A stretch of DNA of 45,380 bases from Bacteroidales bacterium (GTDB lineage Bacteria; Bacteroidota; Bacteroidia; Bacteroidales; PUMT01): positions 1-45,380 of the forward strand of contig SLPB01000064.1 in the NCBI GenBank assembly GCA_007132225.1, read 5' to 3'. Every line of letters starts with the position of its first letter. The stretch's first letter is position 1. Positions 1-45,380 of the stretch are shown in pieces. The position numbers were made by a program, and so were the translations under genes. The notes beneath the pieces were generated by a model, which saw nothing but the letters and a program-made list of their open reading frames with translations, was not told the origin of the DNA and searched no databases.

Positions 1-1038
1 GGACTGGTCCCAGGATATCTTCATTGAAGGAAATGCATTTGCCACTGTTGTCGGCATTACAGTCTCACTTTTCAGGGTGGGAATGTCTTTCAGATATTCG
101 GAAATATAATTAATCCGGTCAAGCCATTCCTGCCACTCCTTTTCATGGTCCTTTTCCAGGTAAGATTTAAGAGCTACATACATCCCAAATATCTCTTCCT
201 TGTTGACCTTCATTGGCCTTGCCACGGGACATTCGTGGGGACTGTTATTTAGTCTGGCTGCTCTGATCAAATCCTTACGTCCAAACAATAAACCGGTACT
301 TTGAGGGCCATGCATCATCTTGCCCCCTGAAAAGGTTACCAGGTCAAACCCCATTCTTATATATTTAAACAAATTATCCACGGGAGGCACATCGGCTGCA
401 CAATCGTTAAAGCTGACAATGTTATGCTCTTTACTTATAGCAACGAACTCTTCATGACTAATGCTGTGTTTCTCTGCACAGTTTAAGAAAAATGCCATCA
501 CAGTATTTTTGTTAATCGCCTTTTCCATCTCATCAGGACCATCAACCTCCACGAGCTTTGCTCCCGCTACACGAATGAGCTGATCCCATTCAGACCTGTG
601 AGATTTTTGGATAATAACTTCACGTTTTGGTCCGGGAAGATCAGGAAGCTGATTGATCTTCTCCGGATCAGTGCCTGTCATAGTTGCAGCAGTTCCTAAA
701 ACTATTCCGCCAGCTGCACCGGAAGTAACCATGGCAGCCTCACATTCCAGCATCTCAGCAATTTTTTCACCTGCCCTGTCCTGCAGCTCATGCATATTTG
801 CAAAACTTCCGGAGGTCTGGTCTATAGCTTCCAGCACCTCTGGCAACATAATCGATCCGGATAAAAATGTTTTTGTGAGACTACAGTTGATAAGTCGCTT
901 AACGCCCAGTTCATCAAAAAGATCTCTTTTATTGGATGCAACCTCAGTATTACAGGAATACATTGGAAGTGTGGCTCCAAATGCTGCTCCGGCGACGGGT
1001 AACACGGATAATCTTTTAATAACCTCTCTGCGTTTCAT
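1..1038 (-). CDS. SelA-like PLP-dependent enzyme, exported, partial at left edge
   Basis: The reading frame starts with ATG at 1038 and runs open to base 1 (346 codons), so the C-terminus is outside the window; the family is usually about 370-480 residues. The fold is that of the selenocysteine-synthase-like aminotransferase group, which includes the DgaE/EF_0838-type glucosaminate ammonia-lyase relatives and not only true SelA. Seen in the sequence: the PLP lysine K240 in FSGGKMMHGPQ, an upstream NDCAAD stretch (about 211-216) where the cofactor-binding Asp is expected, and VTSGAAGG near residue 105. The N-terminus MKRREVIKRL followed by a hydrophobic stretch resembles a Tat signal, unusual for this normally cytoplasmic family. 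It is the last visible gene of a trio with RidA (85-bp gap) and an amidohydrolase, which supports an ammonia-lyase or aldolase-like role on an amino-sugar acid; the substrate is inferred, not shown. Confidence 0.8.
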   Translation of the reverse strand, partial: MKRREVIKRLSVLPVAGAAFGATLPMYSCNTEVASNKRDLFDELGVKRLINCSLTKTFLSGSIMLPEVLEAIDQTSGSFANMHELQDRAGEKIAEMLECEAAMVTSGAAGGIVLGTAATMTGTDPEKINQLPDLPGPKREVIIQKSHRSEWDQLIRVAGAKLVEVDGPDEMEKAINKNTVMAFFLNCAEKHSISHEEFVAISKEHNIVSFNDCAADVPPVDNLFKYIRMGFDLVTFSGGKMMHGPQSTGLLFGRKDLIRAARLNNSPHECPVARPMKVNKEEIFGMYVALKSYLEKDHEKEWQEWLDRINYISEYLKDIPTLKSETVMPTTVANAFPSMKISWDQS

Positions 1039-1123
1039 AAAATAAAATTTAATTAGTAATACTATGATGTACTTCAAGGTAAAAAAGCAGTAACGCTCTT
1101 ATTTTTTATAACCAAAATTGATG

Positions 1124-1588
1124 CTAGATATAAGCCATGCAATCCATTTCAACAAGTGACTTCCCGGGAAGGCCTCCTTTGGCAACTGCTACAGTTGTCC
1201 TGACAGGGGGCTGATCCCCGAAACGGCCCCTGTACTCTTCATTCATGGCATCATAATCGGCTATATCATCAAGATATACATTTACCTTAACAACCTTTTC
1301 CAGTGATGATCCCGATTTTTTAAGCTCCTCCTCCATTTTATCAATGACAAGTTTAGTATGCGCCTTGATTGTAAAAGGCGGGACATGGGCTCCGGTGCCT
1401 GATACAAACAGAAAATTCCCGTACCTGGTTGATCCTGAATAGAGAGGAATATCCTTAAAGCTGGTGATATTAAGTGATTCCCTGGATTCATTAGAATAAG
1501 CCTTTGCATTGAAGGCAAATGCCAGCCCTGTTAAGCCTGCGAAAGAGGTTAACATTTTTTTTATTACAGATCTTCTTTTTGTTTTCAT
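1124..1588 (-). CDS. RidA family enamine/imine deaminase with export signal
   Basis: RidA (YjgF/YER057c/UK114) proteins hydrolyse reactive enamines and imines, typically released by PLP-dependent dehydratases or lyases, to keto acids plus ammonia. Seen: about 120 residues of RidA fold, including LFVSGTGA, VVKVNVYLDD and PPVRTTVAV with the family's key Arg, followed by MDCMAYI at the end. The preferred start is MKTKRRSVIKK at 1588; an upstream in-frame ATG at 1600 would add only MNLL. The extra N-terminus carries a twin-arginine-like motif (KRRSVIKK), a hydrophobic core (LTSFAGLTGLAFAFNAKA) and a probable AxA-type cleavage site, so this copy appears to be exported, which is not usual for RidA. 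It lies between the amidohydrolase (135-bp gap) and the SelA-like enzyme (85-bp gap), as expected for a protein clearing that enzyme's intermediate. Confidence 0.88.
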   Translation of the reverse strand: MKTKRRSVIKKMLTSFAGLTGLAFAFNAKAYSNESRESLNITSFKDIPLYSGSTRYGNFLFVSGTGAHVPPFTIKAHTKLVIDKMEEELKKSGSSLEKVVKVNVYLDDIADYDAMNEEYRGRFGDQPPVRTTVAVAKGGLPGKSLVEMDCMAYI

Positions 1589-1723
1589 AAGCAAATTCAA
1601 TTAATTGTTTCTGATTAACATTGAAATACTATTGATATAAGTTACATAACTCATATTCCATTTTAAAAAACAGTTATCCGGAAAAAACAATTAGCTTAAG
1701 GAATAATCCATTTTAACTCCTTT

Positions 1724-2968
1724 TTAATATCTTAATAACGGGTCTGCAATACCGTTTAAATCATACACAATCTTTCCTGCCCGTATGGTCATCTCACATT
1801 CAAATTTCTCACCGGTTTCTATCTTGTCCCCATAGGGATCAAAAAGTCCGAACCTGCCTTTCCTTATATTAAGTATAGCAATATCGGCTTCTGCCCCGGG
1901 AGATAAATTTCCTAACTCCTCCCTTCCAATAACCCGGGCCGGGGTCCATGTACTTGCTTTGATTACACTTTGAAGGTCCATCCCCATAGCCAGGAATTTA
2001 GACATCGTTGTAAGCATATCCTTCATTGAGCTGTTCATGCTTAGTGTATGTATGTCCGTACTTATTACATCGGGATAAAAACCACTGTTTAGTGCAGGTA
2101 TAGCCTGTGAATAGGCAAAACTAAGAGCACCGTAACCAACATCAAAAACAATTCCCCTGTTTTGGGCCTTTTTGACATAGGGCTTTAATATTTTGGTTTC
2201 CCTGTCAACAATATTTTCCCTTCTTCCCAGCCGGGTGAAAGTATGAGTAAAAATATCACCGGGACGCAGGTGATCCATGAATAACTCTTCAAGGGGAAGG
2301 TGAGGATTGCTTCCGCCAAAATCAATCATTACTGGAATATCTGCAAGCTTCCCGGCTGCAACGGTCTTTTCCGTTGGCGTCCAGTCAGGACCGTAAAAAT
2401 GTGCCAGTTTGATGCCTACAATATCGTCCGGATATTTCCTGGCAAATTCACCGGTAACTTCAGAGTCCATATCAAGAAGATTCTGCGAAAATATCACGCC
2501 CCTCATGCCTGTACCCAGAATATTTAAAAACGCCAGCACCCTGGTTTGGGAAACATCAATCACTCTCCTTTTAAAAGCAGGAAATGTACGCCAGCCAGAG
2601 CCCCCGGCATCGACTACAGTGGTAACTCCCACCCTGAAAGTAAAACCGTCGGGCTCAATTGAAACCGGATGTTCCCAGTATTCATAATCCAGATCAACCC
2701 CGTTAAAGACGTGCACATGCATATCAATAAGTCCAGGTACAACATAAAAGCCACTGGCATCAACAACCTGAGCTCCTTCTTTACCATCAATATTTTTCGC
2801 GACCCGGACAATTTTACCGTCTTTTACGGCAACATCCATTACTTGGTCAACCTGGTTTTTGGGATCAATGACATGTCCGCCTTTTATGACGATATTATAA
2901 ATCTGCCCATAAACAGAGGTGCTAATTAAACAAAATACCACGCATAAATATAGAATTACTTTGTTCAT
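1724..2968 (-). CDS. Amidohydrolase/deacetylase family metallohydrolase (COG3964-like), secreted
   Basis: A 414-residue amidohydrolase-superfamily protein with a Sec signal peptide (MNKVILYLCVVFCLISTSVYG, cleavage near residue 21). Metal-site elements are visible: H-x-H in IDMHVHV (H84, H86), a candidate bridging Lys in VGIKLAH (K187), HTFTR near residue 242, and the late Asp in STDIHT (D305). The N-terminal VIKGGHVIDPKNQ and C-terminal GAEADIAIL segments are the usual small beta-sandwich of D-aminoacylase/dihydroorotase-type enzymes. It best resembles the EF_0837/AHA_3915 group (COG3964), which is known to sit next to SelA-like DgaE enzymes and whose physiological substrates are poorly defined. 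It is the first gene of the trio and has a 353-bp upstream gap, so the trio is probably its own transcription unit. A deacetylase of an N- or O-acetylated substrate upstream of the PLP step is an inference. Confidence 0.85.
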   Translation of the reverse strand: MNKVILYLCVVFCLISTSVYGQIYNIVIKGGHVIDPKNQVDQVMDVAVKDGKIVRVAKNIDGKEGAQVVDASGFYVVPGLIDMHVHVFNGVDLDYEYWEHPVSIEPDGFTFRVGVTTVVDAGGSGWRTFPAFKRRVIDVSQTRVLAFLNILGTGMRGVIFSQNLLDMDSEVTGEFARKYPDDIVGIKLAHFYGPDWTPTEKTVAAGKLADIPVMIDFGGSNPHLPLEELFMDHLRPGDIFTHTFTRLGRRENIVDRETKILKPYVKKAQNRGIVFDVGYGALSFAYSQAIPALNSGFYPDVISTDIHTLSMNSSMKDMLTTMSKFLAMGMDLQSVIKASTWTPARVIGREELGNLSPGAEADIAILNIRKGRFGLFDPYGDKIETGEKFECEMTIRAGKIVYDLNGIADPLLRY

Positions 2969-3060
2969 AAGAGAAGATTAAATTTAATTAATGGTCTTAT
3001 AAAATTTAACATAAAGGCATTTTGCATACGAAGAAATTGCACAAATTCAGAGTAGAAAAG

Positions 3061-3089
3061 CAAATGCTAAAGTGCTGTAAATAAATCAA
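3061..3089 (-). promoter_or_regulatory. Possible Bacteroidota-type promoter for the trio
   Basis: Read on the minus strand, TTG (3089-3087) is followed after 17 nt by TAGCATTTG (3069-3061). The -7 element has one extra base compared with TAnnTTTG, but the TTG-to-TTTG distance is close to consensus and the predicted leader is about 75 nt. This is a weak call because AT-rich DNA gives chance matches. Confidence 0.3.
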
Positions 3090-3092
3090 CCG

Positions 3093-3148
3093 GTTGTATG
3101 CATCATTTTACTAGTATACAATAATACAATAAAATGATAATATACAAC
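3093..3148. repeat. Long imperfect inverted repeat (AT-rich)
   Basis: Arms 3093-3110 and 3130-3148 contain two paired blocks, GTTGTAT/ATACAAC and ATCATTTTA/TAAAATGAT, separated by a 2-3 nt bulge, with a 19-nt loop. No U-tract follows on either strand, so it is not a canonical terminator. It sits immediately upstream of the possible trio promoter, so an operator or mRNA structure is possible. Confidence 0.5.
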
Positions 3149-3321
3149 AATTTACTTTCTTCCTTAAGCCCGGCAAACGACTCTCAATCAATTGATGGAG
3201 GAACCCTGAGCCGTGCCACCATCCCACCATTCATCACTCAGGCCCGGTCGGTGTTCCCTGATATTTATCATAACATATAATGTATTGAATAAAAAGATTA
3301 AAGGCTCTTATTTGTCAGCAA

Positions 3322-4848
3322 TTATTGCATAACAGGATCATTAATTTCCCGGAGTTTTGAAAGTAGCCTGTCTTTCATAACAACTTTCTTCCTTTCCAAT
3401 AAAGGATCCGGATTATCTATAAGGTTATTTGCTTCTCCGGGATCATCGGCAAGATTGTAAAACTCATATTTAGTTGAATCAGAAAAGTCATGTATATACT
3501 TCCATTTTTTAGTCTGCACACTTCTTAGCCGTGAATTGGTTTTTGGCAAAGAAAGCTGTGCAAAAAATATGTTATCCCACTCTACATATGTCCCCTGCAA
3601 TAAAGGGATTAAACTTCTGCCTCTATGAATTAGCTCGTCAGGCTTTTCAATTTCTGCCATCTCCAAAAGAGTGGGAAATAAATCAAGGTGTGTCACAATC
3701 TCATCAATGAAAGCGCCCTCCTTAATCTGTCCCGGCCATCTTATTATCATGGGCACACGCAAACTATTATCATAAAGGTTAGGCCGGCCGTCGAGTATTG
3801 CATACCTCTCGTAAAGGCTGTCCGGATAAACATAAATTCCCGCAGGGTCTCTTTCATCCTTAGTTAACCAGCGACCATTACCCTTATGCCATATACCGTT
3901 ATGCCCCATATTGAAGCCATGGTCGGATGTAAAAATAATAATGGTATTTTCGTGCATATTCATATCCATCAGAAATTGCATCAGCCTGCCAATATTACGA
4001 TCAACACTGTGTACACTGGAATGATATTCACGTGTCATCCGGTCAAGCAGTTCATTATCAAGATTAGGGAATTCCGGATCGGGAAAAACAATATCAATAT
4101 CATTCCAATATTCAAGGTCGTCATCTCTCATCGGAAGCCATGAGCGCCCCCTTGCTTTTGGCTGAAATCCTTCAGGGAACCGTGTATTTGCATGTGGTGC
4201 CCAGTAATTTAGATAGACGGCCCACGGTTTTTCACTGAACTCGCTGATATAATCTATGGTAAGATTGGTCAATACATCCGGAGTATATTCACCCTTAAAT
4301 TCTATTTCCATTCCCTCTACCATTACAACCGGGTCTTTGGATTTTCCAGCCCCCCCCGGCCACCCCGAAAATCGTTGAAACCCGTTCTGTGTTGGATGAT
4401 AATGATCTTTTGCATGTCCTATATGCCATTTACCCACCATAGCAGTCTGATAACCGGCATCCGATAGCAGCTCCGGCCATAAAATAAGGGAAGAATCAAC
4501 ACCTTTGTTTCCAACAAGCCAGTCCCCTACCCCTGTTTCTGTAGGGTAAAGTCCGCTAATCAGGGAAGCCCTTGACGGACTGCATACAGCACTGACAGAA
4601 TAGGCACGGGTAAATAACACCCCATTTAAGGCAAGCTCATCAAGGTTTGGTGTGTGGGCATTAGCATGAGACTGCGCACTTATTGTCCACGGGCCCTGGT
4701 CATCGGTAACAATAAAAAGTATATTGGGTCTTTCATTTTTCTGATTACCGATCCCCTGGCAGGAAACCATACAGGACACCAGTCCCAGTCCGAGCAACGG
4801 AGATATTCCGGGCCAGCTGATATTCAGCCTTGTATCAATTTTTCCCAT
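3322..4848 (-). CDS. S1-type sulfatase, Cys-type, lipoprotein
   Basis: A formylglycine-dependent sulfatase (alkaline phosphatase superfamily) that hydrolyses sulfate esters on carbohydrates. Seen: a signal region with lipobox-like LVSC and MVSC (C26 or C30), calcium-binding DD at 49-50 in TDDQGPW, the FGly motif CSPSR (C89) in CSPSRASLISGLYP, GKWHIG (K140, H142), APHANT, and TSDHGFNMGH followed by HKG. Its 508 residues are normal for the family. It is a close tandem paralogue of the next gene upstream (4946-6448); the two share SCMVSCQGI and most of the first 50 residues. The TDDQGPW form and the KDERDPAGIY insertion recur in the pair, so both probably belong to one subfamily. The downstream gap (353 bp) probably ends this operon segment. 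The sulfated sugar is unknown. Confidence 0.93.
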   Translation of the reverse strand: MGKIDTRLNISWPGISPLLGLGLVSCMVSCQGIGNQKNERPNILFIVTDDQGPWTISAQSHANAHTPNLDELALNGVLFTRAYSVSAVCSPSRASLISGLYPTETGVGDWLVGNKGVDSSLILWPELLSDAGYQTAMVGKWHIGHAKDHYHPTQNGFQRFSGWPGGAGKSKDPVVMVEGMEIEFKGEYTPDVLTNLTIDYISEFSEKPWAVYLNYWAPHANTRFPEGFQPKARGRSWLPMRDDDLEYWNDIDIVFPDPEFPNLDNELLDRMTREYHSSVHSVDRNIGRLMQFLMDMNMHENTIIIFTSDHGFNMGHNGIWHKGNGRWLTKDERDPAGIYVYPDSLYERYAILDGRPNLYDNSLRVPMIIRWPGQIKEGAFIDEIVTHLDLFPTLLEMAEIEKPDELIHRGRSLIPLLQGTYVEWDNIFFAQLSLPKTNSRLRSVQTKKWKYIHDFSDSTKYEFYNLADDPGEANNLIDNPDPLLERKKVVMKDRLLSKLREINDPVMQ

Positions 4849-4945
4849 ATTAGCAATGACTTATATTATAAAACGCCACTCCCTTCATCCAGCATTAGTT
4901 TGCCATACCATGGGGCCGAGTTTAACCTGCCCTGGCTGTGGTAAA

Positions 4946-6448
4946 TTATTTATCAAGCAGCGGGTCATTGATCGAAGTCATTTTTTCTGTCAGCATTCGC
5001 TCGAGCTGCTCCCTTATTACTATTACATCGCTTCTGTTGCTGTTATAAAGGTTCTGCCGCTCCTCCGGATCGTTATGCAGATCATACAGTTCATGTATTG
5101 CATTTTCAGAGAAATCTTTTACAATCTTCCATTCTGTGGTCCTGTAAGTCCGCAAATCGGAGAATTCAGCATAAAGATCATTATCCCAGTTGATGTCTCC
5201 CTTTTTTATTAGGGGCACTATACTGTTTCCCCTGAGCAATAAATTTTCAGGCTTTTCAATATCTGCCATCTCCAGTAATGTTGGGAAGATATCCACAAAG
5301 CTGATAACTTCATCAATAACTATTGGTTCATTAATAGCTCCCGGCCATTTAATAATAAAAGGCACCTTGAGTGTGTTGTCATAAAGGTTTTCCCTGCGCC
5401 AGCCCTCGTAAATACCGTACGGGTCCCTTTGATCCTTTGTCATCCACCAGCCTCTTCCCTTATGCCATAGACCATTGTGACCCGACATATAGCCATGATC
5501 GGAAGTGAAAATTATTATTGTGTTATCTATAAGAGAATTTGCCTCCAGATATTCCATCAGCCTTTCAAGATTTCGGTCTACTGAATGGACACTGGCATTG
5601 TATTCCCGGATATAACGGTCCAACAATACCGAATCCAGGTTCGGAAAATCGGGATGGGGAAACCTGACTGAGAGCGTGTCCCAGTATGCCATATCTTCAT
5701 CCTTGAGCGGCAGCCAGGACCTCCCCCTTTCGGGCATCTTAAAGCCTTCAGGAAACCCCGTATTTGCATGTGGTGCCCAATAATGCAAAGACAATAGGAA
5801 AGGTACGTCTCCAGATCCGGTGATAAATTCATCCATATAGTCCATGGCAATATCGGTAAGCAAATCGCTGGTATATTCTCCTTCAAAATGATGCCACTCC
5901 TCATCAACCCTGAGGGTGGGGGATTTGGACATAGCCCCGTGAAGTGAGAACCCTGTGAATTTATCATATCCCCTTCTGGTTGGCCAGAAATGCTTTTGGT
6001 GTTCATTTTCCCCCAGATGCCATTTACCTATAAAAGCAGTATTATAACCATTTGCTTTAAGTACATCAGGAAATGTTGTAAATTCTACGGGAAGACCCTC
6101 CACCTCAGTTCGTGCAAACAGGTCAGTAACTCCTGTTTCACTGGGATATCTGCCGGATATTAAAGCTGCACGGGAAGGGCTGCAGTTGGCGCTGTTTGAA
6201 AAACAATTTGTAAAAACAGCTCCTGACCCGGCCAGTTTATCAAGGTTTGGGGTATGAGCGTTGAGATCCGACTGAAAGCTGAATGTCCAGGGTCCCTGAT
6301 CATCAGTTACAATAAACAGAATATTGGGTCTTTCATTTTCCTGATTATCGATCCCCTGGCAGGAAACCATGCATGAAGCCAGTCCAAGCCCGAGAAATGA
6401 AGACGCCCCGGTCCAGCTAATTTTAAACCTCTTATTGTTTTTATTCAT
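4946..6448 (-). CDS. S1-type sulfatase, Cys-type, lipoprotein (paralogue of 3322-4848)
   Basis: A 500-residue sulfatase with the same plan as its downstream neighbour: signal region with LASCMVSCQ (lipobox C26 or C30), DD at 49-50, CSPSR with C89 in NCSPSRAALISGRYP, GKWHLG near 141-146, APHANT, SDHGYMSGHNGLWHKG, and a C-terminal YDLHNDPEERQNLY segment typical of S1 enzymes. The FGly Cys would be matured by an anaerobic sulfatase-maturating enzyme not encoded here. Near-identity of the signal and active-site regions with the adjacent gene points to tandem duplication, while divergence elsewhere (LFARTEVEGLP against LVGNKGVDSSL after the FGly loop) suggests different sulfate positions or sugars. 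It lies 46 bp after the stop of the gene upstream. Confidence 0.93.
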   Translation of the reverse strand: MNKNNKRFKISWTGASSFLGLGLASCMVSCQGIDNQENERPNILFIVTDDQGPWTFSFQSDLNAHTPNLDKLAGSGAVFTNCFSNSANCSPSRAALISGRYPSETGVTDLFARTEVEGLPVEFTTFPDVLKANGYNTAFIGKWHLGENEHQKHFWPTRRGYDKFTGFSLHGAMSKSPTLRVDEEWHHFEGEYTSDLLTDIAMDYMDEFITGSGDVPFLLSLHYWAPHANTGFPEGFKMPERGRSWLPLKDEDMAYWDTLSVRFPHPDFPNLDSVLLDRYIREYNASVHSVDRNLERLMEYLEANSLIDNTIIIFTSDHGYMSGHNGLWHKGRGWWMTKDQRDPYGIYEGWRRENLYDNTLKVPFIIKWPGAINEPIVIDEVISFVDIFPTLLEMADIEKPENLLLRGNSIVPLIKKGDINWDNDLYAEFSDLRTYRTTEWKIVKDFSENAIHELYDLHNDPEERQNLYNSNRSDVIVIREQLERMLTEKMTSINDPLLDK

Positions 6449-6494
6449 TTTTCAATTCTGTTTTATTCATTTTTCAACCCCGGTAATAAAAATA

Positions 6495-7940
6495 TTAATT
6501 TGATAACCGTTCTTCCAGATCAGCAAGTTCTTCTTCCAGTTGTTTAATTATTTCGGGATACTTGTCTGCCACGTTAAGCTCCTCACCAATATCGAAAAAC
6601 AAATTATATAACTCCGGTTCTTCTCCCTTCTCAGAAACAAGCTTCCATTCACCTTTGCGTACAGCCCTGAATTGATGTCTTGCCCAAAGCAAAGCTCTTG
6701 GCTCCAGTGTTTCCCCTTTGGTTAGCACAGGCAGAATGCTTACTCCGTCAAGAACATTGGCACTTCCTTCCGGAGGAGCTTCAATGCCTAAAATATTAAG
6801 AAATGTGGGTAAAAGATCAAACGAGGCTGCAGTCTCATTGGTGACAGATAATGCCGGGATATGCCCCGGCCACCAGGCTATGCCAGGCACCCTGTGACCA
6901 CCTTCCCATACCTGGGCTTTTTGCCCCCTTAACGGGCCGTTGCAACCAACCTCCGGCCAAATATTATGGTAGTGTATGTAGTTGCCGTTATCCGAGGTGA
7001 AAAACACCAGGGTATTATGATCAAGCCCCAGTTCCCTGATTGCTTCAACTAACCGGCCTATATTGTCATCAAGCTCTTCAACCATTTGCTGCACAACCTC
7101 AGGTATCTTTTCCATGGGATGCGGACTAAGCTTGCTGCCTGGCCCGGGTTCATTGCTTGTAAAGTCCTCACCTTCCCGCCTTGTTTCAAGATCTCCGTCT
7201 TCTGAAGTCTGCCAGGGGAAATGTGGTGCCAGGTGCGCCATATAAATAAAAAACGGTTTATCCCTTTTTTCTTTCATGAAATTAATAGCATTATCTGTTA
7301 TAACATCAGTAACATAGCCCTCCTGAAATTCAAGCTGATCATTATGCCACCAGTCCCGGTTGCCAAAACGGTCTATTTTGGAAAAGAAATCCCCGCATCC
7401 CGCCAGAAGTCCCCTGAATTCGTCAAAGCCATGATTAACAGGATTGGCAGTCAGATCAAATCCAAGGTGCCATTTCCCGAAAGCAGCAGTAGCATAGCCG
7501 GCCTGTTTCAGATACCCGGCCATTGTAATTTCATTAAGGTCCGCCCTGGCTATTCCGTAATGACTGTCCCAGTCCGCTATATCAACGTCAAGGCCGTCTT
7601 TATCAATTCCCACACGCTGCGGATACCTGCCGGTAAGCAAAGATGCCCTGGTAGGAGAGCACCAAACCCCGCTGCTGTGAAAATCTGTAAACAACATTCC
7701 TTCCTGAGCAAGGCGGTTCAAATGCGGAGTCTCAGCCTCACCTCCAAAATACCCCCCAAGATCACCATAACCTAAATCGTCAGCCATTATTACAATTATG
7801 TTAGGTCTTTCCCCTGCCTCATCTTCCCGTTCAGTGGCACAACCCGAACTATACATGGTAACAGCGCCTGTTGCAATAAGTGCAGCAGCACTGATAGCGT
7901 TCGTAACTGACGGAGGATTAATTAAATGTTCATGTCTCAT
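6495..7940 (-). CDS. S1-type sulfatase (arylsulfatase A-like), Cys-type, lipoprotein
   Basis: A 481-residue sulfatase. Seen: hydrophobic N-terminus ending in SSGC (lipobox C34), DD at 54-55 in MADDLGYGDLGGYFGG, CSPTR with C94 in WCSPTRASLLTGRYP, GKWHLG at 155-160, LAPHFPW, TSDNGNYIHYHNIWPE, and the late active-site Lys in PLRGQKAQVWEGGHRVP. The YFGGEAETPHLNRLAQEGM block is shared almost exactly with the sulfatase at 9431-10894, so these two form a paralogous pair separated only by the propeller gene at 8016. Subfamily and substrate are not determinable by eye; the RGQK/EGG-R-VP pattern is common to exo-acting carbohydrate sulfatases. Confidence 0.93.
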   Translation of the reverse strand: MRHEHLINPPSVTNAISAAALIATGAVTMYSSGCATEREDEAGERPNIIVIMADDLGYGDLGGYFGGEAETPHLNRLAQEGMLFTDFHSSGVWCSPTRASLLTGRYPQRVGIDKDGLDVDIADWDSHYGIARADLNEITMAGYLKQAGYATAAFGKWHLGFDLTANPVNHGFDEFRGLLAGCGDFFSKIDRFGNRDWWHNDQLEFQEGYVTDVITDNAINFMKEKRDKPFFIYMAHLAPHFPWQTSEDGDLETRREGEDFTSNEPGPGSKLSPHPMEKIPEVVQQMVEELDDNIGRLVEAIRELGLDHNTLVFFTSDNGNYIHYHNIWPEVGCNGPLRGQKAQVWEGGHRVPGIAWWPGHIPALSVTNETAASFDLLPTFLNILGIEAPPEGSANVLDGVSILPVLTKGETLEPRALLWARHQFRAVRKGEWKLVSEKGEEPELYNLFFDIGEELNVADKYPEIIKQLEEELADLEERLSN

Positions 7941-8015
7941 TATAACCCCTCTCCATACTTTTTAGCAATAATCATTATTATACTAATCTATATTTTTTTA
8001 AAACGAACCTTTTGC

Positions 8016-9245
8016 TCAGGGCTCCATACTGAAATCCAGGTCTTCCATCTTTATCTTAAGCACCTCAACGCTTTGCTTGGCACTCGCAAATGCAACATAT
8101 ATATACCCCTCATGCTCAATAACATGAGGGTAGTCGACATGCCTTTCTCCAACAAGATACCCCATCCTGTTGAATGTCATTCCATCATCACTGACTGCAA
8201 GGGTCAGTGGATTACGGCCTTTCGGATTGGGGTTCGAAACCAGTATATACCGGCCGTCACTAAGTCTCAATCCGCTGAATTTGGAAGTGGCATCAGGAAA
8301 ATTGGTCCTCACCGGCCTGCTCCAGGTTCGCCCGTAATCAAGGGAAAAAGCCCTGAACAGGTATCCGCTACGATGCTGATCCCTGAAAAAAGCTACGATA
8401 TTTTCATCTGGTAACATAAGCCAGTATGGTTCCGCTGCTTTGAGCTCCTCCTCTTCGAATCCAACCACAGGATAGGATTCCCACTCATTAAAACTTTCTT
8501 TTCCTCCCACAAGCATATGTACATCGCGATCTTTATCCCGTCTTGTCATCAACCAGTTGCCATCGGGCAGCATCTTAGGCGGGAAATTGTTCATTGCATT
8601 GTCAAAAACAAGTCCCTTGTATTTCCATTCCCTCTCTTCTCCAGGTGTCATTTCCCATGCATGTAGCTGCAACCCCTCTCCCATAAATGTCGGGGCATTG
8701 TACCTGGTTACCAGTGCCAACAGCTGACCATCCCTTACCCAAAAGCCACGGGCTATCCATCCAAATCCATCATCGGGAGGCCCGGCAAGGTCTCTTGGCT
8801 CACTCCAGTCAGTCCCGTCAATGCTTGTTGAGTACGATATTCTTTGCCCAAACCGGTCATGTCCGGGCATAATGTCCCTGTGAGCTACAGGGTCATCTGT
8901 CCTTGCTTCACCGGGACCGTCGCTCCACATGGCCCAGAACTTTCCTTCATAAAAAACCAGGTAATTGTGCTGATTAACCTTTCTGCCTACCGCATACCTC
9001 ACATCATTTACAATTGTGTGTTCAGAAGGAATTACAGGTAATGAAAAAAAATCTATCTCGTGCGTATTTTCAGGCACCCAGTCACCTGCAAGCATTAACC
9101 CTGATTCAGGATTCTTCTCAGGATGCGGTAATGTTTCTGATTGAGCAAGTGAGTCTATATCATGAAACTTGAGAAACAATAAAAAAAGAATAAGTAATTT
9201 TAAATACCTCTTCAAACTTCTTGTTGTAAGCATTTTTGCATTCAT
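8016..9245 (-). CDS. Secreted sialidase-superfamily (Asp-box) beta-propeller protein
   Basis: A 409-residue protein with a signal peptide (hydrophobic core at about 15-27, likely cleavage after SLAQ near 35). Asp-box motifs typical of sialidase-fold propellers are visible at 141-148 (SIDGTDW), 301-308 (SLDYGRTW) and 352-358 (SDDGMTF). A C-terminal DYPHVIEHEGYIYVAF segment is also characteristic of PUL-encoded exo-sialidase-annotated proteins. I do not see the FRIP-type arginine and the full GH33 triad, so a glycosidase or lyase on another sugar is at least as likely as sialidase activity. It lies between two paralogous sulfatases, 75 bp from the downstream one and 185 bp from the upstream one, and presumably acts on the same oligosaccharide. 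Confidence 0.8.
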   Translation of the reverse strand: MNAKMLTTRSLKRYLKLLILFLLFLKFHDIDSLAQSETLPHPEKNPESGLMLAGDWVPENTHEIDFFSLPVIPSEHTIVNDVRYAVGRKVNQHNYLVFYEGKFWAMWSDGPGEARTDDPVAHRDIMPGHDRFGQRISYSTSIDGTDWSEPRDLAGPPDDGFGWIARGFWVRDGQLLALVTRYNAPTFMGEGLQLHAWEMTPGEEREWKYKGLVFDNAMNNFPPKMLPDGNWLMTRRDKDRDVHMLVGGKESFNEWESYPVVGFEEEELKAAEPYWLMLPDENIVAFFRDQHRSGYLFRAFSLDYGRTWSRPVRTNFPDATSKFSGLRLSDGRYILVSNPNPKGRNPLTLAVSDDGMTFNRMGYLVGERHVDYPHVIEHEGYIYVAFASAKQSVEVLKIKMEDLDFSMEP

Positions 9246-9430
9246 TCGTATAAAGTATAGTTAGCAATTTGTTTAACAATGTGTTACCAATTCATGATTC
9301 GGATACTTTGCATTTCAAACCCATGGAACCCTCATGTTTATTCATGCATTTTTGTGTTAAGAAGTAGCATGGGTGATTCATCTCAATAAATTTTATCTTT
9401 TAAAATTAAAGCTACTGTTCTTATTTATAA

Positions 9431-10894
9431 TCATTTTCGATCGACATCTTTTTCCCAGGTTTCCAGTTCTTTTTTTAACTTCCTGACTATTTCAGGATAT
9501 TGATCACTGAGGTCAAAAGACTCACCAATATCATCTGCCAGGTTGTACAATTCAGGAGAAATATTCTTTTCTGATATTACAAGTTTCCAGTATCCATTGC
9601 GGGCAGCCCTTTGATCGCGGACCCTCCAGAACAATGTCCTTGGCTCTAATGGTTCACCATGGAGCAGTAAAGGTAAAATACTTACCCCGTCAACAGCATT
9701 GGAACCCTGAGATGGTATTCCGATCCCAAGTAAATCCATGAATGTGGGCAACAGGTCAAAAGTCAGAACTGTTTCACCGGTAACAGATAAGGCCGGAATT
9801 CTCCCCGGCCACCATGCAATGGCAGGAACTCTGTGGCCGCCTTCATATACTTGTGTTTTCTGTCCCCGTAGCGGGCCATTTGAACCAACTTCAGGCCAAA
9901 TATCATCACCAACCGGGTAATTCAGGTATCCTCCGTTATCTGAAGTGAAAAATACCAGGGTATTCTGATCAAGGCCTTGTTCACGCAAGGTCTCAATAAT
10001 AAGTCCGACTGTTTCATCCAGGTGTTCAATCATTTCAACAAGGGTCTCCGGGATCTTTTCGGGGGGATGCGGGCCCAGCTTGCTTAGGGGCCCGGGGTAA
10101 TTGCTTATAAAATCCTCTCCTTCACGCCTGATCTCAAGATTGTCATCTTCCGGTGCCTGCCAGGGAAAATGTATTGCCAGATGCGAAACAAACAGAAAGA
10201 ATGGATTGTTTTTATTATTCTTAATGAATTTTACTGAATTTTCCGTAATTACGTTAGTAGTATAACCCTTTTGGAGATCTAATTTTTCATTGTGCCACCA
10301 GTCCGGATAACCAAATCGATCCACTTTTGAAAAATAATCACCACAACCACCTGTCAAACCGCGAAACTCATCGAACCCGTGAAAAACAGGGTTGGATGAA
10401 GGATGATTACCCAAATGCCATTTCCCGAAAATGCCTGTCACATAACCTGAATCCCGAAGATATTCGGCAATTGTAACCTCATCTTTGTTTGCATCACTGC
10501 CCAATCCATGAATCCTTCCTATTCCCGGACTATCCCACCTGGTTAGTAAGTATGTTTCAATTCCTGAGCGCTGCTGGTATCTGCCCGTGAGCAATGCTGC
10601 ACGGGTGGGAGAACACATTGGCCCGTTACTGTGAAAATCTGTAAATAACATTCCTTCCTGAGCAAGGCGGTTCAAATTCGGAGTCTCAGCCTCTCCTCCA
10701 AAATAACCACCAATATCACCATAGCCTAAATCGTCTGCCAGTATAATAATTATGTTGGGTCTTTCCCCTGTCGCATCTTCTATTTCCTGGGCACAGGCTG
10801 AACTATTCATAGTGACAGCACCTGTTGCAATAAGTGCAGCAGTGCCAAAAGTTCCGGCCAAAAAGGGCCGTTTTAACAAACTAACTTGTTTCAT
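9431..10894 (-). CDS. S1-type sulfatase (arylsulfatase A-like), Cys-type (paralogue of 6495-7940)
   Basis: A 487-residue sulfatase. Seen: signal region ALIATGAVTMNSSAC (lipobox-like C34), DD at 54-55 in LADDLGYGDIGGYFGG, CSPTR with C94 in MCSPTRAALLTGRY, GKWHLG at 157-162, LAIHFPW in the place of the usual APH block, TSDNGGYLNY, and PLRGQKTQVYEGGHRVP with the late Lys. Compared with its partner at 6495 it has an extra segment after the FGly helix (ETYLLTRWDSPGIGRIHG), which would reshape the substrate pocket. The signal-peptide region is as well conserved between the two as the catalytic core, which suggests recent duplication or gene conversion. Exo-acting on a sulfated sugar; specificity unknown. 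Confidence 0.93.
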   Translation of the reverse strand: MKQVSLLKRPFLAGTFGTAALIATGAVTMNSSACAQEIEDATGERPNIIIILADDLGYGDIGGYFGGEAETPNLNRLAQEGMLFTDFHSNGPMCSPTRAALLTGRYQQRSGIETYLLTRWDSPGIGRIHGLGSDANKDEVTIAEYLRDSGYVTGIFGKWHLGNHPSSNPVFHGFDEFRGLTGGCGDYFSKVDRFGYPDWWHNEKLDLQKGYTTNVITENSVKFIKNNKNNPFFLFVSHLAIHFPWQAPEDDNLEIRREGEDFISNYPGPLSKLGPHPPEKIPETLVEMIEHLDETVGLIIETLREQGLDQNTLVFFTSDNGGYLNYPVGDDIWPEVGSNGPLRGQKTQVYEGGHRVPAIAWWPGRIPALSVTGETVLTFDLLPTFMDLLGIGIPSQGSNAVDGVSILPLLLHGEPLEPRTLFWRVRDQRAARNGYWKLVISEKNISPELYNLADDIGESFDLSDQYPEIVRKLKKELETWEKDVDRK

Positions 10895-10956
10895 TTTGCT
10901 TCCTCGTCAATTATTATGTAAATATGTTTTTTTAAAGCCATACTCCCTTTATTTTG

Positions 10957-12933
10957 CTATGGCAAAGTTGGTGCCCACTCCCTTACGCGACGTTTCTGAA
11001 TTCTTAAAAACCTTTCAACTGCGGGTTCGTCAAAAAGCTCATGCAAAGGCAGTTCCCCAAAATTGACCAGAACGCTTCTTGCGTAAAACCTTATCCTGTC
11101 GTCATCACTCTCCATGGCTAGCTTTCTGATATCAGCAAGTGCCGGTTCTGCTGCAGGACCAAGTTGCTCAAGTGAAGTGGAAGCAAAAGTATTAAGATCT
11201 TTGGCCTGTTTTATAAGACAATTTAACCCCTCATCAATGCTGCCGGCATGAACCAGGGCCTCAGCTGCCATCACAGCAACACTTCCGAAGGGATCATTTG
11301 TGAGCGTAAACAATTTCAAGGGTAGTTCATCAAGCTGCCCCTGGTGAGCCATGTTTGCAAGACCACTTGCGCCCCAATAGCGGATTTCAGGTCTTTCATG
11401 TTCAAGCAGGCTGACCAGGAATTCCTTCTCATCAGGATCCCCCAGAGAAGCACTCTCAACGGCACGATACATCAGTTCAAATGGATAAGAGCTTTCATGC
11501 ACCCATGAATATAGGGATATGCCCTTGTCAACAAAATAATTCCTCACATCAAGAGGGAAGAAACCCAGATCTTTTGTTTCTCTTATATGTCTTGAAACCG
11601 CATTTCTGAATTTATCAAGCACATCTTTATAAGCAGGATCTTTAGCGAGATTATTCATGCTCCAGGGATCTTTTTCACGGTCAAAAAGCATTTCCCGTGG
11701 CTTAGGAAGATAAAACCCCTGATGCTCAGGTGTAACCTCAGCAAAATTGAAAAGGCTGTCCCATGCCATTTGTGACGGCATACCCCACTGGAATATCTGC
11801 CGCTTACCATGAATTTTATAAGGGGTATAATTAACTGTATATTCAAATTTTTTGGTATAGAGAGAACGGGAAGGATCAAAATGTTCATGTGTATTGGTCC
11901 GGTAATTAAAGGACATATCCCTTGGGGGTGCTTCATATTTTCCCATAAATGGTTTGCCCTGCATATGTCCGGGAGGTTTGACACCGGCAACACTCAGCAA
12001 TGTCGGGCCAAAGTCAGCGAACTCAACAATACGGTTGCTGATGGTTCCCACATCAGCAGGTAACAAATGCTCCCATCTGGGCGGAGCATAAATGATAAGA
12101 GCAGCCTTTAACCCGGACTCAAAAGGAAAAGCCTTTCCCCGTGGGAGATTTCCACCATGATCTGAGAAGAAGAAAATAATTGTATTATCAAGTAAATCCC
12201 TTTTTTCAAGATCATCAATGAAAATCCCAACCCATTTATCTGAATCTTCAACCCCCTCTAAATGAAGAGCATAATCAGACCTTGTCTCAGGTATATCAGG
12301 CACATAAGAAGGCAGATCAACCTCCTCAGGATTGATTCTGGATGGTTCACGGTTGTTCAGATAAATGGAGGTGAGCCTGCTCATATGGGTGGTATTGTTA
12401 TTGAATTGCCCGAAAAAAGGACGGTCTTCCCTGTAAGGATCATTATAGGTAACATTATCCCTGTCACCCCTTCTGTAACTGCTCATCCTGTCCCATGCCA
12501 GGTCGTAATATGCCTTCCCGACTTCACGGGTAACATTATAATCGGTCTTCCCTGCATTCACTGTAAAATACCCGGCCTCCCTGAGATACTGGGGAAAGAA
12601 ATATTGCTGTGGTACTATATGGTTGTTCCTGTGCCAGTCATTTCCATATGTTGTGGCATAACTACCGCTTATAAGTGCTGAACGGGCAGGAGAGCTATAG
12701 GGAGAATTGGCAAATGCATTTGTAAAAACGACTCCCTGGCTGGCAAGCCTGTCCAGATTAGGAGTCGAGATAGTTTGGTTGCCGTATGCAGGGAACAAAT
12801 AGGGTGATGTATCTTCCACCACCAGAAACAGAATGTTTGGCCCGGAATCATCCTTTTGGCCTGAAGGGTGCTCAGATGAAAAGCATAGGGAAATCATGGT
12901 TAGTCCGGAAAACATTACCGTATATCTTTTCAT
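10957..12933 (-). CDS. S1-type sulfatase, Ser-type, with C-terminal HEAT-like repeats
   Basis: The start at 12933 (MKRYTVMFSG) is preferred; an in-frame ATG at 12954 would add MLKSCFF. Residue numbers here use the longer form (665 aa). Seen: lipobox-like ISLC, E47-D48 in VVEDTSPY instead of the usual DD, and SSPAR with Ser87 at the formylglycine position. GKTDYN replaces GKWHLG, and SDHGGNLPRGKAFPFESG carries the late metal and Lys residues. Heparan-N-sulfatase-like (SGSH-type) sulfatases have this kind of active site, so an N- or O-sulfatase is possible. From about residue 490 the protein continues with helical repeats (HERPEIRYWGASGLANM, VAVMAAEALVHAG, RIRFYARSVLVNFGE) that look like HEAT repeats, making it longer than the neighbouring sulfatases. 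It needs an anSME that accepts serine. Confidence 0.88.
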   Translation of the reverse strand: MKRYTVMFSGLTMISLCFSSEHPSGQKDDSGPNILFLVVEDTSPYLFPAYGNQTISTPNLDRLASQGVVFTNAFANSPYSSPARSALISGSYATTYGNDWHRNNHIVPQQYFFPQYLREAGYFTVNAGKTDYNVTREVGKAYYDLAWDRMSSYRRGDRDNVTYNDPYREDRPFFGQFNNNTTHMSRLTSIYLNNREPSRINPEEVDLPSYVPDIPETRSDYALHLEGVEDSDKWVGIFIDDLEKRDLLDNTIIFFFSDHGGNLPRGKAFPFESGLKAALIIYAPPRWEHLLPADVGTISNRIVEFADFGPTLLSVAGVKPPGHMQGKPFMGKYEAPPRDMSFNYRTNTHEHFDPSRSLYTKKFEYTVNYTPYKIHGKRQIFQWGMPSQMAWDSLFNFAEVTPEHQGFYLPKPREMLFDREKDPWSMNNLAKDPAYKDVLDKFRNAVSRHIRETKDLGFFPLDVRNYFVDKGISLYSWVHESSYPFELMYRAVESASLGDPDEKEFLVSLLEHERPEIRYWGASGLANMAHQGQLDELPLKLFTLTNDPFGSVAVMAAEALVHAGSIDEGLNCLIKQAKDLNTFASTSLEQLGPAAEPALADIRKLAMESDDDRIRFYARSVLVNFGELPLHELFDEPAVERFLRIQKRRVREWAPTLP

Positions 12934-13050
12934 AAAAAAACAAGATTTTAACAAGTAAATTTTGTTTAAGATTATGCCAGTATAATATCAATTAACGGGA
13001 AAACGGGATCATTCGAATAATTTCAGGCTGAAATTTAACCCGGCACTATA

Positions 13051-14505
13051 CTATGGAATATAATCAGGGTTCATTGTATGCATAACAGGCGACATACTTT
13101 CCAGCCACGAGTGGAGATCATTAAGCAACATATCCCTCAGCTCAGGTTTCGTCTCAGACAAGTTGTTGGTTTCGCCAATATCTTCACTGAGATTATATAA
13201 CTCCACTTCCAAAGGGTCATAAAATTCAATCAGTTTGTAATCCCCTGACCGGATTGCGGCCCCCGGTGTATTACCCCGCGGTGCATAATGCGGATAATAC
13301 CATTGCAAAGTAATGGTGGTATCGGATTCACTTCCGTCAAAATCGTTGACCAGGGAGCGCCCGTCAAGCGGCTCATTGGGATTTGCCGCCGGGCCAACCA
13401 TATCAATAACAGTTGCATATATATCTTCCGAAATAGTTGGGTTCCGGCTCACCGTACCCGGCTCTATATGTCCGGGCCATCGAATGATAAGCGGCACCCT
13501 GATACCTCCTTCGTAAAGATGGCTCTTTTCTTCACGGAAGGGACTAAGGTCTGAAAGGGTACGTCCCCTGAGTTCCCTGATCGCACCGTTATCAGATGCA
13601 AATATGACTACGGTATTATCACTTAACCCCATTTCATCCAGAGCTTTTAAAAGCCTGCCCACATTCCAGTCAAGATTATCTACCATGGCTGCATACACGG
13701 GATCAATTTGGGTTCCCTCTACTATAGGTTTATATTTTTCAATCAGATCCTGTGGCGCCTCTATAGGAGTATGCACCGCATAATGGGGAAAATAAAGCAG
13801 GAACGGGCCGTCTTTGTAATTCTCCATAAACTTTATTGCCTCATCGGTAAGCCTGTCCGTGAGATATTCCCCGGGTTCTCCTCCTTCCAGTGTTGGTATC
13901 CTCGGATTATGCGGTGACCGGGGATTTTCATAAGGGTAGAAATGACTGGGCGGAGCTCCATGGGTATATCCTGCAATATTGTAATCAAATCCCAGATCCG
14001 TTGGCCAGTGTCCTTCCCGGCCGACATGCCACTTTCCAATGCTTATAGAGGTATAGCCCGCGGGTTTAAGTGCCTTAGGCAATGTTACCTCATCAAGAGG
14101 TAAATCCATCAAATCATCAGGTGGGATTATCCGGCTGTTTTCAGGATGACGGTGATGTCCAACATTAGTAATATGACCGGTAAATCCAACCCTGGTCTGA
14201 TTCTTGCCGGTTAACAGCGCCACCCTGGTTGGTGAACAAACGGGACAGGAGGAATATGCATCAGTCCACATTATACCCTCTGAAGCCAGTTGGTCAATAT
14301 TGGGTGTTTCAATATACTTCTGACCATAAACTCCAACATCCTGTGATGAAAGATCATCTATCAGAATAATCAAAAAATTAGGCAGCTCCTCTTTGGATTC
14401 ATTGCAGGAATACATCCCGAACAGCCCCAAGGTTGTTATGCCAATTCCAAATTTAGCCCCCGAAAGAATTTTACTGTTAATTATATTATCACTTGTTTTT
14501 GCCAT
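13051..14505 (-). CDS. S1-type sulfatase, Cys-type, lipoprotein
   Basis: A 484-residue sulfatase. Seen: lipobox MYSC (C34), DD at 50-51 in LIDDLSSQDVG, CSPTR with C90 in VCSPTRVALLTGKNQ, GKWHVG at about 157-162, FPHYAVHTPIEAP, ASDNGAIRELRG, and the EGGIRVPLIIRWPG block. The GKNQTRVGFTGHITN loop after the FGly helix and the PPDDLMDLPLDE segment recur in a common arylsulfatase subgroup of marine and gut Bacteroidota. Its start lies 16 bp downstream of the stop of the sulfatase at 14522, so the two are very likely co-transcribed. Substrate unknown. Confidence 0.92.
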   Translation of the reverse strand: MAKTSDNIINSKILSGAKFGIGITTLGLFGMYSCNESKEELPNFLIILIDDLSSQDVGVYGQKYIETPNIDQLASEGIMWTDAYSSCPVCSPTRVALLTGKNQTRVGFTGHITNVGHHRHPENSRIIPPDDLMDLPLDEVTLPKALKPAGYTSISIGKWHVGREGHWPTDLGFDYNIAGYTHGAPPSHFYPYENPRSPHNPRIPTLEGGEPGEYLTDRLTDEAIKFMENYKDGPFLLYFPHYAVHTPIEAPQDLIEKYKPIVEGTQIDPVYAAMVDNLDWNVGRLLKALDEMGLSDNTVVIFASDNGAIRELRGRTLSDLSPFREEKSHLYEGGIRVPLIIRWPGHIEPGTVSRNPTISEDIYATVIDMVGPAANPNEPLDGRSLVNDFDGSESDTTITLQWYYPHYAPRGNTPGAAIRSGDYKLIEFYDPLEVELYNLSEDIGETNNLSETKPELRDMLLNDLHSWLESMSPVMHTMNPDYIP

Positions 14506-14521
14506 AACCAGGTTGAAAATT

Positions 14522-15940
14522 TTAGTGTGCTATTTCTCTTGGATAATCCTCTGAATATGTATATGCCTGATTCATAAGCTGCTTCATCTTTTCGGTAATT
14601 TTCGGCAACTCATTTATCAGGTTAATTTTCTCACCGGGGTCATCTTCCAGATTATAAAGCTCATACCTGACCCCACCGTCTCTTGCTGTACTGTGCAATT
14701 TGTACTTTCCATACCTTAAAGCCTGCATAAAAGTCTCCCGTACATGACCGTAATCCCAGTACAGGTATTCATGCTCTTCACCCTGCTCTCCTTTTAAATC
14801 AGGCCAAATGGATACTCCATCTGTTTTAATTTTCCCGGGATAATCAATAATATCGGCGAAAGTGGGCATCATATCCCAAAAAGCAATAACTTTATCATTA
14901 ACAGTATCTTCAGGAATAACATTCTTCCATCTTGCTATAAAGGGGATCCTTATACCTCCCTCGTAATTATCCCTCTTGCCGCCCCTGAAAGGGCCATTGC
15001 TGTTGAAAAACTCATTGGGAGTCGGGACACCCTGGTAAGGACCATTGTCACTGGTGAAAATAACAAGGGTGTTGCTCTCCAGGCCAAGGTCCTTTAGCTG
15101 GGCCATGATCCTGCCAACATCTGTGTCCATCCTTGTGATCATTGCCGCATAATTTTTTGCTATCTGGGGCCAGTCCTTATCCGTGTATGGCTCGTCTGAG
15201 GGGACAATAAAATGTTCAGGGGTATCCTTTGGATAGTCTGAAAAATGAGGAATCGTATAGGGGAGATAGAGAAAAAACGGATTATCCTTGTTCCTGTCAA
15301 CAAAATCCATTGCCTTTTCAGTAAACAGGTCATGGGTATAAAACCTGTTTTCACCCCCGCGGTTCCCGACTATTTTTCCAACTTCATCAATGATAACCAA
15401 TTCCTGCAATAATACCAGTCTGTCATTCTCCCACAGATAGTCCGGGTAATAAAAATGGGCCTGATCCTGGTTGTAATGACCGTAGAAATAATCGAATCCC
15501 TGCATATTGGGTAAACCCCATGTTCCTGGCACACCCAAACCCCATTTACCAACCCCTCCTGTTTTATAACCAGCTTTTTTAAACATCTCTGCAATTGTGA
15601 AATCATCCGGCTGTAGATGGATACCATGGGGAAGGTTGTCCCTTATCCTGTTATTGCCATTATGAAACCCGGTAAGCAGGCTGCTTCTTGCCGGGGCTGA
15701 GACAGTTGAGCCGGAATATGCCTGGGTAAATTTCATGCCTTCGGCAGCCAGCTGATCAATGTTAGGGGTCTTGATTTTTTCCTGACCATAACATCCAAGA
15801 TCACCATAACCAAGGTCGTCGGCCATGATAAAAATAATATTTGGCCTGGGATACAGGATCTCTTCGGAGGCTGAAGAAATAAGCGGTGAAGCTGCTCCCA
15901 GAACCATTCCAATAAGGGCCTTTCCTTTACCTAATTTCAT
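14522..15940 (-). CDS. S1-type sulfatase, Ser-type, with GKWGLG active-site variant
   Basis: A 472-residue sulfatase with a Sec signal peptide (MKLGKGKALIGMVLGAASPL, no lipobox Cys). Seen: DD at 41-42 in MADDLGYGDLGCYGQ, SAPAR with Ser81 as the formylglycine residue in VSAPARSSLLTGFHNG, GKWGLG at 131-136 where most S1 enzymes have GKWHLG, YTIPHFSDYP, TSDNGPYQGVP, and FRGGKRDNYEGGIRIPF with the late Lys. The missing His in GKWGLG, next to the conserved Lys, should change the sulfate-binding subsite; it recurs in a family of arylsulfatases with the FHNGNNRIRDN loop, so it is probably a subfamily trait and not damage. The gene is closely linked to 13051-14505 and follows the duplicated propeller genes by 54 bp. 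Confidence 0.9.
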   Translation of the reverse strand: MKLGKGKALIGMVLGAASPLISSASEEILYPRPNIIFIMADDLGYGDLGCYGQEKIKTPNIDQLAAEGMKFTQAYSGSTVSAPARSSLLTGFHNGNNRIRDNLPHGIHLQPDDFTIAEMFKKAGYKTGGVGKWGLGVPGTWGLPNMQGFDYFYGHYNQDQAHFYYPDYLWENDRLVLLQELVIIDEVGKIVGNRGGENRFYTHDLFTEKAMDFVDRNKDNPFFLYLPYTIPHFSDYPKDTPEHFIVPSDEPYTDKDWPQIAKNYAAMITRMDTDVGRIMAQLKDLGLESNTLVIFTSDNGPYQGVPTPNEFFNSNGPFRGGKRDNYEGGIRIPFIARWKNVIPEDTVNDKVIAFWDMMPTFADIIDYPGKIKTDGVSIWPDLKGEQGEEHEYLYWDYGHVRETFMQALRYGKYKLHSTARDGGVRYELYNLEDDPGEKINLINELPKITEKMKQLMNQAYTYSEDYPREIAH

Positions 15941-15994
15941 TACTGTTATATTTTGTTTTTTTAAGTATGTATATTTTTTTTTACAGGAGAACCC

Positions 15995-17152
15995 TTAGGG
16001 CTGCCAGATGGAAACTGCAATATGCTGTTGTAAATTTTCTTCTGATGCCCAGTAATACAACGCTGCAAGCTTACCGTCATTTCTTTTTGACAATACGGGA
16101 TAACCAAAATCCCAGGCACTGTCAGTTAAATCGCGGAAATTGTCCCTAATAATAAACTCTTCACCCCAGGTTTCACCTCCATCCTCACTGTACCTGCCTG
16201 TCATCCTGCTGTAATCGCGTTCACCGTAAACACAAACAACTCTTTCATCCCCTAAATATGCAAGTGCTGGTGGATTTGTATTGTTGCCCTCTGCAAGTTC
16301 AAATTCTTTTGCAGTGCTCAGATGACTCCATGTCCTGCACCTGTCTTCAGAAATATAAACTTCAATACTGCTTCTGATATCATCCCTTTCACCAAAATAC
16401 CTGTTACGGTAAGCCATGATAAACTTATTTTCTGCAATTTGGACAGTACTGCTCATTATGGGGTTAAAATCAGGTTCATCCGGAGTTACCCAGGTAATAA
16501 ATTCAAAACTCATTCCGCCATCTTCAGTTTTGATACAAGCAATACGATTGTTTCTGGGTATCTGCGGATTGGCAGATATGAAAAGAAACATCTCTTTTTC
16601 GCCCTTGACAATGTAATCGGTACGGGCGGTAATCTGCATATCTCTGAGTTCCGAATGATTGTTAATATCTCCAAGATAATATGGCCCCTGCCAGCTCGAT
16701 CCCCTGTCATATGAATAAAAAAACCCCCCTTCCGGGTCATCGTTGCCGTGATACCCGGTGGCAAAAACCCTCATGGCAAACCCTTCATGTTTAAAGTTCA
16801 GGGGACTTTCAAGGTGTTTCTTATCCTCAGGCATCCATTTAATATTGTCATCATCCATGAAATCATCAGGCTTAAACATCTCCCAGGTCTCACCGCCATC
16901 CAGGCTGCGGGTAAATATACTCTCCTCAATGCCGGCAATATTGTGGCCACCTCTTTCCGTATAATCTCCCCTGGTAAACCCAACCAGTATCTCATCTCCC
17001 CATTGCCACAGGCCCTGATTGGCGGGCCAGCCAAGAAATTTATCTTCTTCAATGGCTGCAATACGGTGACTGATCGGATTATCAGTTGTTTTGCAACCGC
17101 TCATTGTGGTTAATAGTATAATAAAAACAAGCAGAACCTGTAAATTTCTCAT
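15995..17152 (-). CDS. Asp-box beta-propeller lipoprotein (sialidase superfamily), tandem copy 1
   Basis: A 385-residue lipoprotein (TTMSGC, C20) made of sialidase-type Asp-box blades: SLDGGETW at 83-90, SYDRGSSW near 148-155, KTEDGGMSF near 209-217, SEDRCRTW near 269-276 and SEDGGETW near 323-330. The N-terminal EEDKFLGWPANQG and C-terminal DFGYPVL...YYWASEEN segments are shared with the neighbouring gene at 17168. Databases tend to label such proteins exo-alpha-sialidase, but I see no FRIP arginine or complete GH33 triad. Several glycosidase and lyase families (for example GH145, PL24/25) also use seven-bladed propellers, so a rhamnose- or uronate-directed activity is conceivable. The start is 15 bp after the stop of its duplicate, so the two are one transcription unit. 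Confidence 0.82.
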   Translation of the reverse strand: MRNLQVLLVFIILLTTMSGCKTTDNPISHRIAAIEEDKFLGWPANQGLWQWGDEILVGFTRGDYTERGGHNIAGIEESIFTRSLDGGETWEMFKPDDFMDDDNIKWMPEDKKHLESPLNFKHEGFAMRVFATGYHGNDDPEGGFFYSYDRGSSWQGPYYLGDINNHSELRDMQITARTDYIVKGEKEMFLFISANPQIPRNNRIACIKTEDGGMSFEFITWVTPDEPDFNPIMSSTVQIAENKFIMAYRNRYFGERDDIRSSIEVYISEDRCRTWSHLSTAKEFELAEGNNTNPPALAYLGDERVVCVYGERDYSRMTGRYSEDGGETWGEEFIIRDNFRDLTDSAWDFGYPVLSKRNDGKLAALYYWASEENLQQHIAVSIWQP

Positions 17153-17167
17153 AAGTAAATATTTAAT

Positions 17168-18370
17168 TTAAATGCCCTGTTGGTTTTCATTTTCATCAGG
17201 ATCATATTTGGGAGGATCCCACATCGAAACTGCAATATGCTGCTGCATGTTTTCCTCAGAGGCCCAGTAATATATTGTTAAAATCCTGCCATCGTCCCTT
17301 TGTAATAAAACAGGATAACCAAAGTCCCAGTAACTGGTTCCGTCGGTAAAATTGTCACGTATAATATACTCTTCACCCCAGGTTTTACCGCCATCCTCAC
17401 TGTATTTACCGGACAACCTGCTGTTATGGCGGTCCCCGTAAACACAAATAAGCCGTCCATCCTGAAGCTCCAGCAAGGCCGGAGGATTTGAACTGCTTTC
17501 AAAGTACTTAACCTGACTCATAATATTCCATGTACGGCCACGATCTTCGGTAATGGCTACTTCAACACCATTACCCTCCCTGTTACTCAAAGCAGGATAT
17601 ATTTTACGATAAGATATAATAAATTTATCTTCTGATATCTGCACGGTGCTGGACATTACTGTATTAACATATACATCATATTCAGCAGGAGTGATCCAGG
17701 AAACAAATTCATAACTCACCCCCCCATCTTCGGTTTTAATACAGGCAAGGCGCTGAACATTTTCATTTCGGACTGAAATGAATAAATACATTTCTTTATC
17801 GCCGGTAACCATATAATCTGTTCTTGCTGTAATTTTGTGATCCCTTAACTCGGGATGCTTGTGAATCTCTCCCAGGTACCATGGTCCTTCCCATGTTGCA
17901 CCTCGGTCATAAGAATAGTAAAACCCTCCTTCCGGGTCATCATTGCCATGATACCCGGTGGCAAATATCCTCATGGCAAACCCTTCGTGTTTGAAATTCA
18001 GGGGAGATTCAAGCTGCTTTTTCTTTTCGGGAACCCATTTAATATTGTCATCATCCATGAAATCATCAGGCTTAAACATCTCCCAGGTCTCGCCGCCATC
18101 GATGCTCCGGGTAAATAAACTCTCCTCAATGCCGGTAATATTATGACCGCTGCTCTCTGCTATATCTCCCCTGGTAAATCCAACCAGTATCTCATCTCCC
18201 CATTGCCAAAGACCATTATTGGCGGGCCAGCCAAGGAATTTATCCTCTTCAATGGCAGCAATGGTATGCTTTATGCCTTCAATATGCCTGGTTTCATCAT
18301 TATGCTCTTTGCAACCAGGCAGTATGGTCAGCGATAAAAATAAAGCGGTTAACCCTGCAATATTTCTCAT
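17168..18370 (-). CDS. Asp-box beta-propeller lipoprotein (sialidase superfamily), tandem copy 2
   Basis: A 400-residue lipoprotein (TILPGC, C20) colinear with the gene at 15995 over nearly its whole length. Shared blocks include EEDKFLGWPAN, LWQWGDEILVGFTRGD, FMDDDNIKW and NFKHEGFAMR, plus SIDGGETW, SYDRGATW, TEDRGRTW and SEDGGKTW blades. The two nucleotide sequences are also close, indicating a fairly recent tandem duplication. Differences are concentrated around residues 195-270 (SVRNENVQR and the YPALSNREGN segment), which may set specificity. It is the first gene after a 265-bp gap that carries a Bacteroidota-type promoter (18496-18528) and a perfect inverted repeat (18504-18516), so it probably heads a unit reading into the duplicate and the sulfatases beyond. 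The reaction is unknown. Confidence 0.82.
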   Translation of the reverse strand: MRNIAGLTALFLSLTILPGCKEHNDETRHIEGIKHTIAAIEEDKFLGWPANNGLWQWGDEILVGFTRGDIAESSGHNITGIEESLFTRSIDGGETWEMFKPDDFMDDDNIKWVPEKKKQLESPLNFKHEGFAMRIFATGYHGNDDPEGGFYYSYDRGATWEGPWYLGEIHKHPELRDHKITARTDYMVTGDKEMYLFISVRNENVQRLACIKTEDGGVSYEFVSWITPAEYDVYVNTVMSSTVQISEDKFIISYRKIYPALSNREGNGVEVAITEDRGRTWNIMSQVKYFESSSNPPALLELQDGRLICVYGDRHNSRLSGKYSEDGGKTWGEEYIIRDNFTDGTSYWDFGYPVLLQRDDGRILTIYYWASEENMQQHIAVSMWDPPKYDPDENENQQGI

Positions 18371-18495
18371 TTTATAATTGCTATTAAATTAAACCATAAT
18401 TAATTATAAATAATTGCTATGGACGATCTTAATAAATGTGAACTAAAATCAGTCCCTGATGCCAGCACGTTTGGTAAACCGGAAAACATTTAAAT

Positions 18496-18528
18496 CAAAA
18501 CTATATGTATTACATAATGCAATGCAAA
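18496..18528 (-). promoter_or_regulatory. Bacteroidota-type promoter upstream of the propeller pair
   Basis: On the minus strand TTTG (18528-18525) is followed after 21 nt by TAGTTTTG (18503-18496), an exact match to the -33 TTTG and -7 TAnnTTTG elements at accepted spacing. Transcription would start near 18489, giving a leader of about 118 nt before the ATG at 18370. An inverted repeat lies between the two elements, suggesting a repressible promoter. Confidence 0.55.
18504..18516. promoter_or_regulatory. Putative operator TATGTA-T-TACATA (copy 1)
   Basis: This is a perfect 6-bp inverted repeat with a 1-nt centre, lying between the -33 and -7 elements of the propeller-pair promoter. The wider sequence TATGTATTACATAATG followed by AAACATAAA recurs at 35699-35711 upstream of the other sialidase-superfamily gene. 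The position fits a repressor site; the regulator is not in the window. Confidence 0.5.
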
Positions 18529-18635
18529 CATAAAAACTTTTCACCATTTTTTCAACAAAACAATGTGAAAAATAATAAGGTCAAAATCTAAAAAGTCTAA
18601 AGTTGATAAGAACCTCCTCGTTATCATTTATTTGT

Positions 18636-20924
18636 TTACCCGGTGCCGGCAGGAACTATTTCCAGGATTCTCAAACCCCGGGGCTCGAGTAAAATATCAA
18701 TATGAATATCCGGGTCATCATAGGGAGCAAGCAATTCCCTACCCTTATTGCTAATTATATAGATATTCCCTCTATCATGAAGCCCATAGTCATTAGCATT
18801 AAATTTAAAATTAACGGGTAGGGCATCATCACTTATACTTGCCAGAACAATCCCCACATTGTTATCATCTGCCATCCATGCCCCGGAATACAATATGGGG
18901 ACAGTCTTTTTAAAAGAAGTTACAGTTTCGCCACTTCTCCCTGCATAGATAGACAATCTGGAAATATCTATTTCTTTCTCCGGAATTTCAATATGAGGGG
19001 CACGTAGAAATTTCCCGTATAACAAATATTTTAATCCTTTATACCTTAACCTTGCAATATCCAAAAGGTAATCAATTTCATCTTCCCTTTCAGATGCAAG
19101 AAAAGTATGATAATTTGCAATTGCCGGCTGCATGCCCCAAACAAAAGACCTTGCCTGTTCCATTAGGAACTGCTTATTAAAGACCTCATCAAGCAGCTGT
19201 TCTGTTTCATCGGGTGCATGTTCCACGGGCCATAACTCATCATAGGGCGGAGTAACCAGGGAGGAATAGCTACCGTAGGTAATGCCATATTGGTGGTATA
19301 CTGCCTGAAAAAAGGGGATAGTCTCAATACCTTCTGCTCCGGCATATCGTTCCCTGCTCGCCTGCAAGGTTAAAAAAGCATCAAGATCAGGAAGCCAGTT
19401 TTCGGATGATCCCTCACCGGTAAAAATGGGCTGTTTATCTCCGTAATCATTTGACCTAACCTGATTTATAAGTTTCCGGGAATTTTCTATCCAGTAATTG
19501 CCTCCCCCGATATCATGTCCATGACCGGTATCATAACACATCCGGCTTAAACAGGTCTGATCCATGTAAACACCATTGGTTTGATAAATATTAACAGCAC
19601 TGTCACATAAAGATGAATAATAATCTCTCCAGAATTCAGTACCGACACACATATTTATAAGGGCATTGCCTGAAAATTTATTATAAACGTTGGAGCGTAT
19701 ATTCCCATCTATATCTTTGACTGTATAAGGTTCAACCTTCCCCGATTTCCAGCTTTCGGTAACATCCCCCCACTGAAGTGCATTCATATAAACATGGCAG
19801 TTAACACCCTGTTCCTGCGCCGAGGTTACAGCGCTTATAAACGATTCCTTCCCTTCCCTTGGTGGCATATATTCGGGGAAATTATCATCGTAGGAACAAT
19901 TATGCCACCAATGCCAGAAAACACTTACCGGCAGGCCGAGCCTCTGTTTCAGTTCCACTGCCGGTGTAAGAACATTGTCAGATTCACCCCTGTTCCATAT
20001 CCATAGAGCAGTTTCTTCCAGCCATGATGGCGTCAATCCGATTTTAAACCTACTCTCGGCAGCCCACCTCTGCTCCAAAGCCCAATCCCTGTAAACCTCT
20101 GCGGCAGTAATCCAGTCACCCCTGAAAGATCCGATTACTGCTTCGTAAGAAGGGGTATAGGAACTTAACGTTGAATCCAGGGCAGGGTAATTAGTCATTT
20201 CATAAACAAGTGTGCTGAGGGTATCAAGTTGAAAGGAGAAGTTTTTAATATACGATAAAGAATCATTGCATGCGGCATAAAAGCCGGTCTTTTCATCACC
20301 ATATAAAAAAACAACCTGACTTGAAAGGGATCCCGGGTAAGACCAGTCCCATCTGTTTCCACGACGGTCAGAAAGCTGTGCCCTGGGTTTGTCAATTAGC
20401 TGACCCATCCATGTAGGGACAGCTAATTTTTCTTCTCCCTGATTCTTTAATCCTTCAATTTTAGGAAATGTCACGCCGGCAATCTGGTAACCCTTTATCC
20501 CGTTCAGAGATATATTCCAGTAAGACAATGCCTTCTTTTTGTCGACAGTGATTTTTGCCGTTACCTGAAAGTCTTTATTTTTTATTCCTTCAAAGTTTTC
20601 CCATTTTAACATAATAGTTAAAGGATCAGGATTTGAATAACTAAACCCGGAAGGTGTATTCTTATCAATCCTGAATGTTCCTGAAGGTTGCTTTAAACTT
20701 ATTTCCCAGGGTAACCCTGTGATTAAATCCTTATTAAGTAATTCATATTCGTTAGCCAGGTCGCTAAAAACAATAAAAGCCCCGGTATTTTTATCAAATC
20801 CCAGTTTAATTTTATCGTTTTCAATATATACGCGTTCTGAAGGGGAATCAACACATCCGGAAAAAAGAAATAAAATTAAACTAATCAGTAAAACAGGATG
20901 AGGATATTTTTTCATTTTTTTCAA
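18636..20924 (-). CDS. DUF6259-like TIM-barrel glycoside hydrolase candidate, lipoprotein
   Basis: A 762-residue lipoprotein (LFSGC, C24). After an N-terminal beta-rich region (about 25-290), the central part reads like a glycosidase TIM barrel: LWIWNRGESDNVL, LPVSVFWHWWHNCSYDDNFPEYMPP, NCHVYMNALQWGD, a strand-end acidic residue D455 in GVYMDQ, and a second in FTGEGSSEN (E504). A C-terminal beta domain follows (about 660-762). This plan resembles the DUF6259 proteins found in PULs of sulfated polysaccharides and distantly the GH36/GH97-like barrels; no activity can be assigned from sequence alone. D455 and E504 as catalytic pair is an inference from position. Its start is 22 bp downstream of the GH78 rhamnosidase stop, so the two are co-transcribed and probably act sequentially. 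Confidence 0.7.
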   Translation of the reverse strand: MKKMKKYPHPVLLISLILFLFSGCVDSPSERVYIENDKIKLGFDKNTGAFIVFSDLANEYELLNKDLITGLPWEISLKQPSGTFRIDKNTPSGFSYSNPDPLTIMLKWENFEGIKNKDFQVTAKITVDKKKALSYWNISLNGIKGYQIAGVTFPKIEGLKNQGEEKLAVPTWMGQLIDKPRAQLSDRRGNRWDWSYPGSLSSQVVFLYGDEKTGFYAACNDSLSYIKNFSFQLDTLSTLVYEMTNYPALDSTLSSYTPSYEAVIGSFRGDWITAAEVYRDWALEQRWAAESRFKIGLTPSWLEETALWIWNRGESDNVLTPAVELKQRLGLPVSVFWHWWHNCSYDDNFPEYMPPREGKESFISAVTSAQEQGVNCHVYMNALQWGDVTESWKSGKVEPYTVKDIDGNIRSNVYNKFSGNALINMCVGTEFWRDYYSSLCDSAVNIYQTNGVYMDQTCLSRMCYDTGHGHDIGGGNYWIENSRKLINQVRSNDYGDKQPIFTGEGSSENWLPDLDAFLTLQASRERYAGAEGIETIPFFQAVYHQYGITYGSYSSLVTPPYDELWPVEHAPDETEQLLDEVFNKQFLMEQARSFVWGMQPAIANYHTFLASEREDEIDYLLDIARLRYKGLKYLLYGKFLRAPHIEIPEKEIDISRLSIYAGRSGETVTSFKKTVPILYSGAWMADDNNVGIVLASISDDALPVNFKFNANDYGLHDRGNIYIISNKGRELLAPYDDPDIHIDILLEPRGLRILEIVPAGTG

Positions 20925-20946
20925 TTAACATTAGCTTCTGCCATGA

Positions 20947-23900
20947 TTACTTACTATTTATCAGACTCAGCTCCCGGCTGATTCTTTCAAGAACCGGATC
21001 TGACACCCTTAATTCTTCAGGTAAAGAGTGCATCGCCAGAGCTGGTGAGAATCCCATTACCTGGCTCAGCCAGGGGGAGCCGGTAAGTTCAGGAAGATGT
21101 TTATAAATAATTTCACGGGATTGCTTAACGGCAAGCAGCTCGCCTATGGTGTTTTCAATACTGAGAGCCGGCAAAGCAACCTGTTCCTCTATCCCGGCAT
21201 CTGCGGCCAGCTCTGCTGAGTTATAGGAAAATGTATATTTGCCGGAACCAAGCTGCACCAGGACATTCTCATCCTGCTGTGAGAGGCTGGAAATTCCGGG
21301 AGAAGATGCGGGATCAGAACCGCCCTCCCTTACATTCTCAAGAATGGCACCCGGCAGATAAAGAGTGGCTGTTGTATTTGAAGGTACCTCGATATCAAGT
21401 ATAAACCGGCTGCCATCAAATTCCCATGATGATTCGATCCTTCCATACATGGAATTTATAATCGCCCTTGCATGATCCATGCCCCCACCCGGGATTGGTT
21501 TGATAATAACCGACCTGTACCCTGATCCGGGAGAAGGCTTTATGCCGGCAACCGTTTCGAACAGCCATTCTCCAATTGCACCCTTTGCAAAATGGTTAAA
21601 CGAGTTCATTCCCGCATCCTGGAATGTGCCGTCAGGTTTGATGCCGTCCCATCTTTCCCATATGGTGGTGGCCCCCATGGTTACAGGATACAGCCATGAA
21701 GGATAGCTTTCCCTGAGCAGCAGTTCATAGGCTGTTTTGCTGTGTCCGTATTGGCTGAGAATCGGATTAAGGTGAGGGGTGCCCAGGAAGCCGGTGGTAT
21801 GGTGCCCCCTGTTCTGAACATCGGTAACCAGCCTGTTAACCGCAACCGGTATTTTATCCTCCGGCAGCAGGTCAAAAGCAAGAGCAAGCAGGTAGGCTGT
21901 CTGGGTGTCTGACATTACCCTGCCACCCGGGGTTACATATTCATGAATAAATGCATTTTTGATCTTTTCAAAAAGCGCCCCATACTCTTTTGCATCATCC
22001 TCTATACCAAGGATATGCGCAGTTTTGTGCAGCAGATCGGTTGAGCGGGCAAAGTACATTGTGGCTATCATGTGATAGTCGGTATAGGCACCGGGATAGT
22101 GTGCATCGCTCGAAGTGCTGAAAGAGAGCCAGTCCCCCCAGGTAAAATCCACATCCCACAGGTAGGTATTCTCATTGGTTGCAGCCCTGCGCCTCATATA
22201 TTCAACCCATGCTTTCATACTCTGATACTGATTTGCCAGAATTAAAGTATCTCCGTAATACTGGTACACTGACCAGGGGACAATAAGGGCAGCATCTGCC
22301 CAGCCGGCACCCCCAAATCCCCTTCTGCTCCTCACATTGGGAACTACAGCGGGAACACTTCCTTCCTCGTCCTGGTCCGCTGCCAGGTCACCAAGCCATT
22401 TGGCAAAGAACCGGGCAGTATTCATATTAATGTTGCCAGTGGGTGCAAAAACCTGTACATCTCCTGTCCACCCCATCCTCTCATCCCTTTGGGGACAATC
22501 GGTGGGGACATCAAGAAAATTCCCTTTCTGGCCCCAGACAATATTATGCTGCAGCTGGTTAACCAGCGGGTGAGAACTCTGGAAATGGCCTGATGGCTCA
22601 ATGGCAGAATGGATCACCACCCCGGTGAGATCATCTGCTGACAAATCGCCGGGAAACCCTTCAACGGCAACATACCTGAACCCCTGAAAAGTGAAACGGG
22701 GTTCCCATACCTCCAATCCGCCTCCCTTCAGCACATAGGTGTTTTCCTGCCTGGCCGACCGCAGGTTTTCAGTATAGAAATTACCATCCTTATCCAAAAC
22801 CTCAGCATGCCTGAGGGTTACTCTTGTGCCGGCCTCCCCGTTTACCTTCAGTCGCATCCAACCTACCATGTTCTGTCCCATGTCAACAACTGTTTCACCT
22901 TCGGGGGTAGTAAAGATATCCACAGGTTTCAGCTCCTGAATTTTCATTACAGGCGGCGCCTCCTGTGCAATCAGCTTTTCTGTACCATGATCCGCAATTC
23001 TCACACCCTGCCAGTTAGTATCATCGTACCCGGGCATTGTCCACTCTTCCTTTTCCAGCCTTGCATCATAATATTCACCATTGTAAATATCTGACCTTAG
23101 TATCGGTCCGGTCGTTGCTTTCCAGTCCTTGTCGGTGGTGAATAACTGCCGGCTGCCATCCTCATAAATTATTACAACCTGTGCCAGCAGGGCAAGGACC
23201 TCTCCATAATAATTTCGCTGCCAATCCCTTCCGCCTATGTATCCTCTGAACCAGCCGTCACCCATATAAACGCCTATGGCATTCTTCCCCTGTTGAAGAT
23301 AGTCTGTTATATCATATACCTGATACTGAAGTCTGTTGTTATAACTTGTCCAGCCCGGTGTAAAGAGCTCCTGCCCCACCCGGCAGCCGTTGATATGCAT
23401 TTCATATAAGCCGTGAGCAGTCACATAGGCCCTTGCAGAAACGATCCTGTCTGTTGCATCAAACTCAGATCTCAGCATAGGGGCGGGTTGTGAATCCGAA
23501 TAGTCTTCCTCCAAATCAGGTTCTATCCAGGATGCTTCCCAGTCCCATTCACTGAGCATTCCCATTTCCCAATATGCAATTTCACTCCATGGAGATATAT
23601 TTTGATGATTATCCCACACCCTGACCCTCCAGTAATAACGCTGACCGGATTGAAGAGGCTGCCCTTCCCAGTGATTGTGTATTGAATTGCCTGATGATAC
23701 TATGCCGCTATCCCATAAAAGATTGCCTGCTTTCAGCTGCTCACTGCTTGCGGCGGTCTGCATCTGCCAGGCAGTCTGCAGGGTATTTCTCAGACCACTT
23801 TCAATGACCCAGGAAAACCTTGGGTCAGGCTGATCAATGCCAACAGGATTGATGGAGTATTCGGTTTTAAGGCCGGTAACACCAAGTGATGATTTGGATT

Positions 23901-24027
23901 GTCCCGGGTACATCAAGGATGCAGGGATGATCATCAGGAAAACCAGAAGCACTGGTTTTGAAAAGGCTGTTAAGTTCATATAAAAAAGTATTAAATTGAT
24001 TATATAGACTAAGGTAAAATTCTTCAT
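20947..24027 (-). CDS. GH78 family alpha-L-rhamnosidase, secreted
   Basis: GH78 enzymes are inverting exo-alpha-L-rhamnosidases. This 1026-residue protein has the full multi-domain plan: N-terminal beta domains (about 50-350, with YYWRVRVWD and WTSYNNRLQYQVYDITDYL), a further beta domain with VVDMGQNMVGW, the (alpha/alpha)6 barrel, and a C-terminal beta-sandwich (GYRSVIIKPIPGGGM). The hallmark CPQRDERMGWTGD at 511-523 contains the general acid Glu (E516 by alignment with the family), and WERWDG at 790-795 contains the second conserved Glu (E791), the usual base. An in-frame ATG at 23979 (MNLTAFSK) would give a cleaner signal peptide than the longest start. Its presence is the best evidence that the target polysaccharide contains terminal alpha-L-rhamnose. 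It precedes the DUF6259-like gene by 22 bp. Confidence 0.93.
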   Translation of the reverse strand: MKNFTLVYIINLILFYMNLTAFSKPVLLVFLMIIPASLMYPGQSKSSLGVTGLKTEYSINPVGIDQPDPRFSWVIESGLRNTLQTAWQMQTAASSEQLKAGNLLWDSGIVSSGNSIHNHWEGQPLQSGQRYYWRVRVWDNHQNISPWSEIAYWEMGMLSEWDWEASWIEPDLEEDYSDSQPAPMLRSEFDATDRIVSARAYVTAHGLYEMHINGCRVGQELFTPGWTSYNNRLQYQVYDITDYLQQGKNAIGVYMGDGWFRGYIGGRDWQRNYYGEVLALLAQVVIIYEDGSRQLFTTDKDWKATTGPILRSDIYNGEYYDARLEKEEWTMPGYDDTNWQGVRIADHGTEKLIAQEAPPVMKIQELKPVDIFTTPEGETVVDMGQNMVGWMRLKVNGEAGTRVTLRHAEVLDKDGNFYTENLRSARQENTYVLKGGGLEVWEPRFTFQGFRYVAVEGFPGDLSADDLTGVVIHSAIEPSGHFQSSHPLVNQLQHNIVWGQKGNFLDVPTDCPQRDERMGWTGDVQVFAPTGNINMNTARFFAKWLGDLAADQDEEGSVPAVVPNVRSRRGFGGAGWADAALIVPWSVYQYYGDTLILANQYQSMKAWVEYMRRRAATNENTYLWDVDFTWGDWLSFSTSSDAHYPGAYTDYHMIATMYFARSTDLLHKTAHILGIEDDAKEYGALFEKIKNAFIHEYVTPGGRVMSDTQTAYLLALAFDLLPEDKIPVAVNRLVTDVQNRGHHTTGFLGTPHLNPILSQYGHSKTAYELLLRESYPSWLYPVTMGATTIWERWDGIKPDGTFQDAGMNSFNHFAKGAIGEWLFETVAGIKPSPGSGYRSVIIKPIPGGGMDHARAIINSMYGRIESSWEFDGSRFILDIEVPSNTTATLYLPGAILENVREGGSDPASSPGISSLSQQDENVLVQLGSGKYTFSYNSAELAADAGIEEQVALPALSIENTIGELLAVKQSREIIYKHLPELTGSPWLSQVMGFSPALAMHSLPEELRVSDPVLERISRELSLINSK

Positions 24028-24113
24028 TTCAGAAATTTTATTTTATTAAATCTCCTGATTAATAAAATGCAACTTGCAGCTTCCTTTATCAATGAATAAA
24101 ATTAAGTTAAATT

Positions 24114-25703
24114 TCAACTATTATCGTTAAGAAATGCTTCTAAAATCTCCTTGCTTAATTCATCGGAATCTCCATACTTTATACGAAGTTCGCCAAGCCT
24201 TTTTTTAAGGGCTTCCTGGATTCCAATATATTCAGAATCATTATAAACGCTGTTCATTTCATCGGGGTCTCTCTTGAGATCGTACATCTCCCATTCATCA
24301 ATATCATAATAAAAATGGATCAGCTTGTATCTCTCGGTCCGTATGCCGTAATGCCGCTTAACCATATGCACCCGGGGATACTCATAGTAGTGATAATATA
24401 TGGCGTCCCGCCACTCCATCTTCTTTCCTGCTGCAATCTCCCTGAATGATTTACCCTGCATGTCAACCGGCTTTTCAATACCTGCATAATCCAGCATGGT
24501 AGGTGCCAGGTCTAGGTTAATCACCATTTCACTCACTTCAGTGTTTTTTGCAATTTCCCTTGGATAACGTACCAGAAGCGGGGTGCTCAGAGACTGTTCA
24601 TACATAAATCTTTTGTCATACCAGCCATGCTCACCCAGAAAGAATCCCTGGTCAGAAGTGTAAATCACAACAGTGTTTTCAAGAATTCCGGCTTTTTCAA
24701 GGTAAGAGAGCACCTCTCCAATCCCATCATCGACCGACTTAACGGACTTAAGATAGTCTCTCAGGTACCGGTTGAACATAAAACTGGCTAGCTCATGACC
24801 TTCAGGCATTTGATCCAGGAAGGCTTCATTAAGTGGACCATAAACAGCATCCCAGGCTTCACGTTGCTCACTGGTCATGCGGTCAAGGTGACGGTCAAAC
24901 CTGAAATCACTCTCTCCGGTATAGGGATCCCTTTCAAACTTCATATCAATACCCCAGTACATATGATGGAGAATTTCCATCTCCTGTTCCCTGGCTGCTG
25001 TTCCCCTTCCCTTGTAATCATCAAAAAAATTATGAGGAAGTGCAAATTCATGATCCTCAAGGAAATCCAGGTATTTAGTCTCAGCCTGCCAGTTCCGGTG
25101 TGGCGCCTTATGGTGATAAAGGAGGGTGAAAGGTTTATCTTTATCCCTGATATTCTCCAGCCATTCAAGGGCAAACTCAGTGGTAAGCGGTGAACAATGC
25201 CCATGATACTCTTTCCTCTCTCCGTTTTCAATAAATACCGGATTATAATACTGACCCTGGCCGGGCAAAGTTTTGTAATAATCAAATCCCTGGGGCTCAC
25301 CATCAAGGTGTATTTTACCAATCAGGGCAGTCTGATAACCTGCTTTCTGCAATAATTTAGGAAAGTTAGCCTGATCCCAGTCAAAAGACCCGCTGTTATA
25401 AAGTTGCCCGTTCAAATGACTATATTTTCCAGTAAGCATCACCGCTCGACTTGGTGCACAAATTGAATTGGTTACAAAGCTTTGTCTGAAAAGCGCCCCT
25501 TCTTGTGCAAGACGGTCTATATTGGGAAAAAGGACTGAATCCAGCAAGCCATGTCCGTAGGCGTGTATTGCCTGCTGGGTATGGTCATCTGTCATAATAA
25601 ATAAAATATTGGGAGGCTGGTTGCTTCCTGTATCCCGGGCACATGAAAAAATGCCTGCTCCCATTGCAAGCAGGGCAACTGATTTATAAATTGTTTTTTG
25701 CAT
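24114..25703 (-). CDS. S1-type sulfatase, Cys-type (N-acetylglucosamine-6-sulfatase-like), lipoprotein
   Basis: A 529-residue lipoprotein (GIFSC, C21). Seen: DD at 39-40 in MTDDHTQQAIHAYG, CAPSR with C82 in ICAPSRAVMLTGKYSH, GKIHL at 129-133 in place of GKWHL, HHKAPHRNW, TSDQGFFLGEHGWYDKRF, and a long C-terminal segment ending in YDLKRDPDEMNSVY. The CAPSR/GKIHL/GEHGWYDKR combination is typical of the sulfatase branch that includes GlcNAc-6-O-sulfatases and related marine exo-sulfatases, so a 6-O-sulfatase is possible but not proven. The signal region (SVALLAMGAGIFSC) resembles an orphan signal peptide at 28694-28780. It lies 86 bp upstream of the GH78 start and 73 bp downstream of the next sulfatase. 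Confidence 0.92.
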   Translation of the reverse strand: MQKTIYKSVALLAMGAGIFSCARDTGSNQPPNILFIMTDDHTQQAIHAYGHGLLDSVLFPNIDRLAQEGALFRQSFVTNSICAPSRAVMLTGKYSHLNGQLYNSGSFDWDQANFPKLLQKAGYQTALIGKIHLDGEPQGFDYYKTLPGQGQYYNPVFIENGERKEYHGHCSPLTTEFALEWLENIRDKDKPFTLLYHHKAPHRNWQAETKYLDFLEDHEFALPHNFFDDYKGRGTAAREQEMEILHHMYWGIDMKFERDPYTGESDFRFDRHLDRMTSEQREAWDAVYGPLNEAFLDQMPEGHELASFMFNRYLRDYLKSVKSVDDGIGEVLSYLEKAGILENTVVIYTSDQGFFLGEHGWYDKRFMYEQSLSTPLLVRYPREIAKNTEVSEMVINLDLAPTMLDYAGIEKPVDMQGKSFREIAAGKKMEWRDAIYYHYYEYPRVHMVKRHYGIRTERYKLIHFYYDIDEWEMYDLKRDPDEMNSVYNDSEYIGIQEALKKRLGELRIKYGDSDELSKEILEAFLNDNS

Positions 25704-25776
25704 AATAATTAAATAAAAAGAATGATTGTTGTTTTAATAATCTCCATTCAGTCATCGTGGCAAAAAAAGATTCCTT

Positions 25777-27255
25777 TTAATAACTGATTCTGGCTGCCGG
25801 ACGGATATTGATCCCGGGTTCCCCTGTAAGTCCGTCTCCCAGGTCTGAGCGCGCCTCTTGGGCAATACGCTCAAGTTTTTCAACTATCTCAGGATAAAAT
25901 TCTATCATATTATATCTTTCTCCGGGATCCCGGCGAAGGTCATATAATCCTGCCTCAAAGGGGAAATTTCTTGTTGTTTCACCGGGCAGCCCTTCTTCAC
26001 CAGGCTTATGGCCTTCGTAGCTCCTTCCCGGGTGTTCAAAAACCAGCTTCCAGTTCTGAGAACGTACAGCGGCAAGATCATTTTGCCTCCGGTTATAATA
26101 CCAGAAGCTTTGGCGCGGACTGCTTTTGGTGTTACCCTGCAGCAATGGCAAAATATTAACACCGTCAATTTTGTTCACGGGTAATGGTGCTCCGGTAATT
26201 GCTGCGAAAGTGGGAAGCAGGTCAATTGTAGATACAAGGCTCGAACATACCTTTCCAGCAGGAATTACGGCAGGCCATTTCATGATGCACGGCACCCTGT
26301 TGCCACCTTCAAATATAGTTCCCTTACCCTCACGCAAACCACCGGATGAGCCACCATGGTCGCCAAAGTTAAGCCAGGGGCCATTGTCGGATGTAAATAT
26401 TACAAGGGTATTTTCACTCAGTCCGTTTTCTTCCAGGGTCCTTATAACCTCCCCAACTGACCAGTCAATCTCCATGATAACATCACCATATAACCCCTGA
26501 CTGCTTTCACCCCTGAATTTATCAGAAACAGCCAGGGGAACGTGGGGCATTGGATGCGCCAGGTAAAGGAAGAAAGGCTTGTCTTTGTTCTCATTTATAA
26601 ACCGGGTTGCCTTTTCCGTGAAAAGGGTGGTCAACTGATCCTGATCTTCCATGCTGCTAATCTCTTTTACTATCTCCGTATTGTGAATTAACGGCAATTC
26701 AGGAAAGGATGCCTTCCTTGCATGGGTTTCAGGAGTTGCACGCACATTATCATATGTGTAGGGCCATTGATCATTTGAATAGGGTATGCCAAAATACTCA
26801 TCGAACCCCTGATTTACAGGCAAAAATTCAGGATGATGGCCAAGATGCCATTTCCCTATTGCTATGGATTTATAGCCCTCTTCCCCGAGCATATTGGCTA
26901 TAGTAACTTCTTCAGGATTCAATCCCTCATCGGATAGCGGATTCAGTACCCCGGGAACACCAACCCTGTTGGCATAGCAACCGGTAAGCAGTGCAGCGCG
27001 GGAGGCACTGCACACCGAATGAGAAACCAGAAAATCATTGAATTTCATGCCCTCGGCAGCCATCTGGTCCAGATTAGGAGTCTGAAAACCGGTGGCTCCA
27101 AAAACCCCGATATCTCCATAACCCATATCATCAACAAATATCACAACAAAGTTAGGCAACTCACCTGACTGACCATCAGCATTATCGATGGCGGTGGTGC
27201 AGCCTGCAAGAGATGCCAGTCCAAGTCCAAGGGAAATATTCAGTTTAAAGTTCAT
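25777..27255 (-). CDS. S1-type sulfatase, Cys-type with CSASR maturation motif, lipoprotein
   Basis: A 492-residue lipoprotein (SLAGC, C19). Seen: DD at 42-43 in VDDMGYGDIGVFG, CSASR with C82 in VCSASRAALLTGCYANR, GKWHLGH at 134-140, LAHPMPHVPLAVS, TSDNGPWLNFGDHGGSSGGLREGKGT and EGGNRVPCIMKWP. The proline usually found two residues after the FGly Cys is replaced by Ala; CxAxR is an accepted variant of the maturation motif, so the enzyme is probably active. The LREGKGTIFEGG arrangement, YNRRQNDLAAVR and the long YDLRRDPGERYNM tail are those of the common GalNAc/arylsulfatase A-like secreted enzymes. It lies 45 bp after the stop of the upstream sulfatase (27301). Substrate unknown. Confidence 0.92.
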   Translation of the reverse strand: MNFKLNISLGLGLASLAGCTTAIDNADGQSGELPNFVVIFVDDMGYGDIGVFGATGFQTPNLDQMAAEGMKFNDFLVSHSVCSASRAALLTGCYANRVGVPGVLNPLSDEGLNPEEVTIANMLGEEGYKSIAIGKWHLGHHPEFLPVNQGFDEYFGIPYSNDQWPYTYDNVRATPETHARKASFPELPLIHNTEIVKEISSMEDQDQLTTLFTEKATRFINENKDKPFFLYLAHPMPHVPLAVSDKFRGESSQGLYGDVIMEIDWSVGEVIRTLEENGLSENTLVIFTSDNGPWLNFGDHGGSSGGLREGKGTIFEGGNRVPCIMKWPAVIPAGKVCSSLVSTIDLLPTFAAITGAPLPVNKIDGVNILPLLQGNTKSSPRQSFWYYNRRQNDLAAVRSQNWKLVFEHPGRSYEGHKPGEEGLPGETTRNFPFEAGLYDLRRDPGERYNMIEFYPEIVEKLERIAQEARSDLGDGLTGEPGINIRPAARISY

Positions 27256-27300
27256 AATGCTATAATATTAAGCAAGTATTGTAATTCAAATCCATAATGA

Positions 27301-28677
27301 TTAAAATTCAGGGATTGCTGGTTTATTATTCCAATGAAAGGGGAATTCTTCTTCCTTTTCATTTATGATTGTCTGAAATCTGTTCCGTATTCGTTCTTCT
27401 TTTGAATTAAGATCTCTTAATGGATTATTTTCCAATGGATCACTTTTAGTGTTAAAAAAATTTTTATCCCTGTAGAGTTTATATTGGCCATCCATAACCC
27501 AACGGGTATGTGGCCATTTTTCTTCTTCCAGCCACTGTTTGGTTGTGTAATGAATAAAAATCTCGTTTTGAACAGGGGCATCTCCCCCTTCAAGCACGGA
27601 CAGGAAGCTTTTACCATCAGTTCTTACACAACAGGAATTTATGCCTGCGATATCAGTCAGCGTTGGCAAAAAGTCAGCAAAGCTGATCAGTCCGTCATAA
27701 ACCCTGCCTTCCTTAATTACAGATGGCCATACCGCTATAAGAGGTACATGATTTCCTGTATTTATAGACAAGGCCTTGCCACCGGCAACTTCACCGTGAA
27801 TTGTTTCCGAAACAATCCTTCTGTGTGTACCGTTGTCAGCGGTAAACAGCAGTAGAGTGTTTTCCCGCAGCCCCTCATCCATGAGCTTTTTCTCTATCCG
27901 GCCAACGATCTCATCTAAATATTCTACCATGGGCTTAAAAAAAAGATCATCCTGCCTGTACCTTTTATCCCTGTCCTGCCATTCCGGACAATTGGGTGTG
28001 GGCACATGAGGAGTGTGAGGAAGATTCATTGGATAGTAAACAAAAAAAGGTTTATCAGCTTTCCTTTCAATAAAGTCTATTACAAAATCAGCAAAAACAT
28101 CAGGTCCGTAAGAATCTTCAAGACCTTTAATTTTATCACCATTCTTATATATCAACGGATTAGCATACCGTTCCTTCTCGTATCTATTTTTTCCAACGGC
28201 ACGTATATGGAGCTGCCAAAGGCAATATTCATCAAACCCAAAGTGATAAGGCCTGGTCAAATCCTGGTTACCCGGCATACCCCTGCTAACGCCATTGAGT
28301 TGCCATTTCCCGGCAATTGCGGTTGCATATCCGGCTTCCTGAAAGTAATTTCCAAATGTTTTTTGATTGGGGTTCAGGTATTCAAAATGATCATAGTTCC
28401 GGAAATTATATTTCCCGGTCATTATTTTCACTCTTGAAGGAGTGCATAAGCTCTGGGAATAACAATTAGTAAATCTTATACCCTCAGATGCAAGACGGTC
28501 CAGTACAGGAGTCTTATAGCTAAGTCCGCCATTACACCCCAGAGCTTCATAACCCATATCATCGGCCATTATAAGAATAATATTAGGACGGACAGGTTTT
28601 TTTTCAGGGGAAGTGCAATTTGATGCAACAATTAATGAGCCAATACCCAGTGTGGTTAATGATATCTTATTTATCAT
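27301..28677 (-). CDS. S1-type sulfatase, Cys-type with GKWQL variant, lipoprotein
   Basis: A 458-residue lipoprotein (C21 in VASNC). Seen: DD at 39-40 in MADDMGYEALGCNGG, CTPSR with C78 in LCTPSRVKIMTGKYNFRNY, GKWQLNG at 123-129 (Gln where His is usual), MNLPHTPHVPTPN, TADNGTHRRIVS and a late Lys in GGKALSINTGNHVPLIAVWP. The FGly loop, the GKWQL variant and the DGKSFLSVLEG region are shared with the sulfatase at 31207, so the two are paralogues separated by a DUF4838-like gene. The N-terminal EKKPVRPNIILIMADDM recurs in decayed form in the intergenic region just upstream (28835-28918), evidence of a third, lost copy. Expected to act on an exo-position sulfate. Confidence 0.92.
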   Translation of the reverse strand: MINKISLTTLGIGSLIVASNCTSPEKKPVRPNIILIMADDMGYEALGCNGGLSYKTPVLDRLASEGIRFTNCYSQSLCTPSRVKIMTGKYNFRNYDHFEYLNPNQKTFGNYFQEAGYATAIAGKWQLNGVSRGMPGNQDLTRPYHFGFDEYCLWQLHIRAVGKNRYEKERYANPLIYKNGDKIKGLEDSYGPDVFADFVIDFIERKADKPFFVYYPMNLPHTPHVPTPNCPEWQDRDKRYRQDDLFFKPMVEYLDEIVGRIEKKLMDEGLRENTLLLFTADNGTHRRIVSETIHGEVAGGKALSINTGNHVPLIAVWPSVIKEGRVYDGLISFADFLPTLTDIAGINSCCVRTDGKSFLSVLEGGDAPVQNEIFIHYTTKQWLEEEKWPHTRWVMDGQYKLYRDKNFFNTKSDPLENNPLRDLNSKEERIRNRFQTIINEKEEEFPFHWNNKPAIPEF

Positions 28678-28693
28678 ATTATATTATTTGTAC

Positions 28694-28780
28694 TTATAAG
28701 TCATTTTTATCCGTGGCAAATGATGTAAAGCCTGCACCCATAACCAGCAGGGCCATAGAGTTTGATAATAGCTTTTCCAT
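28694..28780 (-). pseudogene. Orphan sulfatase-like signal peptide (28 codons)
   Basis: ATG at 28780 opens a frame MEKLLSNSMALLVMGAGF... that stops at 28694. The ALLVMGAG core resembles the signal region of the sulfatase at 24114 (ALLAMGAG). With no mature domain it is most likely the 5' stub of a deleted sulfatase gene; a genuine small peptide is less likely. Confidence 0.5.
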
Positions 28781-28834
28781 AATTAATTAACAGGTTTTTT
28801 TAATTTTTCAAACTACCCAACTGCCCTTCCGGGG

Positions 28835-28918
28835 CTAACGGTGATTATTGCCGGATATGTCTTTCATATCTTCTGACATTATAAGGCTAATATCAGGCCG
28901 GACAGGTTTTTTTTCACT
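28835..28918 (-). pseudogene. Decayed sulfatase N-terminus
   Basis: The frame between a TGA (28919-28921) and a TAG (28835-28837) reads SEKKPVRPDISLIMSEDM, matching the start of the mature sulfatase at 27301 (PEKKPVRPNIILIMADDM) at 13 of 18 positions. The nucleotide sequence around 28860-28915 is visibly similar to 28560-28615. There is no signal peptide in frame and no FGly motif follows, so it is a fragment left by duplication and deletion. Confidence 0.7.
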
Positions 28919-29082
28919 TCAACCAGGATTACCTTCGTCTTGTAGTATAATAAAACCAAACCTGTTTCTTTATCCATTCAGCATCCTCCACGCTAACATA
29001 TCCGGGCATGACATCAGGAAAACCAGAATATTGTGCCGGCTAAAAACCCAATTCCTTCCTGGCTCCTTCAACTGGAAACTTT

Positions 29083-31101
29083 TCATTCCCCGGTCATCGT
29101 GCTTTTGATAAGGTTATCCAGGTCCCATCGGGGACGCTCCCAGTAATTTGTGACGCGAAGCAGGTCAGAAAAATAGGATTCCTGGTTATCCTTACGGAAC
29201 TTCACCAGTTCCCGGAGAGCTTCTCCGGCCTCCTCCATTCGCCCTTCGGGAACAGTACTGTTTCCATCGAAAATCGAAGCAAGATTTATGGTCAGTCTGG
29301 CATGGTCAAGGCCAATCCGAAGAAATTCCACCCTCCCGGCATACTCTTTTTTTGATGAAGTGAGGGCTTTTTCCAATGCCCGGTCCAGTATTTCCTCTGC
29401 CTGTTCAATTACCTCCAGTGGAAAAGCTTCATGTGCCTTTAACGGGTAGGCCCTGTAGCGCCACCCAACACGTGGATTATGGAACATGTCTATAAAGTTA
29501 AGGACATTGTCAAAGGCGAAGTCTTCCCAGTAGTTAAAATAGTGTTCAACATTTTCGGCTGCCGGCCCGAATGCGGAAAAATATTCGTCCCTGATCTCCC
29601 CGATTTCAATTTCAGGTTTGCTGATAAGACGCATATGCATATAAAGCCGGGGACCATGCACTGCCCACTGGCCGGTATTGCTATCAAACCTTGCGCCTTC
29701 CATGCCGTGTTCAAAGGCCCACTTAAAAAAGTCACCGGATTGCCGGGTCTCAAAATGGGGCATCACATAACCGTCATGCAGGTAGTTTGGCCGGTAACCC
29801 ATGCGCAGGCCAGTGTTTTGCCAGCCCAGCCATTGTTCTTTGATCCACTCATATGCTTCTTCCGGCATTGGAAACCACCGTAGGTGGGGGTCCTGCCACT
29901 GCACGAATTCGGCATAGATGTTCTTGTTCAGCCGGATGCCTGTAACAGGCGCAGGAAATTCATTTTCATAGATAAAGGATCCGGAGACGATGACGTGGGG
30001 ATTCCTTTCCCGGGCTTTTTCCTGGATGGTTTTCCAGAAGCGTGCATAACGGTCAGATGTAGCACCATGGAACACTTCGCTGGCACGGGAATCAGCCTCA
30101 TATACATATTTGGCAAACCAGGGGGGTGTTTCAGGCTGGGGGCCATCCCATGACCGGCATTCCTCGCATGTACACCTGCCCGGCCGGTCAACCGGCCCGA
30201 GGCGAAGAACGCTTTCGCCATCCCATTGTTCAACGATAAAATCCTGTAGCTCCTCGTTGGTAACACAGATATCCACGTGTACAGCCTCCGGGTCCGGATC
30301 TCCCCTTGTACCATCACGCCTTAAACTAAACCACTCCGGATGTTCCCTGCCATAGCGCTGCCACCATCCGCTGAATCCATGGCCTGTTGGTGGTTTGGCA
30401 TCCATACCGCCCATGCGGTGACGCCGCAGAAAAACCGATAGTGCACCGGCATAATTATGGGCTACATCATGGGAAAATCCAAGTAAAGCATCTTCTTCTT
30501 CGATCTTGCCCCCGTGTATTAAACCACGCACGGGACCCCAGACCAGTTCACGGAAATTGAGGGCAGGAGAGTGGAGGCGGTTAATGGCATTAACCTCAAC
30601 AGCCGTTGCTACAGGCACATATGTGCCGAGCTCACCTGGCCAGAGCCAGCGTACCTTCAGCACCTCTTCAAGAAATTCATAAACTCCAAAGAGAGTTCCG
30701 GCATTAGGGTTGGACGGATCCAGGGGATCGCCATCATCCTCTTTGCCAACAATAAAAAGGTCATTACCAACCGAGCGTAAAATAAAAGCTTCCCGTGGCA
30801 AACGGCCCGGGTCTATTCCGTGATGCGGACCGGTCTTGGTTTCACCTATGTATACCCTTGTGTGGATATCTGCGGGAGCATCGGATTCAGTTACAGTCTC
30901 CAGCCTTACACCTGTAGCCTTTTCTACATGGCCTACCAGTTCGCCAGCAGCATAACGGGCAGTTGCCGTGGCATCATCGGCGGTAACCACAACCGCATAA
31001 GCCTTTCCATCCCGTACTAGGATAACCTGGGCCATTGATGTTGTATTGCTTAGAACGACGCAAATAAAAATGGAGACGAACAGATGTTTAATGAGATTCA
31101 T
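29083..31101 (-). CDS. DUF4838-like secreted glycoside hydrolase candidate
   Basis: The start at 31101 (MNLIKHLFVSIFICVVL) gives a standard Sec signal peptide ending near TSMAQ (residue 25); an ATG at 31131 would add ten polar residues. The mature protein (about 650 aa) begins with an alpha/beta domain like the N-terminal domain of GH67/GH20 enzymes (TARYAAGELVGHVEKATG, VYIGET, TLFGVYEFLEEVLKVRWLWPGELG). A barrel-like region follows, with HPEWFSLRRDG, a conserved Cys cluster CTCEECRSW (C310, C312, C315) and GSFIYENEFPAP. The C-terminus is helical. This is the DUF4838 layout; such proteins are frequent in PULs, but I know of no firm activity for this branch. It sits between two paralogous sulfatases (105 bp from the downstream one), so it presumably processes a desulfated oligosaccharide. 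Confidence 0.75.
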   Translation of the reverse strand: MNLIKHLFVSIFICVVLSNTTSMAQVILVRDGKAYAVVVTADDATATARYAAGELVGHVEKATGVRLETVTESDAPADIHTRVYIGETKTGPHHGIDPGRLPREAFILRSVGNDLFIVGKEDDGDPLDPSNPNAGTLFGVYEFLEEVLKVRWLWPGELGTYVPVATAVEVNAINRLHSPALNFRELVWGPVRGLIHGGKIEEEDALLGFSHDVAHNYAGALSVFLRRHRMGGMDAKPPTGHGFSGWWQRYGREHPEWFSLRRDGTRGDPDPEAVHVDICVTNEELQDFIVEQWDGESVLRLGPVDRPGRCTCEECRSWDGPQPETPPWFAKYVYEADSRASEVFHGATSDRYARFWKTIQEKARERNPHVIVSGSFIYENEFPAPVTGIRLNKNIYAEFVQWQDPHLRWFPMPEEAYEWIKEQWLGWQNTGLRMGYRPNYLHDGYVMPHFETRQSGDFFKWAFEHGMEGARFDSNTGQWAVHGPRLYMHMRLISKPEIEIGEIRDEYFSAFGPAAENVEHYFNYWEDFAFDNVLNFIDMFHNPRVGWRYRAYPLKAHEAFPLEVIEQAEEILDRALEKALTSSKKEYAGRVEFLRIGLDHARLTINLASIFDGNSTVPEGRMEEAGEALRELVKFRKDNQESYFSDLLRVTNYWERPRWDLDNLIKSTMTGE

Positions 31102-31206
31102 AGGATAATCCATTTTAATTTTTTTACTCAAAGTTTACCTGTTTTATATATTTGATTATCAAATTTAAAAAATAAACCTTCTGAAGGGTCAAATTATTCG
31201 AAAAAA

Positions 31207-32544
31207 TCAGTTATTATAAAAACCGGGCCTTGTATACTCAAGTATTATTTCGGAGAGCTTTTTTTGCATCTTCCTTTGCTTGTCGTCAAGTTCATCAGAG
31301 AGTATCGGTTTTTTTTCAAGCGGATCCTCGTATAGATCAAATAATCTGCCATCACGGTAGTATTTATAACGATGTGTGCGTGCAAATTCATCACCAGGCC
31401 CATCCGGGTCATTGTTACGATACCACCACATGTAAAGCCAGTCCGGAAGGTTTGCCTTTTCTCCAAATAAAACAGGTGCGATGCTCTGACCATCCAGTTC
31501 CATTTCTTCGGTAATTTCAATTCCTGCAATATCAGCAAGTGTTGGAAAGAAATATGTAAAACAGATCAAATCATCATTTACAATACCGCCGGGAACAACT
31601 CCCGGCCAGTTGGCAATCAATGGAACATGCGTTCCTGCATCGGTAGAGTTCAATTTTCCTCCCACAAATTCTTCTCCATTGACAAGGGAAGTAACCCCTT
31701 GTTCGGTACCATTATCTGAGGTGAAAATAACAAGTGTATTATCACGTAATCCTGACTCCTCGAGCTTGTAAATAACCTGTCCTACCAGTTTATCTATATA
31801 TTCAATCATATCACCGAAATACGTTTCGTTTCCCTTACCCGGTCGCTCTTCGGAGTCCTCCCTTCTTGCTTCCGGATCCCAGTCCGGAGAATCCGGTGTG
31901 GGTTCAAACGGCCAGTGTGGCAAAATCATGGGATAGTAAACAAAAAACGGCTCATCCTGATGACGATCAATAAAATCCAGTACATGTTCATTGATAATAT
32001 CAGGCCCATATTCTCCGTCAAAAAAGTCCGACTTTTCGCCGTTGATAGCTAGGCCGGGATTTGGATACCGGTTGGCAATCGGATTCTCGCCACGTCCACG
32101 GCGGGTGACCTGCCAGAGAGCATACTCTTCAAATCCAAACTCACCGGGTGAATCAAGATCCCCGCCAAGTTGCCATTTACCCCCGATAAATGTTGCATAA
32201 CCGGCATCCTGAAAAAGGTTTCCAAAAGTATATATCTCCGGATCCATCACACCAAAACCCTTATAGTTGCGGCTGTTATATTTGCCACTCATAATTTGCA
32301 CCCTGGTGGGTGTGCAAACAGGAGTAGCATGAGCACTGTCAAACCGGATACCTGATTCTGCAAGTTTATCAACAACAGGTGTTCTATAGGACTGCCCCCC
32401 GTATGCCCCTAGAGTTTCAAATCCCTGGTCATCCGACATAATAAGGATAATATTAGGCCGGGGGATTTTTTCGTCAGGCCCGGTACATGCTGATATTACC
32501 AGCAATGAACCTATACTCATTGTTGTTAATGACAATCCATTCAT
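31207..32544 (-). CDS. S1-type sulfatase, Cys-type with GKWQL variant (paralogue of 27301-28677)
   Basis: A 445-residue lipoprotein (VISAC, C20). Seen: DD at 38-39 in MSDDQGFETLGAYGG, CTPTR with C77 in VCTPTRVQIMSGKYNSRNY, GKWQLGG at 122-128, MILPHWPFEPTPD, TSDNGTEQGVTSL and GGKLNSTDAGTHVPLIANWPG with the late Lys. The GKWQL variant and the GKYN-RNY loop group it with the sulfatase at 27301. Compared with most neighbours it has a short C-terminal domain (445 aa total). The gap to the upstream sulfatase contains an SGNH-hydrolase remnant. Substrate unknown; the Gln variant may reflect a subfamily with different sulfate-pocket geometry. Confidence 0.92.
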   Translation of the reverse strand: MNGLSLTTMSIGSLLVISACTGPDEKIPRPNIILIMSDDQGFETLGAYGGQSYRTPVVDKLAESGIRFDSAHATPVCTPTRVQIMSGKYNSRNYKGFGVMDPEIYTFGNLFQDAGYATFIGGKWQLGGDLDSPGEFGFEEYALWQVTRRGRGENPIANRYPNPGLAINGEKSDFFDGEYGPDIINEHVLDFIDRHQDEPFFVYYPMILPHWPFEPTPDSPDWDPEARREDSEERPGKGNETYFGDMIEYIDKLVGQVIYKLEESGLRDNTLVIFTSDNGTEQGVTSLVNGEEFVGGKLNSTDAGTHVPLIANWPGVVPGGIVNDDLICFTYFFPTLADIAGIEITEEMELDGQSIAPVLFGEKANLPDWLYMWWYRNNDPDGPGDEFARTHRYKYYRDGRLFDLYEDPLEKKPILSDELDDKQRKMQKKLSEIILEYTRPGFYNN

Positions 32545-32851
32545 AGATTTCTCTTTTTGCTTTTAAACAGGTTCACAGCTTAAAGGACTAATAGTGTTTA
32601 AATTTAAGGAATCCGAATCCATTCAAAAACACACTGTTTCCCAAAAAAAGTACACGGTTACTTATTTTCTCATCCTGAGCATATGCGAAGTTTGCGAAAA
32701 TCAAAGCTGTAATAACAACTAAAGCTTTTGTTTTCATAAGATATGTATTTGATCTTTAATTGTCTGCACCCCTGGACACACTGGATTTACAAGTCATATA
32801 AAGGCTGTAATTAATCAACCCGGTGCAATTAAGAGCCAGCCAGCAGCAAAA
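32545..32851. other. Intergenic region with an SGNH-hydrolase remnant
   Basis: This 307-bp gap between two sulfatases contains the truncated 49-codon frame at 32588-32737 and otherwise AT-rich sequence without a clear promoter or terminator. Confidence 0.65.
32588..32737 (-). pseudogene. Truncated SGNH/GDSL-type hydrolase remnant (49 codons)
   Basis: ATG at 32737 opens a textbook signal peptide (MKTKALVVITALIFANFAYAQ, cleavage after AYA) followed by ISNRVLFLGNSVFLNG, which matches the first strand and block I (GNS) of SGNH/DUF4886-type esterases. The frame then drifts and stops at 32588, about 49 residues where 200 or more are expected. It is read as the 5' end of a deleted carbohydrate-esterase-like gene; a functional secreted peptide cannot be excluded. 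Confidence 0.5.
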
Positions 32852-34324
32852 TCAATTATTAATATAATCATCGCCGGCCGCACTTTTTTTGCATGATTTT
32901 TGCCATTCCTCCAGTTTAGCTTTAAGTTCTTCGGCAAGAACAATATTGTCTTTATAAATATCATTACTTTCAGAAGGGTCATCTTCCAGGTTGTAAAGCT
33001 GGAATGATGCTCCGTCATCAACGCTTATAAGCTTATACTGGTTCATTATCACAGCAAACTGCTCTATATCTGTGGTTTCAGCTCTTCTTAAACGGGCAGG
33101 TACGGGAGACTGGAAAAACATGGGATCAGGCCTTTCTGATACCCCCGAGAGAATTAGATCAAACACATCCTTTCCATCCAGCACCGGCTGGTTTTCCATT
33201 TCAATACCGCAAACAGACAACAAGGTGGGATAAAAATCATTTGTATTTACAGGAAGACCTGAAACCATGGGTTCCTTAATCCTGGCCGGCCACTCAAGAA
33301 TGGCAGGAACACGTACACCGCCTTCATATAATTCGGCCTTTTGGCCACGCAACACTCCTGCAGAATTGTAATTATGTATATATGAAGGGCCGTTGTCGCT
33401 AAGGAACCATACTATTGTATTCTGATCAATCTCTAACTCCCTCAGCTTATCCCTCAGCCGGCCGATCTGCTCATCCATTGCGGTAACCATACCAAACCAG
33501 TGCTGGCCTTGAAAATCCTGGTCAGGATACATATTCCTGTATTCATTGCCTGCCACTACCGGGGTATGTGGAGTATGGAACCATATAAGACTTAAGAAGT
33601 GTTGATTTTCAATGGATTTTCGCTCAATGAAATCAATTGCCCGGTCCATGATTATTTTTGAATCATCACCTTCAAGCCACTCATCAACAATCTGACCGGG
33701 TCCTGTCCAGTAATGGTCCCTCCACCTGAACCCGCCGGTTGTTTGTCCTTTTTCGACAGCCTCATTCTGAACAAATCTGTAATCATCTGTCCCGTAATCA
33801 CCGCCGACATGGTAATAGGGATTATAGGTCGGCATCATCGATTCAGTTGTAAAACTCTCATCAAAACCATGTTTCCAGGGTGGAGAATATGGTGTCGGAC
33901 CGCCTGGGAAATACCCCTGGATTACCGTTTTACTCAAACCCCCAACATGCCACTTTCCGAAATGTGCAGTAGCATATCCCTTGGTTTTAAGGGCCCGGGC
34001 AATGGTAATTTCCTCAAAGGGTAAAGGATGCCTCCCGGCCCATGGAATTCCGTAGCGGTAAGGATGCCGGCCGGTAAGTATGCTGCCCCTTGTCGGGGAA
34101 GAAACCGGTGAGGCTGCATAGAGCCTCTCAAATCTGACCCCTTCCTCAGCCATTGCGTCCAGGGCGGGGGTTTTCACTGTCTCGTTACCATAGCAACCAA
34201 CATCGCCATACCCCAGGTCATCGGCCATCACAATAATGATATTGGGTAAATCAGTGTCGGTTTCTTCAACGTTGCAACCAACCGCTGCCAGCAATAATCC
34301 CGGGAGATAAATTTTTCGATTCAT
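32852..34324 (-). CDS. S1-type sulfatase, Ser-type, lipoprotein
   Basis: A 490-residue lipoprotein (AAVGC, C17). Seen: DD at 35-36 in MADDLGYGDVGCYG, SSPTR with Ser75 as the formylglycine residue in VSSPTRGSILTGRHPYRYG, GKWHVGG at 123-129, FHTPHTPVVAG, LSDNGPSYIHNYNSAG, LRGQKAELYEGGVRVP with the late Lys, and a C-terminal YNLEDDPSESNDIY segment. It is one of three Ser-type sulfatases in the window but, unlike the other two, keeps the full GKWH motif. Maturation would need an anSME that accepts Ser. Its start is 18 bp after the stop of the GH33-like gene, so they are co-transcribed. Confidence 0.93.
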   Translation of the reverse strand: MNRKIYLPGLLLAAVGCNVEETDTDLPNIIIVMADDLGYGDVGCYGNETVKTPALDAMAEEGVRFERLYAASPVSSPTRGSILTGRHPYRYGIPWAGRHPLPFEEITIARALKTKGYATAHFGKWHVGGLSKTVIQGYFPGGPTPYSPPWKHGFDESFTTESMMPTYNPYYHVGGDYGTDDYRFVQNEAVEKGQTTGGFRWRDHYWTGPGQIVDEWLEGDDSKIIMDRAIDFIERKSIENQHFLSLIWFHTPHTPVVAGNEYRNMYPDQDFQGQHWFGMVTAMDEQIGRLRDKLRELEIDQNTIVWFLSDNGPSYIHNYNSAGVLRGQKAELYEGGVRVPAILEWPARIKEPMVSGLPVNTNDFYPTLLSVCGIEMENQPVLDGKDVFDLILSGVSERPDPMFFQSPVPARLRRAETTDIEQFAVIMNQYKLISVDDGASFQLYNLEDDPSESNDIYKDNIVLAEELKAKLEEWQKSCKKSAAGDDYINN

Positions 34325-34342
34325 CTACTTGTATTTATTTGT

Positions 34343-35623
34343 TTAGATTAAGCACTCAAACAGCCAGTCCAGCGAAAACTTCAGCAACCTTATATCGTGG
34401 TGGTTATTCGATTCATAAAACAGCCCGATATCACCATCCTCCAGTTCCACAAGACTTGAATAGGCGAATTTACCAGGAACAAGGACTCTTCGAAAAGGCC
34501 ATGTTTTACCATTGTCAGTGCTTGCAAACAAAACGCCGTTCACCCTTCTTTCCGCCCACCTGAACTCTTCGGCATACTCTCCCTCAGTAGTGTAAGGATT
34601 GGGGCCGACCGGACCGGCATAGAGAAGGACATCAGTACCTTTGTGATTAACCCTTATTATGCTGGCATTGCAGCTGACTGAGGGCATATCTTCAATCATT
34701 TCAAAAGGTGACCAGGTTTCACCTCCATCACTGCTGTATGATTTCCACCGGTTACCCGGATCATGACTTCGTTGATTCATGAGAAGGGTCCCGTCAGAAA
34801 GCTCAACTATGGCATTCTCACAGGGTGTTATCCTGTTGTGCGGATTTGGAACAGCGTTACCGGCTTGCCATGTTTCCCCATGATCATCGCTGATCCACGC
34901 AAAAACACGCTTATAGGGTTCCTGAAAGTCCCCTCCCGGCACAATTAACCTTCCTTTATATTCACTGTTCTTAAGCTGGATTCCCTCTCCTGAACCAAAT
35001 ATCTGGATAACGGAAGGATCTTTTACCATAGAGGATATATCCCTTGGCTCACTCCATGTATAACCACCGTCATCACTGTGAACGACATATTGCCTGTAAT
35101 GAGAACCCTCCCAGTATTCCTCATGCTCAGATCCCTCACCCCAGTCGAACCGACTCTCTGCATCGGTAAAAGGCCATTGAACCACGCTGTAAAGGGTAAG
35201 AATCCGTCCTGTTTCCTTATCATATACCGAAGCATTGGGGACTATAGATTTTTCTCCCTGATCATCTATCAGTACAGGCTCTGACCAGGTAAGTCCGTTA
35301 TCAGTACTTATCTTGCACCACAGATCCTGGCCCGACCGGTCACACCAGTCCGAAGAATTCCGGCCCTGAACAACTGTCACGATTGAACCAGAATTGGTAA
35401 CAACTACATTCTGTTCCCTGAATTTCGCATACGGCTCATCATTATATCCTGTTATATCTTCCTGCCCGGCAACGAAAATATCAACAAATAGAGGTTGATC
35501 AATTCCATCGTTGTTTTCTTTTAGTGAGCAGCCGGATGATGTAGCTAAAAGTATAGCTGCCACTATGAACAGGCTTATTCTGAAAATATGAGGTAAAGTA
35601 ATCATAAATGAAATAAAGTGCAT
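34343..35623 (-). CDS. GH33-like exo-sialidase-fold lipoprotein
   Basis: A 426-residue lipoprotein (SSGC, C32) with the clearest sialidase architecture in the window. Asp boxes: STDNGLTW, SDDGGYTW, SDDHGETW, SSDGGETW and STDNGKTW. Candidate catalytic residues: R69 in KFREQN (FRIP-like Arg of the triad), R285 in LMNQRS, R359 or R360 in ERRVNG, Glu269 in PCENAIVEL, and the nucleophile Tyr388 in AYSSLVEL. The Asp acid/base would lie in SSDWCDRSGQD. This supports a retaining GH33-type enzyme on a nonulosonic acid (sialic acid or Kdn/Kdo-like), though FREQ instead of FRIP and the rhamnose-linked context leave another substrate open. It heads a unit with the Ser-type sulfatase 18 bp downstream. Its upstream region carries the second copy of the TATGTATTACATA repeat. 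An alternative start exists at 35605. Confidence 0.75.
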   Translation of the reverse strand: MHFISFMITLPHIFRISLFIVAAILLATSSGCSLKENNDGIDQPLFVDIFVAGQEDITGYNDEPYAKFREQNVVVTNSGSIVTVVQGRNSSDWCDRSGQDLWCKISTDNGLTWSEPVLIDDQGEKSIVPNASVYDKETGRILTLYSVVQWPFTDAESRFDWGEGSEHEEYWEGSHYRQYVVHSDDGGYTWSEPRDISSMVKDPSVIQIFGSGEGIQLKNSEYKGRLIVPGGDFQEPYKRVFAWISDDHGETWQAGNAVPNPHNRITPCENAIVELSDGTLLMNQRSHDPGNRWKSYSSDGGETWSPFEMIEDMPSVSCNASIIRVNHKGTDVLLYAGPVGPNPYTTEGEYAEEFRWAERRVNGVLFASTDNGKTWPFRRVLVPGKFAYSSLVELEDGDIGLFYESNNHHDIRLLKFSLDWLFECLI

Positions 35624-35698
35624 GTTAATATTATTGAAAAGTTATTGACGTTAATAAATGAATCCCCATGCTAATGTGTAACGCAAAAAGACGTGAAT

Positions 35699-35711
35699 TA
35701 TGTATTACATA
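35699..35711. promoter_or_regulatory. Putative operator TATGTA-T-TACATA (copy 2)
   Basis: The 13-bp inverted repeat is identical to 18504-18516 and is followed by AATG and then AAACATAAA as at the first site, with five fewer bases between. It lies 76 bp upstream of the GH33-like gene's ATG. Two identical copies, each before a sialidase-superfamily gene, support a shared regulator or a copied promoter region. Confidence 0.5.
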
Positions 35712-35880
35712 ATGTAAACATAAATTAATAATTAAAAAAAAACAATACAATTCGAATTATCCTTATTTGATCTCCAGGAAAGACCATGACCGGGCGTTCT
35801 GTTATAAGTCATAAAGTATCATCATAAAAACATGATTAATATTTCACAAAAGATCAAAGATCAATAATAAAACAATAAAA

Positions 35881-35916
35881 AAATGGAAAAAATCCGCTTA
35901 AGGATCTTTTCCATTT
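35881..35916 (-). terminator. Intrinsic terminator after the SusC/SusD operon
   Basis: AAATGGAAAA (35881-35890) pairs with TTTTCCATTT (35907-35916) and ATCC with GGAT, around a 6-nt loop with one mismatch. It begins 24 bp beyond the SusD stop. A/T runs flank both sides, so it may work in both directions. Confidence 0.75.
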
Positions 35917-35939
35917 AAATTATCAGGATTAGTGACTAA

Positions 35940-37592
35940 TCAATAAGGCTTTCCGGTTCCCTGAAGCAGCCACATCTTTGACCAGGCACTGTTGTTGCCA
36001 TCAGGTGCAGTGAATGCCGTTGTTTCAAGACCATTGATCGCAGCTTCCGCATTTATCGGGTTAAGTGCTATTGCATCATCATAATGATAGTAAAAGCGAA
36101 GGGGAATTACCGGCCTCATAGCTGAGGGACCTGTTTCCAGGACAGGAAGGCCTGTCCTTCTGTAATCGAACCACGCCTCTGCTGCTGCAGTCCAGCTTGC
36201 TATCCATTTTTGTTCGATGATTTCCTCCATTCCGCCATAAGGAGCACCGGCAATATAGTCATCAAACTGATCACCTACACCCCAGGCATTCAGGGATTGT
36301 CTTACGCCTTCATTATAATGGGTTTCTGCATCTCCGGATATCCAGCCCTTCAGGGCGGCTTCGGAAAGAATGAGGTGCACCTCAGATGCCGACATAATTC
36401 TGGCCAGTAACAAGGGACCGGATGTCTCTTTATACATGTCACTTAAGTGAGAAACATGAGCATTATAAGTTCCCTGGTTAAGGTCCTTTGTCATATTGTA
36501 AAAACGTGCCCCTGCAACTGAGGGTGGAAGACCTACATATTCAGGGTCAAAATTCACACTAAGCTCCATAGATTCCATATGATGATCCACTAAATCCTGG
36601 GAAACATAACGTTTACCATCAATTATTTCATCGAAGTTGGTTTCGCCCTCAGCCAGCACAAGTGGTATTTCAACTTTATTGGCCCATACTCCCAGCCTGG
36701 GATCGTTTAAAGCCTGCAAAGCCTCTACTAATGTAGCGCACATTTTCAACCTCATATAATCACTTGTAACCCTTTGGTCAAAAACAGTGTTTGTGGGCCA
36801 GGAATCGCTTGGTGTGGCACCAATATAGGCCATGCTGGCATCATCATTGGAGCTTGTTATCAAAGGATAGTCTGAGGGGTTATCATAAATATTGCTTATC
36901 CCCTGCTCTGTAATGGAGGGTTCCTTTTCAGAAATTCTCATATAATACCTAAGGGCTACTGAATTAGCAAATTTCCTCCATTTTGATACATCCCCCCTGT
37001 AAAGTACATCCTGGGAAGGCATTATGCCCTGGTAATCACCCTGGCTTTTGGATAACAGGGTATTGGCTGCTTCCAGATCAGCAAGAATCCCCATGTATAT
37101 TTCTCTCTGGGGATCAAAAACAGGACTGAAAAACTCACTTCCCTGGCTCCCCTTTAGTGCCTGGGTATAAGGAGCGTCACCATAAAAATCAGCAATAAGT
37201 CCAAAAGTATATGCCCTGAGTACCAAAGCTATTCCCTGGTGAAACTCAAGATCCCTATCCACAGCTTTTTGATATAACTCGTTGATATCTCTTAAGTTAT
37301 TGTAAAACCTGGCCCAGCTTTCACTGTCATTATCCCAGTCATATAGATTATGGCTGCTGGTCCATCCATCTTTCTGGGTATGCTGCATAACGCCGGCAAT
37401 ATTGCCAAACCCGTACCTTTCTACCGTCAGCCCCACACTGGTAATTACAGTAGCCATTAACAAATTCGGATCAGCCTTTTGCGGATCGACACCATTTGGA
37501 TTTATATTGAGCTCTTCCAGGTCATGGCAGGAAACTGAAAAAATAAGTACCAGGGCCAGAAGTATTTTAAAGCTATTTATTATTCTACACAT
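35940..37592 (-). CDS. susD: SusD/RagB family (SusD_2-type) glycan-binding lipoprotein
   Basis: A 550-residue outer-membrane lipoprotein (SVSC, C22) that caps the SusC transporter and binds the glycan. Seen: ELNINPNGVDPQKADPNLL after the lipobox, GNIAGVMQHTQKDGW, FHQGIALVLRAYTFGLIADFYGDAPYT (a conserved helix of the family), FANSVALRYYMRIS, LSEAALKGW, and the C-terminal WFDYRRTG and SKMWLLQGTGKPY. This is the SusD_2 branch (starch-binding associating with outer membrane). It follows its SusC by 20 bp and is followed by a terminator. The second SusD (42858-44561) has the same plan and nearly the same C-terminal tail, so the two systems are duplicates that probably bind related glycans. Confidence 0.94.
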   Translation of the reverse strand: MCRIINSFKILLALVLIFSVSCHDLEELNINPNGVDPQKADPNLLMATVITSVGLTVERYGFGNIAGVMQHTQKDGWTSSHNLYDWDNDSESWARFYNNLRDINELYQKAVDRDLEFHQGIALVLRAYTFGLIADFYGDAPYTQALKGSQGSEFFSPVFDPQREIYMGILADLEAANTLLSKSQGDYQGIMPSQDVLYRGDVSKWRKFANSVALRYYMRISEKEPSITEQGISNIYDNPSDYPLITSSNDDASMAYIGATPSDSWPTNTVFDQRVTSDYMRLKMCATLVEALQALNDPRLGVWANKVEIPLVLAEGETNFDEIIDGKRYVSQDLVDHHMESMELSVNFDPEYVGLPPSVAGARFYNMTKDLNQGTYNAHVSHLSDMYKETSGPLLLARIMSASEVHLILSEAALKGWISGDAETHYNEGVRQSLNAWGVGDQFDDYIAGAPYGGMEEIIEQKWIASWTAAAEAWFDYRRTGLPVLETGPSAMRPVIPLRFYYHYDDAIALNPINAEAAINGLETTAFTAPDGNNSAWSKMWLLQGTGKPY

Positions 37593-37612
37593 AATTTTAA
37601 TTTTTTAGTTTC

Positions 37613-40600
37613 TTAAAAATTTAAGCCCAATCTGAAACCAATGGGAATTACACGTGGATCAACATTGTATCTTTCGATTCCCTGCTGGAATTGGATCCCG
37701 CGGTTGCCTGTGCTGGAAGTCGGCTGAAATGCCCTTTCAGGGTCAATTCCAAAATGTGAATCCTTGGTCCATAACAAGATATTCCGGCTGTAAACGGATA
37801 TACTGGCACTCTTAAACCGCAATCTTTCTGCAATGCCTTGCGGCAACTGAAAGCCAAGGGAAAGTTCACGTATTTTAATGTAATCAGCATCGAATACTGC
37901 CTGTGTTCCAAAATCCCAGGGATTATGGGCAACATAGGGAGATACAATTGTACCCTCGTTACCAAGGTTTTCACGATCCAGAATAAAATTCCCCTCGTCA
38001 TCATGATAACCATACACCCCCGGAGTAAATACTCCATTGTACACGGTGAAACCACTGTAATTTTCGGGAAAACCTCCATATTCACGTGTAGGGCCGCCAA
38101 CATGCAAAAAGTCTTCATTCATCATGATCCATTCTGAATTCTCCACTATCCAGTCCCGGAGCTCCTGCCCGATCTGAAGTTCACCGGGATGGATCAGCCT
38201 CCGGTCAAGAACGTACTGAGTCTGGGAACGGTCCGCAAAATAGCGGTATGTCTGCGACATGTACTGACCACCTGATCTCCAGTCAAAAGTAGCACTCAGT
38301 GTAAAGTTCCTGAAGCGAAGCCGGGACTGAAGGCCCATTATAAAGTCAGGATTATAATTTCCTATCTTCACATTTTCATCTGAGGTTACCCAGGAGGCGC
38401 CCAGACCTTCCTTTAAAAGCGGATATCCGTAATAAGGGGAGTTCTCATCGGTAACCCTTTTTTTAACAAATGAATAAAGGTTGCCCACCATACCATCATG
38501 CCCCAGTTCCTCGTTGACCGGAAAACCCCAGGCATTAATCCTGGCAGAACTCCAAAGCTCAATAAGCTCCACGCCGTCAGCAAGTTCCATGATTCTTGTC
38601 TCGTTCCTTGTAAAATTAACATTCAAATCCCAGTTCCAGTCTGATGTTCTAACCGGTGTTACACCCAGCATCATTTCAATACCCTGGCTCTCGAGCAGTC
38701 CGGTATTTAGTTTTATATTGGTATACCCTGAAGCCGAAGTCAGCGGAATATTGCCAAGAATCTGGTTGCGGTTTTCCACCTGGTAATAAGTCCCGTCAAA
38801 CCTCACCCTGTTATTAAATATCCGGAGATCAATTCCAATCTCCCGGGATGTGGCCTGCTCTGGTTTGAGGTCGGGAGTTAATAATGTTCCCGATGTTCTG
38901 AGCCTGATTGCATCACCCCATTGGCCGGCATTGCCGTAAACCGAGTATAAACTGTAGGGTGATGTGTCGTTACCAACCTGTGCCCAGCCTCCGCGGAGTT
39001 TTAACATATTAACATTCCTTCCTAAATCAATAGCCTCGTCTACCAGGAAACTAAGAGAGGCCGAAGGATAAAAGTAGGAGTGATTCTCAACCGGCAGTGT
39101 GCTGGACCAGTCATTTCTTGCCGTCAGGTCAAGGTAAAGCATGTTCCTGTACCCAAAATTAGCCAGGGCATAAAGACTGTTCACACCCCGCTGGGAAGAA
39201 CTGGAGGAGTAATTCAGAGAGGTTGAGCTTATATTCTGTATTGTAAATACATTGGGAACAATAAGTCCGGTACCTGATGCTGAAGAATTACTGGTTCTGG
39301 CGCTCCGGGAGTAAAGGATGTTCCCCCCTCCTGAAGCAGAAAAATGAAAGTTCTCCCAGTCCCTGGTATAGGTTGCAAGCATGTCCACATTGGTTTCAAT
39401 CCGCTCCGACGACCTTATGCCATAAGCCCCGTTATTGGGCTCCCTGCTGTATCCCGGAGCCATCTTTGTTTCCTGTGTATCGTCGCTGCGGTTCAATGCA
39501 TAGCGTCCCATTATGCTGAAGGAAGGGGAAATCTGCCAGTCAGCGACCATATTCCCGAATACATTATTCCGGTTAAAACTGTTATTTACTTCATGTGCAA
39601 TAAAGTACGGATTATCATGAACAGATGAAACAGTCCGCACCTCGAGTCCTTCTGCCCCCGGCACCCAGTAATCCTTCAGCTCACGAATATCAATGTTTGC
39701 AGGAATTGTATATGCAGCTTCCATGGCGTTGGTGCCCCGGTCACCGGAGGGACGGTTATCGGCTCCGGATTGGGTATAATTTACATTTGCACTGATTACC
39801 AGATTGTCAAATGTTCTGGATGAAGCAGATAACACAAAACTATTCCTGGACAAGTCTGAATTTGGTACTAATCCACTATGAGTCATATTTGTGGCTCCCA
39901 GCCTGAAATTAACAATATCAGTACTGTTTGATACCGAGATACCGTTGGTGGTAGTAAAACCGGTATTAACAAAATTCCTTACGTTATTGGGATAAGAGAT
40001 CAACTCGGTGGCAATAGGGACCCCGTTTTGATCAAGGGGAGCATTCCACTGAACGGCCCAGTATCCCCGGTTAAGTTCAGGACCAGATGCGGACCCGTCA
40101 CTGGGATCTACCTCGGGCAATATTTTGGAACCAACATCTTCCGGGGTGAAGGGAAAAAACCCGCTGGCAAACTGGGAATGAACATTGACAAAACTATAAG
40201 GGATATCAAAGACTGTATTGGATGTAACTGATATTTCCATGTCGGCTTTGTAGCCAGCCTGTTTGGTTGTTATAAGCACAACACCGTTGCCGGCGCGTGT
40301 CCCGTACAAAGCTGCCGCACTCGGGCCTTTTAATATCGATACATCTGCAATATCCTCGGGGTTCAGATCTGAAATCGCATTCCCGTAATCCACAAGGTTG
40401 CGACTACCAAACCCCCCGACATTATTTGCTGAATTAAACATGGGTACACCGTCAACAACAAAAAGAGGCTGGTTATCCGAACTCAGGGATGTTGCACCCC
40501 TGATAACCATACTTACAGTCGAACCGGTTCCGCCCGTGGAGCTTATGGTCACACCGGTAACCTTGCCTGCTATCGAGTTCAGAACATTCTCCTGTGCAAC

Positions 40601-41089
40601 CCTGGTCATCTCCTCTCCGCCTACCCTGCTGATGGAATAACCCAGGGACCTTTCTTCACGGCGTATACCAAGGGCGGTGACCACAACCTCGTCAAGCTCT
40701 ATGCCTTCTTTTAGTGCAACATTAATGACACTTTGGCCGTCAATGGATATCTCGGTGGTTTCATAACCCACGTATGAATATACAAGTACAGCATTCCTGT
40801 CATCAACCCGTATGCTGTAATGACCATCAAGGTTGGTTACTGTGCCGTGCGTGGTGCCCTTCTGGACAATACTTACTCCGGGCAGAGCAGTGCCATCCGC
40901 ATCATGAGTAACTGTCCCTGTAACTGTATGTTCCTGAGAATATGCAAATGACAGGGAAGAGACGGTTAGCAAAGCCGCAGACATTATAAATACAAACAAA
41001 TGCCGGGCTAATATTTTAAATGAATTTTTATATCCCATAATTAGTTGATTGATTGATTTTAGTTCTAAAGGCTGATTTAACTTTTTCAT
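37613..41089 (-). CDS. susC: SusC/RagA family TonB-dependent transporter
   Basis: An 1158-residue outer-membrane TonB-dependent transporter that imports oligosaccharides with its SusD lid. Order: signal peptide, carboxypeptidase-regulatory-like domain (about 55-130, TVTGTVTHDADGTALPGVS), TonB box DEVVVTALG (133-141), plug (about 145-275, with VVDGVPMFN and VSILKGPSAAALYGTRAGNG), then a 22-strand-type barrel ending in a C-terminal Phe (GFRLGLNF). The longest start is at 41089; an ATG at 41038 (MGYKNSFKILARHLF) gives a more usual signal peptide and may be the true one. It follows the PKD-domain gene by 16 bp and precedes susD by 20 bp, forming one operon. TonB energy coupling is established for the family; the transported glycan is inferred. 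Confidence 0.94.
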   Translation of the reverse strand: MKKLNQPLELKSINQLIMGYKNSFKILARHLFVFIMSAALLTVSSLSFAYSQEHTVTGTVTHDADGTALPGVSIVQKGTTHGTVTNLDGHYSIRVDDRNAVLVYSYVGYETTEISIDGQSVINVALKEGIELDEVVVTALGIRREERSLGYSISRVGGEEMTRVAQENVLNSIAGKVTGVTISSTGGTGSTVSMVIRGATSLSSDNQPLFVVDGVPMFNSANNVGGFGSRNLVDYGNAISDLNPEDIADVSILKGPSAAALYGTRAGNGVVLITTKQAGYKADMEISVTSNTVFDIPYSFVNVHSQFASGFFPFTPEDVGSKILPEVDPSDGSASGPELNRGYWAVQWNAPLDQNGVPIATELISYPNNVRNFVNTGFTTTNGISVSNSTDIVNFRLGATNMTHSGLVPNSDLSRNSFVLSASSRTFDNLVISANVNYTQSGADNRPSGDRGTNAMEAAYTIPANIDIRELKDYWVPGAEGLEVRTVSSVHDNPYFIAHEVNNSFNRNNVFGNMVADWQISPSFSIMGRYALNRSDDTQETKMAPGYSREPNNGAYGIRSSERIETNVDMLATYTRDWENFHFSASGGGNILYSRSARTSNSSASGTGLIVPNVFTIQNISSTSLNYSSSSSQRGVNSLYALANFGYRNMLYLDLTARNDWSSTLPVENHSYFYPSASLSFLVDEAIDLGRNVNMLKLRGGWAQVGNDTSPYSLYSVYGNAGQWGDAIRLRTSGTLLTPDLKPEQATSREIGIDLRIFNNRVRFDGTYYQVENRNQILGNIPLTSASGYTNIKLNTGLLESQGIEMMLGVTPVRTSDWNWDLNVNFTRNETRIMELADGVELIELWSSARINAWGFPVNEELGHDGMVGNLYSFVKKRVTDENSPYYGYPLLKEGLGASWVTSDENVKIGNYNPDFIMGLQSRLRFRNFTLSATFDWRSGGQYMSQTYRYFADRSQTQYVLDRRLIHPGELQIGQELRDWIVENSEWIMMNEDFLHVGGPTREYGGFPENYSGFTVYNGVFTPGVYGYHDDEGNFILDRENLGNEGTIVSPYVAHNPWDFGTQAVFDADYIKIRELSLGFQLPQGIAERLRFKSASISVYSRNILLWTKDSHFGIDPERAFQPTSSTGNRGIQFQQGIERYNVDPRVIPIGFRLGLNF

Positions 41090-41105
41090 AATTGTAATTC
41101 AGGCA

Positions 41106-42035
41106 TTACCTTACTGCTTCTAAAGTCAGCACAAGTGCATGAGTGTTAAGTGGAAGATGATCGGGCGAGGCTGCCATAAACATGGTAAGCTGCATTGAGT
41201 TTTCACTTATACTGTTTAAAATAACCTTGCTTTGAAAATCATTGAATCCAACAAAACCGTTGCCCGAAAAACCAAGTGTACTGACACCACTAAATGTCAA
41301 TGATCCGCCGGATCCATAAATTGACGGCACAGTAAAGTTTTCCTCCTCAACATATGTAAAGGTAAGATCATCATCAGCTGTATATGAAGCTACACAGAGT
41401 CCGTAACTTGCACCGCCGGCATTTACAATGTCTCCACCGGTAACCATCTGGTAAACAAGGCCGCTGAAAGCATAACCATGATTTTGTGAATCGGGCACAT
41501 AACTGCCGTCAGAGTAAAAAGTGTAAGTGGTCTCATACACCTCGGGCATACCAAGTGACAAATTGAAAACACCCCCCGGAAGTGGTTGTACGATATGAGA
41601 CAACCCGGCATCAGCATTTGCAAGTTTATCAGATCCATGGTGATTTGCAGTTATTTTCCAGGTCTTTCCCTCTGTTGCAGTGGCCCCGCCGGTAAGGTAA
41701 ACCATAGGTGAAAGTGCAACAGCAATACTAATTTCATCAGTTGCTGTATTACCCTTACTGTCGGTTGCAGTAAGAACAATATTATAATATCCCCCTTCCT
41801 GGTAAACATGGACGGGGTTCTTTTCCGTGCTTTCCTGCCCGTCACCAAAATCCCAGTGCCAGCTCACCGCACTGTGAGTTAAAGAATTGAATGCCACTTG
41901 TTTATCAGCAATGCTGTGAAAAATTGCTGCGGAAACCGGAAATGTTTCCCGGCTTTCATCTTTCTCGCAGGACGATAAAAAGCCTGTGGCCAGGATAACA
42001 AACATTAAAACAAATAAACGTAGGTTTTTTTCCAT
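41106..42035 (-). CDS. PKD-domain surface glycan-binding lipoprotein (SGBP candidate)
   Basis: A 309-residue lipoprotein (FLSSC, C23). A PKD domain occupies about 33-105 with the hallmark WHWDFGDGQ (61-66 for WDFGDG) and the HVYQEGGYYNIVLTATDS strand pair. The C-terminal part (about 130-309) starts with EGKTWKITANHHGS and is rich in beta strands (TYTFYSDGSYV, LTFTYVEEENFTV), like the glycan-binding C-terminal modules of PUL surface proteins. It is not related to SusE/F by anything I can see. Surface glycan binding is inferred from type and position. Unusually it lies before susC (16-bp gap) as the first gene of the operon, whereas such proteins normally follow susD. An 822-bp gap lies upstream. 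Confidence 0.82.
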   Translation of the reverse strand: MEKNLRLFVLMFVILATGFLSSCEKDESRETFPVSAAIFHSIADKQVAFNSLTHSAVSWHWDFGDGQESTEKNPVHVYQEGGYYNIVLTATDSKGNTATDEISIAVALSPMVYLTGGATATEGKTWKITANHHGSDKLANADAGLSHIVQPLPGGVFNLSLGMPEVYETTYTFYSDGSYVPDSQNHGYAFSGLVYQMVTGGDIVNAGGASYGLCVASYTADDDLTFTYVEEENFTVPSIYGSGGSLTFSGVSTLGFSGNGFVGFNDFQSKVILNSISENSMQLTMFMAASPDHLPLNTHALVLTLEAVR

Positions 42036-42619
42036 AGTTAAAAAGTTAAAGGTTAGGTTTGAAAGAATGATCCTCTGGAACTTTATTCATGTAAAATAAT
42101 ATATATGGCAGGTTCAGTTTGTATAGTTTCATCTTCCCTGGCTTACACAATCAGTTGCGCTCTTTCAGCAAACACCCCTTTGGGGTCATGGTAACAAGGA
42201 TAGATAAGGTCAGTTTAATTTTTAATCAGACAAGCAGTTCGGTTATATTTAAAAAAACCACACTAATATTAACCCTTAATTTTTCAATGAAGGATTTAAC
42301 ATTAAAATGGATGTATTTAAAGCATTCCTGCAACCCAGTATTCGTGTTAACCGGGTTAAGGTGAGATCTGTTTATGAGGGGATGAATAACAGGAGGGAAT
42401 AAGCCCGCAGACATTACTAAGTTTTCAGAGGGTTTTGGCATAATTTTGGTTATTGGTTACTTTTAAGGAATAAAATAATGGGATATATATTTTATGTTGT
42501 TGTTTTATATTTTAAATCAACCTCCAAAAACCTGAAACCAAAAAATAATGAACCTGAAAAATAAAAAATGCAGCTGTCCTTAATTTAAATATCTCAAAAT
42601 GATTAAGTACTAAAGTGTG

Positions 42620-42652
42620 TTAAACAATTCTTAAACAATTCTTAAACAAGTT
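42620..42652. repeat. Three tandem 11-bp direct repeats (TTAAACAATTC)
   Basis: Two exact copies of TTAAACAATTC (42620-42630, 42631-42641) are followed by a third with two changes at the end (42642-42652). The 11-bp period equals about one helical turn, as expected for direct-repeat activator sites. On the minus strand the TTG of GAATTGTTTAA lies 22 nt before TCATTTTG (42602-42595), a near -7 element, so the repeats could be an activator site at -33 and upstream. Confidence 0.5.
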
Positions 42653-42775
42653 TTAAAAACCAATTCACATTTCCAAATTTATGACTGTTATTTCCTGTTA
42701 TTTGATAAAAATATATTCAGTAATTTCCCAACTGCCTGATATGATACCTGTCAGGAAGGTGTGAAAAACAGATAA

Positions 42776-42820
42776 ATAATTACAGGCCCCTTGATAAAAT
42801 ATCAAGGGGCCTGTAATTAT
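42776..42820 (-). terminator. Strong intrinsic terminator after the second SusC/SusD pair
   Basis: A perfect 21-bp stem (42776-42796 with 42800-42820) with a 3-nt loop contains the GC-rich core CAGGCCCCTTG/CAAGGGGCCTG, flanked by A/T-rich sequence on both sides. It lies 37 bp beyond the SusD stop. The symmetry means it could terminate in either direction. Confidence 0.9.
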
Positions 42821-42857
42821 TATCCAGGAAATATCTCTTTAAAACCACAGTGGTTCT

Positions 42858-44561
42858 TTACCAGGGCTTACCGGTTCCCTGAAGCAGCCACATCTTTGAA
42901 AATGGACTGTCTTTTCCAAACTCACCACTAAAACCTGTTTCTTCAAGATTTTCAAGAGCTTTAAAGTATTGTTCTGAATTACGGTTTTTCTCATTACTAT
43001 GATAGCGAAACCTTAACGGAAGCACTGGCCTGGAAGCAACAGGCCCGGCCTGTAACTCCGGATAACCAGTCCTTCTCCAGTCAAACCATGCTTCGGCCGC
43101 AGTCGTGAAATTTGAAATCCATTTTTGTTCCATTATCTGCTCCAGTGTACCGTTGAAGGCGACTCCCTCATTTGTAATATAAGATTCATAGCTGCCGCCA
43201 AGTCCCCATGCTTCCAGTGCTGCCCTGACACCAGCATTGTAGTTACCCTCAGCATCAGAACCCCATCCTCGCAAGGCTGCTTCCGCTTTAATAAAGTAAA
43301 CTTCGGCAGCAGTAAGTATCCTGACTTTGAGATGTTCACCTGCAGCCTGTCGAAAATGTTCGGCCATATAGGAAACATGAGGGTTGGTTCCTCCTTGTGC
43401 GGGTGAAGGGTTAAAATTATACCAGTTGGGTGTACTTGTCGACATTGCAGGAGGAATGCCGACATATACACTGTTGGTATCAAAAAGAGTATAACCCGCC
43501 GCTATATCTTCATGATAGGTATCAGGATCAAAAATCTTAAAGTTATTCGCTTCTATATAGTCAGGATGTAAATATCTTACCCCGTCTACTATGACATTGT
43601 CTTCGGCATGTTGATCGGATACCTGTACCGGTATCTCCACCGGACTGAAAAAAACTTCCCGTCTCGGATCATCTAGTTCATTTAACCTGTATGACAAGGT
43701 TGTACAGGGTTTTAACCGGTTAAACCGAACGCGTTCTGGATCGAACACCGTATTGGCTTGCCATGAGGATTCGTCTCCATGCCCCAAAAAATACATATTA
43801 GCATCTTCAGAAACATCTGTTATCAATTGTTTTGTAAGCATTTCCGTAACACCAGCCTCTGCAAATGCAGGTAGTTTTTCCGATAACCTCATGTAATAGC
43901 GAAGCGCAAGAGAGTTTGCCAATTTGTGCCACATAGCAGGGTCACCCCCGTAATATACATCCTGACCGGGATTAATCCTAATATAAGCTGTCCTCTCTTT
44001 TGATAAAAGATCGGCGGCTCTTTTCAGGTCCTCGATTATTCCTCTATAAACAGTTTCCTGGTTATCAAACGAGGGATGCAGTATTTCAGTTCCCTTAAGA
44101 GCCTCTGTGTAAGGAATTGGACCCCACATATCAGTCAACCTTCCGAATATCATAGATTTCAAAACCAAAGCAACTCCCTGGTGAAACTCCATGTTTTCCT
44201 CGACTGCCCGCTGGTATGCATGATTAGTTGTCCTCAAGGCACCATATTTAGAGTCCCAGTTGAAACTGCTTCTTGATCTTTCGCTGGCCCAGCTATCACC
44301 CCATTGAAAATTGTTAAATGGGTTCTGCCAGGAATCCCGTTGCAGATGCTGCATAACTCCTGCAAGCGAATAGGCTTCAAACCACCCGTGAAAATGAATA
44401 TCCTCTGCATTCTCTATCATTATTGTACTTAGCAACAAGTTTGGGTCTGCCTCAGCTGGATCTACACCAGTTGGATCTATATTCAACTCTGTAAGGTCCT
44501 CACATGACACGAACCATAAAACAGAAAATATAATTAAGATGCTAAATCTGATTGTTTTCAT
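42858..44561 (-). CDS. susD: SusD/RagB family (SusD_2-type) glycan-binding lipoprotein, second copy
   Basis: A 567-residue outer-membrane lipoprotein (FVSC, C20). Seen: DLTELNIDPTGVDPAEADPNLLL after the lipobox, LAGVMQHLQRDSW, FHQGVALVLKSMIFGRLTDMWGPIPYT, LANSLALRYYMRLS, IKAEAALRGWG, and WFDWRRTGYPE with SKMWLLQGTGKPW at the end. It is clearly paralogous to the SusD at 35940. It follows its partial SusC by 10 bp and is followed by a strong terminator, so this pair is a separate operon. Differences between the two copies lie mostly in the middle of the chain (the AEDNVIVDGVRYLHPDYIEANN region here), where ligand contacts are usual in SusD proteins. Confidence 0.94.
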   Translation of the reverse strand: MKTIRFSILIIFSVLWFVSCEDLTELNIDPTGVDPAEADPNLLLSTIMIENAEDIHFHGWFEAYSLAGVMQHLQRDSWQNPFNNFQWGDSWASERSRSSFNWDSKYGALRTTNHAYQRAVEENMEFHQGVALVLKSMIFGRLTDMWGPIPYTEALKGTEILHPSFDNQETVYRGIIEDLKRAADLLSKERTAYIRINPGQDVYYGGDPAMWHKLANSLALRYYMRLSEKLPAFAEAGVTEMLTKQLITDVSEDANMYFLGHGDESSWQANTVFDPERVRFNRLKPCTTLSYRLNELDDPRREVFFSPVEIPVQVSDQHAEDNVIVDGVRYLHPDYIEANNFKIFDPDTYHEDIAAGYTLFDTNSVYVGIPPAMSTSTPNWYNFNPSPAQGGTNPHVSYMAEHFRQAAGEHLKVRILTAAEVYFIKAEAALRGWGSDAEGNYNAGVRAALEAWGLGGSYESYITNEGVAFNGTLEQIMEQKWISNFTTAAEAWFDWRRTGYPELQAGPVASRPVLPLRFRYHSNEKNRNSEQYFKALENLEETGFSGEFGKDSPFSKMWLLQGTGKPW

Positions 44562-44571
44562 AATTTAATAT

Positions 44572-45380
44572 TTAAAAGTTTACATTAAGTCTGATACCAA
44601 CCGGAATTGTGAAAGGACTTGTATTAAACCAGTTCATTCCTTTACCCCATTCTGTCATGAAACCACGACCTAAGGTGTAAGCCTGTTCAGGATCCATACT
44701 CTCCTTGGCTTTTGTCCATAAAATAAGATTCCTGCTGAACAAGGATACAGAAGCTCTTTCAAAACCCATTCGGGTGATAAATTGCCCGGGAAGCTGATAA
44801 GAAATTGAAATCTCCCTGAGTTTAATAAAGTCAGCATCAAAGGTGTTTTGTCTCCCCAGAGACCAGGGATGGTAATGAGAAGAATTGAATCCCGTTCCTT
44901 CGCCACCAAGGTTCTCGGTATAACCAGTTAAATTGCCATCCTCATCAAACTGTGGTATAACTCCCGGTATAAATGCTCCATCATTTAAAGTAATCCCTCC
45001 TGAAGTAACTGGGAAGCCACCCATTTCTGCTGTGGTCCCACCAACAATGGTATACATTTCACCCTCTCCGATAATCAGGTATTTATCGGCATTTTCTTTT
45101 AAATATGAAGGAAGATCATCAATATGTGATAAATTAGTCATCCTGTTATCAAACCAGGATTGGAAATGGTGATTTGAGTTATGATAGCGATGGCCTGCAG
45201 ATATAAACTGTCCTCCTACACGCCAGTCTAAACTAAAATCAAGTGCAAACTGCCTGTATGAAAGGTTTGATTGAAACCCTACCATAAGATCATGGTTAAA
45301 ATTACCAATATTTTCTTTTAGCGAGTTTCCATCGGCATCCATAACAGTGCCATCGGTTTGAGCACCACCTCCGGAACTTA
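44572..45380 (-). CDS. susC: SusC/RagA family TonB-dependent transporter, partial at right edge
   Basis: The C-terminal 269 or so residues of a SusC barrel; the frame stays open through 45380, so the N-terminus, plug and TonB box are outside the window. Seen: IGNFNHDLMVGFQSNLSYRQFALDFSLDWRVGGQ (read in two adjoining parts around 45180-45310), HPWSLGRQNTFDADFIKLREISISYQLP, SLFSRNLILWTK, DPEQAY, and a terminal TIPVGIRLNVNF with the C-terminal Phe of the family. The first in-frame Met (45342) is internal, preceded by SSGGGAQTDGTV. It resembles the C-terminal part of the SusC at 37613 in every one of these blocks, so the two SusC/SusD pairs are paralogous. The susD gene starts 10 bp downstream. 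Confidence 0.93.
   Translation of the reverse strand, partial: SSGGGAQTDGTVMDADGNSLKENIGNFNHDLMVGFQSNLSYRQFALDFSLDWRVGGQFISAGHRYHNSNHHFQSWFDNRMTNLSHIDDLPSYLKENADKYLIIGEGEMYTIVGGTTAEMGGFPVTSGGITLNDGAFIPGVIPQFDEDGNLTGYTENLGGEGTGFNSSHYHPWSLGRQNTFDADFIKLREISISYQLPGQFITRMGFERASVSLFSRNLILWTKAKESMDPEQAYTLGRGFMTEWGKGMNWFNTSPFTIPVGIRLNVNF

Follow-up and report, generated by a model that had tools for sequence, protein, structure and literature searches.

Predicted export of an amidohydrolase, a RidA protein and a SelA-like PLP enzyme that may form the core of an extracytoplasmic amino-sugar pathway in Bacteroidota

Why would a metal amidohydrolase, a RidA protein and a PLP enzyme, encoded side by side next to a sulfatase locus, each begin with an export signal, when sugar catabolism beyond the monosaccharide is normally assigned to the cytoplasm, where aldolases, RidA proteins and PLP lyases are also usually placed? 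The question is raised by one end of the window, that is, the whole stretch of DNA analysed (45,380 nucleotides, contig SLPB01000064.1 of a Bacteroidales bacterium). The adjacent three-gene set on the minus strand claimed by the initial annotation was confirmed from gene calls and family profiles as a COG3964 amidohydrolase, a RidA protein and a SelA/DgaE-like PLP enzyme. The C terminus of the PLP enzyme is lost because the contig starts inside its gene. The features, with start codons and signals assigned by script, are the following.

1..1038, minus strand: SelA/DgaE-like PLP enzyme, 346 residues read, 3' end missing at the contig edge
952..1038, minus strand: Tat-type signal region of the PLP enzyme, MKRREVIKRLSVLPVAGAAFGATLPMYSC, with a possible weak lipobox (from sequence; R3 kept in 102/103, R4 in 101/103)
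1124..1588, minus strand: RidA-family protein, 154 aa (PF01042)
1499..1588, minus strand: Tat-type signal region of RidA (from sequence; R5 kept in 54/54, R6 in 53/54)
1724..2968, minus strand: COG3964-type metal amidohydrolase, 414 aa (NF006689, above cut-off)
2906..2968, minus strand: Sec-type signal peptide of the amidohydrolase, MNKVILYLCVVFCLISTSVYG followed by Q (from sequence; Q22 kept in 70/72)
2969..3321, no strand: 353 bases separating the trio from the first sulfatase (spacing)
3322..45342, minus strand: sulfatase-rich SusC/SusD locus (BNR proteins, DUF6259, DUF4838) upstream of the trio (context)

The N termini, as read from the sequence, were of the Sec type for the amidohydrolase (..STSVYG before Q) and of the Tat type for RidA (MKTKRRSVIKK..) and the PLP enzyme (MKRREVIKRLSVLP..). 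The twin Arg was kept in 102/103 and 101/103 aligned PLP enzymes and in 54/54 and 53/54 aligned RidA proteins (these and the other conservation counts were made on sequences passing preset length limits, the window protein among them), while the signal region was otherwise mostly variable. A crude Tat-like rule fitted 105/108 PLP genes and 51/53 RidA genes from the 79 relatives' loci described below, compared with 47/664 genes without a family label. A twin-Arg n-region, a hydrophobic stretch and a TatC-encoding genome were all found, as expected of predicted Tat substrates. All three proteins appear, from these signals, to be exported by the cell, and the earlier reading of signals on the whole trio was borne out at the sequence level, with the twin Arg conserved far beyond the window genome. 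Trios lacking signals, named at the outset as a case against export, were not seen in close relatives; the same-genus locus L006 has neither of the other two genes nearby. No signal was seen in the KSB1 homologue (L073). Among relatives, the printed N termini of 34/35 cytochrome-fused dehydrogenases and 26/27 RraA proteins carried a hydrophobic signal region, and the two without one (one dehydrogenase, one RraA) were frames cut by contig ends. It could be argued that the signals were misread and that the enzymes work in the cytoplasm, as in the DgaE systems of Enterococcus or Salmonella, since an Enterococcus cluster does combine a PTS subunit, an amidohydrolase, a DgaE-family lyase and a sugar kinase. 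This is extremely improbable given the separate signals on neighbouring dehydrogenases, lactonases and aldolases, and a cytoplasmic location was rejected on the basis of the near-invariant twin Arg and the enrichment under the Tat-like rule.

The PLP enzyme, compared without its C terminus, gave 168.3 bits against TIGR01437, below the cut-off of 385.3, and 132 bits in a family profile comparison; against PF03841 it scored 45.1 bits, above the cut-off of 22.8. In the alignment with DGL, Lys240 fell on the Schiff-base Lys; it and Asp212 were both kept in 103/103 aligned sequences. DGL His163 aligned with Asn186, which was Asn in 101/103, and DGL Arg301 stood opposite Ser in the relative L066. 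The predicted model of the homologue L009 matched DGL (7lc0) with a TM of 0.88, and the best fold match of the SelA-like model was Cap15 (8t7j) with a TM of 0.90, both by target length. The enzyme is proposed to be a 2-amino-2-deoxy-hexonate ammonia-lyase. The Cap15 match also suits an O2-using oxidase or decarboxylase like Cap15 or PvdN in place of an ammonia-lyase; PvdN is described as a Tat-exported PLP enzyme (PMC6085387) and both PvdN and Cap15 as O2-using (PMC7497351). This alternative was considered very unlikely, as DGL fits nearly as well and the RraA aldolase and RidA neighbours suit a keto-acid product. Furthermore, searches of the window genome and its congener G012 found no COX1-type oxidase, which, together with genes upstream in L008 that we take to be Rnf-like, points to anaerobes. 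In a tree of 119 PLP enzymes, from which eight loci had been removed as duplicates or fragments and in which a few duplicate places remain (such as L095, L098 and L005/L091), 45 sequences fell in clade A, 63 in clade B and 11 in a long type, the window protein belonging to clade A. These groups may be split by sugar stereochemistry. The long-type enzyme L091 of G012, encoded beside a lactate permease, may eliminate D-lactate from oxidised muramic acid; no relatives of this permease were found near PLP genes in the 79 loci.

The amidohydrolase scored 437.6 bits against NCBIfam NF006689 (PRK09237, COG3964-type; cut-off 371), and its model fitted the structures 8je0, 8wzy, 2ics and 2ogj, for the first of which no naming paper was found in the open-licence literature. 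H84, H86, K187, H242 and D305 were kept in 72/72 members. The strand-5 position was His in all four of these solved relatives, and this His is taken by us to be a metal ligand; in the 72 members, the position was instead Asp (68) or Glu (4). Because of this replacement, the activities of characterised COG3964 enzymes should not be transferred to the window protein, for which the role of an N-acetyl-hexosaminate deacetylase is proposed. The RidA protein scored 67.9 bits against PF01042 (cut-off 27.3) and 62.8 bits against the TIGR00004 detoxifying-hydrolase profile, below its cut-off of 106.25. Its R130, presumably the equivalent of E. coli Arg105, was kept in 54/54, and it is proposed to act as an enamine/imine hydrolase.

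The trio was not an oddity of one genome. A search of 296 genomes of the phylum turned up the PLP enzyme and the amidohydrolase (E<=1e-40) in the same seven, one of them the window's own, and the two genes lay close together in each. Up to six first-look amidohydrolase candidates were scored per genome, so a copy elsewhere could have been missed. A one-genome oddity or chance was thus rejected on the strength of the many relatives and these seven genomes, and with it the concern that the genes might not co-occur beyond this genome. Neighbours were surveyed in 79 loci, the best 79 of 310 stretches encoding proteins related to the window PLP enzyme; these were picked by similarity, many are closely related to one another, and they are not wholly independent of the 296 genomes (G273 has contigs equal in length to those of L040/L029, and G356 to that of L039). 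Within 7 kb of the PLP gene, an amidohydrolase was found in 62/79 loci, a RidA-type protein in 58/79, a PQQ-type dehydrogenase in 39/79, RraA in 27/79, a lactonase in 23/79 (18 under stricter clustering) and GH20 in 5/79, each cluster of neighbours being named by scanning one or a few of its members against Pfam. Same-strand orders were dehydrogenase-lactonase-amidohydrolase-SBF-RraA-RidA-PLP in L052 and L067 and PLP-amidohydrolase-GH20-lactonase-RraA-SBF in L061, and the clade-A relatives L007 and L011 had an 8-bladed PQQ dehydrogenase, a lactonase and RraA. The Granulicella locus L110 encodes RraA, two Tat-type PLP enzymes, a Tat-type RidA, an amidohydrolase, a Tat-type lactonase and an oxidase matching the N-acetyl-D-hexosamine oxidase 7zzk (E=4e-162); read from the annotated start, this oxidase of L110 showed no signal. 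In 23/79 loci, neither an oxidase nor a lactonase nor RraA was found within 7 kb. These include the exact-order Bacteroidales trio L009, L006 (also without RidA and amidohydrolase neighbours), and L049 and L058, where the PLP gene itself went uncalled and these families were likewise not found. A strong lactonase homologue was single in each of eight genomes and lay in or near the cluster; the eight had been picked for complete-looking clusters, which makes them weak as a test of proximity.

The substrate was deduced to be probably an amino-sugar acid because many relatives adjoin sugar dehydrogenases, lactonases and RraA-like aldolases with export signals, and five adjoin GH20, and also because the Granulicella relative adjoins the N-acetyl-hexosamine oxidase homologue. 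COG3964 enzymes act as hydrolases of acyl-hydroxy acids and N-acyl-D-amino acids, and the trio might instead degrade N-acyl-D-amino acids (N-acetyl-D-serine, D-threonine) outside the cytoplasm, with deacylation, PLP-dependent beta-elimination and clearance of aminoacrylate by RidA. This reading would suit the failure to find sugar-oxidising steps in the window genome, and OngC is described as deaminating not only glucosaminate but also D-serine and D-threonine (PMC9537276). It was nevertheless deemed unlikely, since it leaves the relatives' dehydrogenases, lactonases, GH20, RraA and N-acetyl-hexosamine oxidase homologue unexplained.

The best reading of the trio is that it probably forms the core of an oxidative route for amino sugars outside the cytoplasm. 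From the genes, signals, active-site residues, co-occurrence and clustering, we infer the substrate, reactions and protein locations as follows. The substrate would be N-acetyl-glucosaminate or one of its stereoisomers, a 2-acetamido-2-deoxy-aldonic acid from which the Sec-exported amidohydrolase would remove acetate to leave the free 2-amino-2-deoxy-aldonate. The SelA/DgaE-like enzyme, folded around PLP in the cytoplasm before Tat export, would then carry out beta-elimination of the 3-hydroxyl, and the Tat-exported RidA would aid enamine/imine hydrolysis, with ammonia and a 2-keto-3-deoxy-aldonate as products. Where relatives have larger clusters, as many do, earlier steps would be supplied by GH20, a PQQ-type dehydrogenase and a gluconolactonase, with the N-acetyl-hexosamine oxidase homologue as the oxidising step in an acidobacterium, and later steps by an RraA-like aldolase, giving pyruvate and glyceraldehyde, and an SBF-family transporter.

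The window organism may use only part of this scheme. A cytochrome-fused dehydrogenase and RraA were not found in its genome at E<=1e-20, and its only gluconolactonase was distant (28%). PF01011 gave three short weak matches in long frames, above the cut-off only when summed and corresponding to no full-length PQQ dehydrogenase. Overall, a COX1-type oxidase, the dehydrogenase and the aldolase seem to be missing from this genome, which would leave it with only the pathway core. As the oxidising and aldolase steps are seemingly absent, the organism would obtain the sugar acid ready-made or make it otherwise, and the keto acid would be handed to cytoplasmic enzymes. The PLP enzyme (E<=1e-30) was found in 1/12 other genomes of the genus, several of them 74-88% complete, and within the genus the core therefore seems to be accessory.

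We also weighed the first suggestion, a special step that tailors sulfated polysaccharide, since the trio adjoins a same-strand locus with about twelve sulfatases: nine by Pfam, in a scan that left out the 1026-aa frame at 20947-24027, and three by translations. The 353-base gap separates it from the first of these, and the trio may form its own transcription unit. One sigma-70-like site was found within the gap on the minus strand, in a promoter scan that was uninformative overall (9 sites versus 8.2 in shuffles), as was the terminator scan (4 versus 2.0). Sulfatases occurred in only 6/79 relatives' loci within the stretches fetched, and general sugar oxidation genes are commoner around the relatives. 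A conserved sulfatase link was rejected on this count, the sulfatase PUL as a general substrate source was not borne out, and the tailoring step itself is quite unlikely. What stands of the initial annotation is the exported amino-sugar-acid idea, largely supported by the relatives' neighbours, without its link to sulfated polysaccharide.

A broader extension of the preferred amino-sugar reading is conceivable, although we would stop short of calling it probable. A minority of Bacteroidota and some Acidobacteriota may run a whole non-phosphorylated Entner-Doudoroff-like catabolism of N-acetylhexosamines outside the cytoplasm, with three SelA-like subfamilies for different stereoisomers, while anaerobes such as the window organism keep the core and feed on the sugar acids of others. 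The order would be C1 oxidation, lactone opening, deacetylation, PLP-dependent deamination, imine hydrolysis by RidA and RraA-type aldol cleavage, and only small acids and ammonia would enter the cell. The larger exported sugar-acid pathway around the trio seems undescribed so far, and no exported version was found in the open-licence literature searched. If the proposal is true, acetate and ammonia would be released outside the cell, which bears on cross-feeding, electron transfer and the retention or loss of products by polymer degraders.

Among known systems, two exported or structurally close enzymes resemble the PLP enzyme. PvdN and Cap15 are both fold-type I PLP enzymes. PvdN is Tat-exported (PMC6085387), and Cap15, the closest solved fold, is reported to act, like DGL, on beta-hydroxy-alpha-amino acids; unlike the role proposed here, both serve the biosynthesis of bioactive compounds and use O2 (PMC7497351). 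DGL shares the SelA-like fold and the Schiff-base Lys, whereas its His163 and Arg301 are not kept here, and its pathway is taken to be cytoplasmic because it involves PTS import and a phosphorylated substrate (PMC9529869). The Enterococcus cluster likewise sets a COG3964 amidohydrolase beside a DgaE-family lyase, but no RidA was annotated in that stretch. NagOx of Ralstonia solanacearum (7zzk), to which the Granulicella homologue was identical at 114 of the first 202 positions compared, prefers GlcNAc and GalNAc (kcat/KM 6.4e5 and 9.3e5, versus 23 for glucose; PMC9850908). It is reported to have no known pathway and an unclear biological role (PMC9299179), and the present clusters would supply such a pathway.

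The nearest known route is ong, the oxidised chitin pathway of Pseudoalteromonas prydzensis, in which the deacetylase OngB, the PLP deaminase OngC and the RidA protein OngD serve N-acetyl-glucosaminate use, OngC yielding KDG and ammonia (PMC9537276 and PMC12017989). There, ong is proposed to be cytoplasmic, following import by OngIT, with OngB D-aminoacylase-like with a Cys/His/His site and OngC of fold-type III. In the trio, the corresponding proteins are instead of the COG3964 amidohydrolase and SelA-like types and carry export signals, as judged from its matches to structures of these types and from the published descriptions of OngB and OngC. OngD was needed in vivo and its role was left open by the authors (PMC9537276); the present clusters would give a reason for RidA in such operons. 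Like ong, the trio would combine a deacetylase, a PLP deaminase and a RidA protein.

Three consecutive genes lie at the left end of the window, which is contig C165 of a 3.3-Mb genome in 181 contigs. The genes and the locus upstream of them are as follows.

1724-2968, minus strand: COG3964-type amidohydrolase, predicted Sec-type signal at its start
1124-1588, minus strand: RidA-family protein, predicted twin-arginine signal at its start
1-1038, minus strand: SelA/DgaE-like PLP enzyme, predicted twin-arginine signal at its start; gene cut by the contig edge
Upstream, same strand, 353 bases from the trio: SusC, two SusD, BNR proteins and sulfatases (nine by Pfam, three further by translation)

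The DUF6259 and DUF4838 proteins inside the sulfatase locus (18636-20924 and 29083-31131) are possible uncharacterised glycan enzymes. A TatC gene is present elsewhere in the window genome.

The initial annotation had read an export signal in each trio protein, and alignment of relatives supported Tat-type signals on the PLP enzyme and RidA. The two arginines were present in 102 and 101 of 103 short PLP enzymes and in 54 and 53 of 54 RidAs; besides the twin arginine, only Pro14 was kept at 95% or more within the first 31 residues of the 103 PLP enzymes. A crude Tat-like rule (RR near a start, with a hydrophobic stretch after it) fitted 105 of 108 PLP genes and 51 of 53 RidA genes. It fitted 4 of 82 amidohydrolases and, among genes lacking a family label, 47 of 664. 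Arg-Lys replaced Arg-Arg in two RidA copies (loci L104 and L105) from the more even sample described below, and no signal was seen in the KSB1 homologue (L073).

Conservation past the window genome was observed in two samples. A scan with the PLP enzyme, using one genome per species, gave 310 relative-encoding stretches, and the best 79 distinct loci were mostly from Bacteroidota, with four from Acidobacteriota and one from KSB1. The amidohydrolase lay no more than 5 kb from the best PLP gene in 61 of these 79 loci, and a Tat-type RidA did so in 44. The more even sample comprised 296 genomes of the phylum, taken to be Bacteroidota, each at least 90% complete, with a threshold of E<=1e-40 and up to six amidohydrolase candidates scored per genome; the PLP enzyme was detected in seven, and the amidohydrolase was detected at the same level in the identical seven. 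In the stretches fetched from the six carriers other than the window genome, the PLP enzyme, amidohydrolase and RidA genes stood together in all six, and five also carried a gluconolactonase and a cytochrome-fused dehydrogenase; genome G204 had neither of the latter within its 20 kb. At a further place, L106, the PLP gene was alone, close to a contig end. Within the window genus, the PLP enzyme was present in only 1 of 12 other genomes.

Clustering of neighbour genes yielded recurrent families of a PQQ-type sugar dehydrogenase fused to cytochrome c, an RraA-like aldolase, an SMP-30 gluconolactonase, a second RidA-type lipoprotein, a CBM9 protein, an SBF-family transporter, SusC/SusD and, in five loci, GH20. 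Counting genes up to 7 kb from a PLP gene, a PQQ-type dehydrogenase occurred in 39 of 79 loci, a lactonase in 23 and RraA in 27. In 37 loci the amidohydrolase and a RidA-type protein were accompanied by a dehydrogenase or a lactonase, and none of dehydrogenase, lactonase or RraA was found in 23. A hydrophobic N-terminal signal region was seen in 34 of 35 cytochrome-fused dehydrogenases, 26 of 27 RraA proteins and most of 18 gluconolactonases, of which one was cut by a contig end and that of L011 had an unclear start. L007 and L011, which belong to the window PLP clade, contain an 8-bladed PQQ dehydrogenase, lactonase, PLP enzyme, RidA, amidohydrolase, SBF transporter and RraA, the L007 RidA frame overlapping the PLP frame and being detected in one of the analyses only.

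The substrate clue came from a Granulicella plasmid (Acidobacteriota), with the order RraA, PLP enzyme, RidA, long PLP enzyme, amidohydrolase, lactonase and BBE-type oxidase. The oxidase matched N-acetyl-D-hexosamine oxidase (NagOx; PDB 7zzk) at 543 bits. The kcat/KM of NagOx is reported to be four orders of magnitude higher for GlcNAc and GalNAc than for glucose (PMC9850908), and its function was described as unclear by its discoverers (PMC9299179). The combination of a C1 oxidase, lactonase, deacetylase-family protein, hexosaminate-lyase-family protein, RidA and aldolase amounts to the steps of an oxidative route for amino sugars, and the use of different oxidising enzymes in different lineages points to one common step. 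At L110:11644-13604, no signal was seen at the annotated start of the NagOx-like oxidase; a small protein follows that bears a Tat-like signal, and joint export of the two is possible.

By proposed activity, the nearest characterised relative of the PLP enzyme is glucosaminate-6-phosphate ammonia-lyase (DGL), described as converting its substrate to KDG-6-phosphate and ammonia by beta-elimination (PMC9529869). The Schiff-base Lys of DGL is kept in the window protein. The DGL proton donor His163 faces an Asn that 101 of 103 PLP enzymes share, and of three Arg residues proposed for the phosphate site, the one covered by the comparison faces Ser in a relative. These two departures would fit a substrate without phosphate and a reaction in which RidA does more. 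An unlikely alternative is that the PLP enzyme is an O2-using oxidase, since its closest solved fold is Cap15, described as an O2-using enzyme acting on a beta-hydroxy-alpha-amino acid (PMC7497351). That no COX1-type oxidase was found in the window genome is slight evidence against this alternative. All 72 aligned amidohydrolases have Asp or Glu where four solved COG3964-type proteins have His, a marked departure from those proteins; His190 is invariant in all 72, and D216 is placed at a strand end in the model.

The window organism looks like an anaerobe with the core only. Its genome contained no cytochrome-fused dehydrogenase and no RraA at E<=1e-20, and since it is 96% complete these absences are not certain. 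PF01011 gave no more than three matches, all of them short, weak and situated in long frames, with a summed score above the Pfam cut-off. The single gluconolactonase is distant, and a KDPG aldolase is present. The nearest relatives are not alike. L009 (Bacteroidales) carries the exact trio, and L008 and L012 combine trio genes with a gluconolactonase. In the same-genus L006, neither RidA nor the amidohydrolase lies near the PLP gene, which adjoins a PfkB kinase and two aldo-keto reductases that begin with twin Arg.

Several further arrangements were observed. A long PLP subfamily, of about 530-575 aa and extended at the C-terminus, occurs at L066:4020-5666, L008:13283-14884, L012:14925-16532 and elsewhere, in some loci beside its own RidA and amidohydrolase. 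In the same-genus genome G012 (L091:4013-11625), an amidohydrolase, long PLP enzyme, L-lactate permease and FAD/4Fe-4S dehydrogenase lie in series, a set that could point to a lactate-releasing reaction, e.g., on oxidised muramic acid. A DUF362 protein with a twin-Arg start adjoins PLP genes in Bacteroidales-like loci (L008:11393-12964, L012:11347-14580 and L077:12769-14367; Pfam label for L008 only). A PL8-type lyase and an AGE-family epimerase are encoded close to a PLP enzyme homologue on a haloarchaeal plasmid (L113:4983-6194). An Enterococcus cluster (L112:2898-6200), in which a PTS subunit accompanies a MupG-family protein, an amidohydrolase and a DgaE-family lyase, suggests a phosphorylated cytoplasmic counterpart.

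That a whole catabolic pathway operates outside the cytoplasm is a tentative proposal, to which we give slightly less than an even chance. No description of an exported version of this route was found in the open-licence papers searched; PvdN is reported as a precedent for an exported PLP enzyme (PMC6085387). The oxidative chitin (ong) pathway follows the same logic as the trio, with a deacetylase, a PLP deaminase and RidA, but as described it is proposed for the cytoplasm and its deacetylase is D-aminoacylase-like and its deaminase of fold-type III (PMC9537276, PMC12017989).
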